This document shows positions 1-64,000 of a DNA stretch of 64,000 nucleotides, one piece after another (position 1 is the first letter of the stretch; each line of letters begins with the position of its first letter). A program made the translations under genes and the position numbers. The DNA lies in assembly GCF_017875835.1 (NCBI RefSeq), contig NZ_JAGING010000001.1:1116001-1180000 (forward strand), in the 5' to 3' direction. This stretch comes from Psychrobacter sp. PL19 (GTDB lineage: Bacteria; Pseudomonadota; Gammaproteobacteria; Pseudomonadales; Moraxellaceae). A model generated the notes under the pieces. It did no database searches, was not told the origin of the DNA, and worked only from the letters and a program-made list of their open reading frames with translations.

Positions 1-1140
1 TCTGCATTAAGTGCGGGATTATTGATCAGCTGTGTTAAACCTGCTGATGACAATAAAGCGCTTGATAGTGACGGTCAAAAAGTAGTGCAAGAGTCTACAG
101 CGACCAGTGCTACTAACAACACAACGGCTAATAAAAGTATCAATGAAAGTGCTAATGCCGACCCAATTGTTCCAGTAGTTATTAGCCCTGCGACTGCAGA
201 AACTTATCTGACTCACGTTGCCGATAATATTATCATTCCAGCTTATACGGATGCCACAAAGCAAAGTGCTCTGCTACACAGTCTGGCACAACAGCATTGT
301 CAGAAAGTGCCAGTCGGCGGTGATGAGTTACAAGTACTACGTGATCAGTGGTTAGTTTTAGCTCAAGCATGGTCAAGTGCGGAGATGATCAATTTTGGTC
401 CAGCGACCGCCAGCATGAGTGATTTATATATAAACTATTATCCTGATGAGCGCGGTCTGGTGCATAGCGGCGTCGCTGAACTCATCGCTGCCAATCCCAC
501 ATTGACGCCTAAGCAACTTGCCAACCAAAGCGCTATTGTTCAAGGTATACCCGGCTTAGAAGAAGCACTATATGCTAATGATAGTCTAGACACTGGTCAG
601 TGTGCCTATGTTATTAGCGCCAGTAGCGCATTAAGCACGCGCTTAAAAGATATTGAAAAAAACTGGCAAGAGAATGCGACAGATTTATTGGCGATTGATA
701 AAACTGCAGATAGCGATCAAGGATTGAACCAATGGTTTAACTCTCTGCTGTCATTGATTGAGAATATGAAATCTATTGCGATAGATCAGCCGCTAGGTCT
801 GACAGGCAAAGCGAAAGGTCATTTGCCAGCAGCAACTGCGGGTCAAAGTCGCGTCATTATCAATGCTAAATTAGCCACCTTAAATAAAGCCCTGACAGAT
901 CCGGTACTAACGGCCATGCTTGCTAGTAATAATAACAGTGAAATTGGTGATAATCTATCGACGGTACTTGCCGAAACCACAACCTTGCTAGCACAGATGC
1001 CAGAAGATTTAGCAACCGCAGACAAGGCAACACAGCAAGCGTTATATGATCATCTAACGACCGTCACGCGCCTACTTAAACGCCAGCTAATTCCGACATT
1101 AGGTATTCGTGTGGGCTTTAACAGTACTGATGGCGATTAA
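1..1140 (+). CDS. Imelysin-family lipoprotein (5' end outside window)
   Basis: The reading frame is open from base 1, so the true start lies upstream. The first visible residues (SALSAGLLISC) look like the end of a lipoprotein signal peptide with an L-I-S-C lipobox, so the mature protein would be tethered by the Cys at about base 31. The remaining 370 residues are mostly helical and match the general pattern of imelysin/peptidase M75 proteins, which are iron-regulated envelope proteins. The downstream DUF1513 gene supports this, since imelysin and DUF1513 genes are commonly paired in proteobacterial iron-related loci. Any peptidase activity is uncertain, and no clear metal-binding HxxE motif is visible in this part. 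Family confidence is fair; function is inferred. Confidence 0.7.
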   Translation, partial: SALSAGLLISCVKPADDNKALDSDGQKVVQESTATSATNNTTANKSINESANADPIVPVVISPATAETYLTHVADNIIIPAYTDATKQSALLHSLAQQHCQKVPVGGDELQVLRDQWLVLAQAWSSAEMINFGPATASMSDLYINYYPDERGLVHSGVAELIAANPTLTPKQLANQSAIVQGIPGLEEALYANDSLDTGQCAYVISASSALSTRLKDIEKNWQENATDLLAIDKTADSDQGLNQWFNSLLSLIENMKSIAIDQPLGLTGKAKGHLPAATAGQSRVIINAKLATLNKALTDPVLTAMLASNNNSEIGDNLSTVLAETTTLLAQMPEDLATADKATQQALYDHLTTVTRLLKRQLIPTLGIRVGFNSTDGD

Positions 1141-1217
1141 ATAGCTGACATTGAATGACTGATTGTTAAGCGATCGACAAGCAGATAAAAGCTATAGCAA
1201 CTAAGGGTCTTAACACT

Positions 1218-2942
1218 ATGGATAAGCGTACTACAGGTAAACCTACTACCTATGAGCTGCTGACCGCTTCAGCACTAACTGCGCTTGGTACCACTCTAGG
1301 AACTCTGCTAGGAACTCTGATAGGCACCACAACCCTAGTTGGGCTACATCATCGATATCGTAAGCAGCAGCAACCAGATGCGCGTTTGCAAGATTATTTG
1401 ACTGGGTTGCGTAAGGTACCTTCTGCTATAAATTTTCAGCTGCATGATTTATCGCGTTCTGAGCATCTTGACCGCTTAAAGTATGTTTGTCAGCAAGCTG
1501 TACAGGCTTATCAAAGCTATCCGAATGGTGGTCATTCTAACAAAAGCTATCCTAGCTATGACAACGATAAAACTGATCCCGACGAGGCTACAGCTAAGCT
1601 AGCCCTACACACTACTACCATGCTGGCAGGTTCTGTATGTTGGGTCAGTGGGGTGGCATCCATGCCGCAAGCGGCTGCGACTACAGATGATAGCGATAAT
1701 GGTTTTGGTGTGGTCGGTATCGATGCCGATCGTCAGATTGTCTGGCAGACGACTATGCCAGAGCGCGTTCATGATATTGTCGTGCAGCCCGATGTTGAGG
1801 ATACTAGTGATCAGGTCAGTAATGGTAATAAGAAGGCTGCTTGCCGCGATGTCGTGGTCATGGGTCGACGCCCTAGCGAAGGGTTTTGGGTATTAGATAC
1901 GGCTACAGGACAAGTAAAGCATGCTATCAAATCAGCTGTTGATAGACATTTTTATGGTCATGCCTGCTATAGCCTAGACGGTCAATTACTCTATGTGACC
2001 GAAAATGATACCGTAAGTTTAGCGGGTAAAATTGGTATCTACGATGCCAGTTGTGACTATCAAAAAGTCGCTGAATTTGACTCGCATGGTATTGGGCCAC
2101 ATGAGCTCATTATGCACCCTGATGGTGAGACATTAATTATTGCTAATGGTGGTATTAAGACTGAACGAGCCTCACGCGAGGAGTTGAACTTAGATACTAT
2201 GCATCCCTCATTGGTTTATATTAACCGCCAAGATGGCCAGCTGGTTGAACAAGTTTTTCCTGAGCACAATCAAATGAGCGTGCGTCATCTAGCTGTGCAT
2301 AACGACGGAACAGTAATGGTTGGCATTCAGTTCCAGGGCGAAAAGCATATTAATGTCCCTTTAGTACTGACTCATAAGCGTGGTGACTCTGAGTTTAGTC
2401 CTCTAATCATGCCAGACAATCAATGGCAACGCTTCCATCAGTATATTGCTAGCGTGGTCGTTGATAGCCAACACAACTTACTGTGTGTGACCACACCGTT
2501 TGGGGGCTGTGCGGCTGTCTATGACTTAAGTACCCGCAAGCTTATTAGCGATGTGAATCTACCGGACTGTGCAGGGGCGTCTGTGTTACGCAGCAGTGAG
2601 AGTTATAATGTTCAAGCCAATCACAATAAAGCCAATCGCAATAAAAATAGTGATCCTAAAAACACGGATTTTAAAGCTAATAATCTCAAAATGAATGACT
2701 TTGACTTTGGCAACATTGAAACCGATGAAAATATAGATAGTGGTAAGCAAGCTGGTTTTATTATTAGTGATGGCCTAGGTCAATTGACTGCTTTGCAAGT
2801 GACGGGATCAAATGCAATTGGCTTAAATGCAATTGGCTTAAAGACAGCTGCTGTAGATAGCGAACAACAGTCAAATCAGCGCGTGACCAAAGACAGCAAG
2901 CTACATATGATGTCCTTTGATAATCACTTGCAAGCGCTATAG
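1218..2942 (+). CDS. DUF1513 family protein
   Basis: A 574-residue protein with a hydrophobic N-terminal segment (about residues 15-42) that could be a signal anchor, followed by a probable beta-propeller-like DUF1513 domain. Recognisable stretches include GHACYSLDGQLLYVTEND, SHGIGPHELIMHPDGETL and the following ANGGI, which are typical of the family. It starts 77 bp after the imelysin gene on the same strand and is probably co-transcribed with it. It is much longer than the usual roughly 360 residues. The extra length comes from Asn/Asp/Lys-rich spacers near residues 95-125, 195-210 and 460-510. The biochemical role of DUF1513 is unknown; an iron-linked envelope role is inferred from the pairing. 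Confidence 0.8.
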   Translation: MDKRTTGKPTTYELLTASALTALGTTLGTLLGTLIGTTTLVGLHHRYRKQQQPDARLQDYLTGLRKVPSAINFQLHDLSRSEHLDRLKYVCQQAVQAYQSYPNGGHSNKSYPSYDNDKTDPDEATAKLALHTTTMLAGSVCWVSGVASMPQAAATTDDSDNGFGVVGIDADRQIVWQTTMPERVHDIVVQPDVEDTSDQVSNGNKKAACRDVVVMGRRPSEGFWVLDTATGQVKHAIKSAVDRHFYGHACYSLDGQLLYVTENDTVSLAGKIGIYDASCDYQKVAEFDSHGIGPHELIMHPDGETLIIANGGIKTERASREELNLDTMHPSLVYINRQDGQLVEQVFPEHNQMSVRHLAVHNDGTVMVGIQFQGEKHINVPLVLTHKRGDSEFSPLIMPDNQWQRFHQYIASVVVDSQHNLLCVTTPFGGCAAVYDLSTRKLISDVNLPDCAGASVLRSSESYNVQANHNKANRNKNSDPKNTDFKANNLKMNDFDFGNIETDENIDSGKQAGFIISDGLGQLTALQVTGSNAIGLNAIGLKTAAVDSEQQSNQRVTKDSKLHMMSFDNHLQAL

Positions 2943-2975
2943 TGAGAGTGTAATGATAAAGGTTGCGAATAATCT

Positions 2976-3674
2976 ATGGAACCCTTGAGCCTGCCACAAA
3001 AGTACGTTCATCCTTTATTGGACAGTGCTGTGCACTGTTTGGCTCAAGCCGGCATCACCCTACAGGTTACCCCAAAGCGGGTTAAAAATATCAATTTTCG
3101 TCTCAAGCCTTATCAATTAAGGGTATCAGTACCACTATCTATCAATGCGCTCCAAGTCGCGCAAGCCGTTGCTAGGCGTGTGTCATGGGCATTAGCATGT
3201 CACGAACAAGTTTTAGAGCAGCATAAGCGCAGACAGAAACACGGACAGCTGCCATCAGCTGATCCATCAACAGCCTCTACTGCCATCATGCTATGGGGTG
3301 AGTCGCAACCTTTTATGCTTAATGACCATGAAAAAACTGCCTATTATCGACAGCAATTATCCATCGTTATGCCTGAGCTATTTGATAAATGGCAACCGAT
3401 TGTTGGTGCTGAAGCTCGCGAAATACGGATCAAAAAAATGCACACGCGCTGGGGCAGTTGTAATACGCGCGCTGGTCGTATATGGCTGTCCGTTCACCTT
3501 CCTGCTTATCCTATAGAGTGTACAGAATATGTGATTGTTCATGAGTTATGTCATTTACATCATGCCAACCATAGCCGCGCATTTTGGCAAACAGTAGCGA
3601 CGGCGATGCCAGAATATAAGAAATGGCACGATATGCTGGCAGGAAAATCAGGAGTAATCGATAACACGGCCTAG
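2976..3674 (+). CDS. YgjP-like (DUF45) zinc metallopeptidase
   Basis: A 232-residue protein whose C-terminal third carries the zincin motif HELCH, followed by LHHANHSRAFW, which supplies a further His ligand. Just upstream is the family-typical RWGSC segment. These are signatures of the YgjP/DUF45 M48-like metallopeptidase family, which is cytoplasmic and of uncertain substrate. No signal peptide is seen. The gene starts 33 bp after the DUF1513 stop and may be read through from it. The ATG at 2976 has no close Shine-Dalgarno sequence; an AAAGG lies about 15 bp upstream. Confidence 0.85.
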   Translation: MEPLSLPQKYVHPLLDSAVHCLAQAGITLQVTPKRVKNINFRLKPYQLRVSVPLSINALQVAQAVARRVSWALACHEQVLEQHKRRQKHGQLPSADPSTASTAIMLWGESQPFMLNDHEKTAYYRQQLSIVMPELFDKWQPIVGAEAREIRIKKMHTRWGSCNTRAGRIWLSVHLPAYPIECTEYVIVHELCHLHHANHSRAFWQTVATAMPEYKKWHDMLAGKSGVIDNTA

Positions 3675-3852
3675 ACTGATTTTAGGTTTGGTTGGATAAA
3701 TTAAAGCGATTTTAGATTAAATTAATTATAACGATACAAATCGTATCAAAAATACTGATATTATAGATAATATTGCTAGGTGCAAGGCTTAAACGATCCA
3801 GTCGAATATAATGGTAATCTAAGGGATCGATAATATAAGGGACGAATAGTGT

Positions 3853-4455
3853 ATGGATAATGTCAATCAAGCTGATTTTTGGCAACAGCGTTATGAGCAG
3901 GACAGCATTGGCTGGGATATGGGTGAAATATCACCACCGCTTAAGGCTTATATTGACCAGCTACCCGAGTCGGCTAAGGATCAGGCCATTCTAGTGGCTG
4001 GAGCCGGCAATGCCTATGAGGTCGGCTACTTACATGAGCAAGGCTTCACCAACGTGACGTTAGTTGATTTTGCCCTTGCGCCGATTAAAGCCTTTGCTGA
4101 GCGTTATCCCAGCTTTCTGGCCGAATATCTAGTTTGTGCAGACTTTTTTGATTTATCACCGAGCCATTATCAGTTTGATTGGGTACTTGAGCAGACCTTT
4201 TTTTGTGCGATAGATCCTATACGCCGTGATGATTATGTACAGCAAATGGTTGCGCTACTGAAGCCTAAAGGTAAACTAACAGGTCTATTATTTGATAAGA
4301 ATTTTGGCCGCGATCAGCCACCGTTTGGCGGTAGTGCCAATGAGTACCGTCAGCGTTTTGTTCCTTACTTTGATATTGAGATAATGGAGCCTTGCTATAA
4401 TTCGTATCCCGCACGGCAGGGCAGTGAGTTGTTTATCAAGCTACTGGTAAAATAA
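3853..4455 (+). CDS. TPMT-like SAM-dependent methyltransferase
   Basis: A 200-residue class I methyltransferase. The N-terminal FWQQRYEQDSIGWDMGE segment, the SAM-binding loop VAGAGNAYEV (about residues 48-57), VTLVDFA (motif II) and the LEQTFFCAIDP segment are the pattern of the thiopurine S-methyltransferase (TPMT) superfamily. Bacterial members methylate thiols, selenium or tellurium compounds, or halide and thiocyanate ions; the substrate cannot be read from sequence. It stands alone, 178 bp after the YgjP-like gene. The start site has only a weak GGGACGA-like ribosome site upstream. Confidence 0.85.
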   Translation: MDNVNQADFWQQRYEQDSIGWDMGEISPPLKAYIDQLPESAKDQAILVAGAGNAYEVGYLHEQGFTNVTLVDFALAPIKAFAERYPSFLAEYLVCADFFDLSPSHYQFDWVLEQTFFCAIDPIRRDDYVQQMVALLKPKGKLTGLLFDKNFGRDQPPFGGSANEYRQRFVPYFDIEIMEPCYNSYPARQGSELFIKLLVK

Positions 4456-4757
4456 GCGCAAAGATTGGATATTTTTTCGTGCTTACGACTCCAGACCAGC
4501 GGGGTAAGCGCTTAGCAAACACTAATTATAATTAATCAGCTGGCAAGGTATCTAGTGCTTATAGATGTCTTACCTCAAGACGTCCTAGCTATAGCTATCA
4601 AATACTGCATCGAGACCTGGTATTTGATAGCTCAGCAACAGTGTGATGCGTATATTATCGTCGCATAGCTTACTTGTACTATCCGCTAGCATGCTACATT
4701 TTTTACCTGATAGTCTTATTAGCTGCTACTTATCATCAGTAAGTCATAACTAACACG
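4456..4757. other. Intergenic region with a long hairpin
   Basis: No gene is visible in these 302 bp between convergent genes. The notable structure is a perfect 13-bp inverted repeat at 4593-4605 and 4620-4632 (AGCTATCAAATAC and its complement) with a 14-base loop. It lacks a following T-run, so it is not a classical intrinsic terminator, although it lies where both flanking transcripts end. Confidence 0.6.
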
Positions 4758-5666
4758 CTAGTCTTGATTGGCATTCTTTTCAAGAGCCTTCTTGAATACA
4801 TCACCGAGCAAGTTGACATCATCGACCCGAGCATAATTTAGACGGGTAACAAAAGCGATATGACGATGTGGCCCTTTCTCTGCCAGTGGTACGGCAACAG
4901 CATTTTGGTTTTGTAGGTGTAATTGATTCAAGGCCATTTCTGGCACTAACGTCGTACCCATATTAGCCAGAGCCATTTGGATTAAGGTATTCAAACTGGC
5001 ATCAGAAAAGCTTGATTTCATCTGTTCACGATCAAAATGACAGACCGATAGCGTCTGATCAGTTAGACAGTGACCTTCACCAAGTAACATCAAATTGGCT
5101 GTTGCCAGCTCGTCAGAATTAATGGCTTCAAGCTTGGCATGGTCATCGTCTTTTGGGAATACTGCAAAGAAGTCCTCGCTCCAAAACTCAAAGCTATGCA
5201 GTCCATCTACGGCATAGGGTAGAGCAATAATAGCGGTATCGATATGACCATAACGTACTTGTTCGAGTAGACGCTCAGTTTGCTGCTCAACGATAGTCAT
5301 GCGAAATTCGGGATGGTGGGCTCGAAGTGCAGGCAGTACCTTTGGCAGTAAGTAAGGGGCAATAGTCGGAATGATACCGACAGTCATCGGGTAAGCAAGT
5401 GGCGTTTGATGACTGTGAGCACGCGTAGTCAAGTCATTGATTTCAGAGAATACTCGCTGCGCCCGCGTTAGAATATCTTGTCCAATAGGCGTAATCAGTA
5501 CTTGCTTGTTATTGCGCTCAAAAATCTGGGTATCGAGCTGCTTCTCTAATTCTGCTATTCCCAAACTAAGGGCTGACTGTGAAATATTACAGTCTTCAGC
5601 AGCACGTTTAAAGTGACGGTGTTTGGCAACGGCTAAGGCAAATTCAAGTTGGCGTAAAGTAATCAT
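4758..5666 (-). CDS. oxyR: Hydrogen-peroxide-sensing LysR regulator OxyR
   Basis: A 302-residue LysR-type regulator. The N-terminal winged helix-turn-helix (about residues 1-60, with RQLEFALAVAKHRHFKRAAE and SQSALSLGIAELEKQL) precedes an effector domain. That domain carries the two redox cysteines in GHCLTDQTLSVC, equivalent to Cys199 and Cys208 of E. coli OxyR, which form a disulfide on peroxide exposure. The gene is divergent from ahpC with a 266-bp shared control region, a classic arrangement in which OxyR activates peroxiredoxin transcription and represses itself. Length and cysteines make the assignment strong. Confidence 0.95.
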   Translation of the reverse strand: MITLRQLEFALAVAKHRHFKRAAEDCNISQSALSLGIAELEKQLDTQIFERNNKQVLITPIGQDILTRAQRVFSEINDLTTRAHSHQTPLAYPMTVGIIPTIAPYLLPKVLPALRAHHPEFRMTIVEQQTERLLEQVRYGHIDTAIIALPYAVDGLHSFEFWSEDFFAVFPKDDDHAKLEAINSDELATANLMLLGEGHCLTDQTLSVCHFDREQMKSSFSDASLNTLIQMALANMGTTLVPEMALNQLHLQNQNAVAVPLAEKGPHRHIAFVTRLNYARVDDVNLLGDVFKKALEKNANQD

Positions 5667-5825
5667 AAAGGTTCTCTTTTAATCGGCTTTCAATACAGTT
5701 TCTATGGTTATCGCTGTCATATACTAGGGCCGTTTACGCCCAGTTATATACTGAAAAACAGTAGATAGAATAGTTTAACAAGTTTAATAAAACAAAACAT
5801 CAAATTAAAAACTTTTAACTGGATT

Positions 5826-5848
5826 AACTATAGAATTCACGTATAGTT
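5826..5848. promoter_or_regulatory. Candidate OxyR operator between oxyR and ahpC
   Basis: A dyad AACTAT-N11-ATAGTT lies about 85 bp before the ahpC start. Its ATAG/CTAT half-sites resemble those of OxyR boxes, but the spacing is not the textbook ATAG-N7-CTAT arrangement, so this is only a candidate. Confidence 0.35.
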
Positions 5849-5932
5849 TACAAGGTATTGCAGCTAGCTAAAGACTCAATCAAAGCAGCTATCTCGATAA
5901 TTACTCATTAATTTAAAATAAAGGAGCCAACC

Positions 5933-6499
5933 ATGGCGTCTATTATCAATCAAGAAATCCCAGAATTTTCAGCAGAAGCATACGTAAATGGTGAGTTCAA
6001 AACCATTACTTCAGAAGACGTAAAAGGTAGCTGGGCTATCTTCCTATTTTATCCAGCCGATTTTACTTTTGTTTGCCCAACTGAGTTAGAAGACATGGCC
6101 GCTTATTATGATGAGCTTAAAGGTCTAGGGGTAGAAGTATATTCAGTTTCTACTGACACGCATTTCACTCATAAAGCATGGCATGATTCTTCAGAAGCTA
6201 TTGGTAAAGTACAATATCCAATGATTGGCGATCCTACTGGTAAAATCACCCGTGGTTTTAATGTCATGATTGAAGAAGCTGGTTTAGCAGAGCGCGGTAC
6301 TTTCTTAGTCGATCCTGAAGGTTTGGTTCAAGTTGCCGAGATTCATGCTGGTGGTATTGGCCGTAGTGCAAAAGATATGGTTCGTAAAACAAAAGCGGCA
6401 CAATATGTACGTGATAACGATGGCGAAGTTTGCCCAGCAGCTTGGGAAGCCGGTCAAGCGACTCTAAAACCAAGCCTTGATCTTGTTGGTAAAATCTAA
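5933..6499 (+). CDS. ahpC: Alkyl hydroperoxide reductase subunit C (peroxiredoxin)
   Basis: A 188-residue typical 2-Cys peroxiredoxin of the AhpC/Prx1 type. The peroxidatic Cys lies in FTFVCPTE (about residue 47) and the resolving Cys in GEVCPAAW (about residue 166). It reduces H2O2 and organic hydroperoxides and is recycled by AhpF, encoded about 0.9 kb downstream. An AAGGAG ribosome site precedes the ATG at good spacing, and a strong terminator follows at 6561-6593. Control by the divergent oxyR is likely. Confidence 0.97.
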
Positions 6500-6560
6500 G
6501 TTATTTTTTTATAAGTACACAATTTATGAGGTTTAAGTTTAACTAAACGCCATAAATAAA

Positions 6561-6593
6561 GACCCCATCAGCCAATGTTGATGGGGTCTTTTT
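6561..6593 (+). terminator. Intrinsic terminator of ahpC
   Basis: A perfect 10-bp stem (GACCCCATCA with TGATGGGGTC) with an 8-base loop, followed by a T-run, 62 bp after the ahpC stop. Confidence 0.9.
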
Positions 6594-6663
6594 ATATTTT
6601 ATGTGTACCAGTATTTATAATACTTGCTTACTACATCAAGTTAAGGGCAAGATTGTAATAAGG

Positions 6664-6912
6664 TTAAGTGCGAGACTGTGTTTTATTCTTATCGATTATT
6701 TTATAAATTTCGTCTTTAAGTTGCAGCTTTCGGCGCTTCATTTGTTCGATTTCTTCATCACGACTGGCATGTTTGACTAGGTCACGTTCGAGCTGATTGA
6801 TTTGCTGATTGAGCTGAGTATGCTCATCAAAAATACTCGCAAAGTGGCTGTCTTGCTGTTTAAGTTCAGCGATAATATCTTTGTTATCTTGCCATGTATC
6901 AGTCTTTCTCAT
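6664..6912 (-). CDS. YdcH-like DUF465 small protein
   Basis: An 82-residue, highly charged, all-helical protein. The segment from about residue 20 (HFASIFDEHTQLNQQINQLE) to the C-terminus (RRKLQLKDEIYKII) matches the YdcH/DUF465 pattern of two short helices forming a coiled coil. Function is unknown in the family. It is transcribed opposite to ahpC and ahpF and separates them. An AAGGATGA ribosome site lies just before its ATG. Confidence 0.8.
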   Translation of the reverse strand: MRKTDTWQDNKDIIAELKQQDSHFASIFDEHTQLNQQINQLERDLVKHASRDEEIEQMKRRKLQLKDEIYKIIDKNKTQSRT

Positions 6913-7417
6913 GTTGTCATCCTTGTTATTGAGCGCAAGCTTAGAATAAGCATTGGCGCATGGTGGTTAAGACGGTTTATGATTTTGAGACTTGATGGTT
7001 ATAAGGCTTAGTATTATAAAAATAAGTATTGTAAGAATCAGTATTGTGAGAATCAGTATTATAAGAAGCCAAGATTAATCACTACTTTATAAAGGCAGTT
7101 TATCATTAGAAAAATGGGCTATTAAAGTGATCATCTACCCTCGATTGTAGCGAAATAATGACCTCATGACTACGGCTATAATTTATCATTAAGTTTAAAA
7201 TACAAAACAATTATTAGGATATGATTGGTTTTTTAAAATATAGTATTTGACTTTTTCAGCTTGCTCAAAATGCTGAATCGCATGATAATAGGGCCATTAA
7301 AGATGATTAGTACAGTGCTAACAACACCCTAGTCTTCACCACCACATAATTACTTCTATTTTTTAACTTACAGTCACGTTGCTGATGTTACATATTCAAT
7401 AATAATGAGGAACAAAC
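6913..7417. other. Intergenic region upstream of ahpF with a tandem array
   Basis: No gene is seen in these 505 AT-rich bases. They hold a short tandem array at 7004-7063 and, near 7247-7300, a TTGACT hexamer and a GATAAT hexamer that could belong to an ahpF promoter, though their spacing is larger than ideal. Confidence 0.5.
7004..7063. repeat. 15-bp tandem repeat, four units
   Basis: Four degenerate 15-bp units of the form AGAATCAGTATTGTG lie head to tail. The first two are more diverged and the last two nearly identical. The array sits between the divergently transcribed ydcH-like gene and ahpF. Confidence 0.75.
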
Positions 7418-8998
7418 ATGATAGACCAAGGTTTATTAGATGCTGTTAAAAGCTACAGCGAAAAAATGACTCGTCCAATTACTTTTGTATTAGGTACAGG
7501 CGAGCACAGTAAACGTGCTGAATTGATTGATTTTTTGACTAAGATTGCAGGAACAACCGACAAAATCAATTTTGACGCCGCTGCAAACGATGACAGCCTA
7601 CCAAGTCCAATTAGTTTTGCCGTGCGTAGCCATATTGATGGTGCATTGACTGATACTGGTATCGTGTTTAGCGGTATTCCTGGTGGCCATGAATTTACCT
7701 CGCTAATCTTAGCGATCTTGCAAGCGGGTGGTCATACATTAAAACTTGACGAAGGCATTCAAAAGCTAGTCAAACGTTTTAATGAGCCATTACAGTTCCA
7801 GACCTATATCTCACTATCTTGTCATAGTTGCCCAGAAGTGGTGCAAGCGCTCAACCAGTTTGCGCTATTAAATGACAGTATCAGCAATGAGATGATTGAT
7901 GGCGCACTATTCCAAGAGCAAGTAGATGCCAACAATATCCAAGGTGTGCCCGCGGTATTCTTGAATGGCAAGCCGTTTGCAAATGGTATGATTGATACCG
8001 CTAAATTGATCGGAAAATTGCAAGAGCAGTTCCCTGATTTGTTAGCAGACGGCAGTGCAGACGACGCGGAACAGCTAGAGCAGCAAGATGTGACCATCAT
8101 TGGCGCAGGTCCTGCTGGGATCGCTGCTGCTATCTATACCGCTCGTAAAGGCCTAAAAGTAACCATGGTGGCTGACCGTATTGGTGGACAGGTGAAAGAT
8201 ACCCAAGATATCGAGAACCTAATCTCAGTACCATTGACCACGGGTACTGAATTGACAACCAATTTTGAAAAGCACATGCACGAATACAACATCACCTTAA
8301 AACAGCATGTCAGTGTTAAAGAGATTAGTGAGACTGAAGAAGAAAACTATAGTATTCATTTGAATACTGGTGAAGTGTTTGAAAGTCGTAGTATTATCTT
8401 AGCCACAGGCGCCCAATGGCGTAAGCTTGGGGTCCCAGGCGAAGAAGAGAATATCGGTAAAGGCGTTGCCTACTGCGCGCATTGTGATGGTCCGTTCTTT
8501 AAAGGTAAGGACGTATCAGTCATCGGCGGTGGTAACTCAGGTATCGAAGCCGCCATCGACTTGGCTAACATCGTTAAACATGTGACTGTATTTGAGTTTG
8601 CTGATGATCTCAAAGCCGACCAAGTATTGGTTAATAAAGCCAAAGAAAAAACCAATATCGAGATTATTACTAGTGCAGCGACTAAAGAAATTAAAGCGAC
8701 TAATGACAAGGTAAGCTCTATTATCTATGAAGATCGTCATTCAGGTGAGACTAAAGAACTTGATTTATCAGCAGTATTTATCCAGATTGGTCTGCTACCT
8801 AATACTGACTTTGTCAAAGGTTTCGTCGATATGAACCGCTTTGGTGAGATTGAGATTGATGAGCGTTGCCGTACTGATCGCAAAGGTATCTTTGCTTGTG
8901 GTGATGTGACTACAGTGCCCTTTAAGCAGATCAATATCGCGATGGGCGAAGGTAGTAAGGCCGCATTATCAGCCTTTGATTACCTAGTAATGCAGTAA
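7418..8998 (+). CDS. ahpF: Alkyl hydroperoxide reductase subunit F
   Basis: A 526-residue flavoprotein disulfide reductase that passes electrons from NADH through FAD to AhpC. An N-terminal double thioredoxin-fold domain holds the CHSCPE redox pair (about residues 129-132). It is followed by an FAD-binding GAGPAGIAAA motif (about 228-237), a thioredoxin-reductase-like active site CAHCDGP (about 352-358), an NADH-binding GGGNSG and the C-terminal ACGDVTTVPFKQ FAD segment. Length matches the family. It is not directly adjacent to ahpC but has its own long upstream region. Confidence 0.97.
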   Translation: MIDQGLLDAVKSYSEKMTRPITFVLGTGEHSKRAELIDFLTKIAGTTDKINFDAAANDDSLPSPISFAVRSHIDGALTDTGIVFSGIPGGHEFTSLILAILQAGGHTLKLDEGIQKLVKRFNEPLQFQTYISLSCHSCPEVVQALNQFALLNDSISNEMIDGALFQEQVDANNIQGVPAVFLNGKPFANGMIDTAKLIGKLQEQFPDLLADGSADDAEQLEQQDVTIIGAGPAGIAAAIYTARKGLKVTMVADRIGGQVKDTQDIENLISVPLTTGTELTTNFEKHMHEYNITLKQHVSVKEISETEEENYSIHLNTGEVFESRSIILATGAQWRKLGVPGEEENIGKGVAYCAHCDGPFFKGKDVSVIGGGNSGIEAAIDLANIVKHVTVFEFADDLKADQVLVNKAKEKTNIEIITSAATKEIKATNDKVSSIIYEDRHSGETKELDLSAVFIQIGLLPNTDFVKGFVDMNRFGEIEIDERCRTDRKGIFACGDVTTVPFKQINIAMGEGSKAALSAFDYLVMQ

Positions 8999-9032
8999 AG
9001 ATTATTTAAGCTCAAACAGTCTTAACGTTAAT

Positions 9033-9069
9033 AAAAAAAGCCACTTCAATAATTGAGGTGGCTTTTTTA
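9033..9069. terminator. Bidirectional terminator between ahpF and the BASS transporter
   Basis: The stem GCCACTTCA / TGAGGTGGC with a 5-base loop is flanked by an A-run on one side and a T-run on the other, so it can serve both convergent genes. Confidence 0.9.
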
Positions 9070-9081
9070 CATCTACCATAA

Positions 9082-9939
9082 TCAGTTCTTGTTCCTAACT
9101 AAAAGAATAATTGGCAGCGCAACAATATACATCAGTACACCATATAAGGCGGCAGGTAAGGCGATGACCGGTAGAGTGCTCACACCCATAATAATAGGTG
9201 CTAAAGTAATTGCAGTCGTACTGTTTTGAATACTGGTCTCTATTGAGATCGTTTTGGTATCATACCAGCTAAGCTTAAACACTCTAGCAATTAGCATGCT
9301 TAAAGCAAATAAGATCACAATGATAAGCACAAGCTCTAGCCCAATTTGGGTGAACTGTGATTGTAGCGACTGCCAGTTAGAAGCAATGGCAGCAAGAACG
9401 ATTAATACAAAAAAGATACTGGCCAAGCCATTAAGAATAGTGCTTCTACGTACCATAAAGTCAGTGAACTTATAGCGAGCGAGCATACCTAGGGTAACCG
9501 GCAAAGCTGTCAATAAAAACATCACTATACCGATCTTTACGGCACTAATAGAGCTGGCCTGGTCTTTCATGAAGTGATTAAAAGCCAAAGTAATTAAGAT
9601 TGGCAAAGTAATGACTGATAATAGACTAACGACACCAGTGAGTGCCACTGAGAGCGCAACATTACCTTTAGCATAGTAGGTGAGCATATTACTGGTGACG
9701 CCGCCTGGACAAAAACTAATCAGCATAATGCCAAAGGCAATAGTTGGTGGCGGAGCCATTACTAAGACCACCGCTAAAGCTACTAAGGGTACAAAAATGA
9801 CTTGGTTCACTAAGCCGACAAAAAATGCTTTGGGATGATTAGCGATAACCTTGAAGTCACTGGGTTTTAGTCCAGCGCCCAAGGTAAACATAATGTAGGC
9901 AAGTCCTAGTGGCAGCAAAGCGAGCGCAGTATTACTCAT
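9082..9939 (-). CDS. Bile acid:sodium symporter (BASS) family transporter
   Basis: A 285-residue polytopic membrane protein with about nine or ten hydrophobic segments. The SFCPGGVTSNMLTYYAKGNVALSV region (about residues 75-98) and the ETSIQNSTTAI motif (about 230-240) are the paired unwound-helix signatures of BASS/SBF transporters, which couple uptake of organic anions to Na+. The actual substrate is unknown. It is next to sulfur-oxidation genes on the same strand, so a sulfur-containing or carboxylate substrate is possible but is only inference. Confidence 0.85.
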   Translation of the reverse strand: MSNTALALLPLGLAYIMFTLGAGLKPSDFKVIANHPKAFFVGLVNQVIFVPLVALAVVLVMAPPPTIAFGIMLISFCPGGVTSNMLTYYAKGNVALSVALTGVVSLLSVITLPILITLAFNHFMKDQASSISAVKIGIVMFLLTALPVTLGMLARYKFTDFMVRRSTILNGLASIFFVLIVLAAIASNWQSLQSQFTQIGLELVLIIVILFALSMLIARVFKLSWYDTKTISIETSIQNSTTAITLAPIIMGVSTLPVIALPAALYGVLMYIVALPIILLVRNKN

Positions 9940-10051
9940 AAAACAGTCCTTGTAAAATTGAAAGTTATATTAGGATGACTATTCAAATAGCTCACGTTCC
10001 TTGTGGCAATATAACTTTAAAACTGATCTAAAACAGGGTCTTATATTCTAT

Positions 10052-10076
10052 AAAAGCCCATATCTTTATATGGGCT
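10052..10076 (-). terminator. Terminator-like hairpin after the first DUF442 gene
   Basis: The stem AGCCCATAT / ATATGGGCT lies 41 bp past the stop of the minus-strand DUF442 gene. On that strand it is followed by TTTTATAG, a weak T-run. Confidence 0.6.
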
Positions 10077-10116
10077 CCATTGCCTAACTAGCTAAGTATC
10101 CATAACATCTAACATA

Positions 10117-10449
10117 TCAGTCGTCCAACAAGTCCATGTTTTTTGCCGCTTCATAAATACCTGTTGAACGAGCACCGGTACGGCAATATATTAAAATAGG
10201 CTGCTCGGCTTGATTAAAAAAGTCGGCAAAATCTTCCACATGAGTTTGATTTAACTCACTACCCGCAAAGGATATTTCTTTATAAACAAGGCCTGCCTTC
10301 TCAGCGGCAGTGGCAATATCAGCGCTGGTTGGTTGTCCCGATTCTTCGCCATCAGGTCGGTTATTAATGATAGTTTTAAAACCATTTTCGGCAATCATGG
10401 GAACTTGATCAGGGGTAATTTGTCCGGTAATGCTGATTTCGTGGCTCAT
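10117..10449 (-). CDS. DUF442 / TIGR01244 family phosphatase-like sulfur transferase
   Basis: A 110-residue protein with the DUF442 pattern: ITGQITPDQVPMIAENGFKT, then NNRPDGE, and near the C-terminus IYCRTGARSTG, a phosphatase/rhodanese-type loop with Cys and Arg (C-x5-R). Members occur alone or fused to metallo-beta-lactamase domains in sulfide-oxidation (Blh-type) proteins and are thought to handle persulfide sulfur. A close paralogue is encoded 172 bp upstream on the same strand, and a persulfide dioxygenase gene lies about 3.3 kb away. An AAGGAGCTCAT stretch before the ATG is a strong ribosome site. Confidence 0.85.
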   Translation of the reverse strand: MSHEISITGQITPDQVPMIAENGFKTIINNRPDGEESGQPTSADIATAAEKAGLVYKEISFAGSELNQTHVEDFADFFNQAEQPILIYCRTGARSTGIYEAAKNMDLLDD

Positions 10450-10621
10450 ATGAGCTCCTTTTTAGAATTATAAATTTGAAGTAAGTGGCATTAACTATTG
10501 ATTACATCATTTCAGTAAAGCAGTCAGCGCAATGGATGCGAACGTTGACTCATTAGGTTTATTGTCAAAGAGACAGCATGTCAGTATAGCGCTGACAACC
10601 GTGGTTTTATAGAAGAATATC

Positions 10622-10948
10622 TTATAGCAAACCTTGCATCAAGGCACTTTGGTAGAGCAGTTTGGCACGCACACCAGTACCACAAAACATCAGTATAGGT
10701 TTTGGGAAGTCATGATAAAAGTTAGCAAACTGCTCAACAGTAACTTGGCTCAAGCGCTCATCGTCAAAGGGTATATGATGATAGGCTAAGTTTGCTTGTT
10801 CAGTAGCAGTCGCCAAATCTTGGCTACTCGGCTGGGTGATATGTTCGTCATCTGGGCGCACATTGATCACTGAGCGATAGCCCAGCTCAGCGAGTTTAGA
10901 GCATTGTATGGGGTAAATTTGCTTATAAATCGTCAGATTGTCGGTCAT
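10622..10948 (-). CDS. Second DUF442 / TIGR01244 family protein
   Basis: A 108-residue paralogue of the neighbouring DUF442 protein, sharing the NVRPDDE segment, the Q-PS-x-DLATA segment and the active-site loop MFCGTGVRAKL. The loop keeps the Cys and Arg but differs around them (CGTGVR here, CRTGAR in the other), so the two copies may have diverged in substrate. Placed between the other DUF442 gene and the SulP transporter, all on the minus strand, it probably belongs to the same sulfur-handling set. Confidence 0.85.
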   Translation of the reverse strand: MTDNLTIYKQIYPIQCSKLAELGYRSVINVRPDDEHITQPSSQDLATATEQANLAYHHIPFDDERLSQVTVEQFANFYHDFPKPILMFCGTGVRAKLLYQSALMQGLL

Positions 10949-11170
10949 AAATAGTGTCTATTATTGTTATTAAAAAGTCATGCTGTGTTTGAGTAGGTGG
11001 TATGCAAGCTGCTATACGCAAAATAGTCATTCACTACGACTCTCTTTAGCGCGTACTCAACACAATAGCAGTCCATCATAACGGTATTTTGTGGCAGACA
11101 GCAATAGCTAGTGTTAGTTTAGGTCAAAAGCTGGCTATTTATAATAAAAGCCAACCGTTCATAATAAAAG

Positions 11171-12880
11171 CTAGTGGTCTTTTAAAGCATCAACCGCCTC
11201 AATAGTGCTCAAAAAAACCTGACCTGACAGCTTGGTAATGAGTGGTGTATATTCAATGATATCCATGACTGGTCCCTTAACAAAGCTAAGGTTTAAGCGC
11301 TTATACTGACTAGTAAGCTCTTGGTTAAGCGTTATCAGCATCTCTTGCGCGGTCAAATCAACATGATTGACTGCTGACATGATCAGAATAATTTCGCGAG
11401 CCTCTGGATATTGCTGGGTGGCGAGTAATATCCGCCGATGGACGGACTCGCTATTGCCAAAGAATAGACTCTCATCGATACGCAACATCAATAAATTAGG
11501 GAAGGTCACCACATTATGCCGATTGATATTGCGAAAGTGCCCTGTACCTGCCAGTTGGCCAACAATAGCCACGTGCGGCTGACTAGATTGCCAAATCAGA
11601 CTGGCGAATGACACCATCAAGCCAATAACCAACCCCGTATTAAGTCCAAATATTAGCACTCCGGCGAACGCCGCCATAAAGCTTGCCGCATCTAAACGAT
11701 CACGCTGCCATGCTGATTTTAAGGTGGCAATATCAATGAGACCAATGATGGAGGCCATAATAGTGGCACCCAAAATAGCGTAGGGTAGTGGAGCCAGGGT
11801 ATTGCCAAATGCAATTAAGGCGGCAATCATTACCAGGACGGTTACTAGACTGGCAAGCGGGGTTTTAGCCCCAGAGTCGGCGTTGATAGCTGTACGCGAA
11901 AAGCCACCTGCAACGGCAAAGCTTTGAAATAGTCCACCAGTAAGATTGGCGAGCCCCAGCCCGTTCAGCTCACGGTTGGCATCAAAGGTTTCACCGCGCA
12001 GACGGGCATAAGTGCTAGCCACTGAACTGCTTGAAACAAACACAATCAGTGCCATCAGGCCTGCAGTAGGCAATAAGTCTAAGGCGTCATGGAAGTCTGA
12101 CACATAGGGCAATTTTAAGGACGGTAATCCTTGCGGAATACTACCGATGGTTGCCACCCCATAAGCCGACCAATGCAAGTTGATACTAAGGACAATTGCA
12201 ATACTAAGTAGAATCAGCGGAAATAGTCGTTCTGCCCATTTGGCATATGATAGTGATAGCCAAGATCGCCATACCCATTTGCTGCCATAGCGGTTCGCAA
12301 CCAAGAGCGCAAAAGCAATCACGCCAATGAGTAATGTTAAGGGATGCAACTGCCGAGCATACATCTGCATGCTGGAAAGATAACCGATTAAGCTATCTCC
12401 TGCTATGGGAATATGGGTCAAATACTTCAGCTGACTGACGAAGATCAGTACGGCTGCGCCACTAATAAACCCTGCCGATACCCCGCGACTGATGAATTGC
12501 ATAATCCAGCCAAGTCTTAATCGTCCAGCAATCCATAATAGCGCACCCACCATCAACGCCAGTAGGCTTGCCATTAATGCATACTGCTCAACGCCCTGAT
12601 CTGCATAAGCGTGCAAGCTACTGGCAGTCATAATGGCCGTAATCGCAACCGGACCGACCGCCTGTACGTTACTAGAACCCAGCCATGCATAGACAATAAC
12701 TGGCACAATTGCGGCATATAGTCCATACACGGGAGGTAAGCCTGCCAATACTGCATAGCCTAAACTTTGCGGAATGACTAGCACACCTACCACCAGTCCT
12801 GCGATTACGTCAGTTGGCAGAGTGGCTATTTGGTAGTGGCGCAGCCAGGCCGGAATCAGACGAGCAGCGGTAGAGGGCAT
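11171..12880 (-). CDS. SulP family anion transporter with STAS domain
   Basis: A 569-residue transporter. The SulP signature VGVLVIPQSLGYAVLAGLPP (about residues 31-50) is followed by NVQAVGPVAIT, some ten to twelve hydrophobic segments, the AGGFSRTAINADSGAKTP segment typical of the family, and a C-terminal STAS domain (about 435-565). SulP proteins carry sulfate, bicarbonate or other small anions. The location beside persulfide-oxidation genes suggests movement of sulfate or sulfite, possibly export of the oxidation product, which is inference. It lies 106 bp downstream of the ArsR-type regulator on the same strand. Confidence 0.9.
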   Translation of the reverse strand: MPSTAARLIPAWLRHYQIATLPTDVIAGLVVGVLVIPQSLGYAVLAGLPPVYGLYAAIVPVIVYAWLGSSNVQAVGPVAITAIMTASSLHAYADQGVEQYALMASLLALMVGALLWIAGRLRLGWIMQFISRGVSAGFISGAAVLIFVSQLKYLTHIPIAGDSLIGYLSSMQMYARQLHPLTLLIGVIAFALLVANRYGSKWVWRSWLSLSYAKWAERLFPLILLSIAIVLSINLHWSAYGVATIGSIPQGLPSLKLPYVSDFHDALDLLPTAGLMALIVFVSSSSVASTYARLRGETFDANRELNGLGLANLTGGLFQSFAVAGGFSRTAINADSGAKTPLASLVTVLVMIAALIAFGNTLAPLPYAILGATIMASIIGLIDIATLKSAWQRDRLDAASFMAAFAGVLIFGLNTGLVIGLMVSFASLIWQSSQPHVAIVGQLAGTGHFRNINRHNVVTFPNLLMLRIDESLFFGNSESVHRRILLATQQYPEAREIILIMSAVNHVDLTAQEMLITLNQELTSQYKRLNLSFVKGPVMDIIEYTPLITKLSGQVFLSTIEAVDALKDH

Positions 12881-12986
12881 ATCAGATTATCATCATATTA
12901 AAAAGTATAAGTAGAGTCGAGAAGCATCCTAATAAAAATTTACGCAAACTAGCGATTAGCGTTTAAGTCCAACTGCGTATGCCACA

Positions 12987-13439
12987 TCACTCAGCCTTAC
13001 TGCAAAAGCGCTGATATAATAGTTGTAACACTGCCAAGGCATCATCACTAGCGATACTATAATAAATTTGTTTACCCTCGCGGCGGGTGGTAACCAATTG
13101 GTCTTTACGCAAGATACCCAGCTGCTGCGATAAGCTTGGTTGTCCAACACCAACTAGCTTTTCAAGCTCGCTAACACAATACTCGCCTTGGGTCAGCTGA
13201 CACAACAGTATCAAGCGATCAGGATGCGATAGCGATTTTAATAACTGGCTGGCTTGTAATGACGCCTCCTGCATTTGCTTCGCTAGATCAAGCGGTGCAA
13301 AATTTGTCGCGTTTGAATCTGAATGATCTATGGAGTTATCAGGGTGATGAATGGGGTCAGTAGACGAGGTCATCGGTTGCGTAGAAGTCTTCAGAATAGG
13401 CTCCTTATAAGGATAGTGGACGGTGACAGTAGTCGCCAT
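12987..13439 (-). CDS. ArsR-type regulator, BigR/SqrR-like sulfide sensor
   Basis: A 150-residue ArsR-family repressor with a winged helix-turn-helix (KSLSHPDRLILLCQL, then VGVGQPSLSQQLGILRKDQLV and REGKQIYYSI). It lacks the arsenic-type ELCVCDL metal site. It has one Cys in LILLCQL and one close to the C-terminus (QRFC), the two positions that form the persulfide-responsive disulfide or tetrasulfide bridge in BigR and SqrR. It is divergent from the persulfide dioxygenase gene. The N-terminal 50 residues are a low-complexity extension. The ATG at 13439 lacks an obvious ribosome site, and an internal Met at 13373 is an alternative start. Confidence 0.8.
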   Translation of the reverse strand: MATTVTVHYPYKEPILKTSTQPMTSSTDPIHHPDNSIDHSDSNATNFAPLDLAKQMQEASLQASQLLKSLSHPDRLILLCQLTQGEYCVSELEKLVGVGQPSLSQQLGILRKDQLVTTRREGKQIYYSIASDDALAVLQLLYQRFCSKAE

Positions 13440-13793
13440 AGATATATATGGATTTCTTAGTTACAGCTATTTTAACACCCAATGCAGACAAGTGCTGCGA
13501 CAATACACCATTCTAAAAGCAATAAAACTCTTAAAGTTTTAATCTCTCCGGAGATGAATCAACCATTAATTATCCACCATTTCAATGATCATATAAAGTT
13601 ATATATATTTACATTATATAAGTTTATAAAACGTTAGGTTGCTGCTATATTAAGGACAGTTGCTTCTATATTAATAACAATTACTGAGCGATACAAAGAC
13701 CCAAATATAGACTAGACTCAGTAGCTAGCCAAAGCTGTATAGTCACCATTTAGTTATACATTAAGCCAATTATCAGACAGTAGCGAGATAGCC
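13440..13793. promoter_or_regulatory. Divergent control region with AT-rich dyads, candidate BigR-type operators
   Basis: This 353-bp region separates the ArsR-type regulator from the persulfide dioxygenase gene. It contains a cluster of AT-rich inverted motifs at about 13590-13632 (TTATATATA, TTATATAAG) and a perfect TCTCCGGAGA palindrome at 13545-13554. BigR-type regulators bind AT-rich dyads in this position, so the first cluster is the better candidate. No gene is seen. Confidence 0.4.
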
Positions 13794-14663
13794 ATGCAAG
13801 TACATTCTTTCTTACATAGCGATACAGAAACTTATACTCATGTATTAGCGGACGTTGGGCAGCAATTATGCGCCGTCATTGACCCCGTATTGGATTTTGA
13901 TCCTAAGTCAGGCCACACAGGTACCTCAGGCATCGACGAGGTGATCACATTCGTGCGAGACCAGAATTGGCAGCTGGTCTATATTATTGAGACCCATGCT
14001 CATGCGGACCATTTATCAGGTGCCATTCATCTAAAAGAGACTTTAGGCGGGGAGCTTGTGATGGGACGGCATATTACTGACGTACAAAAAATATTTAAAA
14101 CGGTGTTTAACTTTGATACCAGCTTTCGTACTGATGCCAGCCAGTTTGATATTCTGACTGATGAAGGTGGCACCCTAATGCTGGGTTCGATTACTATTAC
14201 TGCTATGCACGTGCCTGGACATACACCGGCTGATATGGCTTATATCGCCGCTGATGATGAAAAAACAGTAGTATTCGTTGGTGACACAATCTTTGCTCCT
14301 GATGTGGGCACGGCTCGTTGTGACTTCCCTGGTGGTGATGCTAAAACCTTGTACTGCTCGATCAAAAGGCTGTTGGCACTTGACGACAATACGGTGATCT
14401 ATCTGTGTCATGACTATCCTAGCCAAGGCCGTAAACACTGTCCGAGCACTACCGTAGCGGCACAAAAACTAGGCAATATTCATGTCAAAGATGGCATCAA
14501 CGAAGCGGAATTTATAGAAATGCGCGAGCGGCGTGATGCTACGCTTGAGATGCCACGGCTGATTATTCCCTCAGTACAGGTGAATATTGATGCGGGTCGT
14601 TTGCCAGAACCTGAAGACAATGGTGCCCGTTATTTAAAAGTACCCATTAACATGCTTGGGTAG
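13794..14663 (+). CDS. Persulfide dioxygenase-like MBL-fold hydrolase (Blh/ETHE1-type)
   Basis: A 289-residue metallo-beta-lactamase-fold protein. Metal ligands are visible in ETHAHADHLSG (HxHxDH, about residues 68-74), HVPGHTPADM, VFVGDTIF and LCHDYP. The DVGTARCDFPGG segment is typical of persulfide dioxygenases and the Blh/ETHE1 group, which oxidise glutathione persulfide to sulfite. Length fits the single-domain form. It is divergent from a BigR/SqrR-like repressor, and this pairing is well known for sulfide detoxification operons. A plain glyoxalase II is less likely because of the neighbours and the DVGTARCDF segment. Confidence 0.85.
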   Translation: MQVHSFLHSDTETYTHVLADVGQQLCAVIDPVLDFDPKSGHTGTSGIDEVITFVRDQNWQLVYIIETHAHADHLSGAIHLKETLGGELVMGRHITDVQKIFKTVFNFDTSFRTDASQFDILTDEGGTLMLGSITITAMHVPGHTPADMAYIAADDEKTVVFVGDTIFAPDVGTARCDFPGGDAKTLYCSIKRLLALDDNTVIYLCHDYPSQGRKHCPSTTVAAQKLGNIHVKDGINEAEFIEMRERRDATLEMPRLIIPSVQVNIDAGRLPEPEDNGARYLKVPINMLG

Positions 14664-14801
14664 TAATTTTAGATAATAGAGCAGTGCTTATAATAAATTG
14701 AAAGCGCAGAACCAACACCATCCATAATAATGCTGGCCTACGAACAAATAGCTGGCTTATTAATACTACTGTTATATTTAACTACTATTAAGGACTCAGC
14801 T

Positions 14802-14984
14802 ATGAATATTAATGTTGGAAGTACTGATAGAATGCTTCGTATAGTCGCCGGTTTAGTGGTTATCGGATTGGGTGCTTATTACCAAAGCTGGTGGGGCGTG
14901 GTTGGCTTAGTACCTTTATTAACCGGTACGTTTCGTTTTTGTCCACTGTATACCATGCTGGGTACCAACACCTGTAAGCGTTAA
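14802..14984 (+). CDS. DUF2892 (YgaP-type) small membrane protein
   Basis: A 60-residue protein with two hydrophobic helices (about residues 12-30 and 32-45), starting NVGSTDRMLRIVAG and ending FRFCPLYTMLGTNTC, the DUF2892 pattern also found as the membrane part of YgaP rhodaneses. Such proteins usually accompany rhodanese and persulfide genes. The ATG at 14802 is preferred because AAGGA lies 8 bases upstream. An in-frame ATG at 14730 would add a poorly conserved hydrophobic leader. It follows the dioxygenase by 138 bp. Confidence 0.85.
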   Translation: MNINVGSTDRMLRIVAGLVVIGLGAYYQSWWGVVGLVPLLTGTFRFCPLYTMLGTNTCKR

Positions 14985-15190
14985 TTGGTTGTAGTAGTGA
15001 AGTAATGACAGGGTCAATAGTGCAAAGCGCTATTGGCTCTTTTAAAATAGATTCTGTTAAGATAAGAGTCCTGTTATGAGTGAAAAGTATCAACTAAAGT
15101 ATTACTATGCGCGCACTGCCAAGCAACCAATTGCGTACCAGTTACTAGGCTGAGTGCAGTGCTGCCCAGTTACAGTAAATGGAGAAAGTT

Positions 15191-15811
15191 ATGAATCCAT
15201 ACGAACGCTATGTATTACCAAAAATGATTGATCTTGCCTGTGGCACCAGTGGGGTCATGGAGGCGCGGTCGAAAATCGTACCCCAAGCAATAGGTGAGGT
15301 ACTGGAAATTGGCATCGGTAGCGGTCTCAATCTACCGTTTTATGACCCAAAAAAAGTTTCTTCTATTGTTGGTATCGACCCTGCCGCCCAGATGCAGGCT
15401 CTTGGGCGCCAGCGAGCGGCCGCTATTAGTATCCCTGTTGAAATGGTCGCAGCGGATGTTCAGGGTATTCATGCCGAGACAGATCGCTTTGACACCATTG
15501 TTATAACTTTTACCCTATGCAGCATCAGTGACCCAATATCGGCGCTTCAGGAAATGGGACGACTACTCAAGCCTGGCGGCCGACTGTTATTCTGTGAACA
15601 TGGACTGGCCCCAGATTCTTCGGTCGAGCGTTGGCAGCACCGATTAACACCTTTGTGGAAGCCCTTGGCTGGGGGCTGTCATCTGAACCGTGATATCCCA
15701 GCGCTCATCGAAGCGAGCGGCTTTATCGTCGAGGAGCTGAGTGCAGCGTATTTATCTGGGCCACGGCCGATGACCTATGTATACAGTGGCTGGGCACACC
15801 AAGCAGTATAG
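15191..15811 (+). CDS. Class I SAM-dependent methyltransferase
   Basis: A 206-residue methyltransferase with the SAM-binding segment VLEIGIGSGLNLPFYD (about residues 37-52), an acidic GIDPAAQM loop, and LLKPGGRLLFCEHG. The HLNRDIPALIEASGF segment near the C-terminus is shared with the small UbiE/phospholipid-methyltransferase-like group. The substrate is unknown. The start at 15191 is chosen because GGAG lies 7 bases upstream; an ATG at 15179 overlaps that ribosome site. Context in a sulfur-handling locus hints at thiol or sulfide methylation, but this is inference. Confidence 0.85.
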   Translation: MNPYERYVLPKMIDLACGTSGVMEARSKIVPQAIGEVLEIGIGSGLNLPFYDPKKVSSIVGIDPAAQMQALGRQRAAAISIPVEMVAADVQGIHAETDRFDTIVITFTLCSISDPISALQEMGRLLKPGGRLLFCEHGLAPDSSVERWQHRLTPLWKPLAGGCHLNRDIPALIEASGFIVEELSAAYLSGPRPMTYVYSGWAHQAV

Positions 15812-15980
15812 ACATGCCGTTCATTTAAACGTTCGGTAACGGGTAACTGACTGCGCGAGTTGCGCAACAGGACGTTAACAGCAAGCCTTGTTACTTGTTA
15901 TCTGCTATCTACAAAAAATTATCTACGAAGCAAACCTATCAAATAAACGCGACTATTACAGTCAGTATAGGAGTCATATT

Positions 15981-16427
15981 ATGAGTGAACAAGCGAGTGA
16001 ACCAGGTTTGCATATCGTTTGCAGCCACTGTCAAGCAACCAATCGTGTGCCAGCGGCCAAGCTGGATAGTGCGCCCAATTGTGGTAAATGTGGTAAGTCG
16101 TTATTGACTGGTAGTCCGCATGAGCTGAATGCACAAACGGTCAATAAAGTGATTCAAAAAAATGAAGTGTTGACCATCGTAGACTTTTGGGCGAGCTGGT
16201 GTCAGCCTTGCCTCATGATGGCACCGCAGTTTAAAACCGCTGCCAGTCAACTGCCGCAAATAGTCTTTGCCAAGATACAGACCGACAAGCATGAACAAGC
16301 TGCTGCGCCTTATAATATTCGTAGCCTACCAACCATGGTAGCATTCAGAAATGGCAAAGAAGTGGCGCGGCAATCAGGCGCACTACCAAGCGATCAAATA
16401 ATACAGTGGGTACAAAGCCTGAAATAG
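15981..16427 (+). CDS. trxC: Thioredoxin 2 (zinc-binding thioredoxin)
   Basis: A 148-residue thioredoxin of the TrxC type. An N-terminal zinc ribbon uses two CxxC pairs (VCSHCQ and NCGKCGK, residues about 12-34), followed by a thioredoxin fold with active site WASWCQPC (about residues 71-78) and the cis-proline loop RSLPTM. TrxC reduces protein disulfides and is often induced in oxidative stress. The middle pair Gln-Pro replaces the usual Gly-Pro. The start at 15981 is set by TAGGAG upstream; the frame is open further 5' but that part is not thioredoxin-like. A bidirectional terminator follows. Confidence 0.92.
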   Translation: MSEQASEPGLHIVCSHCQATNRVPAAKLDSAPNCGKCGKSLLTGSPHELNAQTVNKVIQKNEVLTIVDFWASWCQPCLMMAPQFKTAASQLPQIVFAKIQTDKHEQAAAPYNIRSLPTMVAFRNGKEVARQSGALPSDQIIQWVQSLK

Positions 16428-16478
16428 GCTTAGTTGACCTAAAGCTATTTTAAAATCAGCTTCTAAAAAAATTATAAA

Positions 16479-16512
16479 AAAGCCAGTACCTTTATTAGAT
16501 ACTGGCTTTTTT
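16479..16512. terminator. Bidirectional terminator after trxC
   Basis: The stem AGCCAGTA / TACTGGCT is flanked by A-runs upstream and a T-run downstream, between trxC and the convergent lipoprotein gene. Confidence 0.85.
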
Positions 16513-16547
16513 AATTCTTAAATTCATTAACGTGTGTTTTTTCAGTG

Positions 16548-16949
16548 CTACTCGCCGTAAATTTTCACCCCATTGGCAAAGCTACAACGCTGGATACGCG
16601 CTGACTGGACAATAGCGTCACGCTCACCATATAGGCGTGACAACTTAGCATCACGGTTTTTGGTATTGTTACTTTTACCAACGCCAAAGCTGATATTAGG
16701 TGATATGCCCCAACGCCCTGCAGATACGCCAACCCCAACGCCTGAGGCGGACAAGGTTGACTGCTCATTACGGGTGGCATCAACATAGCGATTTACGCGC
16801 ACATATTCTTGGTTGAGCGATTGGCAATCGTAGCTTTGGTAAGTATTCGGTGGCACGTATTGCGGGGTTATGTTGCCAGTAGACGCGCAGCCTGAGAGAC
16901 CAAATACGCCGGCAGCTGCCAGTAATGTTGCTGTAGTGAGAGTTTTCAT
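16548..16949 (-). CDS. Small lipoprotein, unknown function
   Basis: A 133-residue protein with a lipoprotein signal peptide and an LSGC lipobox (Cys at about residue 21). The mature part has a DCQSLNQEYVRVNRYVDAT segment, a Gly/Ser-rich middle (SASGVGVGVSAGRWG) and a C-terminal segment with a second Cys (IQRCSFANGVK). This resembles small outer-membrane lipoproteins common in Acinetobacter and Psychrobacter, but I do not recognise a named family. It is probably monocistronic. Confidence 0.75.
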   Translation of the reverse strand: MKTLTTATLLAAAGVFGLSGCASTGNITPQYVPPNTYQSYDCQSLNQEYVRVNRYVDATRNEQSTLSASGVGVGVSAGRWGISPNISFGVGKSNNTKNRDAKLSRLYGERDAIVQSARIQRCSFANGVKIYGE

Positions 16950-17146
16950 AATGGCTCCATCAGGCTAAGTTATGGTATCTATGGAAAAAGTTATGGTATC
17001 TAGTTGAAAAGACACTGTTTAAAAAGGTGCTGCATTTATTTAAGATAGCAAAAATAAACCAGTCAGGGTACTAAAAAGGCAGCCAAGCGACAAAACAGTA
17101 TTAATGAGTTACTAAGTATTAACACCGCCTAATCCTAGCACCAGCT

Positions 17147-17506
17147 TTAGAATAAATTGCCAGGTTTTGAATAAGCTAGGATGACAATACCAACATAAGC
17201 AGCGGTAGCAATAAGAATACCTACCTTACTCTGGCTTTGAGTCGCATTGGGGTTGAACGCTTTGATGCTGGCGCTAATGGCGGCAACCAGTAAGATTATT
17301 TTAGCAAATACCCACTGTACCGGAGCGTTAGCACTCATCAGCTGCATTAACATCCAAACGCCTGAAATGATGATTAGTGCATAGAGAATATGAGTGCATA
17401 TTTTAATGATTCGTGGTGCCCGTTTGTTAGCGCTTAATACCAGATAGCTTTGGTACAAAAACAGCGCAATCACCAGTAATGCCAAGAGCGTGTGTAAATG
17501 TTTCAT
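17147..17506 (-). CDS. SirB-like small membrane protein
   Basis: A 119-residue protein with four predicted membrane helices (about residues 5-24, 36-58, 66-84 and 95-113). The order of helices, the HLHTLLALLVIALFLYQSY start and the ILYALIIISGVWML segment resemble the SirB (invasion gene expression up-regulator) family, whose biochemical role is unknown. An internal AFNPNATQSQ loop faces one side. The match is by pattern and is moderate. Confidence 0.65.
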   Translation of the reverse strand: MKHLHTLLALLVIALFLYQSYLVLSANKRAPRIIKICTHILYALIIISGVWMLMQLMSANAPVQWVFAKIILLVAAISASIKAFNPNATQSQSKVGILIATAAYVGIVILAYSKPGNLF

Positions 17507-17668
17507 TTACGGTGTTCCTTTTACAATGATTCGTTAGTATTTGCTAACTTAAGGATAGTATTCACGGTTGTTAATGTTAGGGATTTGTCATTAGGTTTCT
17601 AATGTTAGATCTTTATTCTTCTTTAGTATTTACTAGTATTAGGTTTTTATGATTAACAATACTGTTTA

Positions 17669-18028
17669 TTAATTTACATTTTGCCCAGCACATGAGGGAC
17701 TGTCAGGGCTGCCACCTTGAACTTGCCATTCGTCGGGCGTATAAGCATGAATCGCCAAAGCATGAATATTACCCCCTTGTGAGGTCAATAATTTATCTAC
17801 CAGCTGATACACCAACTGATGACGACCCACCAAACGCTTACCAGTAAAATCGTCGCTGACAATAGTAAGCTTAAAATGACTTTCCTTACCTTCAAAATAG
17901 CCGGAATGACCTGCTGATTCATTGATTAAGATAAGATTCTGCGGCTGCAAATCTTGTAGTGCTTGCTCAAGGGCAGTAGCAGTCGGAGTAGGGGCAGAAT
18001 TATTAGTAGCAGGCGCTGTAGTACTCAT
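17669..18028 (-). CDS. BolA family protein
   Basis: A 119-residue BolA-fold protein: LILINESAGHSGYFEGKESHFKL, then VGRHQLVYQLVDKLL and IHALAIHAYTPDEW, with the conserved His in HALAIHA. BolA proteins bind Fe-S clusters with monothiol glutaredoxins and affect morphology and stress responses. The first 20 or so residues are a Thr/Ala/Pro-rich extension. The C-terminal SPSCAGQN tail has a Cys. It is transcribed with the same strand as the SirB-like gene 162 bp further on, but no clear operon signal is seen. Confidence 0.9.
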   Translation of the reverse strand: MSTTAPATNNSAPTPTATALEQALQDLQPQNLILINESAGHSGYFEGKESHFKLTIVSDDFTGKRLVGRHQLVYQLVDKLLTSQGGNIHALAIHAYTPDEWQVQGGSPDSPSCAGQNVN

Positions 18029-18194
18029 AGCGTTCCTTTATCGAGTGGTGACTGAGTGGTGACTGATAGTGTGTGAATAAATCGTCGGTCTATTATAGCA
18101 GACGTGAACTGACATAGATAAGACCCTATAAGGCGGTCTGAGGAGACGAGTGACGTGAGCAAAAGTCAAGTAAACGTCATAAAGTGAACACTCA

Positions 18195-18238
18195 CAAAAA
18201 AGACAGAGTGCAAATAATAGTTGCGCTCTGCCTTTTTT
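18195..18238 (-). terminator. Terminator of the M48 lipoprotein gene
   Basis: A stem of about 12 bp (GGCAGAGCGCAA with TTGCACTCTGTC, one G-T pair) is followed on the minus strand by TTTTTTG, about 50 bp past the peptidase stop. Confidence 0.8.
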
Positions 18239-18289
18239 ACCACTTGTAAGACGTTTTTTATCAGGAGCTTTATCGTTTACCAGCCAATT

Positions 18290-19102
18290 TTAGCGGCGTG
18301 ACTGTTGATACAATGGCATTACTTTAGGCATTAACGATTGCAACTGCGCGATACGATTGCTACTGGTCGGGTGAGTACTTAAAAATTGTGGTGGTCCACC
18401 TTGACTCGCACGTTGCATTTTTTGCCATAAGCTAATAGCCGCTTGTGGGTTATATCCAGCACGTGCCATCAGCTCAAGACCTATTTGGTCCGCTTCGCTT
18501 TCTTGGGTACGGCTGTGAGGACGGGTCAGTCCCAGGTCTCCCGCTAGGTTAGCCAGTTGCGCCTGACCTTGCGATAGACCGAACACACTAGCAGCAACCC
18601 CAATACCAGTTTGAGTCGCATAGTCACGTGAGAGACGTTCGCGCGAATGTTCACGTAGGGCATGCGCCATCTCGTGACCCATGATCGCGGCTATCTCATC
18701 ATCCGTTAAATTCAGACGGTCAATAATGCCACTATAGAACATGATCTTACCACCTGGCATGACAAAGGCGTTGAGTTCTTTGGAGTTAATGGTATGCACT
18801 TCCCATTGCCATTTTGCCGCATCTGGACGATAAACACCGACTTGACTTACTAAGCGATTCGCCACATTTTTGAGGCGGCTTAATTGTGCTTTGTTAGTGT
18901 CAAGTACACCGCGTGCTCTCGCTTCTTGAAGATTTTTATTATAGCTTTGTGCTGATAGTTGTAATACCTGTTCGCTTGACACTAATAATAGCTGTTGACG
19001 GTCTACACCAATGGCACCAGTACTAGTGGTACTGGTACAACCGGTCAGGCTTAGGGCTGATAATGACACAGCCATGACTGTGGTGGTAAGCACTTTTCTC
19101 AT
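18290..19102 (-). CDS. M48 family lipoprotein metallopeptidase (LoiP/YggG-like)
   Basis: A 270-residue periplasmic lipoprotein peptidase. A signal peptide ends in an LTGC lipobox, and the M48 zinc site HEMAHALREHSRE is followed by the third ligand in SRTQESEADQIGLELMARAGY. The FVMPGGKIMFYSGI segment is also typical. Relatives such as LoiP and BepA degrade or assist outer-membrane proteins. The ATG at 19102 is preferred because GAGGAA lies just upstream; a GTG at 19117 overlaps that ribosome site. It is followed by a terminator and is probably transcribed alone. Confidence 0.9.
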   Translation of the reverse strand: MRKVLTTTVMAVSLSALSLTGCTSTTSTGAIGVDRQQLLLVSSEQVLQLSAQSYNKNLQEARARGVLDTNKAQLSRLKNVANRLVSQVGVYRPDAAKWQWEVHTINSKELNAFVMPGGKIMFYSGIIDRLNLTDDEIAAIMGHEMAHALREHSRERLSRDYATQTGIGVAASVFGLSQGQAQLANLAGDLGLTRPHSRTQESEADQIGLELMARAGYNPQAAISLWQKMQRASQGGPPQFLSTHPTSSNRIAQLQSLMPKVMPLYQQSRR

Positions 19103-19515
19103 AAGAAATTTCCTCACTATAAAAGGTAAAATTGAACAAAAATATTAGGGCGTGTTGAGCATTTACAAATAAGCACTGCTGATAGCTAAAACTGCTGCTA
19201 AGAATAATAAGATACCATTTACTTTTTTTGATACGCTATTAATCTCTATTGCTTTTCTTAACGATTTGCCCATGACGTTCTTTAACAACATATAGGACTG
19301 TCTACCAAGCACTTATCAACTGGATGTAGAGAAAGCATGAACTAATAATTTATTATTCGTCCGTTTACCAGAGCTTTGTGGGCGCAATAATAGAGTGTTA
19401 GTATAATAATGATAGCCGTACAAAACCAGTGCAGTAAAAGTAACAATATTACGTATGATTGTAAGTAAGTTAGTCGAAGGTAAGGCCTATGTAACTCAGT
19501 TAACTATAGTGGCTC

Positions 19516-19590
19516 AATTGCAGGGGGATTAATTGCAGGGGGATTAATTGCAGGGGGATTAATTGCAAGTGGCTTAGTTGCAAGAGACTT
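19516..19590. repeat. 15-bp tandem repeat, five units
   Basis: Three identical units AATTGCAGGGGGATT are followed by two diverged ones (AATTGCAAGTGGCTT and AGTTGCAAGAGACTT). No coding potential is seen. Confidence 0.9.
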
Positions 19591-19906
19591 AATTGAGGTA
19601 ACAAAGCATACAAGTGATAAAATATAGATAAACAGGCTGACATACTCGTTGTTTTGATGATTAGGCAGCTTGATTGTTAATTTATAACATTATTCATGGC
19701 CTTAGGTCGTAGCACCCTGATGTCCGTCTTTACTAATGTTTGAGTGGTTCTAAAATCCATCGATATAATTAAGTGCCCGTTTCTACAAAATAATGGAATC
19801 AGTCAGTGAGAATAAATTTAATTATAAAATCAATAGCATGCAACTGATTAGAGTTAAAAATAGTGGTAAATCCGGCATGAGTCCTAGAGGAGTTTGAAAA
19901 AAGAGA

Positions 19907-19934
19907 TTGACAGCAGCTGAATAATTGGTAGAAT
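19907..19934 (+). promoter_or_regulatory. Sigma-70-type promoter of tRNA-Gly
   Basis: A perfect -35 hexamer TTGACA (19907-19912) and a -10 hexamer TAGAAT (19929-19934) are 16 bp apart, about 90 bp before the mature tRNA. Confidence 0.6.
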
Positions 19935-20025
19935 AGCCAGCCTATCGAGACGTCGTTGTTATTGAATATGACTACTATTAATAGTAAACCAATATCTAAA
20001 TAGCAGCATAATACAACTTGATTCA

Positions 20026-20100
20026 GCGGGAATAGCTCAGTGGTAGAGCATAACCTTGCCAAGGTTGGGGTCGAGAGTTCGAATCTCTTTTCCCGCTCCA
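20026..20100 (+). tRNA. tRNA-Gly (anticodon GCC)
   Basis: A 75-nt cloverleaf with encoded CCA. The acceptor stem is GCGGGAA with TTCCCGC and discriminator T. The D-arm is TAGCTCAGTGGTAGAGCA, the anticodon stem-loop is AACCTTGCCAAGGTT with anticodon GCC, and the T-arm contains GTTCGAATC. It decodes GGC and GGU. It stands alone with its own promoter and terminator. Confidence 0.97.
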
Positions 20101-20120
20101 AACATGGCTCTTTAAGAGCA

Positions 20121-20150
20121 AAAGCCTCACTTCATTGTGGGGCTTTTTTT
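20121..20150 (+). terminator. Intrinsic terminator after tRNA-Gly
   Basis: The stem AAAGCCTCAC / GTGGGGCTTT with a 6-base loop and a following T-run starts about 20 bp after the CCA. Confidence 0.9.
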
Positions 20151-20367
20151 ATGCTTAAAATTTATGGAATAAAGTAGTGATACTTACGTCATCCTTTACG
20201 AAACCTAATTACAAAAGACAGTTAACTTGTCACATTAAATTGAAACAGACCAAGCATACTTGTCTAGTATATTTGTTATTAACTGGTTTGAACCTAAACT
20301 CATAAAACTTATACTTATAGCCATCAAAGACGTTATAGAATAAAAAATAACCATAATAGGAGCAGTT

Positions 20368-21162
20368 ATGCCAACTTTTGAACACAAAGAATTTAATGAA
20401 TTATTTGATTTATCCGGAAAGACCGCCATTGTCACTGGTGGGGCCAACGGTATTGGTAAAGCGACAGCACTGCGCTTGGCACAAGCTGGCGCCAATATAG
20501 TCATTGCTGATATGAAACTTGACGATGCCCAGGCTGCGGTGAAAGACATCGAAGCATATGGCGTCAAAGGTTTAGCGATAGAATGTAATATCTTAAAAGA
20601 TGATGATTTAGTCGCGATGGTAGACAAGTCCATGTCAGAGTTTGGCTGTATCAATATCTTGATTAACAACGCGGGTGGTGGTGGTGGCGGCCGTGAGAAT
20701 CCATCTAAAATATCAGTTGATGATATTCGCCGTGATTTTGAGTTGAATGTATTTAGTGGCTGGCGTCTCAGCCAATTGTGCGCGCCGCATATGAAAGAAT
20801 CAGGCTATGGCTCAATCGTGTTTACTACTTCAATGTCGAGTATTAATAAAGACCCAAATATGAGCGGTTACGCCGGTTCAAAAGCAGCCGTTAATCATAT
20901 GGTGGCCAATTTAGCTCATGATTTCGGTCCGGAAGTGCGTATTAATGCAGTTGGCCCAGGCGCTACCCGTACTGATGCGTTAAAGACCGTATTGACCCCA
21001 GAGATTGAAAAGAAAATGTTAGCGCATACCCCGATCAAACGTTTGGGCGAAGCTGATGATATTGCTGGCGCCATGTTATACTTTGCTTCACCAGTCTCAA
21101 CCTGGGTAAGTGGTCAAACTATTTTTGTGAATGGCGGCGGTGTGCAGACGCTTGATCAGTAA
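20368..21162 (+). CDS. Short-chain dehydrogenase/reductase (7-alpha-hydroxysteroid dehydrogenase-like)
   Basis: A 264-residue classical SDR. The dinucleotide motif TGGANGIG, the NNAG motif, a catalytic Ser in TTSMSS and the YxxxK pair in YAGSKAA are all present. The NNAGGGGGGRE stretch and the C-terminal VNGGGVQTLDQ resemble the 7-alpha-hydroxysteroid dehydrogenase group; the natural substrate could be another secondary alcohol. NAD(H) preference is suggested by an acidic IADMKLD after the second strand. An AGGAG ribosome site precedes the ATG, and a strong terminator follows. Confidence 0.88.
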   Translation: MPTFEHKEFNELFDLSGKTAIVTGGANGIGKATALRLAQAGANIVIADMKLDDAQAAVKDIEAYGVKGLAIECNILKDDDLVAMVDKSMSEFGCINILINNAGGGGGGRENPSKISVDDIRRDFELNVFSGWRLSQLCAPHMKESGYGSIVFTTSMSSINKDPNMSGYAGSKAAVNHMVANLAHDFGPEVRINAVGPGATRTDALKTVLTPEIEKKMLAHTPIKRLGEADDIAGAMLYFASPVSTWVSGQTIFVNGGGVQTLDQ

Positions 21163-21217
21163 ACACTTAATCTTTAAACAATAGATAAATACACCACACT
21201 TCGTTTTGCAGAAAATA

Positions 21218-21255
21218 AAAAGCGCGATCTTGTTGTAACAAGGTCGCGCTTTTTA
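21218..21255. terminator. Bidirectional terminator after the SDR gene
   Basis: A 14-bp stem (AGCGCGATCTTGTT with AACAAGGTCGCGCT, one G-T pair) is flanked by an A-run and a T-run, between convergent genes. Confidence 0.92.
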
Positions 21256-21280
21256 TTGCTTATTTTTGAGTCATTTGTTC

Positions 21281-21742
21281 TTAAGTTGCCCGCTCTTTAT
21301 GTTGTTTGTTTTTCATCAAGCTATTAACTACCCATGCTGGGCCAATCAATAAGAATTGTAAGTCTTCAAAAAATGAGGGTTTTTTGCCTTCAAGTTTATG
21401 ACCAACAAACTGCCCAATCCAAGCAACGATAAATATACTTGCCCAAACCTTAAAGCCCCATGGCAAAAAGGCCATGACTGACAGACAAATTAAGATGAAC
21501 ACACCCATGGCCACAAATAGTGGGGTCGAGAGCTGCATATAAAATAGCAATACCAAAGCGCTTAACACTAAGGTAAACCAGACCGATAATGACATTCCCA
21601 TACCCAAAAGGCTGACGAAGATAGTGGGCACGCACAACCAATGGATTTTTTTGTTAATCAAATTTTGATGGCTAACGGCATATTCACTCAGCCATTGTTC
21701 AAGTGTGCGTTTGGACATGCCTTTACGAGATGCACGAGCCAT
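21281..21742 (-). CDS. Mpo1-like DUF962 membrane protein
   Basis: A 153-residue protein starting with LEQWLSEYAVSHQNLINKKIHWLCVPTIF, the hallmark of the Mpo1/YGL010w (DUF962) family, followed by about four hydrophobic helices, GHKLEGKKPSFFEDLQFLLIGPAWV and a short basic tail. The yeast member is an Fe(II)-dependent dioxygenase acting on 2-hydroxy fatty acids; the conserved His residues in SHQN, KIHW and VGHKLEG are present here. Function in bacteria is not established. GGGAGG lies just upstream of the ATG at 21742. Confidence 0.85.
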   Translation of the reverse strand: MARASRKGMSKRTLEQWLSEYAVSHQNLINKKIHWLCVPTIFVSLLGMGMSLSVWFTLVLSALVLLFYMQLSTPLFVAMGVFILICLSVMAFLPWGFKVWASIFIVAWIGQFVGHKLEGKKPSFFEDLQFLLIGPAWVVNSLMKNKQHKERAT

Positions 21743-21905
21743 ACTAGCCTCCCTGTTAGTAAATGAATGAGTAGGTAAATCTAACCTAGGCCCCCAGTTG
21801 TAGCATTATTTAGAACAACCTACCATTTTATCTGGTAAACGGTACAGTCATGACCTGTTATTTGGCCAGCCTATATTCCAGTATTATTTTTTTATAGCGC
21901 TTACT

Positions 21906-22655
21906 TTATACTTGCGCTTTTAGTGCATTTTGTTCACTACGGTGCCACTCATATAGACCGACAAAAGAGTTCACCTGATAAATCATGGTTTGAATCGCAA
22001 ATATATAATTGCCAGACATCAGGTTGACGGTTAACCAAACGAAGTTTGAGAGGATCCATAGCCACCAGTTAAATGAATAACGCAATATCATGGCGGCTTG
22101 AGCAGTAATTGATAACACAAAGGCGATAACGTTAATCCAAAAAAAGGAAATGAGTCCTAGAAATTTACTGTTATCCTCTTCTACGACCGTATAGCCATAG
22201 CTGGCGAGTAAGTCATTTACTGTTGGAAATAGTGCCAAACCGATAATCATGAAGGTGGCTGTGATTAACCAAACCCATTTATTGGCCGATTTGGGTAGCA
22301 TATTACCATCAGGGTCGGTATGCTTTGACCAATAAAAAAGGCCGTAAACGTGGGTAAAGAAGTTAAATAACGGCGCGAGCATTAGACCTACGGAACCTGC
22401 TGTAGCTTGTACCACGACTTCGCCGGAGGTCGCTGCCATGCCAAAACCATTGCCCATAATATTCTTACGGAATGACAGCGACACCACGCAAACCAAACCA
22501 ATAAATGAAACGCCTAAATAAAACATATCTAGAGTAGTGTGCTCAGTAGTGAGCCAAAACCCGGCGGATAAAGCGGCTACCCCGCAGACGAACCAAGTGA
22601 CAATCCACTGCATTGACCATTTTCCAGTGATGTTATCCAATAGCTGAATACGCAT
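21906..22655 (-). CDS. pnuC: Nicotinamide riboside transporter PnuC
   Basis: A 249-residue membrane protein with seven or so helices. The Trp-rich segments FFTHVYGLFYWSKHTDPDG, FNWWLWILSNFVWLTVNLMSGNY and QTMIYQVNSFVGLYEWHR are typical of PnuC, where aromatic residues line the nicotinamide riboside path. Import is driven by intracellular phosphorylation by a kinase, which fits the nadR gene 290 bp upstream on the same strand. Together they make a nicotinamide riboside salvage pair. Confidence 0.92.
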   Translation of the reverse strand: MRIQLLDNITGKWSMQWIVTWFVCGVAALSAGFWLTTEHTTLDMFYLGVSFIGLVCVVSLSFRKNIMGNGFGMAATSGEVVVQATAGSVGLMLAPLFNFFTHVYGLFYWSKHTDPDGNMLPKSANKWVWLITATFMIIGLALFPTVNDLLASYGYTVVEEDNSKFLGLISFFWINVIAFVLSITAQAAMILRYSFNWWLWILSNFVWLTVNLMSGNYIFAIQTMIYQVNSFVGLYEWHRSEQNALKAQV

Positions 22656-22945
22656 AAAGCTGTTTTCCTCAAAATAGTAACGTCATAAATTCAAAGCAAA
22701 ATTGTTAGGTGTATAGTTGGTTCACAATAAAAGAGAGTCGTGTACAGCACTGTGTCTTTTTTAAATTGAATCGACTATAGCTGTCCTGTTTATAAAAAAA
22801 CGCTACGACTGCAGCGTCACTAACGGTACTGATATATAGTCTGTACTGTAACCTGCGTCATAATATTGTTAGTCATTAACTATAGGGATTGCCTCACAAT
22901 CTAGTAAAGTCGTTGGTTGTGTCTAGCAACTTGTTTCGGTAATTT

Positions 22946-24013
22946 TTAATTATATTTTTCAGATGGTTTTATCGTTTGGTTATAAATCTGCTGATCAATA
23001 AAGGCCAATGCTTGTTGATAACGTTCATCATAATCGGGTTCAGTAATCATATGTGGCTGGATATGATGACGAGCAAAAATAGTTAATAATAGCTGCTCAA
23101 AGCGTCCGCGCGCTACCTCATTGCCCAATGAACGCATGCCATCAGCAACCCACGGGACATTATTATCCAGCATAATAGTATGGTCCAAGCGAAACTCGTT
23201 AATACAAGCCCCAACGAAGGGATGCGTACGGCCTTCATATTCTTCACAAAACGCCTGCGTGGTCACAAAGTCAGTATCTATAATCGTTATGGGTGCGGTC
23301 GCTGTAGCCGCTGCTGCGCGTATCGCTTGGGCGTGATTAAGGGCAATCGGCGCATAATCGCTATACTGTAATCCAATCTCACTACCGCCTAAATCGGTCC
23401 CTACATAAAGCCGCCCCGTCTCCAGCACAAAGCTAGCGCCATAATAATTAGCAAGCTTATGCACCAAGGTGGTCTTACCTGAGCTCTCACCACCGACAAT
23501 AGCGACGGTCTTAGTGTAATCACCGCGAGCTTGTGGATGGATAGCTGACCAATGCGCTACTGGGTCACGAGCAATCGTATAAGAGTCGAATTCAGGCTGT
23601 AACGGCGTAGTCACTACTGTCATCAATAGCTGTTCTTGAGTGTTACTCTGCGCTAAAGGATGGTTTTCTGCAATGAACAATACTGCTTCTGCTGGCAAGC
23701 GTAGCGCATCAATTAAGCGCTGCAATTTGGTATTGCTATTAGCCGCATTTATGGTGATGTCATCGAGGTTCTCATGTAGAGGCAGTTCAATTTCATCACT
23801 GGTATGAATATGAATAAACGGCATGTCAGCACAGGCCATTTGTAGCCAGCGGGCCTTATCTTGTAGGGTAATAGCAAAATCTGGATGGGGTGATGGGTGA
23901 GCAGTGATGACAATGTGCAAGTTATTCGCTTGCCCAGCAGCAGCTAAGATGCTGCGCATTTGTCCTAAATGCAGCGGTTCAAAATACCCAATCATTAAGC
24001 CAGTATCATACAT
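22946..24013 (-). CDS. nadR: NadR-type nicotinamide riboside kinase with N-terminal nucleotidyltransferase-like domain
   Basis: A 355-residue protein in two parts. Residues about 5-160 resemble the NMN adenylyltransferase domain of NadR (GYFEPLHLGQMRSIL), and about 165-340 form a P-loop kinase (AIVGGESSGKTTLVHKLA, then IDTDFVTTQAFCEEYEG and LLDNNVPWVADGMRSLG) typical of the ribosylnicotinamide kinase of NadR. The regulatory N-terminal helix-turn-helix of enterobacterial NadR is absent. The adenylyltransferase motif, usually HxGH, reads HLGQ. AAGGAC lies upstream of the ATG. Its product phosphorylates nicotinamide riboside brought in by the neighbouring PnuC. Confidence 0.85.
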   Translation of the reverse strand: MYDTGLMIGYFEPLHLGQMRSILAAAGQANNLHIVITAHPSPHPDFAITLQDKARWLQMACADMPFIHIHTSDEIELPLHENLDDITINAANSNTKLQRLIDALRLPAEAVLFIAENHPLAQSNTQEQLLMTVVTTPLQPEFDSYTIARDPVAHWSAIHPQARGDYTKTVAIVGGESSGKTTLVHKLANYYGASFVLETGRLYVGTDLGGSEIGLQYSDYAPIALNHAQAIRAAAATATAPITIIDTDFVTTQAFCEEYEGRTHPFVGACINEFRLDHTIMLDNNVPWVADGMRSLGNEVARGRFEQLLLTIFARHHIQPHMITEPDYDERYQQALAFIDQQIYNQTIKPSEKYN

Positions 24014-24650
24014 AAGAGTCCTTATAGCGCTAAAATCTACCTAGTAGTTATTTATCAGCATGGTATAAAGGTTTGTACTTAGTTACAGGTAGGTTATTGT
24101 AAACGGTGGTGCTGTTCTGATGAACAGCCATAAAGCGAGTGAGTATTCTATCGTTAAGTAGACTATTTTAATGTTTTATTCATTAACTTTAACGCTAGCT
24201 GTTGATGCTGATTTTGTGTCATCTAGCTTTAAATATCTCAATAATCAATTACAAATAGTACTCAAGGAAAAGGGTGGTTAGGAGTGAGGCGAGTAGGCCG
24301 AAGAATAGCGGGTAACAATGAAATAATAAAATTTAAGTTAACGAATAAGTAAAATTCGATTTAAATAGCAGAAGGATGAGCGTAACAAAGCCGTTTTAGA
24401 AATATTTTGAAATAATTATTTAAAATCAGGCAGTTACGGATAATAATGATAGGTTAGAGTAAGTTTGAGTATCATAAAGTCACAAATAATGCCTATACTG
24501 TTAACAGTTAATGCATGAATACTTGCTATAATTATTCATAAGTTAATAAGTCGTTATACTCAATCAAGACGGTAACAAGACAGTAAAGAGAAATATAACA
24601 ATAGATTCAAATTTTCCTAAGAAGAACAGCTTAACAGAGAGGTATGAGAT
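24014..24650. other. Intergenic region between nadR and the PspC gene
   Basis: This is 637 bp of mostly AT-rich sequence between divergent genes. No convincing gene, terminator or repeat is seen. A TATAAT-like -10 lies near 24527, but no good -35 accompanies it. Confidence 0.5.
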
Positions 24651-24863
24651 TTGGCTAAATTAGCAAAATTACATCGCTCGCAGAATAATCGCATGGTAGC
24701 GGGTGTGATGGGTGGTATCGCAGAATATGTAGGCTGGTCACCGATGTGGGTGCGAATATTATTCGTGGTCATCTCGTCGCTAAGCGCTGCGATGCCTGGT
24801 ATTCTTATTTATATTATTTTATGGGTCATCATGCCAAATGCCTCAGACCAGTCACATGAATAA
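24651..24863 (+). CDS. PspC-domain small membrane protein
   Basis: A 70-residue protein with the PspC pattern: HRSQNNRMVAGVMGGIAEYVGWSPMWVRILF, then a long hydrophobic stretch (about residues 30-63) ending WVIMPN. PspC proteins sense envelope stress or regulate phage-shock responses, but stand-alone copies like this are of uncertain function. The start is the TTG at 24651: an ATG at 24644 runs into a stop after four codons, while GAGAGG lies 8 bases before the TTG. No pspA or pspB neighbours are present. Confidence 0.85.
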   Translation: MAKLAKLHRSQNNRMVAGVMGGIAEYVGWSPMWVRILFVVISSLSAAMPGILIYIILWVIMPNASDQSHE

Positions 24864-24964
24864 GCAATGAATAAGCAATAGTTTGATAGAGTATCTGACT
24901 ACTAATAAATTCCAAAAATAAAAAGCCTGAATAATCAGGATACCCCAGATATACCTTTCCTCCT

Positions 24965-24997
24965 GCCCAGATGGTAATCCGTCTGGGTATTTTTTTA
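24965..24997 (+). terminator. Intrinsic terminator downstream of the PspC gene
   Basis: The stem CCCAGA / TCTGGG with a 10-base loop is followed by TATTTTTTT. A smaller hairpin (CCTGA / TCAGG) lies just upstream. Confidence 0.75.
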
Positions 24998-25059
24998 CTC
25001 TAATCACTAGAATCTGAGCCTTAGATTTTAATCCCTAGATTCTAGGTTTTATCGATATC

Positions 25060-25197
25060 TATAGTCAATGAAAAGTAATATCGAGACATAACCTACTGCT
25101 GGCATACGTTTTTCTTGCTTGCTGTGGCTACGCAGACAGAGGCTGCAAAAAGCTTATACCAGCAGTACCGTCGCGTTTTTAAAGTATTTTAACTATA
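25060..25197 (+). repeat. 138-bp dispersed repeat, copy 1
   Basis: This copy begins TATAGTCAATG and ends TTTTAACTATA, so the tips form a short imperfect terminal inverted repeat (TATAGT / ACTATA). Inside is a second inverted pair, TACTGCTGG and CCAGCAGTA. Near-identical copies lie at 36197-36334 (reverse) and 38414-38551. Its size, inverted tips and lack of a coding frame suggest a non-autonomous MITE-like or REP-type element. Confidence 0.85.
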
Positions 25198-25383
25198 TCG
25201 CTAATCATTGTGAGTTTATTTCTAACGGCAACATAAATTTAGTTGCTGTAAATATAGATAAAATAGCCATTTTTTAGTAAGGTGAGCAGGTAAATAAATA
25301 TGCAGTCAGATAGGCTGTATGAACTTGAGCCTGAATTCCGATCAAGTGCTATCTAATAATACTCATTCCACAGTGATTTCCCT

Positions 25384-26409
25384 ATGACTTCCCAAGCTAT
25401 GAATTCTGAACCCATGACTTTTCAAGATTTAATCCTGACTCTACAAAACTACTGGGCTGCTAAGGGCTGCGTAATATTGCAACCTTACGATATGGAAGTG
25501 GGCGCAGGTACTTTTCATACGGCCACTTTTTTGCGCTCGCTGGGTCCTGAGCGCTGGAATGCGGCTTATGTTCAGCCATCACGTCGCCCAACTGATGGTC
25601 GTTATGGTAATAATCCTAACCGCTTGCAACACTACTATCAGTTCCAAGTGGTACTCAAGCCCAATCCGCCTGATATTCAAGAGCTGTATTTAGGCTCACT
25701 AAAGGCTATTGGTATTGATCCATTGGTGCATGATGTACGCTTCGTTGAAGACAATTGGGAGTCACCTACGCTAGGTGCGTGGGGTCTGGGTTGGGAGATT
25801 TGGCTGAATGGTATGGAAGTTACCCAGTTTACCTACTTTCAACAAGTGGGCGGTATCGAGTGCTTTCCCGTAACTGGCGAAATTACTTACGGCCTTGAGC
25901 GTCTAGCCATGTATGTGCAAGGCGTCGATAGTGTCTATGACCTAGTGTGGGCAGATGGCGAATTTGGCCGTGTGACTTATGGCGATGTGTTTCATCAAAA
26001 TGAAGTAGAGCAGTCCACCTATAACTTTGAGCATGCTGATGTGCCGAAGATGGGCGAATTGTTTGACTTCTACGAGCAGCAAGCGGATAAGTTGGTTGAT
26101 GCTGGACTACCCTTGCCAGCCTATGAGATGGTGCTAAAAGCCTCACATGCCTTTAATTTACTCGATGCTCGCGGCGCGATTTCGGTCACTGAGCGTCAGC
26201 GCTTTATTTTACGAGTCCGTACCTTGTCGCGTAAGGTTGCTTTTGGTTATGTTGAAGCGCGGGCAAAATTAGGCTTCCCGTTAGCAGATGAAGCGCATCG
26301 TCAAGCGGCCTTAGATAAGTATTTGCCTAAAGAAGCGGGTGCTGATATTAATAAAGACGAGCAAGCTGCCAAAAATAAACCTGCTAAAAACAACAATAAT
26401 AATAAATAG
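25384..26409 (+). CDS. glyQ: Glycine--tRNA ligase alpha subunit
   Basis: A 341-residue alpha subunit of the bacterial alpha2-beta2 glycyl-tRNA synthetase. The N-terminus [18 protein letters not shown], the [13 protein letters not shown] segment, [14 protein letters not shown] and [11 protein letters not shown] are characteristic of the catalytic core. It ends with a Lys/Asn-rich low-complexity tail (about 30 residues) not found in most homologues. It overlaps no gene but is only 9 bp before glyS, so the two are co-transcribed. None of the ATGs at 25384, 25402 and 25414 has a good ribosome site; the first is kept. Confidence 0.96.
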
Positions 26410-26418
26410 GCGCATTTC

Positions 26419-28512
26419 ATGACTACCATCTTATTTGAACTGGGGTGTGAAGAGCTGCCTCCAAAGAGCCTAAAAAATCTACGTGATGCGCTACAAGCGA
26501 GCGTCACTGAACAGTTGGGTGAGGCTGATATTCGCTTTGATAGCATGAAAGCTTTTGCTGCGCCGCGTCGTCTAGCGCTACAAATTCAGGGCATTAGTGA
26601 TAAGCAGCCAGATCGTAGCGAGCAAAAACGTGGCCCTGCAATCAAAGCAGCTTTCGATGCCGAAGGTAATCCTAGTCGTGCCGCAATGGGTTTTGCTAAA
26701 GGCTTGGGTATCGAGCCGCGTGAGCTGATTACTATTAACACTGACAAAGGCGACTACATCGGCTACGAGCAAACTGTGCATGGTAAGGCGACCACCGAGC
26801 TGTTGCCTACTATTTTTCAAATAGCCCTTGATAATCTACCGATTGCTAAGCGCATGCGTTCCGGTTCGAGCCGAGATGAGTTTGTGCGTCCTGTGCAATG
26901 GGTAGTATTGATGCAAGATGACACAGTTATTGATGGCATGATTCAAGGTCATCAGACCGGCCAGCAGACCCGTGGACATCGTTTCCATAGTCCGGACTAC
27001 CATACCATTAAGCATGCTGACGATTATGAGCAGTTGTTAGATGGTTTAAAAGTAGTGGCTGATTTTGATAAGCGCCAAGCGTTTATTAACAATCAAGTTC
27101 AGGCGCTAGCAGATGAAGTCAATGCCAATGCGATTGTACCGCCAGCATTGCTAGATGAAGTTACCGCTTTGGTTGATTTTCCGATTGCTCTACGAGCAAG
27201 TTTTGAGCCGCGTTTTTTACGAGTGCCGCAAGAGGCGCTGATTTCAACCATGCAAGCGGATCAAAAGTATTTTTGCCTCACTGATAAAGATGGCAAGCTC
27301 CAGCCTTATTTTATTTTTATTACCAATATTGAGTCAAAAGATCCCAATCAGATCATCGAGGGCAATGAAAAGGTCGTCCGTCCTCGCTTGGCGGATGCTG
27401 AATTCTTCTTCTTACAAGATCAAAAGCAGCCGTTATCAGCGTTAACCGAAAGCTTAAAAACCCGCGTGTTCCAAGATCAACTGGGCACTATTTGGGAAAA
27501 GTCAGAGCGCATCGCTAAGCTGGCCGCTTTTATCGCAGCATTGTTACAACAGCAAGACCAGCAGATTGATATAAATGAGACCACCCGTGCTGCAATGCTA
27601 GCTAAAGCGGACTTGGCCAGCTCATTGGTTGGTGAGTACCCCGAATTGCAGGGTATTGCGGGCACGTATTATGCGCGTCTTAATGGCGAGCCTGAAGCCG
27701 TTGCTGCAAGTTTAGAAGAGCAGTATCTACCCAAGTTCAGTGGTGATCTACTGCCGCAAACACCTATCGGTATATGCCTGGCGCTAGCAGATCGCTTGGA
27801 CACACTAGTCGGTATCTTTGCGATAGATCAAGCACCTACCGGTTCAAAAGATCCTTTTAGCCTACGTCGTTCAGCGATTGGCATCTTACGTATCTTGATT
27901 GAAAAACAACTACCGATTAACCTAGTAGCTTTAGTTGAGCAGGCAATAAACAACTATGTTAGCGCTGAAGATGGCAAAATCCATAATATGGGCGATACCT
28001 TCACTAAGGTAATGACCTTCTTACACTCACGCTATCGGGCGATGTATACTGAGCAAGGGGTCAGTGTCGATACTATTCAGGCCGTACAAGCGATTAATCC
28101 GCATATGCCGCTTGATTTTGATCAGCGTATTCGTGCGGTGAAAATGTTTAGTGAGCTGCCGCAAGCTTCAATGCTCGCTGATTCTAACAAGCGCGTGGCC
28201 AACATTTTAGCTAAATCAGAAGTGGCTGTTGCTGATAGCGTCGATGAGCTATTACTGTCCGAGTCTGCCGAACAAGTGTTGTATAGCAGCGTTCGTCAAG
28301 CGCAAACGGTTGTAACACCCCTACTTGAACAGGCTGACTACACTCAAGTGCTGCAAACCTTGGCCAGCTTAGATGAGCCGTTGACACAATTTTTTGATAG
28401 TGTGATGGTCAATAGCGACGATATGGCCTTGAAAAATAACCGCTTAGCGTTATTAAAGCAGGTACGCGCTTTGTTTCTAACGGTCGCTGATATTAGCGAA
28501 TTACAGCTATAA
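26419..28512 (+). CDS. glyS: Glycine--tRNA ligase beta subunit
   Basis: A 697-residue beta subunit that supports tRNA recognition and aminoacylation with GlyQ. The N-terminus ILFELGCEELPPKSL, the KRMRSGSSRDEFVRPVQWVV segment, STMQADQKYFCL, NEKVVRPRLADAEFFF and GIAGTYYARLNGEPEAVA are all classic for GlyS. Its HD-like middle and C-terminal anticodon-binding domain are intact, and length is as expected. An intrinsic terminator follows, closing the glyQS operon. Confidence 0.97.
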   Translation: MTTILFELGCEELPPKSLKNLRDALQASVTEQLGEADIRFDSMKAFAAPRRLALQIQGISDKQPDRSEQKRGPAIKAAFDAEGNPSRAAMGFAKGLGIEPRELITINTDKGDYIGYEQTVHGKATTELLPTIFQIALDNLPIAKRMRSGSSRDEFVRPVQWVVLMQDDTVIDGMIQGHQTGQQTRGHRFHSPDYHTIKHADDYEQLLDGLKVVADFDKRQAFINNQVQALADEVNANAIVPPALLDEVTALVDFPIALRASFEPRFLRVPQEALISTMQADQKYFCLTDKDGKLQPYFIFITNIESKDPNQIIEGNEKVVRPRLADAEFFFLQDQKQPLSALTESLKTRVFQDQLGTIWEKSERIAKLAAFIAALLQQQDQQIDINETTRAAMLAKADLASSLVGEYPELQGIAGTYYARLNGEPEAVAASLEEQYLPKFSGDLLPQTPIGICLALADRLDTLVGIFAIDQAPTGSKDPFSLRRSAIGILRILIEKQLPINLVALVEQAINNYVSAEDGKIHNMGDTFTKVMTFLHSRYRAMYTEQGVSVDTIQAVQAINPHMPLDFDQRIRAVKMFSELPQASMLADSNKRVANILAKSEVAVADSVDELLLSESAEQVLYSSVRQAQTVVTPLLEQADYTQVLQTLASLDEPLTQFFDSVMVNSDDMALKNNRLALLKQVRALFLTVADISELQL

Positions 28513-28550
28513 CTTTATTCTTATGAGTGAATCACTCTTACTTTAAGCAC

Positions 28551-28581
28551 AAAAAACTGGCTGTGCTAAGCCAGTTTTTTT
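28551..28581 (+). terminator. Intrinsic terminator of glyQS
   Basis: The stem AAAAAACTGGCT / AGCCAGTTTTTT with a 6-base loop and a T-run lies 38 bp after the glyS stop. Confidence 0.92.
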
Positions 28582-28751
28582 GTGTAATTATATTAAATAA
28601 TTACTAATATTTTATTAGCCTAGCAACCACTAAATAGCGCAATGATTGTGCTATAGGCGTGAATTACAGTAAACTTTATATTATATCCCTAGCTCATTAT
28701 TTATAACTTAGTAACCTCAGTTCACTCACCATTACTCGAAGGAGCACTGCC

Positions 28752-29138
28752 GTGTTTGCGATTATTATTATAATAATTATAATTTGGATCTCAATGTGGA
28801 TCTTTTATAAAGTTATGTACCCACGCGCCCCAAAAAGCATGATGCCCCAAAAAGGTGACGTGATCGAGCCGCGCAATTGTAATTTTTGTGGTAACAGCTT
28901 AGCTGAGTATCGTGGTGTTATCGAGACTGCCCCTACCGAGCTTAACAGCAGTATAAATAGTGACATTACTAATGATAGTGTTAGTGATACTACCAATGCC
29001 GTTAGCGATACTATTAATACTGCTAGCGACCTTGACAGCCCTATCAAGGACAGTAGCACTAAGGCTAACGGTGAGTTGTTTTTTTGCAACTACGAACATC
29101 AAGCTGATTTTCATGCCGGTAAAACTTACCAGTACTAG
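28752..29138 (+). CDS. Small membrane-anchored zinc-ribbon-like protein (PP0621-like)
   Basis: A 128-residue protein beginning with an Ile-rich membrane helix (about residues 2-18). A CNFCGN pair follows at about 43-46, then a Ser/Thr/Asp/Asn-rich linker (about 60-105), and a closing FFCNYEHQADFH segment. The order of membrane anchor, CxxC, then C-x3-H resembles the PP0621 family, whose function is unknown; the long linker here is extra. The start is a GTG with AAGGAGC 7 bases upstream. It is convergent with zapA, with only 19 bp between the stops. Confidence 0.65.
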   Translation: MFAIIIIIIIIWISMWIFYKVMYPRAPKSMMPQKGDVIEPRNCNFCGNSLAEYRGVIETAPTELNSSINSDITNDSVSDTTNAVSDTINTASDLDSPIKDSSTKANGELFFCNYEHQADFHAGKTYQY

Positions 29139-29157
29139 CGTTAAGTGGTCACTTGAC

Positions 29158-29622
29158 CTATAAAATAGACTGCGCGTCTTGCATTATTTTACTTAACAGA
29201 GCCTCTGACTGCTTACTTTCATTTTGATGAGTATCACTGGTCTTTTCATGAGCGCTAATTTTTTCATATAAGTTTAAGCAGCATAATACCAGCAGATTTT
29301 CTTGGCTTAAGTTTGGTGCTTCTCTTTTAATATCGAGAACAAAGTTATTAATGTAATACACGGCTGAACGTAATTCTTGTTCTTCATTAATCGGACAATA
29401 AATTTGATAGGTTATGCCAGCAATGGCAATATCTACTTTTTTCATTTGCGGTTCAGGGGTTTTAGTAGCTGGTGTGCTGCTACCTGTTGTTGCCTGTTCG
29501 ACGTTTATCTTATTGGGGGTGACATTTTGGGGCAGGGTGCGCTTAGTTTGATCCATGGGCGCCGCCGCTTTTTTGTTTTCAAGCGGTGAGTTTTGATCAG
29601 CGTTGCTATTGTTGTCAGTCAT
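29158..29622 (-). CDS. zapA: Cell division protein ZapA
   Basis: A 154-residue protein whose C-terminal hundred residues match ZapA: KKVDIAIAGITYQIYCPINEEQELRSA, then the AVYYINNFVLDIK and LSQENLLVLCCLNLYEKI helices that form its dimer and tetramer coiled coil. ZapA bundles FtsZ filaments at the division ring. The first 55 residues are a Pro/Thr/Asn-rich low-complexity extension absent from most ZapA proteins. AGGA lies upstream of the ATG. A coiled-coil gene 135 bp upstream on the same strand probably belongs with it. Confidence 0.9.
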   Translation of the reverse strand: MTDNNSNADQNSPLENKKAAAPMDQTKRTLPQNVTPNKINVEQATTGSSTPATKTPEPQMKKVDIAIAGITYQIYCPINEEQELRSAVYYINNFVLDIKREAPNLSQENLLVLCCLNLYEKISAHEKTSDTHQNESKQSEALLSKIMQDAQSIL

Positions 29623-29757
29623 AATAAGTCCTACAAAGTATCGTCATGAAGGTGAATAATCAATTAAGATAAATAATTAAAGCGCTAAAAGTATAAAATC
29701 ATTTTTTGAGAGGCAAGGGTGCTATTACTGTTTTGGCAAACCTTCGTCAATCGCGCA

Positions 29758-30240
29758 TCAGCTTTCTATTTGATCAATATGGGTTAATCGTTTTAACACC
29801 ACTTGCGTGCGCTCGGCTGCCAACTGATTTTTTTCTTGTAGGTCATGGTTTTGTTGTTTGATATCGCTATTTTGCTGCTTAATATTATTATTTTGTTGTT
29901 GTAGCTCATGGCCCTGCTGCTGAAGATTGTCATTATGTTGTTGTAGGGCACTGTTTTTTTGTCGCAAATCAGCCAGCTGTTTTTGTAACTTGTCTTGCTC
30001 TTCTCCAATCATATGATGCGCTTCGGCAAGGCTTTGATAGCGTTTATCGAGATCGCTCAACTGTTTTTTCGCGTTATCACGTTCTGTATGGCTGCTATCG
30101 AGCTTAGTATTAAGGACTGACAATTCTTTTGGATTGGTATTCGGTCGTTGTTTGATGCTGCTAAGTTCAGCGCTGACCAGCTGATGCTGCTTTTTGATGT
30201 CAAGTATCGTTTTTTCTAATAGTCTGAGTTGGTCATACAT
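29758..30240 (-). CDS. Coiled-coil protein next to zapA (TIGR02449-like)
   Basis: A 160-residue protein that is almost entirely coiled coil, with a Gln/Asn-rich central array (LQQQGHELQQQNNNIKQQ and similar heptads, about residues 100-140). The N-terminus LRLLEKTILDIKKQHQLV resembles the small TIGR02449 proteins that sit next to zapA in many gammaproteobacteria and are compared to ZapB. It is about twice as long as that family because of the repeated central section. A division-ring role is inferred from position only. Confidence 0.65.
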   Translation of the reverse strand: MYDQLRLLEKTILDIKKQHQLVSAELSSIKQRPNTNPKELSVLNTKLDSSHTERDNAKKQLSDLDKRYQSLAEAHHMIGEEQDKLQKQLADLRQKNSALQQHNDNLQQQGHELQQQNNNIKQQNSDIKQQNHDLQEKNQLAAERTQVVLKRLTHIDQIES

Positions 30241-30466
30241 AGTCAGTTTTTATCCTTAACCAGTGAGTGTGGATGAATTTTGGTCTATGCGTTTAATAAT
30301 GCCATAGGTGACCGCATAATATCTATATCAACAAAGTAATTGCACTTATTGTGCTTCTTTTTTTTACTTTTATTAGTTACAGCGCTGCGCACATTGTAGG
30401 GCGGTAACTATTACTAATTAATTGGCTCTAATCAATCATTGCTAATCAATCACTAGGATAACCGTT

Positions 30467-31120
30467 ATGAATGATAATATCTCTGGCTGGAACACGTGGG
30501 CCGAAGCGTTTGATGAATGGACTGATGTGTCTATCAGTGAGGTGCACGGCTTGATGACTGGCTTGATGACGGCTTGTGAGGCTCCTGATGAGCAAGGTTG
30601 GGCGAAGGTGCTGGAAGAACTCAGCTTTGCACCGTTACCGGAGCCGGCCTTGACGCTGCTGACCGAAGAGGCGGAAGATACCGTGTTTCAGCTCAAAGAT
30701 AAAGAGGATGCTTATTCCTTTATGCCACTGATACCTGACGATGAACATAACTTATACGAGCGTGTGATGGCTCTGAAACAGTGGGCTAACGGCTTTATGA
30801 CTGGCTTTGGTATTACTGATTGTGGTCTGAGTGCTGAAGAAAATGAGATGCTCATGGATTTAGCCAAAATTGGCGCTATCCGTCTGGAAGATGATGAGGA
30901 CTTTGAAGGTGGCGAAGAGTCTTATCTGTATATTTATGAGTTTGCGCGCATGGTCCCGGTCAGTTTTGCCACCCGTAAGCGTAAGCCTATTAAAGATTTA
31001 GCACTGATTTCAGGGCTAAAAATGGATGCAAAAACCACCAAAGAACGCCAAGCGGAAGGCCAGTTGTCAAAGCCCACGCCACCGGTGGTTGATGTGATGA
31101 ATCAAAATAACCCATCGTAA
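30467..31120 (+). CDS. UPF0149 family protein (YgfB-like)
   Basis: A 217-residue acidic protein of the UPF0149/YgfB type. SEVHGLMTGLMTACEAP near the start, the QWANGFMTGFGI motif (about 105-116) and the EDFEGGEESYLYIYEFARMVP segment are the family hallmarks. YgfB is linked to regulation of ampD-type genes in Pseudomonas and to ubiquinone gene neighbours in others. Its usual pepP-ubiH-ubiI partners are not next to it; a transposon-like unit begins 48 bp after its stop. AGGATAAC precedes the ATG. Confidence 0.9.
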   Translation: MNDNISGWNTWAEAFDEWTDVSISEVHGLMTGLMTACEAPDEQGWAKVLEELSFAPLPEPALTLLTEEAEDTVFQLKDKEDAYSFMPLIPDDEHNLYERVMALKQWANGFMTGFGITDCGLSAEENEMLMDLAKIGAIRLEDDEDFEGGEESYLYIYEFARMVPVSFATRKRKPIKDLALISGLKMDAKTTKERQAEGQLSKPTPPVVDVMNQNNPS

Positions 31121-31168
31121 GAATATGGTGCAAATTTAAAATGAGTATCAATGAGTTGAAAGAAAAGT

Positions 31169-31439
31169 GGTTTTACACTAAATTTGGAGTGTTCAAACAA
31201 TCTAACTAAAAAAAAGACACGCGATCTCCAATTTCTTTCACACTTGAATTGTCGAGAAACAAGTAAAGACAAGGAGGTGCGTGCACTTGAGTTTTGCCGT
31301 GAATTATATCAGCTGGTCGAATTGCCCGGAACTGCGGAGTTCTAAAAAGTGATGTGCACGTCCCGAAACTGGCAAACTGAAACCTTAAACAGTTTTGCAT
31401 TCCCTTATTTCATCTCACCCCAATATTTGACGGGGAACC
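31169..31439 (+). pseudogene. ISL3-family insertion sequence relic, left copy
   Basis: A 271-bp internally deleted IS. Its first 244 bp are about 90% identical to the right copy at 32865. It keeps a left inverted repeat, then a fragment of transposase (RALEFCRELYQLVEL) with an in-frame stop in the segment EF-stop-KVMCTSR. It jumps straight to a right inverted repeat (complement GGTTCCCCGTCAAATATTGG) with the C-terminal transposase part missing. It cannot make a transposase. Confidence 0.8.
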
Positions 31440-31731
31440 TTTTTGGTCGTATGATAAATGTAGAACGTTTCTCTACTCTATTAACGTGTGTTGTAAGCTT
31501 TATTACATAGGATTTGAGGAAGCACTCTATTTTATTGCCATTTTGTGCTTAGAGCCGTAAGGGCTTAGAGTTATGAGACTGATTCAATTTAGTGATATTA
31601 AAAAATAGAAATTAATATGTTTTTCCACATCTAATTCTTCAACCTTTTAAAGTTATTATCTTATGTTTAAACCTAAAATTGTAGGGTAAAAGTAAATTGT
31701 TGAGTATAGTATATTTGAAAGGAGTTTTATA

Positions 31732-32715
31732 ATGAATGGTCTTGGAGGATTGAATAAATCACCAAATGGAGTGATTCTAGGTTTAGTACAATTGCAATTA
31801 CCAATAACAAAAACGAAAGATGACTTGACTAAGCAAACCGAGAAAGTATGTGACATGGTTCGAAAAGCAAAACGGTTTATAGCACCCATTGATCTTGTCG
31901 TATTTCCAGAATATATGCTTCATGGACTTTCAATGGACATGAATGATGAGATCATGTGTGATATCGATGGACCTGAAGTGTCTGAGCTGAAAAAAGTTTG
32001 TAAGGAAAATGAAATTTGGGGATGTTTTTCAATAATGGAATATAACCCTAATGGAAATCCTTACAATACCGGATTAATTATAGATGATCAGGGCCAGATA
32101 AAATTAAACTGTCGAAAACTACATCCTTGGGTTCCTGTTGAACCATGGGAACCGGGTAATCTTGGCTTGCCTGTGTGTGACGGACCAAATGGAAGTAAAC
32201 TAGGGCTAGTTATTTGCCATGATGGGATGTTTCCAGAGGTTAGTCGCGAACTTGCATATAAAGGTGCAGATGTTATTTTACGTACAGCTGGTTATACGCC
32301 ACCCATTCGACATTCCTGGAAAATAACCAATCAAACAAACGCATTTTGCAACCTTGCATATACCGCGTCCGTTGCCATGTGTGGAAGTGATGGAACCAAT
32401 GATTCGATGGGAGACGCCATGATTGTTGGATTTGATGGTGTAACACTCGTAGAAGGTAGTAACCGCGCTGATGAAATAATTACTGGAGAAGTTAGACCTG
32501 ATTTGGTACTTGAGGCTCGGATCAACTGGGGAGTTGAAAACAACATCTACCAGTTGGGGCATCGAGGCTTTGTTGCCGTGGATGGCGGAGTAATGGACGC
32601 TCCATACACGTATATGGACGATTTGAGAAACGGAACATATAGTCTCCCTTGGGAAGATAAAATTAAGCATAAAGATGGGCAAGCTTATGGTTTTGATGCC
32701 CCTCGAAAAAAATAA
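31732..32715 (+). CDS. amiF: Formamidase (aliphatic amidase AmiF), acquired
   Basis: A 327-residue nitrilase-superfamily enzyme expected to hydrolyse formamide to formate and ammonia. The start NGLGGLNKSPNGVILGLVQL and the segments HGLSMDMN, ENEIWGCFSIMEYNPNG and RTAGYTPPIRHSW are those of AmiF formamidases from Bacillus and Helicobacter. The catalytic triad is visible as Glu in VFPEYMLHG, Lys in CRKLHPW and Cys in LVICHDG. It is full length. The ribosome site AAAGGAG, 7 bases before the ATG, AT-rich codons and flanking ISL3 relics point to horizontal transfer, perhaps from Bacillota (inference). Confidence 0.93.
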   Translation: MNGLGGLNKSPNGVILGLVQLQLPITKTKDDLTKQTEKVCDMVRKAKRFIAPIDLVVFPEYMLHGLSMDMNDEIMCDIDGPEVSELKKVCKENEIWGCFSIMEYNPNGNPYNTGLIIDDQGQIKLNCRKLHPWVPVEPWEPGNLGLPVCDGPNGSKLGLVICHDGMFPEVSRELAYKGADVILRTAGYTPPIRHSWKITNQTNAFCNLAYTASVAMCGSDGTNDSMGDAMIVGFDGVTLVEGSNRADEIITGEVRPDLVLEARINWGVENNIYQLGHRGFVAVDGGVMDAPYTYMDDLRNGTYSLPWEDKIKHKDGQAYGFDAPRKK

Positions 32716-32864
32716 AGTTAGAAATCATACAACCCAATTTATACTCTATACATGTAAGCACTTACTATGTCGACACTCGTGAACTGAACTTTAAATGGTA
32801 GACACTTTAAAAAAACGACCCATTTGTTTTTTCTGTTTTCAGAATTCGGTATACTAAATTTGGC

Positions 32865-33286
32865 GGTTCTACACTAAATTTGGAGTGTTCAAACAATTTA
32901 ACCAAAAAAAGACACGCAATCTCCAATTTCTTTCACACTTGAATTGTCGAGAAACAAGCAAAGACAAGGAGATGCGTGCACTTGAGTTTTGCCGTGAATT
33001 ATATCAGCTGGTCGAATTGGCCGGCATTGCGGAGTTCCAAAAAGTGATGTGCACGTCCCGAAGCTAGCAAACTGAAATCTTAAACAGTTTTGCATTCTCT
33101 TATTTCAACGGTTTTCTAGTAGGCATAAATAACCTGACAAAAGCAGTCAAACGGAATTCGTTCGGCTTTCAAACCTCACACGTGCACGCGCCAAAATACT
33201 ATTGACACACAAATACAAGAGTATTGGCGTTCATGTGGGTTAAGGTGAAAAATATTTCACCTCACCCCAACATTTGACGAAGAACT
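32865..33286 (+). pseudogene. ISL3-family insertion sequence relic with transposase fragment, right copy
   Basis: A 422-bp internally deleted IS in direct orientation with the left copy. One frame reads RALEFCRELYQLVELAGIAE, then a TAG stop at 33065, then QTEILNSFAFSYFNGFLVGI followed by NNLTKAVKRNSFGF. This is the typical ISL3 transposase C-terminus with its NG-x2-x-G-x-N and KR-x-x-FGF pattern. After a one-base frameshift it continues RARAKILLTHKYKSIGVHVG and stops, just before the right inverted repeat. The N-terminal two thirds of the transposase are missing. Confidence 0.85.
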
Positions 33287-33452
33287 AGAAAAGTTGAATG
33301 TGAATCATATGGCTCATGAGTGTTTATACTTATTTATATTATCTTGTGAGTAGCGGGGTTAGTGGTTAGCCTGATGATTCGAAAGTATGATATGACTCAT
33401 AGCGTTAGACGAATATAAAATATCAATACCAAATAAAAAGGAGAATAAAATA

Positions 33453-33935
33453 ATGTTAACGGATACTGATAAACAACATTTGCGCCGCTGTATTGAGCTG
33501 GCTACTGAAGCATTAGATGCCGGTGATGAGCCGTTTGGTAGTGTGTTGGTCGATAGCGATGGCACCGTACTTAATGAAGATCGTAACCGCATTAACACGG
33601 TCGATGCAACCTATCATCCTGAGATTGCAGTCGCACGTTGGGCGGCAAAAAATATGACTCCAGAAGCGCGAGCGCGAGCGGTCGTTTATACCTCAGGTGA
33701 GCATTGTGCGATGTGCTCAGCGGCTCATGCTTGGGCAGGACTTGGCCGTATTGTTTATATCAGCTCCTCCAAACAGTTGGGCGAATGGATGGATGAGATG
33801 GGTGTAGAATCAACATCGCCAATTACATCGTTAGCCATTCAAGACGTGGCGCCGAATGTGCCAGTCGAAGGCCCGATCACAGGCTTAGACGAAGAGGTAA
33901 AAGAGTTGCAGCGACGGGCACAGCAAAAAGACTAA
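33453..33935 (+). CDS. Nucleoside deaminase family protein
   Basis: A 160-residue protein of the cytidine/guanine deaminase fold. The zinc site appears as HPEIAVARWAA (about residue 53; most relatives have H-A/G-E) and SGEHCAMCSAAHAW (about 83-95; usual PCxxC), with the catalytic Glu in HPE. The overall layout is closest to small guanine deaminases and nucleoside deaminases; the substrate is not certain. Codon and base use look host-like, in contrast to the amiF unit 160 bp upstream. AAGGAG precedes the ATG. It is followed 43 bp later by argE. Confidence 0.8.
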   Translation: MLTDTDKQHLRRCIELATEALDAGDEPFGSVLVDSDGTVLNEDRNRINTVDATYHPEIAVARWAAKNMTPEARARAVVYTSGEHCAMCSAAHAWAGLGRIVYISSSKQLGEWMDEMGVESTSPITSLAIQDVAPNVPVEGPITGLDEEVKELQRRAQQKD

Positions 33936-33978
33936 TAACACAAATCTCAATATCAATTTTATTTGATAAGGATGTTCA

Positions 33979-35199
33979 ATGGCTTTTAATAATAGTGACC
34001 ATCAGTCTCAACCTATTCCGTCTTATCCGCAGCAGAGTATTGATTGGCTCACACGCTTAATCGGCTTTGACACTGTCAGTCGACATTCAAACTTAGCTTT
34101 AATCAACGAGGTTAAGGCTTATTGTGAACAGTTGGGATTGATAGTAACGCTGACTTTTAACGAGTTGCAAAACAAAGCCAATTTATTTGCCACTGTACCA
34201 GCAGGTAAAAATGCTGAAATAGTTGATGGCGGCTTAGTACTTTCAGGCCATAGCGATGTCGTGCCGGTTGATGGTCAAGATTGGACGTCTGAGCCGTTTA
34301 CCGCCACTATTCGTGGTTCGCGCTTATATGGGCGCGGGGCTTGCGATATGAAAGGCTTCATTGCTTGCGCGTTAACTCTATTGCCTGATGCGGCACAGCG
34401 GTCTAAAAATAGTCAGCTGCGTCGTCCGCTACACTTGGCATTGTCATTTGATGAAGAAGTGGGCTGTTTAGGGGCGCCTTTATTACTGGCCGATTTAGCT
34501 GCCCGTGGTATTACTCCTGAATATTGTATCGTTGGTGAACCCACCAATATGACCGTGGTGGTAGCGCATAAAGGCATCGCTATATATCGCTGCCGCGTAC
34601 ATGGTAAATCAGCTCATTCATCCTTGACGGCACAAGGCGTCAATGCGATTAGTTATGCCAGCCGTTTGGTCGGTTACGTCGATACCTTAGCTGAGCAATT
34701 AAGCGGCCGTGATGATAACGACCCCTTGTTCGATGTGCCTTATTCAACCTTGTCAGTGGGTACCATACAGGGTGGCACGGCGACCAATATCGTACCTAAT
34801 CTATGCGAGTTCACCTTTGACTATCGTAATCTGCCGCACATGACTCAAGCAGATATCTTGGCGCCGATCCAAGCTAAAGCCGCTGAGCTAACCGCGCAGA
34901 TGCAAGTGCGTTCGCCAGAGACCCGCATTGAGATCCTACAAGAAGTAGGGGTACCCGCGATGACGGATAATGACAATGACGAGCTCCAAAGCTTGATAGC
35001 TGCTTTGGTTGAAGATGACAAACGTCATAAAGTTGCTTATGCCACCGAAGGCGGGCAATTCACCAATGCGGGTATTCCAACGATTATCTGCGGACCCGGC
35101 AGTATCGAACAAGCGCACAAAGCAGATGAGTACGTTGAGCTTGATGAGATTGAGCGCTGTGACAGCTTCTTACAGCGCTTACTACAAAGCTGCTGCTAG
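33979..35199 (+). CDS. argE: Acetylornithine deacetylase
   Basis: A 406-residue M20-family zinc peptidase. The metal-binding segments SGHSDVVPVDGQDW (about residues 87-100), GRGACDMKGFIA, SFDEEVGCLGAP and IVGEPTN are present in order and match ArgE, which removes the acetyl group from N-acetylornithine in arginine synthesis. The last His ligand lies in PGSIEQAHKADEYV. A succinyl-diaminopimelate desuccinylase is excluded by the ArgE-type TAIGFDTVSR-like start (here RLIGFDTVSRHSN). AAGG lies 8 bases before the ATG. A terminator-like hairpin follows at 35322. Confidence 0.93.
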   Translation: MAFNNSDHQSQPIPSYPQQSIDWLTRLIGFDTVSRHSNLALINEVKAYCEQLGLIVTLTFNELQNKANLFATVPAGKNAEIVDGGLVLSGHSDVVPVDGQDWTSEPFTATIRGSRLYGRGACDMKGFIACALTLLPDAAQRSKNSQLRRPLHLALSFDEEVGCLGAPLLLADLAARGITPEYCIVGEPTNMTVVVAHKGIAIYRCRVHGKSAHSSLTAQGVNAISYASRLVGYVDTLAEQLSGRDDNDPLFDVPYSTLSVGTIQGGTATNIVPNLCEFTFDYRNLPHMTQADILAPIQAKAAELTAQMQVRSPETRIEILQEVGVPAMTDNDNDELQSLIAALVEDDKRHKVAYATEGGQFTNAGIPTIICGPGSIEQAHKADEYVELDEIERCDSFLQRLLQSCC

Positions 35200-35321
35200 T
35201 TAACTTTTGCTACTGTTGTTCATAGTCGATTATATACGCTGGTTCCTCTCTGCTAAATGACAACTGAAATAAACTTAATGTTGAGTTGGCCAGATTATAT
35301 GGTTACAGAGCTATTAATTAT

Positions 35322-35356
35322 AAAGTACACCGTCTTAATGGCGGTGTTTACTTTTT
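35322..35356 (+). terminator. Intrinsic terminator after argE
   Basis: An interrupted stem (AAAGTA CACCG with CGGTG TTTACTTT) with a 9-base loop and a TTTTT run, about 120 bp past the argE stop. Confidence 0.7.
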
Positions 35357-35424
35357 ACCGTCAAATTGTCTAGAGTCGCAGGATTCTAAACTGAATTTTT
35401 TAAATAATAAGGTAGGGTTGGTTG

Positions 35425-36165
35425 ATGTCGTGGCATCTGTTGGCGGTATTTTTTGCTAGTACGTTTTTTATCTCAGCTACCCCTGGCCCAAATATGCTAT
35501 TGGCATTTCAATATGGACTGAATTATGGTGTCAAGCGGACGCTATGGACCTTAGCAGGGTTGAGTCTTGGACTATTTATTCTGCTACTTTCTACTCTTCT
35601 AGGACTAGATGTTATTAGTCGGCAGTCGCCATGGTTACTGACTGTTATCAAGTCTATTGGCGCGTTATATTTGATATATTTAGGCGTTTCATCATGGCGT
35701 GATAATACTACTGATAATAGCTTGATGAATACTGCCAGCGCCATGAGCGCAGAGGTTGACGCCGAGCTGATATCGAGCTCTATAATGCCGGATAATAAAC
35801 CCGCATCTTTACCACATTCACCGCCTAGAGCGGCAGCCAAAGCGATTCCTAGTGATTGGCTGCTATTTAGAACGGGTATTTGGGTATCGTTGTCCAATCC
35901 CAAAGCGATTTTATTTTTTGCGGCTTTTTTCCCTAAATTTATCAATTTCAGTGCGCCATTATGGCCACAATACATTATGTTGACCCTAGGTCTATTTTTG
36001 AGTGAAACCATCTGGCAGCTTATTTATACTCTTGGTGGTAAAAAGCTTGCGGGCTGGCTGGATGTTAGTGACCGCTTAGCTTGGCTCAACCGGGGTTGCG
36101 GGGTAATATTCATCTTAATTGCCGCTGCCTTGTTGGCTGATGTTGTGAGCAGCTTTATGGCTTGA
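35425..36165 (+). CDS. LysE/RhtB family amino acid exporter
   Basis: A 246-residue membrane protein with six helices. The SATPGPNMLLAFQYGLNYGVKR segment near the N-terminus (about residues 16-37) and WVSLSNPKAILFFAAFFPKFI in the middle are the LysE/RhtB signatures of exporters for lysine, homoserine, threonine or similar amino acids. A hydrophilic insert of about 45 residues (Asp/Ser/Pro-rich, about 91-140) separates the third and fourth helices. The ATG at 35425 is chosen over a TTG one codon earlier. It is convergent with miaB, separated by a repeat copy and a terminator. Confidence 0.88.
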   Translation: MSWHLLAVFFASTFFISATPGPNMLLAFQYGLNYGVKRTLWTLAGLSLGLFILLLSTLLGLDVISRQSPWLLTVIKSIGALYLIYLGVSSWRDNTTDNSLMNTASAMSAEVDAELISSSIMPDNKPASLPHSPPRAAAKAIPSDWLLFRTGIWVSLSNPKAILFFAAFFPKFINFSAPLWPQYIMLTLGLFLSETIWQLIYTLGGKKLAGWLDVSDRLAWLNRGCGVIFILIAAALLADVVSSFMA

Positions 36166-36196
36166 TTGGTTATTTGAGCATTTAAACATTGCTTAA

Positions 36197-36334
36197 TATA
36201 GTTAAAATACCTTAAAAACGCGACGGTACTGCTGGTATGAGCTTTTTGCAGCCTCTGTCTGCGTAGGCACAGCAAGCAATAAAGACTTACGCCAGCAGTA
36301 AATTATGTATCGATATTACTTTTCATTGACTATA
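36197..36334 (-). repeat. 138-bp dispersed repeat, copy 2
   Basis: A copy in reverse orientation of the elements at 25060 and 38414, the same length to the base. Between the lysE-type gene and miaB it starts TATAGTTAAAATAC and ends TTTTCATTGACTATA. It carries a few substitutions in the middle compared with the other two. Confidence 0.85.
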
Positions 36335-36344
36335 GCTAAAATAA

Positions 36345-36378
36345 AAGCTGCTAATAGCAAAGTATTAGCAGCTTTTTT
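36345..36378. terminator. Bidirectional terminator between the LysE-type gene and miaB
   Basis: The stem GCTGCTAATA / TATTAGCAGC with a 6-base loop is flanked by AAAA on one side and TTTTTT on the other. Confidence 0.9.
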
Positions 36379-36428
36379 ATGTTTTATGATTTTAATGACA
36401 ATGTACGCTCAATTGAGTTTGGGCTTAC

Positions 36429-37916
36429 TTAAGCCAATATAGATTCAAGCTCACCTTTGACCATATGCGGACTGACGAAATCAGTGATACGGACGCTGAC
36501 AATTTTACCCAGTAGCTCATCCATCTGTTCAGGATTATAAGGGAACATCACCGTACGGGTATTATCTGCGGTGCCTATTAGGCAGTCTGGATGACGATTG
36601 GCCACTTGCTCGACCAATACGCGGGCGGTCGTACCAACCATGTCATGCGATTTTTGCAGAGTAGAATCTATAATTACCTTTTGGAACTCAGCCAAACGGG
36701 CTTTTTTGGTCTTAAAGCTGACATCATCCGGTAGCTCTGCTGCTGGTGTGCCTGGACGCTTGGAATAAATAAAGCTATAAGAATGGTCGAAGTTTAAGTC
36801 TTTTGCCAATTGCAAGGTTTGCTGAAAGTCTTCATCGGTCTCACCTGGGAAGCCAATAATGAAATCGCTTGATAAATGAATATCTGGACGAATGGCTTTT
36901 AGTTTATCAATTTGAGTGATATAAACGTCAATAGTATGGTTGCGTTTCATCGCGGCCAATATGGCATTTGAGCCACTTTGTACGGGTAGATGTAGGTGCG
37001 ATACCAGCTGTGGTAACTGTGCATAAGCATCGATGATATCATCAGTGAATTCTAGCGGATGGCTGGTGGTATAACGAATACGCTCGATACCATCCACGTG
37101 CGATACATAATGTAGTAGCTCGGCAAAGCGGCAAATACTGTTGTCATCTTTTTCGCCGCGATAACCATTGACGTTTTGACCCAATAGGTTGATTTCACGT
37201 ACACCTTGAGCCGCTAAGCTGTCAATCTCGGCCAACACGTCATCAAGCGGGCGCGAGAGTTCTTCGCCGCGTGTATAAGGAACCACGCAGAACGAACAAT
37301 ACTTTGAGCAACCTTCCATGATAGAGACAAAGGCTTTAAAACCATCGACTTTTGGCTCGGGCAAAAAATCGAACTTTTCAATACTAGGGAAGGAGATATC
37401 AATCGTACCAATTCGGTTCTTTGGTGAAATGTGGCGCTGCTGGTTTGATTGATCATACAGCTCTGGTAGGCGATGCAAGGTTTGTGGGCCGAACACCATA
37501 TCGACATAAGGCGCACGCTTTTGGATATTATCGCCTTCTTGCGAGGCCACGCAGCCACCAACCCCAATCACTAGGTCTGGACGTTTTTCTTTTAGTTTGC
37601 GCCAGCGGCCTAATTCTGAGAATACTTTTTCTTGTGCTTTTTCGCGGATAGAACAGGTATTCATCAACAATACATCTGCTTCATCTATATTATGGGTCAC
37701 TTGCATACCATGCGAGTCGCCAAGGACGTCGAGCATTTTGTCAGAGTCATAGACATTCATCTGACAGCCTTGGGTGGCGATAAAGACTTTTTTTATTGCA
37801 GCGGCATTGACCTGCTCTGAAACCGGCGCTTCGATGGTAGCGACATTTACTTGCTCTGAAACTGGCGCTTCGAGTGCAGGGTCATTGATGCGAGGATTAA
37901 ATACAGAAACACTCAT
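36429..37916 (-). CDS. miaB: tRNA-2-methylthio-N6-dimethylallyladenosine synthase MiaB
   Basis: A 495-residue radical SAM methylthiotransferase that modifies A37 of tRNAs reading UNN codons. An N-terminal UPF0004 domain ([13 protein letters not shown], with a second Cys in [11 protein letters not shown] and a third in [11 protein letters not shown]) binds one 4Fe-4S cluster. The radical SAM motif is [16 protein letters not shown], followed by a C-terminal TRAM domain ending VKGELESIL. The first 30 residues contain a tandem 14-residue duplication (EAPVSEQVN units). The ATG at 37916 is chosen over an upstream ATG at 37979 because conservation begins later and the extra residues are not MiaB-like. 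Two repeat copies flank the gene in opposite orientation. Confidence 0.94.
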
Positions 37917-38718
37917 AAGCGAAAGTCCATGATTAGCAAACAAAATATAGCGGCGGCAAGCCATTAATGGGTGGCGCATTTTATCATAACCATGGACTAA
38001 TGTGAAAAGTAACGCGACATGATTAGATATAAGTATAAAAAATAATTATAATACTATCAATTGCTTATGAAATTTTATACTAATTTAGATGGTAACGGTC
38101 ATTAAAGGAGCATTCTACCTAAGTTTTAATGGTTCCGTCGATAAGGTGAAAGATGTCTGAGTAACCCTAGTAATTGATCCGAGTATCACCCTTGTATTGC
38201 AGGTCGCTGTCCTGTTTATTTACAAATGGTAAGGGAGCTGGTTGAAAGTCAAAAAGATATAGTATGATGAGTATTGCGTTGCTGGCGGGATGTATTTTTT
38301 GACCTTCGAACGCCGCTGATCGTTATGGCCAGACTCATTATCCTAGATACAGAGAATAGCTGTGCTTACCATGTTGGTGCTTTTGTTTAACAATTTTACT
38401 TAGCACGTCTTAACATAGTCAATGAAAAGTAATATCGACACATAACCTACTGCTGGCATACGTTTTTCTTGCTTGCTGTGCCTACGCAGACAGAGGCTGC
38501 AAAAAGCCTATACCAGCAGTACCGTCGCGTTTTTAAGGTATTTTAATGATAGCTGTTTCAAAGACTGAGCCTCCGAGTTAAAAATACTGATCTTAAGATA
38601 CAGTATTGTGCCCTGATGTTTAAATACTGCATTCTTAAAATACTTTATTATGAAAATTTCAGTACCAAAATAAAAAGTCAAATATTAAATAACCATTAAG
38701 ATCATAAAGAGAGTAAGT
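37917..38718. other. Intergenic region between miaB and slt
   Basis: About 800 bp between divergent genes, holding one 138-bp repeat (38414-38551). No gene is seen; the rest is AT-rich and presumably includes both promoters. Confidence 0.6.
38414..38551 (+). repeat. 138-bp dispersed repeat, copy 3
   Basis: Same orientation as copy 1 at 25060 and near-identical to it (for example CGACACATAACC against CGAGACATAACC), but with its tips slightly decayed (CATAGTC at one end, AATGATA at the other). With copy 2 it forms an inverted pair about 2.2 kb apart around miaB. Confidence 0.85.
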
Positions 38719-40857
38719 ATGACCAAGCATCGCGTTGCCAAGCCCATTCATGACAATACTAATGACAACCTTGTGGTACCCAATGGTCAAACCAGTCATA
38801 ATTCTAGCCGATTTAATATTGACTCACTGCGAGTGGGCACGCTTAGTTTGGCAACAGCAATGAGCGCGCTAGTGCTATCACAAGTGGCCTGTGCCGATCC
38901 GGCTCCTTATGATCCGGCTCTTTATGTTGGTAGCTATGATCAGCAGGACAGTAGTATCAACTCTTTTAGTGCCGCAGCGCAGGCAGCAAATCGTGGTGAT
39001 ATCAGCGCGTTGTATAACTATGAGCAGTTGATGAGTGGTGGTCTGTTTGCTATGTATCCTACTTATTGGCGTATGAATTTAGATTTGAATGCGCAAAGCT
39101 CGGCGGCCGTGTCACAATTTGTACGCCAATATCCCAATACTGTTATGGCAGAAAAGTTGGTGGCTGACTTTGCTGAGACTAAAGCTGCATCAGGTGATTA
39201 TGCTTCCGTACGGCAGGTGGCTAATTTGATTACCAACGGTGATCGCAGTGAGCGCTGTGCGATTGGGCTGGGCTTTAATAATGGCGGCGACACCATGCGT
39301 GCCTTGGCAGAGAAATCAGATGTTTGGCTGACTACCTTAAAGCAGCCGGCGCTGTGTGATCAGCTAGCAACTGAGATGAATAATAACGTGTTGATCAGTA
39401 ATCAAGATCGCATGGCGCGTCTTAAGCGCATGCTGCGTAAAGGCAAAACTGGCGACATTATGGCGCTATCATCACGGCTTGGCACCCCGATTCCCTATTC
39501 AGCGTTGAGTGAAATCCAGCTGAACCCGAGCTCGTTTTTTAGCCGCTTTGGTATGCAACCTCAAAGCCAAACCAATCAGTATCTATATCTATATGCTATT
39601 GGACGTATCGCGGATAAATCCTATCGTGAAGCCGCGCTCCAGCTAGACTTTGATATTAAGCAAGACAATCAGCGTTCAGCCCGCTTATTGACCGATGATA
39701 CGCGCCGTTATGCTTATCGTATTCTTGGCGTTCAGCGGATGAGTCATACCACCGATGATGGCTTTGACTCTGAGGCCGTTGACTGGTTTCGTAGCAGTCT
39801 AGATGATGACTTTAATTATGAAGAGGCCGAAGACTATGCCAAAGCGGCTATTCGCTTTAGTCGTTGGGATGATGTGGTTGAGGCCATTTCACGTATGGAG
39901 GCAGAAACTCAAAAATCCAGCCAATGGCAGTACTGGCTAGCACGCGCCTATGAGCAATCAAACGATCGTAGCAAGCGTAATACCGCTAAAAAAATGTACC
40001 AGCATCTGGCCAAAAGCAACGATTATTATGGCCTAATGGCAAAAGATAAAGTGGGTCAGCGTTTTGATGTTAGTCGTTTAGGCGGCAGTAACTTACCAAA
40101 CGTTAGCAACGCTGACCGTGCTCGTGCCATGCAGGATCCGAACTTTGCTCGCGCTTTTGCCTTATATAACGCCGATGCTAGCCGTGCTTATGCCAACCGT
40201 GAATGGAACTGGGCGGTCAAGGTGGCACGTGATAATCGTGATGACAACCTAATTATTGCTGCCGCCCGACAAGCACATGATATGGGTTGGCTTGATCGTG
40301 CGGTCTATGCTGCTGATAATACTGATAGAGCCAGCAGTTTGGCCTTATCATATCCTATGCCGCACCAAGATGCTGTCGTACGGCATAGCCGGTCAGCAGG
40401 TATTGATCCAGCATGGGCTTATGGCATTATGCGTCAAGAAAGTCGCTTCGTGAGCTCAGCGCGCTCCAACGTTGGCGCCAGTGGTTTGATGCAAATCATG
40501 CCTGACACGGCAAAATATATTGCTCGTAATTTAGGCGAATCTTATAGTGCTAGCAATGCGAATAGCGGCGATACCAATATTCGCTATGGTACCTGGTATA
40601 TGAGTGATATCTTGGGAAAGCTAAACCGTCAGCCGGTACTTGCCACTGCTGGTTATAATGCTGGCCCTAATAATGCTAAGCGCTGGCAGCCTACTTATGG
40701 CTCACTGGCTGCTGATCAGTATGTCGAATCAATTGCTTATCCTGAGACCCGTGATTACGTCAAGCACGTGATGGAAAATGCCACTATTTATAGTAGCTTA
40801 CTCGGTAGCCCCCAACCTATTAGCCAGCGCATGGGCACAATTCCTGCAGCGTTTTAA
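38719..40857 (+). CDS. slt: Soluble lytic murein transglycosylase (Slt-type)
   Basis: A 712-residue periplasmic lytic transglycosylase that cleaves peptidoglycan to 1,6-anhydro-muropeptides. A long N-terminal region with a hydrophobic stretch ending VACADPA (about residue 60) looks like a signal peptide with a long n-region. A helical superhelix domain (about 80-540) is followed by the catalytic GH23 domain: GIMRQESRF with the catalytic Glu, GASGLMQIMP, and TAGYNAGPNNAKRW. Length fits Slt70 family members. Its products feed the ampD-type recycling pathway encoded at 48.7 kb. GAGAG lies before the ATG. Confidence 0.92.
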   Translation: MTKHRVAKPIHDNTNDNLVVPNGQTSHNSSRFNIDSLRVGTLSLATAMSALVLSQVACADPAPYDPALYVGSYDQQDSSINSFSAAAQAANRGDISALYNYEQLMSGGLFAMYPTYWRMNLDLNAQSSAAVSQFVRQYPNTVMAEKLVADFAETKAASGDYASVRQVANLITNGDRSERCAIGLGFNNGGDTMRALAEKSDVWLTTLKQPALCDQLATEMNNNVLISNQDRMARLKRMLRKGKTGDIMALSSRLGTPIPYSALSEIQLNPSSFFSRFGMQPQSQTNQYLYLYAIGRIADKSYREAALQLDFDIKQDNQRSARLLTDDTRRYAYRILGVQRMSHTTDDGFDSEAVDWFRSSLDDDFNYEEAEDYAKAAIRFSRWDDVVEAISRMEAETQKSSQWQYWLARAYEQSNDRSKRNTAKKMYQHLAKSNDYYGLMAKDKVGQRFDVSRLGGSNLPNVSNADRARAMQDPNFARAFALYNADASRAYANREWNWAVKVARDNRDDNLIIAAARQAHDMGWLDRAVYAADNTDRASSLALSYPMPHQDAVVRHSRSAGIDPAWAYGIMRQESRFVSSARSNVGASGLMQIMPDTAKYIARNLGESYSASNANSGDTNIRYGTWYMSDILGKLNRQPVLATAGYNAGPNNAKRWQPTYGSLAADQYVESIAYPETRDYVKHVMENATIYSSLLGSPQPISQRMGTIPAAF

Positions 40858-41431
40858 AAAGACTTGCTAACGTTTAGAATTTTGTATGAGAAAGCCACCA
40901 TTAATAAATAGTTAGCTGTTATTGTGATGGGTAGCATAACTGTTAATATAATTTTTAAGAGCGTACTGAGCCGTTAGCATTAATTTGCCAGCGGCTTATT
41001 AACAGGGTAGCAGACGTTTACACGGCCTTTGCCCTCTATATTAGACCTCTTGCATAAGTCGTCGCTAGCCGTTGAAGCTTCGTTCATGAAAGCTAATGAA
41101 ATGGTACTTTTGCAAGAGGTCTATTCTTAACTGACCTCAGTTGGTTCTCTGGGGTTTACTAGATATTAAACCTGTGTCTTCTCGCAAAAAGTGTATTTCT
41201 AACCATATTATGGTTGTCACAATTAAATAATTAGTCTTAAATTTACGTTTTTGCTATAGATTAAAAAAAGCATTTTGCTACCATTACCTTAGTAAGCGCC
41301 CGTATATTTCTATCAACCTATTTTATTATTAGTTCATCTAATATTGATATTTTAATCACCATAATCTGAGCCTATAGACCCTGTTTGATCACTGTCACAT
41401 GCTTTGTTACTTACGATAATAAAAGTTACTT
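40858..41431. other. Intergenic region between slt and the RNase T2-like gene
   Basis: 574 bp with no gene. It contains an 82-bp element with perfect inverted ends (41042-41123). The rest is AT-rich. Confidence 0.6.
41042..41123. repeat. 82-bp MITE-like element with 13-bp perfect inverted ends
   Basis: TAGACCTCTTGCA (41042-41054) and its exact complement TGCAAGAGGTCTA (41111-41123) enclose 56 bp without coding potential. The outer TA could be a target duplication, as made by IS5-group or IS630-type transposases, whose ends can resemble AGACCTCTTGCA. It looks like a miniature element or the two tips left after deletion of a full IS. Confidence 0.75.
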
Positions 41432-42244
41432 ATGATTAAGAAATACTTAAATTTGCCGATATTATTACAAAATGGACATCAGTTATCTGCCAGTCCGGCG
41501 TTAAGAGTACGCCTGCTAAAGAGACTAAATGGCAACCAACTAACTATAAGCGCCACTTTATCAGGTCTTAGTCTATTAAAAGTCAGCCCGGCGGATAAAA
41601 AATATAACAAGTCCAACACAGCACTCAAAATTGCCGGTTTACTGTTATTACCAGGGCTCATGCTAAGCTCAGCACAAGCGGCCAATGCGGCTAAGACCGG
41701 CCAACGAGTCTTGATGATTGAGATGACCCCAGCCCTATGTAGTCTGCAGCCTTCGCGAGCGCGTATGCGTCAATGCTTAGAGGGTTACTCTCTAACGGTC
41801 TCTGGTCTCGATCTCGGTTATGGCGAACGCTGTGGACGGGGTAGCGAGCCACGTTTAACGCCATTACAGTTAAAAGTGGTCAACCGTATCATGCCTGACA
41901 CCACTGTCCGTACTCAAGCGTGGCAACACTACGGCGCTTGTAGTCCGTTAAGTGCTAGCAGTTATTTTCGCCAGATCGTCAATCATGCTGGAGCATTAAA
42001 GCTACCCAATGAGTTGAATACGGGCAATACCTATACCGTTTCCAAATTACGCTTTATCAGTCAAATGACTCGCTTGAATAGTGGAATGACCTCAGCCAGT
42101 ATTGACTTGATTTGCCAAGCGGGCAGTCGACGTCAGACCATGCTTACCGATGTTCACGTTTGTTACGAAGGCAGCCAATTTGGCACTTGCAACAAGGTAG
42201 TAGATAACTGCGGCACAAATTTTATTATCTCAGGTGGTAAATAA
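41432..42244 (+). CDS. Ribonuclease T2-like exported protein lacking catalytic histidines
   Basis: A 270-residue protein with a long N-terminal region, a hydrophobic signal-like stretch (about residues 65-82, ending SSAQAANA) and a domain with the order of segments seen in E. coli RNase I. YSLTVSGLDLGYG stands where relatives have TVHGLWPG, and QAWQHYGACSPLSASSYFRQIV where RNase I has EYAKHGACFGFDPDAYF. Cysteines that form the T2 disulfides are kept. Both catalytic His positions appear replaced (Ser and Tyr), so it may be a non-enzymatic RNA-binding or inhibitor-like protein. The assignment rests on alignment by eye. Confidence 0.65.
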   Translation: MIKKYLNLPILLQNGHQLSASPALRVRLLKRLNGNQLTISATLSGLSLLKVSPADKKYNKSNTALKIAGLLLLPGLMLSSAQAANAAKTGQRVLMIEMTPALCSLQPSRARMRQCLEGYSLTVSGLDLGYGERCGRGSEPRLTPLQLKVVNRIMPDTTVRTQAWQHYGACSPLSASSYFRQIVNHAGALKLPNELNTGNTYTVSKLRFISQMTRLNSGMTSASIDLICQAGSRRQTMLTDVHVCYEGSQFGTCNKVVDNCGTNFIISGGK

Positions 42245-42721
42245 GGTCTTTTGCAACACTTTATTGGTGAGAATTTTTTTCAAAATACTGTCATTCAAAA
42301 TACTGTCATTCAAAACACTGTCATTCAAAACACTGTCATTCAAAACACTGTCACTCAAAACACTGTCACTCAAAATACTGTCACTCAATATATTTCTCCT
42401 ACTTAAATATAACGTTACTTTAAATAATCTTAATAAAGTGGACTCTAAGCCGTTTTTTAGCCCTCTCTGCTCTCTTTTATTATAACTTTCCTCCCCACCC
42501 GCAAATTTTAGACTGTATAAAATGTAACAATATAGTCATTAATAGGCATCGGATTGTCTCTAGACGATTCACCAAATGAAGTGCTACACTAGCTTTCGGT
42601 TTGTAACCACTCTCATTGAACAATTCTATATCTAAAATCACTATGTTTAGATGATGTTTAGATGGACGACTATGTTTAAAATGAAGACAAAATTATCTAA
42701 TAATTAATTAGGGAATATTCT
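42245..42721. other. Intergenic region upstream of mdh
   Basis: 477 bp with a 15-bp tandem array at 42281-42385. No credible gene is present; an open frame across the array only encodes a repeated FKTLS peptide. Confidence 0.65.
42281..42385. repeat. 15-bp tandem repeat, seven units
   Basis: Seven head-to-tail units of CAAAACACTGTCATT with two variable positions (C/T at position 6, T/C at position 14). The variants are ordered: early units end CATT and late ones CACT, which suggests stepwise slippage. Confidence 0.95.
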
Positions 42722-43705
42722 ATGAAACAGCCTGTACGTGTTGCCGTGACTGGTGCCGCTGGTAATATCAGCTATGCTATGCTTTTTCGTATTGCATCTG
42801 GCGAAATGCTAGGTAATGATCAGCCTATTATTTTGCAATTACTTGAAATCGCCCCAGCACTTGATGCACTTAAAGGTGTGGTCATGGAATTAGAAGACTG
42901 TGCATTTCCTTTAGTCGCAGGTATTGTACAAACTGACGATGCCACTGTTGCTTTTAAAGATGTCGACTATGCTTTGCTGGTAGGCTCACGTCCTCGTGGC
43001 CCAGGTATGGAACGTAAAGACTTATTAGAAGCCAATGCTGCGATTTTCTCAGCACAAGGTAAAGCCTTGAATGAGGTGGCAAGCCGTGATGTCAAAGTAT
43101 TAGTCGTGGGCAACCCTGCTAATACCAACGCCGTTATCGCTCAGCGTAACGCACCAGATCTAGACCCACGTAATTTCACTGCTATGACTCGTTTAGATCA
43201 CAACCGCGCGATGGCACAGTTGGCCGAAAAAACCGACACCACCATCAATGACGTGAAAAAAATGATTATTTGGGGTAACCATTCATCTACTCAGTATCCT
43301 GATTTGACCACTTGTACTGTAAATGGTAAGCCAGCTCTAGATCTAGTAGATCGTGATTGGTACGAAAACACTTATATTCCAGAAGTCCAAAAACGTGGTG
43401 CTGCAATTATTAAAGCGCGCGGCGCTTCTTCTGCGGCCTCTGCTGGCAATGCTGCTATTGCACACGTACGTACTTGGGTAATGGGCACCGATGATAACGA
43501 TTGGGTATCAATGGGCGTTTACTCTAACGGCGAATATGGTATTGCCAAAGGCTTGATTTACTCGTTCCCATGTACTTGCAAAAATGGCGACTGGTCTATC
43601 GTTGCTGACCTTGATGTGTCATCTGATTTCTCGAAAGAGAAAATGGCGGCTACTGAGCAAGAACTTAGCGAAGAGCGTGATGCCGTGTCGCATCTACTGC
43701 CATAA
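42722..43705 (+). CDS. mdh: Malate dehydrogenase
   Basis: A 327-residue NAD-dependent malate dehydrogenase of the cytosolic-type (MDH type 2) group used by many proteobacteria. The NAD-binding [23 protein letters not shown] segment, [30 protein letters not shown], the substrate-binding TRLDHNRA and the catalytic [12 protein letters not shown] segment are all intact. It interconverts malate and oxaloacetate in the TCA cycle. It is monocistronic with a terminator 35 bp after the stop. Confidence 0.97.
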
Positions 43706-43740
43706 GTAGACAGGCTGTTAAACCACTAGCGTTATAGAAT

Positions 43741-43770
43741 AAAAAAGCCCTCTTCATTGAGGGCTTTTTT
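43741..43770 (+). terminator. Intrinsic terminator of mdh
   Basis: The stem AAAAAAGCCCTC / GAGGGCTTTTTT with a 6-base loop. Confidence 0.93.
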
Positions 43771-43957
43771 GTCTTTTTATTTATTGGACAACATTGACGT
43801 TAACATAACTGGTAACGTTGCATAACAGCTTTTGAGGTAGAGCTTGCTACAATAAATTGCGACGCAAGCCTTATGTCCTAAGGAAATATAAACAACGTAT
43901 AACCAGCAATAAAAATTGAAACAGTACGATCGACCACAAATCCTCAAGGAGAAAATT

Positions 43958-44197
43958 ATGTTAGGTGACCCTGATTATAGTATTAATGACTTATTTGCCC
44001 AGTTGGGATTGGATAGCTCAGATGCGGCTATTGACGCCTTCGTAGAAAAAAACCAGCTAGCAAAAGAGGAAAAGCTGATAGAGTCTGATATTTGGAAGGA
44101 CAATCAACGCATGTTCTTGCAAGAAGAATGGACCAAAGATGCCGCATGGGTTGAGGTTATCGATGACTTGAATGTACGTTTGCATCCGAGTGCGTAA
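43958..44197 (+). CDS. DUF2789 family protein
   Basis: A 79-residue protein with the DUF2789 pattern: YSINDLFAQLGLDSSDAAIDAFVEKN, then IWKDNQRMFLQEEW and WVEVIDDLNVRLHP. It is cytoplasmic, acidic and of unknown function. The ATG at 43958 is chosen because AAGGAGA lies 6-7 bases upstream; a farther in-frame ATG at 43916 would add 14 unconserved residues. A bidirectional terminator follows. Confidence 0.85.
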   Translation: MLGDPDYSINDLFAQLGLDSSDAAIDAFVEKNQLAKEEKLIESDIWKDNQRMFLQEEWTKDAAWVEVIDDLNVRLHPSA

Positions 44198-44258
44198 TTG
44201 ATCGTCAGTGACGACTTGCTAAACTCAGTACCTTGAACCAATAGTATTGATTGAATAC

Positions 44259-44294
44259 AAAAAAACCCACAATGCTTATGCTTGTGGGTTTTTT
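44259..44294. terminator. Bidirectional terminator between the DUF2789 gene and ribF
   Basis: The stem AACCCACAA / TTGTGGGTT with a 9-base loop is flanked by A6 and T6 runs. Confidence 0.93.
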
Positions 44295-44311
44295 AAATTA
44301 AGTGCAGGTTT

Positions 44312-45352
44312 TTAATTAAGCTGCTGTGACCGCCATTCAAGTAAATCTGCCACATCGCTATGGATACCGGTTTTTAGTGCCTCTAACCCTGCGTAATTAC
44401 GCTCACCATGTAAGAAATGCAAAAAACGTACGTGCAAAGTTTGATCATATAAATTCGCTTGGAATTGCGGGAAGTGAATCTCTAAGCGCCATTCATCGCC
44501 TTTATTCACAGAAGGTCTAGTACCAACACTGGCAGTACCAAATAAGCTATCAGGACGCAGACCGGCTACCCCTGTTTGTTCATTGTCTGCTAATTCGGTT
44601 AAGCCATTAGGTATGACCTCTCCAGAACCATCCAAACGTACGACATCTACCGCAAAGATACCGTGCAAGGCAGGTTTGATTCGCGCCAAATCTATATTTG
44701 CGGTCGGGAAGTTCATCGTGCGCCCGATTTTATCGCCGCCAATAACTGGACCAGTGATAGCATAGTCGCGTTTAAGTAGCTGGTTAGCAGCGTTGATATC
44801 ACCGGCCAATAGTAAATCACGAACACGAGTAGAGCTGATGCGCTTAGCGGTATCTGTATCGTCAGTGACCGTATGTAAATTAGTCACCTGCAAGCCATAT
44901 GCCCGTAAAAATTGACTGTCACCAGTACGATCGTGGCCAAAACAGAAGTCATCGCCTAATACTAGGGCTTTTACATTTAAGCGTTGCGCTAAAATGTCAG
45001 CAAACGCTTGCGCTGATAGCGCCCGAAAATTAGTATCAAAGTTGGCTACAATTAAGGTCTCAACTCCAAATTCTGCCAATAAAGCTTGTTTTTCTGCTAA
45101 ATTAGTTAAACGTGCAGGAGCGGTTGCTGGCGCAAAAAATTCACGTGGCTGAGGCTCGAATACCATCACTGCCGCACTCAATTTTTGCTGTTCCGCCAAA
45201 CTTTGGACTTGGGCGAGCATCGCTTGATGGCCCAGATGCACACCGTCGAAGTTACCAATAGTGAGCACACAAGGCGCTAACTCTATTAGTTTAGTATCTG
45301 TGAGCGTCGCGTTTGGTAACGCAATCAATTGTTCAAGAAAATAGGTATTCAT
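44312..45352 (-). CDS. ribF: Bifunctional riboflavin kinase/FAD synthetase
   Basis: A 346-residue two-domain enzyme making FMN and FAD. The N-terminal adenylyltransferase domain has LTIGNFDGVHLGHQAML (about residues 27-43), VLGDDFCFGHDRTGD and ISSTRVRDLL. The C-terminal kinase domain has GKIGRTMNFPTANID-like residues (here GDKIGRTMNFPTANID), GTASVGTRPSVN and FLHFLHGERNYAG. The start at 45352 (MNTYFLEQ) is chosen; the frame is open upstream but the extra residues are unrelated. In many genomes ribF precedes ileS; here murJ, usually upstream, lies 1.6 kb away on the same strand. Confidence 0.93.
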   Translation of the reverse strand: MNTYFLEQLIALPNATLTDTKLIELAPCVLTIGNFDGVHLGHQAMLAQVQSLAEQQKLSAAVMVFEPQPREFFAPATAPARLTNLAEKQALLAEFGVETLIVANFDTNFRALSAQAFADILAQRLNVKALVLGDDFCFGHDRTGDSQFLRAYGLQVTNLHTVTDDTDTAKRISSTRVRDLLLAGDINAANQLLKRDYAITGPVIGGDKIGRTMNFPTANIDLARIKPALHGIFAVDVVRLDGSGEVIPNGLTELADNEQTGVAGLRPDSLFGTASVGTRPSVNKGDEWRLEIHFPQFQANLYDQTLHVRFLHFLHGERNYAGLEALKTGIHSDVADLLEWRSQQLN

Positions 45353-45526
45353 AAGTTTGCAGCTATGATAAGACCAAATAAGAAATGAAGAAACACGTCT
45401 ATGATGACATTTGAGGTGTCTAAAGCTAGTCATTATAAAGTAAAATAGCACCACTCACATCATTAACGCCCAAACTCTAAAAACTGATCATTGTTTATAA
45501 GTCATTCACTAATTATGAGAACTATT

Positions 45527-46153
45527 ATGTCCGACATCAACGCTGCGCCGACCATGTTATCTGTAGATAGGCTTACTGACCAGTTTATAGTACAGCGTGC
45601 AGGCATAGAAGACCTTTCAGTTATCTTAGCCATTTATAATCAAACCATTGCTGGCAAACAGGCCACGGCCAACTTAGTACCAGTCACCAGTGATGAACGC
45701 GCTGCTTGGTTTGAGGACCATCTCAATAATCCTACCCGTCCAATCTATGTGGTTAAAACAGTAAACGCTATTAACCACACCGATCCAACCGATCAGATTG
45801 ACGCAATGGAGCCTACATCAATAATTATTGCTTGGGGCAGTTTTAGCGATTTATATGCGCGTACTGCCTATAACATCAGCAGTGAGATTAGTGTTTATTT
45901 GCATTACGACTATCATGGGAGAGGGCTTGGTAAGTTATTAACCCGTTGGATGCTAACGCAAGCGCCAAGCCTGGGTATTCAAAATGTGGTAGCGCTGGTC
46001 TTTGCTCACAATCAACCCAGTCTCGGTCTATTCAACAAGCTCGGCTTTGAGCAGTGGGGATATATGCCACAAGTGTGTGACATGCAAGGTTTTATCGCCG
46101 ATGTTGTTATGCTTGGCAAAGCGCTTGCTGTAGATAACAGTAACCAAATTTAG
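45527..46153 (+). CDS. GNAT family N-acetyltransferase (phosphinothricin acetyltransferase-like)
   Basis: A 208-residue GNAT enzyme. The early segment VILAIYNQTIAGKQATAN, then ISSEISVYLHYDYHGRGLGKLL with the acetyl-CoA loop (HGRGLG) and ALVFAHNQPSLGLFNKLGFEQWGYMP, resembles Pat/MnaT-type acetyltransferases that act on amino acids or herbicide-like substrates. The true substrate is unknown. The start is not certain: ATGs at 45515 and 45527 are both possible and the second is used. An insert with Asn/Thr/Asp (about residues 80-105) interrupts the usual spacing. Confidence 0.82.
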   Translation: MSDINAAPTMLSVDRLTDQFIVQRAGIEDLSVILAIYNQTIAGKQATANLVPVTSDERAAWFEDHLNNPTRPIYVVKTVNAINHTDPTDQIDAMEPTSIIIAWGSFSDLYARTAYNISSEISVYLHYDYHGRGLGKLLTRWMLTQAPSLGIQNVVALVFAHNQPSLGLFNKLGFEQWGYMPQVCDMQGFIADVVMLGKALAVDNSNQI

Positions 46154-46188
46154 CCTGTTTCAGCTCTCAAACTTTGTAGTGGCTATTT

Positions 46189-46833
46189 TTAGCCCAAAAT
46201 TTTCCATTCACCATTTATTTTCTGTAACTCATAGGTCAGTGGTACAGGCTCATTTTGGTCTTTTAGCCTCAGCTCACCAGAGATAGAGGCGCGAGTTTTA
46301 TCGCTACTATATTTGGTATCAGTAATAGTGACCCCAGCAACGGTTTGCTGAAAGGCATATTGGGTTTTGGTCAGCTCGTCCACGAAGTTTGCCATATCGA
46401 CTTTATAATAGGTCGCGGCCTGTTTGACATCGCCATAATATAAAGTATCGAGCGCTTGCTTGACAGTATCCTCAGGCGTACCTGCTTGAGTGGGATTGGA
46501 CACTAGGCTTGGCTGCTTAGTAGCCGCTGTTAATGGATTAACATTATCGCTACTAATGGCCGTTTCACTTTTATCTTCAAGGCCATCTGTTATCTGTACA
46601 CCTCTATTGTCAAGAATGCTTGCAGTGCTCTCAGCATCAGGCGCTTCTGCATCTTGAGTGGCCACTGCTGCCGTATCATTCGTATTATTCTCAACATCCA
46701 TTGCGGTCTCAGCGCTATCGTTGCCGTCATTTTTATCACTATTACTGCAACCACTTAATAGCAGTCCTACACTGAATACACCAGTAGCGATTACTATTGG
46801 TAAGCGTTGAAATGTTAACTGTTTAGTGTTCAT
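46189..46833 (-). CDS. Lipoprotein with C-terminal DUF4878-like domain
   Basis: A 214-residue protein with a lipoprotein signal peptide and LSGC lipobox (Cys at about 28). An Asp/Asn/Thr/Ala-rich linker (about 30-115) is followed by a C-terminal domain (PEDTVKQALDTLYYGDVKQAATYY to LQKINGEWKILG) that has the pattern of DUF4878/NTF2-like lumazine-type folds. Function is unknown. The ATG at 46833 is preferred, with GAGG 8 bases upstream; a TTG at 46845 also fits the frame. Confidence 0.75.
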   Translation of the reverse strand: MNTKQLTFQRLPIVIATGVFSVGLLLSGCSNSDKNDGNDSAETAMDVENNTNDTAAVATQDAEAPDAESTASILDNRGVQITDGLEDKSETAISSDNVNPLTAATKQPSLVSNPTQAGTPEDTVKQALDTLYYGDVKQAATYYKVDMANFVDELTKTQYAFQQTVAGVTITDTKYSSDKTRASISGELRLKDQNEPVPLTYELQKINGEWKILG

Positions 46834-46959
46834 ATCAAACCTCAAATTTCATTTATACATGGATAGTTAATTATGGCAACTATTAGTACCGTTAACAGTC
46901 CATTATTCATTTAAGCTTGTGCCTGTTTGGTAAAGTAGCACCACATTAATAGGAGTCAT

Positions 46960-48510
46960 TTAACCATGTTTAAGCTGGTGCGGACGAAAGCCACTGGCCA
47001 ATAACACGACGCCATAGACGGCTGCGCCAACGCTACACATAATGAGCAGCGCAACCAAACGCTGCCATTGTGCCTCGCCGGTGGGGAAGTAGGGCAGCAT
47101 CACATAAAGTACGCCGACCATGGCGCTGGTGGCCATTACAAACTGCGCAAATAGCTTCTTCCAATGGCTACCAAAACGGAAAATATCTCGTTTGTGTAAG
47201 AAATAGTATAATAGACCGGCATTAACAAAAGAAGCACCGGTAGTGGCGAGTGCTAGACCACCGTGTAGCGGAATCTCAAGTAAATAAAATATACCAATAA
47301 AAATAACGCTAAAAACCATATTAGCAAAGACTGAAATAATACCGATTTTCACTGGTGTTCTGATATCTTGACGGGCAAAAAAGGCTGGAGCGAATACTTT
47401 AATAAGCATAAAGCCTAAAATACCACCTGCCATACTACGTAGCGCAAGCGAACTCATTTGTGCATCACGCATAGTAAACTCACCGCGTAAGAACAGCGCC
47501 TGCATCAGCACATCAGAGAGCATAAACAACGCGGCGGCGGCGGGCAGACCGACCACCACAATCAGTCGCGCCGCCCAATCAATGGTCTTTTTAAAGGTGA
47601 CATCATCTTTTTGGGCTTCACTTTTTGACAAGCTCGGTAGAATAACCGTACCAATTGCCACTCCAATCAGTCCTAATGGTAGCTCACTCATACGCTCAGC
47701 AGCATATAACCAGGAAACTGAACCACCAATCATAAGCGAGGCAAATATAGTATTGAGCAGCAAGTTAATCTGAGTAACCGATACCCCAAAAATAGCAGGA
47801 AGCATCAACTTTAGGATGCGTTTGACGCCTTCATGCTGAAAGTCGATTTTAGGTAGGACCAACAGCTTTTGTTGCGACAACTGTGGCAGTTGAATCAATA
47901 ACTGTAATAAGCCAGCGATAGCCACTGCGTAGCCGAGCGCCATAATGGGCGTTTCGAACATCGGCGAGAAGACCAGCGCTGCGCCAATCATACACAGGTT
48001 TAATAATACTGGTGCAAAAGCAGGTGCTGCAAAGCGACCGTAACTTTGTAAAATACCACTGGCAAAGGCGGTCATCGAGATAAATAATAAATAAGGAAAG
48101 GTTAGGCGCAATAGTTCTGCTGTGATAGCAAACTTATCGGGCTGATCCACAAAGCCGGGCGCAAATAAAGTCACTACCCAGGGTGCCATCAACATAACCA
48201 CCACGGTAAGCATCGATAAAATTAGCAACAGTGCCCCTGAAGTGCGACTGACCAAGATCTGTACCTGTTGTAAGCTATATTTTTCTTTGTATTCGGACAA
48301 CACGGGTACAAAGGCTTGGCTGAACGCGCCTTCAGCAAATAGCCGCCGCAAAAAGTTAGGTATCTTAAAGGCGACCAAAAAGGCATCCATCAAACCGCCT
48401 GCACCAAAAACACTTAATAACACTATGTCACGTACCAATCCTAAAATACGCGACAACATGGTCATACTGCTGACCACCATGGTTGAACGAAATAACCGAC
48501 TTTTTGCCAT
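46960..48510 (-). CDS. murJ: Lipid II flippase MurJ
   Basis: A 516-residue polytopic MOP-superfamily protein with about fourteen helices. The N-terminus STMVVSSMTMLSRILGLVRDIVL, then FGAGGLMDAFLVAFKIPNFLRRLFAEGAFSQAFVPV, is a clear MurJ/MviN signature, with key Arg and Asp residues present. It flips lipid II to the periplasm for peptidoglycan assembly. It is transcribed alone; the upstream rpsT neighbour common elsewhere is not in this window. Confidence 0.95.
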   Translation of the reverse strand: MAKSRLFRSTMVVSSMTMLSRILGLVRDIVLLSVFGAGGLMDAFLVAFKIPNFLRRLFAEGAFSQAFVPVLSEYKEKYSLQQVQILVSRTSGALLLILSMLTVVVMLMAPWVVTLFAPGFVDQPDKFAITAELLRLTFPYLLFISMTAFASGILQSYGRFAAPAFAPVLLNLCMIGAALVFSPMFETPIMALGYAVAIAGLLQLLIQLPQLSQQKLLVLPKIDFQHEGVKRILKLMLPAIFGVSVTQINLLLNTIFASLMIGGSVSWLYAAERMSELPLGLIGVAIGTVILPSLSKSEAQKDDVTFKKTIDWAARLIVVVGLPAAAALFMLSDVLMQALFLRGEFTMRDAQMSSLALRSMAGGILGFMLIKVFAPAFFARQDIRTPVKIGIISVFANMVFSVIFIGIFYLLEIPLHGGLALATTGASFVNAGLLYYFLHKRDIFRFGSHWKKLFAQFVMATSAMVGVLYVMLPYFPTGEAQWQRLVALLIMCSVGAAVYGVVLLASGFRPHQLKHG

Positions 48511-48676
48511 GAGAACCTATTGTGCCTATTGGTTTGCTAAGTTATCTATTAACTTACTAAGGTCAAAAAAAACTGACGGATTATAGCATTTTCGTAGCAC
48601 ATATAAATGGATTGGATGTGGAATGTGAGGCGTTGATAACAGTTTATAAGCTGGCTATATAATTCTGTCTTTTGAT

Positions 48677-49276
48677 CTAAGACAATAATGTGGCAACAGT
48701 CTCACGCAACCGCGCCCATTCAAAATAATCACCCGGATCGGTCTTGCGACCAGGGGCGATATCGCTATGACCAGTTAAATGTCGGCGGGTTTTAGGATAG
48801 GCGTCATATAAGGCTGCGACCACTTGCCCCAGCATCTCATATTGCAACGCTGTAAATGGCACAAAATCTGAGCCTTCAAGCTCAATACCAATGCTATAAT
48901 CATTACACTCAGAACGGCCAAGGTAGCTGGATCTCCCTGCATGCCATGCGCGTTCATTAAAGTCTACAAATTGAGTAATGGCCCCATCACGCTCAATGAA
49001 TAGATGCGCCGAAACTTCTGCGCCCTCAATAGTTTGAAAATATGGATGCGCCTGCCAGTCTAATTGATTGGTAAATAATGCTTTAACATAGTGCAAGCCA
49101 TTAGCATCGCATGCGCCAAACTCATTGGGTGGTAAGCTGATATTATGAATGACGATAGCGTTGATATTTATACCATCAGGACGTGCATTATTATTTTTTG
49201 AACACAGCCATGTAGCTGATGATAGGCGGCCGTTATTAATAGTCATTAATGGAGCAAGCTGCGACGATATTGGCAT
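48677..49276 (-). CDS. ampD: 1,6-anhydro-N-acetylmuramyl-L-alanine amidase AmpD
   Basis: A 199-residue cytoplasmic N-acetylmuramoyl-L-alanine amidase. Zinc ligands are visible in IVIHNISLPP, AWHAGRS and LTGHSDIAPGRKTDPGDYFEW (His plus the D of KTDPG), with the SIGIELEGSDF catalytic Glu region. It removes the stem peptide from anhydromuropeptides made by lytic transglycosylases such as the Slt at 38.7 kb, and in many species controls ampC. No signal peptide is seen, which fits AmpD rather than periplasmic AmiD. The short N-terminal extension is not conserved. Confidence 0.93.
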   Translation of the reverse strand: MPISSQLAPLMTINNGRLSSATWLCSKNNNARPDGININAIVIHNISLPPNEFGACDANGLHYVKALFTNQLDWQAHPYFQTIEGAEVSAHLFIERDGAITQFVDFNERAWHAGRSSYLGRSECNDYSIGIELEGSDFVPFTALQYEMLGQVVAALYDAYPKTRRHLTGHSDIAPGRKTDPGDYFEWARLRETVATLLS

Positions 49277-49382
49277 AATATTCTCTGTTCAGTTTGTTAA
49301 TCAGTTTGTTAATCAGTTGGCGCTGTATAGTGTGCGTTTTTTATAATAAGCGTACAAATAATAAAGCGGGAGGTTTTATATT

Positions 49383-51572
49383 ATGTTCATAAACTCTAAA
49401 ATTTCTAACTCTATTGCTATAGATTGTACGCGAAGAGAAATAAGCTCGCGAGCGCGTTTGCCACTGGCTATTACCGGGCTACTCTTGACTGCGCAAGCAC
49501 AGGCATTTTTACCCACACCGCTATCGATTGTGACCACGGGCGAGTTAGCACCTAGCTCACAGACAGCGGTAGCAATAAACCCACAGACTCCCATAGCATC
49601 GGCGCTTAGCCAAAATGATAGTAGCAGTGACAATAGTGTCAGTGCTAATAGTAATAACAATAATAACAACGATGCAACCTTAGTACAAAATGCTGAGGCT
49701 GAACAGTTACTGATGACATGGCGCCAACAAGTACAAGCAGACAACCTTGCACAGCACACCACATGGCGACGGTTACTGTATTTTCTTGACGATAAAAAAA
49801 GTCTTTTTGCTCAGGGTGAGTCTAAAAGTCTAGTCGATAATAAAAATTTCTTTTTGAGTGCGAATGGACAGCAAGATTCAGGTGCTGAGCTCGACGCCAT
49901 GCTAGTCGCACTTACTAAAGAAGTGACCCTGTCTGCTGCAAAGAAAAATAGTAATAGCAAAATCCCAACGGTCTCTAATAACTCAGTATTGTGTCGTTTT
50001 CCCGCGCGGGTACAGTGGTTGACAGAACAATTACCAATTGATAACTCACGCCTGCAGGCTAAGTGTCCAGCGCTTGATAACTGGATGGCAACTCTAGCAC
50101 CTGAGCAGCTGTCAGTTATGTTTGCCCAAGAGTATTTAGATAATCCGTTGTCCGCTTTTGCTCATACGCTATTGCGTATTGATTCAAAGACCAGTGCTGC
50201 TGATTCCAACCAAATTCATCATGCGTATGCACTTAACGATACCGTCGATGGTGACCCTGATGACAGCTTTGTAATCTATGCTATTAAGTCGATGACCGGC
50301 CGCTATAACAATAAGATAGAAATTGACCCTTATCCAAAAAAGCTGGCCAAATATCTGCAAGATGATGAGCGTGATGCGTGGACCTATCAGTTGGCATTGA
50401 CCCCAGCGGAAGTACAACAAGTGATGTCTCATGTTTGGGAAACTAAAGAGTTGTCGTTGCCGTATTACTTCACCACTGATAATTGTGCTTCTGAAATTCT
50501 ACGCTTAATTGATGTGGTGCGTCCCAAGAAACACTTATTAAGTCAGCTGCCTTATGCAGTTGTTCCCTCTGACGTTGTCCAATTACTCGCCGATGAAAAG
50601 CTCTTAGCAAATACTCGCTATACGCCAGCTGATAATACTCTTCGTCAAGCGCAGCTCAATGATGCCAAACAGTCTCGCAAGCAACTTAGTTATCGAAACA
50701 CTGGGCAAGATACTTTTAATGACATTAAATCAGCACAAATTAATCCAGCTTCCAGTATATCAGCCGATGGACAATCGCTCCTGCCCATAACTATCGCTGT
50801 CGCTGATAATAATCCGTTAGACCGTCAATCTCTACAGAATGGTCATATTGGGGTTGGTCAGCGCGGTGATAACCGCTATATCGATGTTGGGTTGCGAGCG
50901 GGGTATCATGATAGCCTTGATCGCCCGACAGGCTTTCCTCAGTTTTTTAATTTAGAAGGGCTGGCGGCAACGCTACGCTTGTATGATACCGATGACCGCG
51001 ATAATGCTCAGCAGCCAAGCAGTGTGGTCTTGCAGAATTTTACTTTAATCCGTGGCCGTTCCTTCAATCCAGTGAACTCGGCTAAAAAAGGTAAAACATG
51101 GGGTGTGAGTATTGAGGCAACTCGTGTTAATGACGGCTCACAACAAGACGGCACTGACCACTTGGTAGGCAGCATGACCTATGAGACTGGTAAGTCGTGG
51201 GCATTTGGCACACCGCGGGCGCAGACAGGTGAGATGCCACCGCAGCTATGCTATGCGTTAGCAACGGGTGCGACGCAAGCAGGACGCGGTATTAATAAAG
51301 GCGTTCGCGTTGGTGCAGGGGTAAATGCGGGTTGCCGCTATCAAATTAACAATCAGTTACGCGCGCAAGCTGAATTGCAATTGCCGTATTGGTATCATGG
51401 CGGTAGTGACGAGCCTGATGTTCGGGGTCATTATTGGCAGCCCGTTACCACCCTTGGGCTACAATATGATATTGATAAAAAACAAGCACTACGTCTTAAT
51501 GCCAGCTATGACTGGCAAGATCGGGTCGATGCTAATGACGATATACAGCTTTCATATAGGCGTTATTTCTAA
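49383..51572 (+). CDS. DUF4105 (Lnb-like) envelope protein with C-terminal barrel-like domain
   Basis: A 729-residue exported protein with a signal peptide ending AQAQAFLP (about residues 26-41). After an Asn/Ser-rich spacer (about 65-95) comes a region with KSMTGRYNNKIEIDPYPKKLAKYLQD and LPYYFTTDNCASEILRLIDVVRP, the Cys-containing DUF4105/Lnb N-terminal domain pattern. The last 250 residues alternate short hydrophobic strands and end in YRRYF, a terminal aromatic typical of outer-membrane beta barrels. Bdellovibrio Lnb is linked to lipoprotein acylation, but that role here is unproven. GGGAGG precedes the ATG. Confidence 0.8.
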   Translation: MFINSKISNSIAIDCTRREISSRARLPLAITGLLLTAQAQAFLPTPLSIVTTGELAPSSQTAVAINPQTPIASALSQNDSSSDNSVSANSNNNNNNDATLVQNAEAEQLLMTWRQQVQADNLAQHTTWRRLLYFLDDKKSLFAQGESKSLVDNKNFFLSANGQQDSGAELDAMLVALTKEVTLSAAKKNSNSKIPTVSNNSVLCRFPARVQWLTEQLPIDNSRLQAKCPALDNWMATLAPEQLSVMFAQEYLDNPLSAFAHTLLRIDSKTSAADSNQIHHAYALNDTVDGDPDDSFVIYAIKSMTGRYNNKIEIDPYPKKLAKYLQDDERDAWTYQLALTPAEVQQVMSHVWETKELSLPYYFTTDNCASEILRLIDVVRPKKHLLSQLPYAVVPSDVVQLLADEKLLANTRYTPADNTLRQAQLNDAKQSRKQLSYRNTGQDTFNDIKSAQINPASSISADGQSLLPITIAVADNNPLDRQSLQNGHIGVGQRGDNRYIDVGLRAGYHDSLDRPTGFPQFFNLEGLAATLRLYDTDDRDNAQQPSSVVLQNFTLIRGRSFNPVNSAKKGKTWGVSIEATRVNDGSQQDGTDHLVGSMTYETGKSWAFGTPRAQTGEMPPQLCYALATGATQAGRGINKGVRVGAGVNAGCRYQINNQLRAQAELQLPYWYHGGSDEPDVRGHYWQPVTTLGLQYDIDKKQALRLNASYDWQDRVDANDDIQLSYRRYF

Positions 51573-51606
51573 TAGGCATTATTTCTAATAGGCGCTATTT
51601 CTAATA
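51559..51606. repeat. 16-bp tandem repeat spanning a stop codon
   Basis: Three units of GGCGTTATTTCTAATA; the first contains the last codons and stop of the DUF4105 gene, so the array arose by duplicating the gene's 3' tip. The following AGTGTTAC looks like a fourth decayed unit. Confidence 0.85.
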
Positions 51607-51808
51607 AGTGTTACTTTTAGGTAGTTTAAAATTGTTCTGAGTACTTTCAAATGAGGATATGAATGCTTAACCATTATTCTCAGTCATAACTATAACTATA
51701 TTCTCAGTCATAATCATAACTACTAAAAAATAGCTAATAAAGTCAGCCACTAACAAAAAATATTTACGACTAAAAACCACTAAATATAATTATAACTAAG
51801 GATGATTT

Positions 51809-52648
51809 ATGGCCACTCAGAAATTACTTATTATTGGTCAAGGCGATATTGGTCTACCAGTAACTAACATGCTTGCCCAAGATAATTTGCCAGTTACCGG
51901 ACTTGCGCGTAGTGCACGTGAACATTACGCATTGGACGATAAAGCGGACTTTATGCAGGCTGATGCGTCGACGCTCACCGCCGAGCAGTTAAAAGCTTTT
52001 ACTGGTATTGCTATTATCGTTACCCCTGACGAGTACTCAACCAGTGGCTATAACGACAGTTATTTGAGTATTTGTCAGCACCTAGCAACGCTTAGTGATA
52101 CGTTAGAAACCCTTGAGCGGGTGGTGTTTATTTCTTCAACGGGTATTTATGGTCAAGACAACGGCGAATGGATTGATGAGTCTACCGCGCCTATTATGCC
52201 TAAGCGCGAAGCATCACGAGTGATACGTCAAGCAGAACAAGCGTTGCAACAAGGGTTCGGTGATAAGGCGATTATCATTCGCTCCAGTGGTATTTATGGG
52301 TGTGAGCGTTTGATGCGTCTACGTAAAGCTAAGGAAGGGCAAAAAGACCCCATTGCCGCCGAGAGCTGGAGCAATCGAATTATGGATCGCGATCTAGTAA
52401 ATGTTATTACCAAAGTGTTAACGATTGAGGCACCGAAGCCCCTTTACATTGCCACGGATTATCTGCCAGTTACCACGCTTGAATTGACTACTTGGCTCAG
52501 TAAGCAGGTAGGAGAGACGCCACCAGAGGCTGATAATGAAAAAACGTCTGTGACTGGTAAGCGTTTACACAGCAATATTCCATTAGCTTGGCTCAATTAT
52601 CCTGATTGGCAGGCCGGTTATCGTGATATCTTACAGCAGCAACAGTGA
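51809..52648 (+). CDS. NAD(P)-dependent epimerase/dehydratase-like protein (YeeZ-like)
   Basis: A 279-residue atypical SDR. The start LLIIGQGDIGLPVTNML has a nucleotide-binding glycine pattern (GxGxxG), VVFISSTGIYGQDNGEWIDE carries the SSTGxYG segment and the Arg/Ser-rich IIRSSGIYGCERLMRLRK segment follows. Such proteins resemble YeeZ and nucleoside-sugar epimerases, but the catalytic YxxxK is not obvious, so the reaction is unknown. It sits between the DUF4105 gene and an unknown gene. Confidence 0.78.
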   Translation: MATQKLLIIGQGDIGLPVTNMLAQDNLPVTGLARSAREHYALDDKADFMQADASTLTAEQLKAFTGIAIIVTPDEYSTSGYNDSYLSICQHLATLSDTLETLERVVFISSTGIYGQDNGEWIDESTAPIMPKREASRVIRQAEQALQQGFGDKAIIIRSSGIYGCERLMRLRKAKEGQKDPIAAESWSNRIMDRDLVNVITKVLTIEAPKPLYIATDYLPVTTLELTTWLSKQVGETPPEADNEKTSVTGKRLHSNIPLAWLNYPDWQAGYRDILQQQQ

Positions 52649-52670
52649 GACTAGGTAGTTAACAGCAAAT

Positions 52671-52720
52671 AAAATGGATAGCTTGCTAGCCACACTTGTT
52701 AGCCACACTGCATCCATTTT
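52671..52720 (+). terminator. Possible terminator-like stem-loop
   Basis: The stem AAAATGGAT / ATCCATTTT encloses a 32-base loop that itself contains a near-repeat of TAGCCACACT. It is too large and T-poor to be a confident terminator. Confidence 0.4.
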
Positions 52721-52812
52721 AAAATGAATGGTCTATAGCGCAGTATTATCAGTCATCCTGATGCTGCTGTAATGTGGGTTGTTTTTTTGACTTTTACTTT
52801 ATTAGTCCGATT

Positions 52813-52864
52813 TTTCAGTACTGCCTTTCAGCACTGCCTTTTAGCGCTACCTTTCAGCATTATC
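52813..52864. repeat. 13-bp tandem repeat, four units
   Basis: Four degenerate units of TTTCAGCACTGCC lie end to end, about 50 bp before the start of the next gene. Confidence 0.8.
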
Positions 52865-52912
52865 TTTTAAAGTTATGCTTTGATTATATATTTTATTGCC
52901 TATGGAGATTTC

Positions 52913-53881
52913 ATGACCCAACCATTTACTTCTGACGATCGTTTATCTAACGCCCTCTTATTGTCAGGGCAGGGTAAAGGTGCAGAAGACAGCGTTGGGC
53001 AATTATCTAACCTGCCGGACACCGAGCAGCCTGCTATTGTGCATCCTAATTTTGATCCCAACCAAACGCCTATTGATCCTGCTCGTCCGCTGCAAGATAT
53101 TCCGGAGCCGGCACGCCGCACTAACAGTCAATTGCGTCGTCTTTATGGTAAATCTGTGCATTTTTCTCAGCCGAATGAACATTCACTTTCTAAGTGGCGA
53201 CTGATTGGTTCTGAGGCGTTGGCTGAGCATCTAGCGCTGCTCAGTGCGGCAAAGCTGATGACGTTGCCCGATAGCTTTTATCATAATTACAGCGACCAGC
53301 CATTATCATCTTCACTTGAATCCCTGACGCTACTAGATATGGCGGATATTCAGCGCGCGATTGGCCATTATCCTACTCTTAACCGTTATGGTTTTGTGGT
53401 ATCTGAGAGCAAGGTTAATGCCAGAGCCCATAAACTGCAAAAAACAATTTATAGCCACGACCCTGATGAGCTGCTTAGTAGTATCTATGCTGATGATTGG
53501 CAAGTTGTTTTGCAGCCACAGCAGTTTGAAACGGGTGAGGGTAGTTTGGCAACCGATATTATGGCCTGTAGCGTAGCCGTTCATGTGCTAAAGCAATGCC
53601 AGACCCGTAAAAGCATCAATCATAGTTATAGCGCGGCACAAATTTGTGAGTACGTTCGCAGCTATCTGCTCAGCCAATTGTCTATAGCACCTATGCATCG
53701 CAATCAGTATCGACAAATCCGGCTCTTTGCAGGGCATATCATTGTTGCTGCTTATCATTTGGGTTGGAGTATTCAAGTGGGTGCCGACGAAGAGTGTCAT
53801 TTTAATCTCTCATCACGTTGTGGTCTGCTGACTCGCTATGCCAATATGCCCGATTATCATATCAATGGTTGGTCAAGCTGA
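52913..53881 (+). CDS. Conserved-looking protein of unknown function
   Basis: A 322-residue soluble protein I do not recognise. It is rich in short helices and has a stretch with QLRRLYGKSVHFSQPNEHS (about residues 76-94), an IGHYPTLNRYGFVV segment and a C-terminal region with several His and Tyr (QYRQIRLFAGHIIVAAYHLGW, then ECHFNLSSRCGLLTRY). No signal peptide, membrane helix or clear catalytic motif is visible. The ATG at 52913 has TGGAGA upstream; the open frame starts earlier at 52880 but with no ribosome site. It is 62 bp upstream of pyrE and may be co-transcribed. Confidence 0.7.
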   Translation: MTQPFTSDDRLSNALLLSGQGKGAEDSVGQLSNLPDTEQPAIVHPNFDPNQTPIDPARPLQDIPEPARRTNSQLRRLYGKSVHFSQPNEHSLSKWRLIGSEALAEHLALLSAAKLMTLPDSFYHNYSDQPLSSSLESLTLLDMADIQRAIGHYPTLNRYGFVVSESKVNARAHKLQKTIYSHDPDELLSSIYADDWQVVLQPQQFETGEGSLATDIMACSVAVHVLKQCQTRKSINHSYSAAQICEYVRSYLLSQLSIAPMHRNQYRQIRLFAGHIIVAAYHLGWSIQVGADEECHFNLSSRCGLLTRYANMPDYHINGWSS

Positions 53882-53943
53882 ACAATAATGCGTACAATAA
53901 TGCAAATTTTTGTTGATAAACTTTTTGTTTATAAGGACGCGTC

Positions 53944-54666
53944 ATGCACACCGTTTCATTTTCATCTCAGAACTTTTCATCGCACGATTTTATTCAGTTA
54001 GCCTTAGATAACAAGGTGCTTAAGTTTGGCGATTTTGTTCTGAAGTCTGGACGTATTAGTCCTTATTTCTTTAATGCAGGCTTACTGGCGACCGGTGAAA
54101 TGTTGTCACTATTGGCACGCGGTTATGCTGAAGCGTTAGCGGCGCAAATGGCTGTTAATAATGATGCTAGTGGCAATGATAAAAGCCTTTCTGATAATCA
54201 GGAGTTAGTTATTTTTGGTGCCGCCTACAAAGGCATTCCATTTGTCGCTGCAACTGCACAAGCGTTATGGCTACATCATGGTATCAATGCCAAATGGGGT
54301 TATAATCGTAAAGAAGTCAAAACCCATGGTGAAGGTGGTAATTTAGTCGGTGCCGATGTCAGCGGTAAGTCGGTATGGATACTTGATGACGTTATCACTG
54401 CGGGCACGGCTATGCGCGAAGTGGTCGATATTTTAGAGCAGGCAGGTGCCAGTGTGGCAGGTATCATCGTCGCCCTTGATCGTAAAGAAAAAGGCCAAGC
54501 GGAGTATTCTGCTATTCAAGAGCTGGCGACTAATCTACGTACACCAGTACGTGCGCTCGTTGATATGGATGATCTAATTGGTTATCTGGCCAATGAAAAT
54601 AGCCAATATAAAAACCCTACCCAGCTTGCAAGAATGCAGCATTATCGTGCGCAGTATGGTGTATAA
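53944..54666 (+). CDS. pyrE: Orotate phosphoribosyltransferase
   Basis: A 240-residue enzyme that forms orotidine 5'-phosphate from orotate and PRPP. The start FIQLALDNKVLKFGDFVLKSGRISPYFFNAGL, the EVKTHGEGGNLVG loop and the PRPP motif VWILDDVITAGTAMRE (about residues 144-159) are diagnostic. An Asn/Asp/Ser-rich insert of about 15 residues (about 74-88) lengthens it. AAGGACG lies before the ATG. Confidence 0.95.
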   Translation: MHTVSFSSQNFSSHDFIQLALDNKVLKFGDFVLKSGRISPYFFNAGLLATGEMLSLLARGYAEALAAQMAVNNDASGNDKSLSDNQELVIFGAAYKGIPFVAATAQALWLHHGINAKWGYNRKEVKTHGEGGNLVGADVSGKSVWILDDVITAGTAMREVVDILEQAGASVAGIIVALDRKEKGQAEYSAIQELATNLRTPVRALVDMDDLIGYLANENSQYKNPTQLARMQHYRAQYGV

Positions 54667-54770
54667 CCTGCGACCAGATTTTAATATGTTGCCGGCATTT
54701 TTTCTATAAAGTGAATATCAATAACGACATCAATATTAATAACAACTCCATCAATTAAGCGAGTCTTATC

Positions 54771-55751
54771 ATGAGCCAGTCGAACCTTAAACACCCTTTG
54801 TCCAGTCGCTCCTTGAAGATCTTAGTTATCATGGACCCTATCGAGCAGGTAAATTATAAAAAAGACACCAGCTTAGCGATGATGTGGGCCGCTCAAGATC
54901 GTGGGCATCAGTTGGGTTATTGCCAAATTCATGACTTATGGCTTGATCGCGGTCAGTTGATGATAGATTCACAATTGGTAACCGTGCAGCGTGATCCTGA
55001 TAACTTCTATACGTTAGGCGATAAAGAGTCTGGTCCGGTTAGCGACTATGATGTGATCTTGATGCGTAAAGACCCACCGTTTGATATGCGCTTTGTTTAT
55101 GCCACCTATATGCTTGATCATGCTAAGGCAGCAGGTGTGCTAGTGGTCAATGACCCACAAGCCATTCGCGATTGTAATGAGAAGTTATTTGCCACTTGGT
55201 TTAGCGATTACATGAGCCCAACGATTGTGACCAGTAAACAAGCACATATTCGTAAGTTTATCGCTGAGCAGCAGGATGTCATTGTGAAGCCGCTAGATGG
55301 CATGGGCGGCACCGGTATTTTTCGTCTGACTGCTGATAGCCCTAACATTGGAGTAACGTTGGAGATATTGACCGAACTTGGAACCTTACCAATTATGGCG
55401 CAGCGTTATTTGCCAGAGATTAAAGAAGGTGATAAGCGCGTATTGATTGTTGATGGGGTGGTAGTTGATTACTCTTTAGCGCGTATTCCAACCAAGGGCG
55501 AGACCCGTGGTAATTTAGCAGTAGGCGGCAGCGGAGTAGCAATGCCGCTCACCGATATTGAACGCCAAGTGGCACAAGTAGTCGCGCCAATTGTTAAAGA
55601 AAAGGGGTTGATGTTCGTAGGATTAGACTTGATTGGCGGACGTATCACAGAAATTAATGTCACCAGTCCCACTTGTGTACGTGAGATTGATGACCAGTGT
55701 GGTACTGATATTGCGACCGACCTCATAGTAGCGATAGAAGGGCGCTGCTAA
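54771..55751 (+). CDS. gshB: Glutathione synthetase
   Basis: A 326-residue ATP-grasp enzyme joining gamma-glutamylcysteine and glycine. VIMDPIEQVNYKKDTSLAMMWAAQDRGH, MRKDPPFDMRFVYATYMLD, VNDPQAIRDCNEKLFATWF, VKPLDGMGGTGIFRL (ATP-grasp loop) and EINVTSPTCVREID are the family's diagnostic segments. Glutathione made here is the substrate carrier for the persulfide dioxygenase at 13.8 kb. It stands alone between pyrE and murG. Confidence 0.96.
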   Translation: MSQSNLKHPLSSRSLKILVIMDPIEQVNYKKDTSLAMMWAAQDRGHQLGYCQIHDLWLDRGQLMIDSQLVTVQRDPDNFYTLGDKESGPVSDYDVILMRKDPPFDMRFVYATYMLDHAKAAGVLVVNDPQAIRDCNEKLFATWFSDYMSPTIVTSKQAHIRKFIAEQQDVIVKPLDGMGGTGIFRLTADSPNIGVTLEILTELGTLPIMAQRYLPEIKEGDKRVLIVDGVVVDYSLARIPTKGETRGNLAVGGSGVAMPLTDIERQVAQVVAPIVKEKGLMFVGLDLIGGRITEINVTSPTCVREIDDQCGTDIATDLIVAIEGRC

Positions 55752-56033
55752 AGATACATGGCGATAAATAAGGAAATGTAAGGCTATCAGCGGTGAGTAT
55801 GAGAGGCTGCTTTTGTTGTCTGACAATACAGCCAGTTAATGAGCCTTTAATCCGTCATTAAGCCCATAAAATATTGTATATATTAGAATGAATTCCTCTA
55901 TACTATGCGGGCTTTTAATGAGCGGCTCTTCTGTTACTATAATAACTTTATTGAGTTAAATAACCGTATCGCTATAAATAATAATGACCAACAAATATAG
56001 CTGACAGACAAAAGATATGAAAGGTAGGTATTA

Positions 56034-57119
56034 ATGAAGACACCGCATATATTGATGATGGCCGCTGGTACGGGTGGGCACGTATTTCCAGCACTCGCAG
56101 TGGCCGAAGAGCTGACCCAGCGCGGTGCGGTCATTCATTGGCTTGGTACAGCAAACGGCATGGAAAATGGTTTAGTCGAACCAACCGGCTATACATTTCA
56201 TGCTATTGCTATGCAAGGTTTACGAGGTAAGGGCATAGGTCGACTACTCAAAATGCCAGTGACCTTATTATCAGCGGTTATGGCCGTCATCAAAATTATT
56301 CGCAGTAACCAGATTGATATGGTGGTGGGTTTTGGTGGTTATGTGACTGCGCCTGGCGGTATTGCTGCGCGTATGACGGGCACACCGCTGATTATTCATG
56401 AGCAGAATGCGATTGCGGGTATGAGCAATCGCTATTTGGCTAAAATTGCTACCAAGGTATTGCAGGCTTTTGAACATACCTTTGCCAACAGTCAGCGTGA
56501 TCGTAAACTTGAAACCGTTGGCAATCCAGTCCGTAATGCTATTACTGGAGTGGCCGCACCATCGGCTCGTTACGACATCATGAACCAATCGCCATTACGA
56601 CTACTGGTGGTTGGTGGCTCATTGGGTGCGCAAGTGCTAAATGACACCGTTCCTAAAGCATTGGCCTTGCTAGACCAGCCATTTGAAGTGACGCATCAAT
56701 GTGGGCGCAATAATGACGTGCAGACACAAGATGCTTATGATGGTGAAAATCTAAGCCAGCATAAAATCACCGTGCAGCCTTTTATCGATAATATGGCAGC
56801 CGCCTATAACTGGGCAGATATTATTGTCTGTCGCGCTGGCGCGTTGACCGTTACTGAAATTCAAAACGTTGGTATTGCCGCGATTTTTGTGCCGCTGCCA
56901 AGTGCGGTTGATGACCATCAAACTGCTAACGCTCGCACCCTAACATTATATGATGCGGCGATTTTATTACCGCAAACTGAGTTGACTCCTAAACGCTTAA
57001 GCGATGAGTTGGCAGCACTTGATAGAGGTAGCTGTTTAGATATGGCACAAAAAGGCCATGCGCTTGCCAATCGTAGCGCCACTCAGCAAGTTGCGGACCT
57101 TATTTGGCAAACGCTATAG
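56034..57119 (+). CDS. murG: UDP-N-acetylglucosamine--lipid I GlcNAc transferase MurG
   Basis: A 361-residue GT-B glycosyltransferase that makes lipid II at the inner membrane. MAAGTGGHVFPALAVAEELTQRG (about residues 9-31), VVGFGGYVTAPGGIAARMTG, LIIHEQNAIAGMSNRYLAK, GGSLGAQVLND and the donor-binding ICRAGALTVTEI-like segment (IVCRAGALTVTEI) are present. It begins a cluster with murC, ddl, ftsQ, ftsA and ftsZ, though with gaps of 90 to 500 bp between genes, so internal promoters are likely. Confidence 0.96.
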   Translation: MKTPHILMMAAGTGGHVFPALAVAEELTQRGAVIHWLGTANGMENGLVEPTGYTFHAIAMQGLRGKGIGRLLKMPVTLLSAVMAVIKIIRSNQIDMVVGFGGYVTAPGGIAARMTGTPLIIHEQNAIAGMSNRYLAKIATKVLQAFEHTFANSQRDRKLETVGNPVRNAITGVAAPSARYDIMNQSPLRLLVVGGSLGAQVLNDTVPKALALLDQPFEVTHQCGRNNDVQTQDAYDGENLSQHKITVQPFIDNMAAAYNWADIIVCRAGALTVTEIQNVGIAAIFVPLPSAVDDHQTANARTLTLYDAAILLPQTELTPKRLSDELAALDRGSCLDMAQKGHALANRSATQQVADLIWQTL

Positions 57120-57210
57120 CGCCATAGCTTGTGCCGTTATAAATGCTGTTTTCACTTGTTCATATTACATTTATGGGCATCTTATTAGCCCTTAATAAAG
57201 AGAAATTCTT

Positions 57211-58683
57211 ATGTCCTCAACCGCTTCTGCTAGACCTTTATCTAATGCACCAACTAACAATGCTTTGCCTAAACGTCTGATTGAAATTCCAGAGATGCGC
57301 CGGATTCAGCATTTACATTTTGTGGGTATTGGTGGTTCAGGGATGTGCGGTATTGCTGAGGTGATGAATAATCAAGGTTATCAAGTTAGTGGTTCAGACA
57401 TTACCGCAAGCCCAGTGACTCAGCGTTTGCAGGATATTGGCATAGAGATATTTATTGGTCATGATTCCAAAAACATTGCCAATGCCGATGTGGTGGTAGT
57501 GTCATCCGCAATTGATCGCAGTAACCCAGAAATCGAAGCAGCACTCAAAGCCCGTTTGCCGGTAGTGCGCCGCGCTGATATGCTTGGTGAGCTGATGCGT
57601 TATCGTCATGGTATCGCGGTTGCAGGTGCTCATGGCAAGACGACGACCACCAGTTTGCTAACGACTATGCTTGAAGAAGGGCAGTTAGATCCAACCTATG
57701 TGATTGGTGGTAAGCTTAATTCATCCGGCAAAAACGCAGCGCTGGGCAGCAGTCGTTTTTTGGTGGCAGAAGCAGATGAGTCCGATGCGTCATTTTTATC
57801 GTTACATCCGATGGCAGCAATTGTGACCAATATCGACCAAGACCATATGGAAACTTATGGCAATAGCTTTGAAAAGCTAAAAGCTGCGTATATTCAGTTT
57901 TTACAAAACATGCCGTTTTATGGTCTCGCCGTCGTTTGTGGTGATGATCCTGAACTGTATGCAATGATTGATGATATTGGTCGTCCGGTATTGACCTTTG
58001 GGCTTGAGACTTACAACGATGTACAAGCGATTGATGTGGTTAGCGAAGGCACCAAAACCCACTTTACCGTCTTGCGTCGCGACCACGAGCCATTAGCACT
58101 TACGATGAATATTCCTGGTATTCATAACGTTTATAATGCACTGGCAGCTATCACCATGGCAACCGACGAGGGTGTCGACGATGAGGCCATTAAGCGCGCG
58201 CTACAAAAGTTTGAGGGCGTGGGTCGTCGCTTTGAGCAGCATGATGCGGTGGCCATTGATGATGGTGATGTACTGTTAGTTGATGATTATGGCCATCATC
58301 CTAGAGAAGTTGATGCGACCATCAAAGCGGCGCGTCAAAGTTTCCCCGACCGCCGTTTGGTTATGCTGTTTCAGCCGCACCGCTATAGCCGTACTCGCGA
58401 CTGCTTCGATGATTTTGTCGAAGTGCTGTCAAGTGTCGATGAGCTATTATTGTTAGACGTCTATTCAGCTGGTGAGAGCCCGATTGCTGGTGCAGATACC
58501 AAGTCACTGGCACGCAGTATTCGCTTGCGAGGCTCAGTTGAACCTACGGTCATTGATAAAAGTAATATTGCGCCAGTTATGCAGCGGCTATTAAAAGCGA
58601 ATGACCTGCTTCTCACTCAGGGAGCGGGTAATATAGGTCAAATTGCGCTGGAATTAGTCGCTAACAACTTATATCTCAAATAA
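57211..58683 (+). CDS. murC: UDP-N-acetylmuramate--L-alanine ligase
   Basis: A 490-residue Mur ligase adding L-alanine to UDP-MurNAc. The Rossmann segment [17 protein letters not shown], the P-loop [25 protein letters not shown] and [20 protein letters not shown] are all in order. The first 30 residues are a low-complexity extension. Followed after 230 bp by ddl. Confidence 0.97.
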
Positions 58684-58913
58684 CACCAATCCCAAAAAAT
58701 GAGCCGGTATTTTTAGACTCGTTAAGCCTACTCATGTAGTGCTGACGCCGGTCTTCCTCGTTGTCTCCGTTTTTTTGGAAGGTTATCACTGCTTATAGAT
58801 TTTTACTTATTGCAGCGTGTTATCTACCATGAAGTTATTCATTACTTGATAACATGACGCCTATTAACAAGGTGTTAAGCCAAGTATCAATAAAAATATT
58901 AGGAACTATCGTC

Positions 58914-60020
58914 ATGACTAGCAACGCCAGTAATAATACTCATATCGACAATTTCAATGAGACTATTAATAACAATCAAGATTTGGACACGGTTAATATT
59001 ATTAATCCAGAACCGGCATTGGCCGCTGCTGCTCAAACTGAACAGAATAATAATAAAATAATCAGCGACCAGAATGTGGAAGATACCATACTAGCGTCGG
59101 CCACAGCGTTAGACGCCAGCGTGTTTGGTAAGGTAGCGGTCATTTATGGTGGTAATAGCAATGAGCGTAGCGTCTCCTTAGATAGTGGGGCAGCGGTATT
59201 ACAGGCGCTACAAAACCAAGGTATTAACGCCACGCATTATGATCCTAAATATCAAGATATTACCGAGCTGCGCGGTTACGATCGGGTATTTAATGTGTTA
59301 CATGGGCGCGGCGGTGAAGACGGCCTGCTACAAGGGGTGTTGCAATGGTTGGGTATTCCGCAGACAGGCTCAGGTATTTTGGCATCAGCGCTTAGTATGG
59401 ATAAAGTACGTACCAAGCAGTTGTGGCAAGGTTGCGGCTTATCGACTGCGCCGTTTTCCTTGCTTACCGCCGACACTGACTGGCAGCAAGTGGTTAATAT
59501 GTTGGGGCTGCCATTAATTATTAAACCAGTACACGAGGGTTCAAGTATCGGTATGACTAAGGTTAATCACCTTGATGAGCTCCCCGCAGCTTACGCAACC
59601 GCTGTTCAATGCGGTGATGCGGTGATGGCTGAGCGCTGGATTACTGGGCGCGAATTTACCATCGTTATAGTTGATGACGAAGCTTATCCGGTTATTCGTC
59701 TGGAACCGGCTGATATTACCAACTTTTATGATTTTGAAGCAAAATATAATCGTGATGATACTAGCTATTATATTCCTTGCGGTTTAAGCGCTGCTGAAGA
59801 AAATCATTTACAAGAACTGAGTCTTTCGGCCTTCCGTGCTGTTGACGCGAAGGGTTGGGGACGGGTCGACGCCATGCAAGATGCAACCGGCAATTTTTGG
59901 CTGCTAGAAATCAATACGGTGCCGGGTATGACCAGCCACAGTCTAGTGCCTATGGCCGCCAAGGCTCGGGGTATGGATTTTGATACCCTTTGCGTTCATA
60001 TCTTAGCGCAGACCCTGTAA
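58914..60020 (+). CDS. ddl: D-alanine--D-alanine ligase
   Basis: A 368-residue ATP-grasp ligase making the D-Ala-D-Ala dipeptide. VAVIYGGNSNERSVSLDSG, HGRGGEDGLLQGVLQWLGIPQTGSG, LIIKPVHEGSSIGMTK, GREFTIVIVDDEAYPVIRLEP and EINTVPGMTSHSLVPMAAKARGM are the family hallmarks. The first 60 residues (Asn/Thr/Asp-rich) precede the normal start of the domain. The ATG at 58914 is preferred because AGGA lies about 10 bases upstream; a farther in-frame ATG at 58854 exists. The following gap to ftsQ is unusually long. Confidence 0.95.
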   Translation: MTSNASNNTHIDNFNETINNNQDLDTVNIINPEPALAAAAQTEQNNNKIISDQNVEDTILASATALDASVFGKVAVIYGGNSNERSVSLDSGAAVLQALQNQGINATHYDPKYQDITELRGYDRVFNVLHGRGGEDGLLQGVLQWLGIPQTGSGILASALSMDKVRTKQLWQGCGLSTAPFSLLTADTDWQQVVNMLGLPLIIKPVHEGSSIGMTKVNHLDELPAAYATAVQCGDAVMAERWITGREFTIVIVDDEAYPVIRLEPADITNFYDFEAKYNRDDTSYYIPCGLSAAEENHLQELSLSAFRAVDAKGWGRVDAMQDATGNFWLLEINTVPGMTSHSLVPMAAKARGMDFDTLCVHILAQTL

Positions 60021-60522
60021 TAAGCTCACTTATTTACCGTACTGAATTCATTAGATTTGTGGCTATGACCGTATTTAGACAGCACAAAATACGGTAGAAT
60101 ACTGATAAGATCAGTATTATGAGAACCAATGATAAAGGCTTAAAAACTGGTTTTTCTATGAACCAAAATGGCCTTTAATGTATAGCAAGCCCTGCTGCAG
60201 CATAGCGTCATGTAAACTTGTGTAAATTCGTTAGTGATAGTAGGGGTTAGGCTATTGTTTGACCACAAAATACGTTAATATTGCAAGTAGTAGTCTAATA
60301 TGACGATATTTGTATCGATTTATAAGCCTTTCTTATAAGACGGTATGCAGGAAATGACAATCACCCCCGTTTCTCAGATTAACTGACTTACTGTACGATA
60401 TTAGGTCATAAACGATTAAATAAAAAATAGTAGCACGATAATAGCGTCTGGCAAAAATAAGCAGACAGACACAAGCAGACAGCCTCTATTAGATACAGGC
60501 AAATATAGGAATGAAGGTCATT
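60021..60522. other. Long intergenic gap between ddl and ftsQ with two adjacent hairpins
   Basis: About 500 bp without a gene, where most relatives have ddl and ftsQ abutting. Two consecutive perfect inverted repeats lie at 60068-60095 (ACCGTATTT / AAATACGGT) and 60098-60118 (AATACTGAT / ATCAGTATT). No T-run follows either. Confidence 0.65.
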
Positions 60523-61332
60523 ATGGCTCAAACTGTCAACGACGTAACTGACTTGATGAGTGATAAGAGCCGTCGTTCGAAAGCCAGTTCCCCAATACCA
60601 ACTGCCATTAAATACTTCTTTATGATGTTGATGTTGGCAATGTTGTTATTAATATTAACGATGGGCGGTAAAGCGTTACGTGATGCACCTCCTGCTGCTA
60701 TCCATGTCAGCACTCAAGGACTGACCTCTGTACAATATCAGGCGCTACAAAAGGTCATGAGCCAGCAGAAAGTCAGTAGCTTTTTTACCTCTGATTTACA
60801 AGTGCTAAGAGACATTACTATTAGTCTTGCTTGGGTCGACCAGGTTAGTATAACCCGTGATTGGCAGCGTGGAATAGTGGTGAACGCTTTACCAAAGCAG
60901 GCAGTCGCTAATTTTGGTACCGAGCGTTTGGTCGATGCTAAAGGAGCCGTATTTGTACCTGCAGACAGCCGAGAGCTGACGCAAGATAAGTTTGCCACGT
61001 TACAAGGTGAGATGACGCAAGCACCGGTTATCATGCAGCAAATGCAGCAAATCAATGGCTGGTACGCACCACTTAATATGCGGGTTGAAGATATTATTTT
61101 ATCACCCCGGATGACCTGGTTGATTCGCTTTGATAATGGGCTTCGTGTTATTGTTGATAATGAAAACACGGCCCAGAAATTGCTAAGCTTAAGTCAGCTA
61201 CTCGGTAATCAATTAAGTGCCCGCCGTGATAATATACAATCGATAGACTTACGCTATAAAAACGGCTTTACTATTGCGTGGAATGTCGAAGAGTTACCAG
61301 CAGAAACATCCAATGAGCCGCCAGCACTATAG
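60523..61332 (+). CDS. ftsQ: Cell division protein FtsQ
   Basis: A 269-residue bitopic membrane protein of the divisome. A short cytoplasmic segment is followed by one membrane helix (about residues 27-47) and a periplasmic part with a POTRA-like stretch (LQVLRDITISLAWVDQVSITRDWQRGIVV) and the conserved W..PLNMRVEDIILSPRMTWLIRFDNGLRV. The ATG at 60523 has AAGG 7 bases upstream; one at 60511 sits too close to its ribosome site. Placed between ddl and ftsA as in other genomes. Confidence 0.93.
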   Translation: MAQTVNDVTDLMSDKSRRSKASSPIPTAIKYFFMMLMLAMLLLILTMGGKALRDAPPAAIHVSTQGLTSVQYQALQKVMSQQKVSSFFTSDLQVLRDITISLAWVDQVSITRDWQRGIVVNALPKQAVANFGTERLVDAKGAVFVPADSRELTQDKFATLQGEMTQAPVIMQQMQQINGWYAPLNMRVEDIILSPRMTWLIRFDNGLRVIVDNENTAQKLLSLSQLLGNQLSARRDNIQSIDLRYKNGFTIAWNVEELPAETSNEPPAL

Positions 61333-61455
61333 TTTATTTTGATAATTTAATATAAAAATTTAGCGTATAACATTACCGCGTTCTTATAGCGTTTTTTTAA
61401 TAATTTAATAGGGGTGCTATTTAATCCTTTATTTAGTGATAATTTGTTTGGTAAC

Positions 61456-62748
61456 ATGAAAAATACTGAAAATCTGGTTGTTGTTCATTTAAGTGCCACG
61501 GCAGTTCATGTGGTTATTGGTAGCGTTGTCTCTGCAAAAGACATCCGTATTATGGGTGTTGGACGAGTTAAAAATAGTGACTTTTACCAAGGTCAAATCA
61601 AACATCGCGAACGTTTGCAAAGTGCGATTAGGCAAGCTATTCAAGAGGCGGAAGATACAGCGAACTGTCGAGTGCATAGCGTATGGTTGACCATAGCAAC
61701 GCCTGAATTGTCTAGCAAAAATAGCGCGGGTCATGTCGACGTAGAGGATGAGGTAGTCCGTGCTCAAGACATGGTTCAGGCTTTAGCCAATGCCAAATCG
61801 CAAGACTTACCCTCTAATTACTACTTGATGCATTGCTGTCAGCAGGGTATTTATATCGACGATCAAGAATTCATCGTCGATGATGCGATTGAAATGGTAG
61901 CGCATAACATCACCGTAATGTATCACATGATGATGTTGCCCGTCGTTAGTCGTCAAAATATCCAAAAACTATTACAAAGCTGCGATGTCGGAATCGATCA
62001 TATCGTTTTTGATGCGGTAACTAGCGCTGAGTATAGTCTTATGGCAGAGGAACGTCAGCAGGGTGTTTGCTTAGTGGATATTGGCGCTAGTAGCACCAGT
62101 ATTTGTGTCTATAAAGAGAACAAACTGATATTCACCCACTGTGTAGCGATGGGCAGCCATGAAGTGACGATGGATATCTCAGCGGATATTGGTATATCGA
62201 TGATAGAAGCTGAGAAACTCAAAAAGTCTCATGGCACCGTTGATGTGCATAGCCTAGATCCTAGCGCATTTTTTGTCTTTAAACCCCAAGGTTTAAGCGA
62301 CGAAATCAATGTTAATGTGTATAACCTAGCAAGAATCATTGAAGCGCGTTATATCAGTATTTTCACTGAGGTCGCCCGTCAACTGCACGAGGCCGATCTA
62401 CTGGGTTACATTAATCGTGGCATCGTACTTACAGGTGGCGGTAGCACCATTAAAGGCATGGTACCGTTTGCCAAAAAACTGCTTAAGATGCCTATAGTAT
62501 TGACGAATACTCACCCTGATATCAGTGCTTATAACCATTTTGATAATGACGAATCGTTTAAGCAGCTTAACACTCAAGTTAACGACCGTGCCTATTATAC
62601 GGCTTTTGGTACGTTACTATATAGTCAAAGCGAGCAGTTCAGGCATAGCGAACAAAGCGAGCCTGAAGCCATTCAAAAAAGTAGAGTAAAAAATGTGTTT
62701 CAAGGTGCTGGGCAGCGCTTTACGCGTGTGCTCAAAAAAATACTGTAA
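61456..62748 (+). CDS. ftsA: Cell division protein FtsA
   Basis: A 430-residue actin-like protein linking FtsZ to the membrane. The phosphate-2 motif VCLVDIGASSTSICVY and the adenosine motif GIVLTGGGSTIKGMV are intact, and the C-terminal amphipathic helix (VFQGAGQRFTRVLKKIL) that binds membrane is present. The first phosphate motif, usually G-x-D-I-G-T, reads VVHLSATAVHVVIG. The start is uncertain: an ATG at 61456 without a good ribosome site, or a GTG at 61414. ftsZ follows after 248 bp. Confidence 0.93.
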   Translation: MKNTENLVVVHLSATAVHVVIGSVVSAKDIRIMGVGRVKNSDFYQGQIKHRERLQSAIRQAIQEAEDTANCRVHSVWLTIATPELSSKNSAGHVDVEDEVVRAQDMVQALANAKSQDLPSNYYLMHCCQQGIYIDDQEFIVDDAIEMVAHNITVMYHMMMLPVVSRQNIQKLLQSCDVGIDHIVFDAVTSAEYSLMAEERQQGVCLVDIGASSTSICVYKENKLIFTHCVAMGSHEVTMDISADIGISMIEAEKLKKSHGTVDVHSLDPSAFFVFKPQGLSDEINVNVYNLARIIEARYISIFTEVARQLHEADLLGYINRGIVLTGGGSTIKGMVPFAKKLLKMPIVLTNTHPDISAYNHFDNDESFKQLNTQVNDRAYYTAFGTLLYSQSEQFRHSEQSEPEAIQKSRVKNVFQGAGQRFTRVLKKIL

Positions 62749-62996
62749 AAATATCTCAAAAAATGTATTGATAGTCAACGCACATACTTTATAAAATGCG
62801 CTCATGTTATAGCATTTGGACTCTAAAGTAATGTTACAAGCAACAATAACACATTCATATTTAGGTCTAAAATATACTGCTTAGGCCGAAACCTTATTTT
62901 TTTTAAACACTTTTATATAGTAAGTCGATAGTACGCCATGCGAGTCCGTTACCACGTATCAATCATCACGCTATCTGCAACTGGAGAACCTTTTTT

Positions 62997-64000
62997 ATGT
63001 CAAAATATACTATGCCAGATGACAATCAACCTCTAAACAACGGTCAAGCTCGCTTCATCGTATTTGGTGTCGGCGGCGGCGGCGGTAATGCGGTTGAACA
63101 CATGGTACAACAAGGTATTAAAGGCGTGACATTCGTCTGTGCCAATACTGACAAACAAGCCCTTGATCGTCTAACAGCGCCGCATAAATTACAATTAGGT
63201 GCAAAGAGTAATCGTGGTTTGGGTGCCGGTGCCAATCCAGAAGTGGGACGTGAGTCCGCCGAAAGCGAAGAAGAAGCTATCCGCGGCTTACTGGAAAATG
63301 CAGATATGGTCTTTATTACTGCCGGAATGGGTGGTGGTACCGGTACCGGTGCTGCTCCTGTGGTTGCGCGTATCGCTAAAGAGATGGAAGTATTGACTGT
63401 CGCAGTAGTGACCACGCCATTTAAATTTGAAGGTGGCAAACGCATTAAAGCGGCGAAGGCTGGTATTGAGCAACTGACTAACTTTGTTGACTCTATTATC
63501 ACTATCCCGAATGACAAGCTAATGAGTGTCTACGGCAATCTATCAATGCAAGATGCCTTTAAAAAAGCAGATGATGTCCTCATGCATGCCGTGCAAGGTA
63601 TTGCCGAAACTATCGCTCGTTCAGGTCTGGTGAATATTGACTTCAACGATATTCGTACCGCGATGACGGCTAAAGGGCATGCGATGATGGGTATTGGCCG
63701 TGCGAGTGGTGACGATCGCGCACGTGAAGCGACTGAAAAAGCTATCAAGTCACCATTACTTGATGACCTGCGTTTAGAGAATGCCAAAGGTCTGTTGGTT
63801 AACGTCATCTCTTCACAAAGTTTGTCGTTAGATGAGTTCAGTAAAATTAGTGAAATCGTTGAAGGTATTACTGATACTGATGATGCTAATATTTTCTATG
63901 GCTCAGTGGTTGATGAAGATATGGGTGATGAGTTACACGTTACTGTTATTGCTACAGGTTTGACCTTAGATGAATATGCAGAACCTGAGGCCCCGCAGCC
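62997..64000 (+). CDS. ftsZ: Cell division protein FtsZ (3' end outside window)
   Basis: The first 334 codons of a tubulin-like GTPase that builds the division ring. IVFGVGGGGGNAVEHMV, CANTDKQAL, the GTP-binding tubulin motif MGGGTGTGAAPVVA and the synergy-loop region NIDFNDIRTAMTAKGHAMMG are all present. The ATG at 62997 follows TGGAGAAC. The frame is still open at base 64000, in the acidic linker after the core, so only the C-terminal tail is missing. Confidence 0.97.
   Translation, partial: MSKYTMPDDNQPLNNGQARFIVFGVGGGGGNAVEHMVQQGIKGVTFVCANTDKQALDRLTAPHKLQLGAKSNRGLGAGANPEVGRESAESEEEAIRGLLENADMVFITAGMGGGTGTGAAPVVARIAKEMEVLTVAVVTTPFKFEGGKRIKAAKAGIEQLTNFVDSIITIPNDKLMSVYGNLSMQDAFKKADDVLMHAVQGIAETIARSGLVNIDFNDIRTAMTAKGHAMMGIGRASGDDRAREATEKAIKSPLLDDLRLENAKGLLVNVISSQSLSLDEFSKISEIVEGITDTDDANIFYGSVVDEDMGDELHVTVIATGLTLDEYAEPEAPQ

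Follow-up and report, generated by a model that had tools for sequence, protein, structure and literature searches.

The window, the whole 64,000-nt stretch of Psychrobacter DNA that was analysed, carries between ygfB and a nucleoside-deaminase-like gene an intact formamidase gene, amiF, which is flanked by two direct, internally deleted copies of an ISL3-family insertion sequence, referred to below as relic 1 and relic 2. The features of this region, with positions given for the window, are as follows.

30467–31120, plus strand: ygfB (UPF0149), flanking gene (PF03695)
31161–31168, no strand: left copy of the target duplication AGAAAAGT, from the sequence; AGCAAAGT at the orthologous place in P. 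urativorans
31169–31439, plus strand: relic 1, an ISL3 internal-deletion derivative with both ends, without a further internal stretch corresponding to about 33108–33254 of relic 2
31300–31304, plus strand: TGAAT in relic 1, junction of the common internal deletion of ~955 bp, where the two-part matches to intact elements meet
31427–31455, plus strand: predicted weak promoter-like sequence TTGACG-17-TATGAT (10/12) directed towards amiF, with its first hexamer inside the right end of relic 1
31440–31731, plus strand: sequence separating relic 1 from amiF, a large part of which is absent in P. urativorans, with chance-level plasmid matches
31732–32715, plus strand: amiF, formamidase, 327 aa, intact (NF009803, 533.7 bits, cut-off 406, residues 1–326)
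32780–32864, plus strand: IS3-family element of Planococcus type, left end, interrupted by relic 2 (82% over 84 bp, NZ_CP025123.1)
32865–33286, plus strand: relic 2, an ISL3 internal-deletion derivative of 422 bp with both ends, from alignment to intact elements
32963–33178, plus strand: C-terminal ISL3 transposase remnant with one stop (PF01610 positions 162–233 of 240, 45.7 bits, cut-off 23)
32995–32999, plus strand: TGAAT in relic 2, junction of the common internal deletion of ~955 bp, where the two-part matches to intact elements meet
33287–33294, no strand: right copy of the target duplication AGAAAAGT, from the sequence; AAAAAAGT at the orthologous place in P. urativorans
33453–33935, plus strand: nucleoside-deaminase-like flanking gene (PF14437/PF00383)

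A previous reading of the sequence alone (the sequence-only reading) had described direct 244-bp copies on either side of an intact amiF, both ending in ISL3-like repeats, and this description was confirmed. The repeat finder resolved the direct copies (31169–31412 and 32865–33107) into two segments, one of 46 bp (93% identity) and one of 204 bp (95%), with one indel between them, and over all aligned element columns relics 1 and 2 share 251/270 bases (93%). Both ends of each relic, including the right-hand ends at 31407–31439 and 33254–33286, align to intact 1.38-kb elements, as is expected of ISL3-family derivatives. As judged by comparison with the two closest elements that were fully read (G464 and G591), the relics correspond to such a 1.38-kb element minus ~955 bp of its transposase gene. 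G591, which is intact, encodes an ISL3 transposase (NF033550, 350 bits, cut-off 180), and all organism-named relatives of this protein among the matches listed (at least 120) belong to Bacillota. Intact relatives of the element lie in Bacilli, the class that includes Thalassobacillus, where 11 of 398 sampled genomes gave matches (E≤1e-6); further matches to the ISL3 element were found in 37 of 261 genomes within one family of that class (E≤1e-12).

The earlier statement that neither relic encodes a transposase holds in so far as neither retains a full one, but relic 2 keeps the PF01610 remnant, which is interrupted by one stop. The match above the cut-off came from the whole-genome search; when 27 residues of relic 2 were compared with PF01610 the E value was 0.025, under the cut-off. 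The relic open reading frame gave a weak and unrelated match only in Pfam.

ISL3 transposases generate 8-bp target duplications. A perfect 8/8 repeat, AGAAAAGT, lies immediately outside the relic pair on both sides, just where the sequence-only reading had placed an 8-bp repeat. Among 15 distinct related elements with both ends readable, nine (three of them in near-homopolymer T runs) are bordered by a perfect 8-bp duplication, one by a 7/8 match and five by less; the 30 loci analysed gave 16 rows, 10 of them perfect, with two rows representing one place, hence 9/15. The octamer outside the pair and the duplications of these relatives agree with the assignment to the ISL3 family. Taken singly, the relics are not bordered by duplications, the flanks being AGAAAAGT and TTTTTGGT for relic 1 and AATTTGGC and AGAAAAGT for relic 2 (2/8 in each case). 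Random pairs of 8-mers within 28–36 kb of the window were identical in 53 of 1,996,274 cases, and at a spacing of 2126 bp identical 8-mers occurred at 2 of 61,860 places, one of which is the AGAAAAGT pair itself. Since random 8-mers so rarely agree and the flanks of the single relics match at 2/8 positions only, the duplication belongs to the relic pair. An outer duplication without a duplication around either single copy is the mark of a composite transposon, and with the ISL3 identity of the relics it supports, as the best reading, the earlier proposal that the 2.1-kb unit moved as one piece. The usual companion of this arrangement, at least one copy that encodes a transposase, is absent.

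The same final order, with direct repeats and an outer duplication only, would also be produced if one ISL3 derivative had been inserted first, thereby generating the 8-bp duplication, and had later received another copy together with amiF by recombination with a circle that bore both. The 93% likeness of the relics would suit recombination. However, such stepwise assembly requires a resident relic, and no further copy was found in the genome of the window (E≤1), while the 103 Psychrobacter genomes other than this one and that of P. urativorans ACAM311 gave just four short weak matches of 24–34 bases (E≤0.01). Assembly at the site thus appears unlikely, and insertion of the complete unit is preferred.

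Of 105 Psychrobacter genomes searched, two encode the amiF protein (E≤1e-30), that of the window and that of P. urativorans ACAM311 (G103), and vertical conservation of amiF beside ygfB across the genus, which would have spoken against mobility, was therefore not observed. When the unit was used to search the wider family, 3/299 genomes gave matches; in the third of these, G887, the match covers 152 bp of a different amidase-like gene. In ACAM311, the unit occupies the same site between ygfB and the deaminase gene and has the same left junction, and its right end reads ...GAAAAACC. The octamers of ACAM311, AGCAAAGT and AAAAAAGT, each differ from AGAAAAGT by one base, and the other adverse case considered beforehand, the same arrangement without an 8-bp repeat, was likewise not encountered there. 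Relic 2 is nearly gone in ACAM311 and relic 1 has a deletion of its own; both carriers agree at the outer junctions and in the DNA to the right of relic 1. Genome G102, apparently P. urativorans R10.10B (PMC5833320), does not include the unit, and strains called P. urativorans thus seem to differ in this respect.

A clean empty site with one AGAAAAGT, which the sequence-only reading had suggested looking for downstream of ygfB, was not found in the 105 Psychrobacter genomes. A search with the joined flanks gave matches in 7/105 genomes (E≤0.01), and those in genomes besides the carriers (5/103) were short and weak, 28–36 bases in length. The gene order is conserved in genomes G090 and G092, which lack the unit, and their spacer is too diverged for the octamer to be read; the octamer of G090 aligned with it, TGAACAGT, matches at 6/8 positions in a poor alignment. 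The same ygfB-deaminase spacer of G092 includes an unrelated 325-bp element (L042, positions 4877–5201) that begins with GGGCGTGTTGAACATT and has 16-bp inverted ends (15/16), which indicates that the spacer tolerates insertions.

The deletion junction at TGAAT is common to relic 1, relic 2 and the relic in P. urativorans. A PF01610 profile search of the 105 Psychrobacter genomes (E≤1e-10) returned relic 2 as the sole match. Given that all relics share one deletion and that the other 104 Psychrobacter genomes have no ISL3 transposase detectable at this threshold, it is likely that the transposase was supplied from elsewhere, as the sequence-only reading had suggested. In the wider family, 25/239 genomes matched PF01610, one match being the relic itself, and the presence of ISL3 transposases in other genera makes supply in trans from related genera possible. 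No match was obtained when plasmids were searched with relic 2 (E≤1) or with the intact G591 element (E≤1e-10), a phage search with relic 1 gave two short matches at E 0.9, and the deletion-junction pattern had 0 matches in viral contigs.

The two relics of the window agree at 190/204 positions, whereas relic 1 and the corresponding relic of P. urativorans agree at 172/204. This difference suggests gene conversion between the relics as the best explanation, the alternative being unequal rates, and gene conversion leaves room for the deletion having spread after arrival. The ends could accordingly have belonged to intact elements that moved themselves, one of which later underwent the internal deletion that was then copied to the other. 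The genus today, in which the relic is the one ISL3 transposase match (E≤1e-10), agrees with such an order of events. However, the junction is also found in P. urativorans, so that the exchange between the species discussed below would have to be younger than the deletion as well as the conversion. A late deletion is therefore considered doubtful, and movement of copies that already had the deletion is preferred.

The origin of the unit was approached via a protein tree of AmiF with 44 rows, from which the out-of-frame Thalassobacillus copy L081 and the 296-aa row P0025 were left out. Both Psychrobacter AmiF proteins fall within an 18-row clade (support 100/100). Names are carried by 8/16 of its rows outside Psychrobacter, and all eight are Bacillota (Salinicoccus, Virgibacillus, Thalassobacillus, Bacillus freudenreichii, Salibacterium and Marinococcus), in a tree that is rooted at the midpoint and has three of these eight on a long branch. 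The best named relatives of amiF are 82–85% identical, and GC3, which is 43.0 ± 3.6 in 18 genes nearby, is 30.8 in amiF. In Thalassobacillus devorans MSP14, a single scaffold carries amiF twice (L047 and L081), and the second copy is not open throughout.

The IS3-family end that directly precedes relic 2 matches NZ_CP025123.1, a plasmid of Planococcus sp. MB-3u-03 from Alaska, where the matched end is followed by a pair of open reading frames for an IS3-family transposase (NF033516, 264.7 bits, cut-off 160). As this left end runs directly up to relic 2, the latter seems to have been inserted into a Planococcus-type IS3-family element. On the Planococcus plasmid, the IS3 end is adjoined by a gene (L163, positions 3023–4015) with no annotation beyond transposase. 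This gene matches PF01610 with 86.9 bits, which places both element families side by side there. A donor genome with both parts of the unit was not found, amiF (E≤1e-100) being present in 0/261 genomes of one Bacillota family with a query that did match in the Psychrobacter search. Salibacterium qingdaonense has relatives of both amiF and the ISL3 element, though diverged. A plasmid search with the whole unit gave 131 records, and all 40 among the matches listed lie within or around amiF, at 64–67% DNA identity; with 31436–31740 as the query, plasmid matches were at chance level, the best among the matches listed having E 0.9.

The position of amiF in a Bacillota clade and the Planococcus-type IS3 end beside relic 2 together make it likely that the unit was assembled in Bacillota and transposed as one piece. 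The segment 31161–33294 is thus read as amiF between two direct, internally deleted ISL3 copies that entered as one composite transposon, assembled in Planococcus-like Bacillota and probably mobilised in trans by an ISL3 transposase, a reading to which we assign a probability of roughly 0.7.

The two carriers are not nearest kin. The ygfB gene of the window is 87.4% and 86.5% identical to those of G090 and G092, both without the unit, and 80.2% identical to that of P. urativorans, which in turn is closest to the gene of G016 (87.3%, the best among 35 loci compared), also without the unit. Between the carriers, dS is 0.24 for amiF versus 1.06–3.2 for 17 neighbouring genes. These genes come from a comparison of open reading frames of at least 120 aa, in which the 19 besides amiF gave 0.67–3.2 in 18 cases and saturation in one; the frame with dS 0.67 was set aside since it is antisense to another gene and probably not real. 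With the unit removed, the spacer is 81% identical between the carriers, as compared with 56% to G090 and 54% to G092. Nine other intergenic stretches are 50–80% identical between the carriers, the 80% one being directly upstream of ygfB. The similarity of the spacer to that of P. urativorans could be due in part to constraint. The stretch upstream of ygfB (30241–30466) is unusually conserved, with 80% identity to P. urativorans and 85–86% to G090/G092, and has no Rfam match at the gathering score; Rfam gave 0 matches at gathering scores over 24000–40000 as a whole.

Had the unit been inserted before the window's species and P. urativorans separated, and been lost from the others, the shared site and the decayed duplications in both carriers would be explained. 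Such vertical inheritance is improbable given the low dS of amiF relative to its neighbours and the absence of the unit from nearer relatives of both. That the unit was inserted twice independently, once in each species and both times at this site, would suit carriers that are not nearest kin. Such a coincidence is however highly improbable, as the flanking spacer is far more similar between the carriers than to the closer kin of the window's species, and the carriers share the outer junctions as well as the DNA to the right of relic 1. The distant kinship of the carriers, the low dS of amiF and the 81% identity of the spacer instead indicate that there was one insertion and that the occupied locus was then probably exchanged between lineages. 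Recombination is inferred as the vehicle of this exchange; no breakpoint was seen in the flanking genes, ygfB being 74–83% identical to that of P. urativorans in all six sixths of its length.

The cargo gene encodes a full-length AmiF by the NF009803 equivalog model. The catalytic residues of AmiF, which we take to be the Glu-Lys-Cys triad E60, K129 and C162, are identical in all 17 proteins aligned. Enzymes of this family are known to convert formamide to formate and ammonia. For amiF of the two carriers, dN is 0.016 and dN/dS ~0.07, which points to selection acting on the cargo and, together with the conserved triad, to a working enzyme, as far as can be judged from sequence. The AmiF structures PDB 5g3o and 2dyu match the product of the unit's gene over its full length, and it is an ordinary member of AmiF that is unusual in its setting only.

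The promoter-like site at the right end of relic 1 retains 29/31 bases in P. urativorans. It is 277 bases from the amiF start codon in the window and ~65 in P. urativorans through a deletion. The chance of an equally good site in the region is ~15%, and the scan found 8 promoter-like sites versus 7.2 in shuffled sequences, a number not above chance; a hybrid promoter at the end of relic 1 is therefore only a suggestion.

Under the preferred reading, an ISL3 element would have lost ~955 bp of its transposase gene at the TGAAT repeat, and two copies of the resulting 422-bp derivative, one within an IS3-family element, would have come to flank amiF. The left end of copy 1 and the right end of copy 2 would then have been used jointly, probably by an ISL3 transposase acting in trans, so that AGAAAAGT was duplicated in the spacer that separates ygfB from the deaminase gene. 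Later, the locus with the unit in it would have been exchanged between Psychrobacter lineages, probably by recombination, and would now be present in the window's species and P. urativorans ACAM311, where the relics decay and amiF is presumably kept by selection. The likely origin in Bacillota and the probable exchange within Psychrobacter go beyond what the sequence-only reading had proposed. Tentatively, a composite with ISL3 ends that were already transposase-dead may have carried one amide-catabolism gene from Bacillota to Proteobacteria on a borrowed transposase, provided that gene with a -35 box lying in one of its ends, and then passed between Psychrobacter species through homologous exchange of the occupied locus. 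The unit may be seen as a legible trace of the passage of a gene from Bacillota into Proteobacteria, in which duplication, ends and cargo are still recognisable in two species, and in which cargo apparently under purifying selection outlives its own vehicle.

In the literature searched, neither an ISL3 counterpart of TIME-COMP-like pairs nor a formamidase associated with a composite transposon was found. The classical IS-composite transposon likewise has two IS copies around a cargo and an outer target duplication, but in the unit neither copy encodes a transposase. Mobile insertion cassettes have one pair of ends around a passenger gene. The unit resembles the cassette that carries qnrD (PMC3913671) in being non-autonomous with IS-type ends and a passenger gene, and departs from it in having four ends, each flank being a two-ended copy. 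ISPpu12a, an ISL3 element with genes that are not needed for transposition, has its passengers within one element together with its own transposase (PMC4133298), whereas the cargo of the unit lies between two transposase-less copies.

The closest likeness is to the TIME-COMP structures treated in the same source (PMC4133298), in which pairs of transposase-less, Tn3-derived inverted-repeat miniature elements in the same or opposite orientation mobilise the intervening DNA as a composite. Like them, the unit has two transposase-less copies around a cargo. TIME-COMPs are described there with Tn3-family 38-bp ends and 5–6-bp duplications, whereas the ends of the unit are of ISL3 type, its duplication is 8 bp long, its cargo is one catabolic gene and its likely origin is in a different phylum; it thus works like a TIME-COMP but is not one. 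If the present reading is true, mobilisation by a pair of dead ends is not confined to Tn3-derived TIMEs: ISL3 ends can serve as well, and the DNA carried can be a metabolic gene instead of one for resistance.
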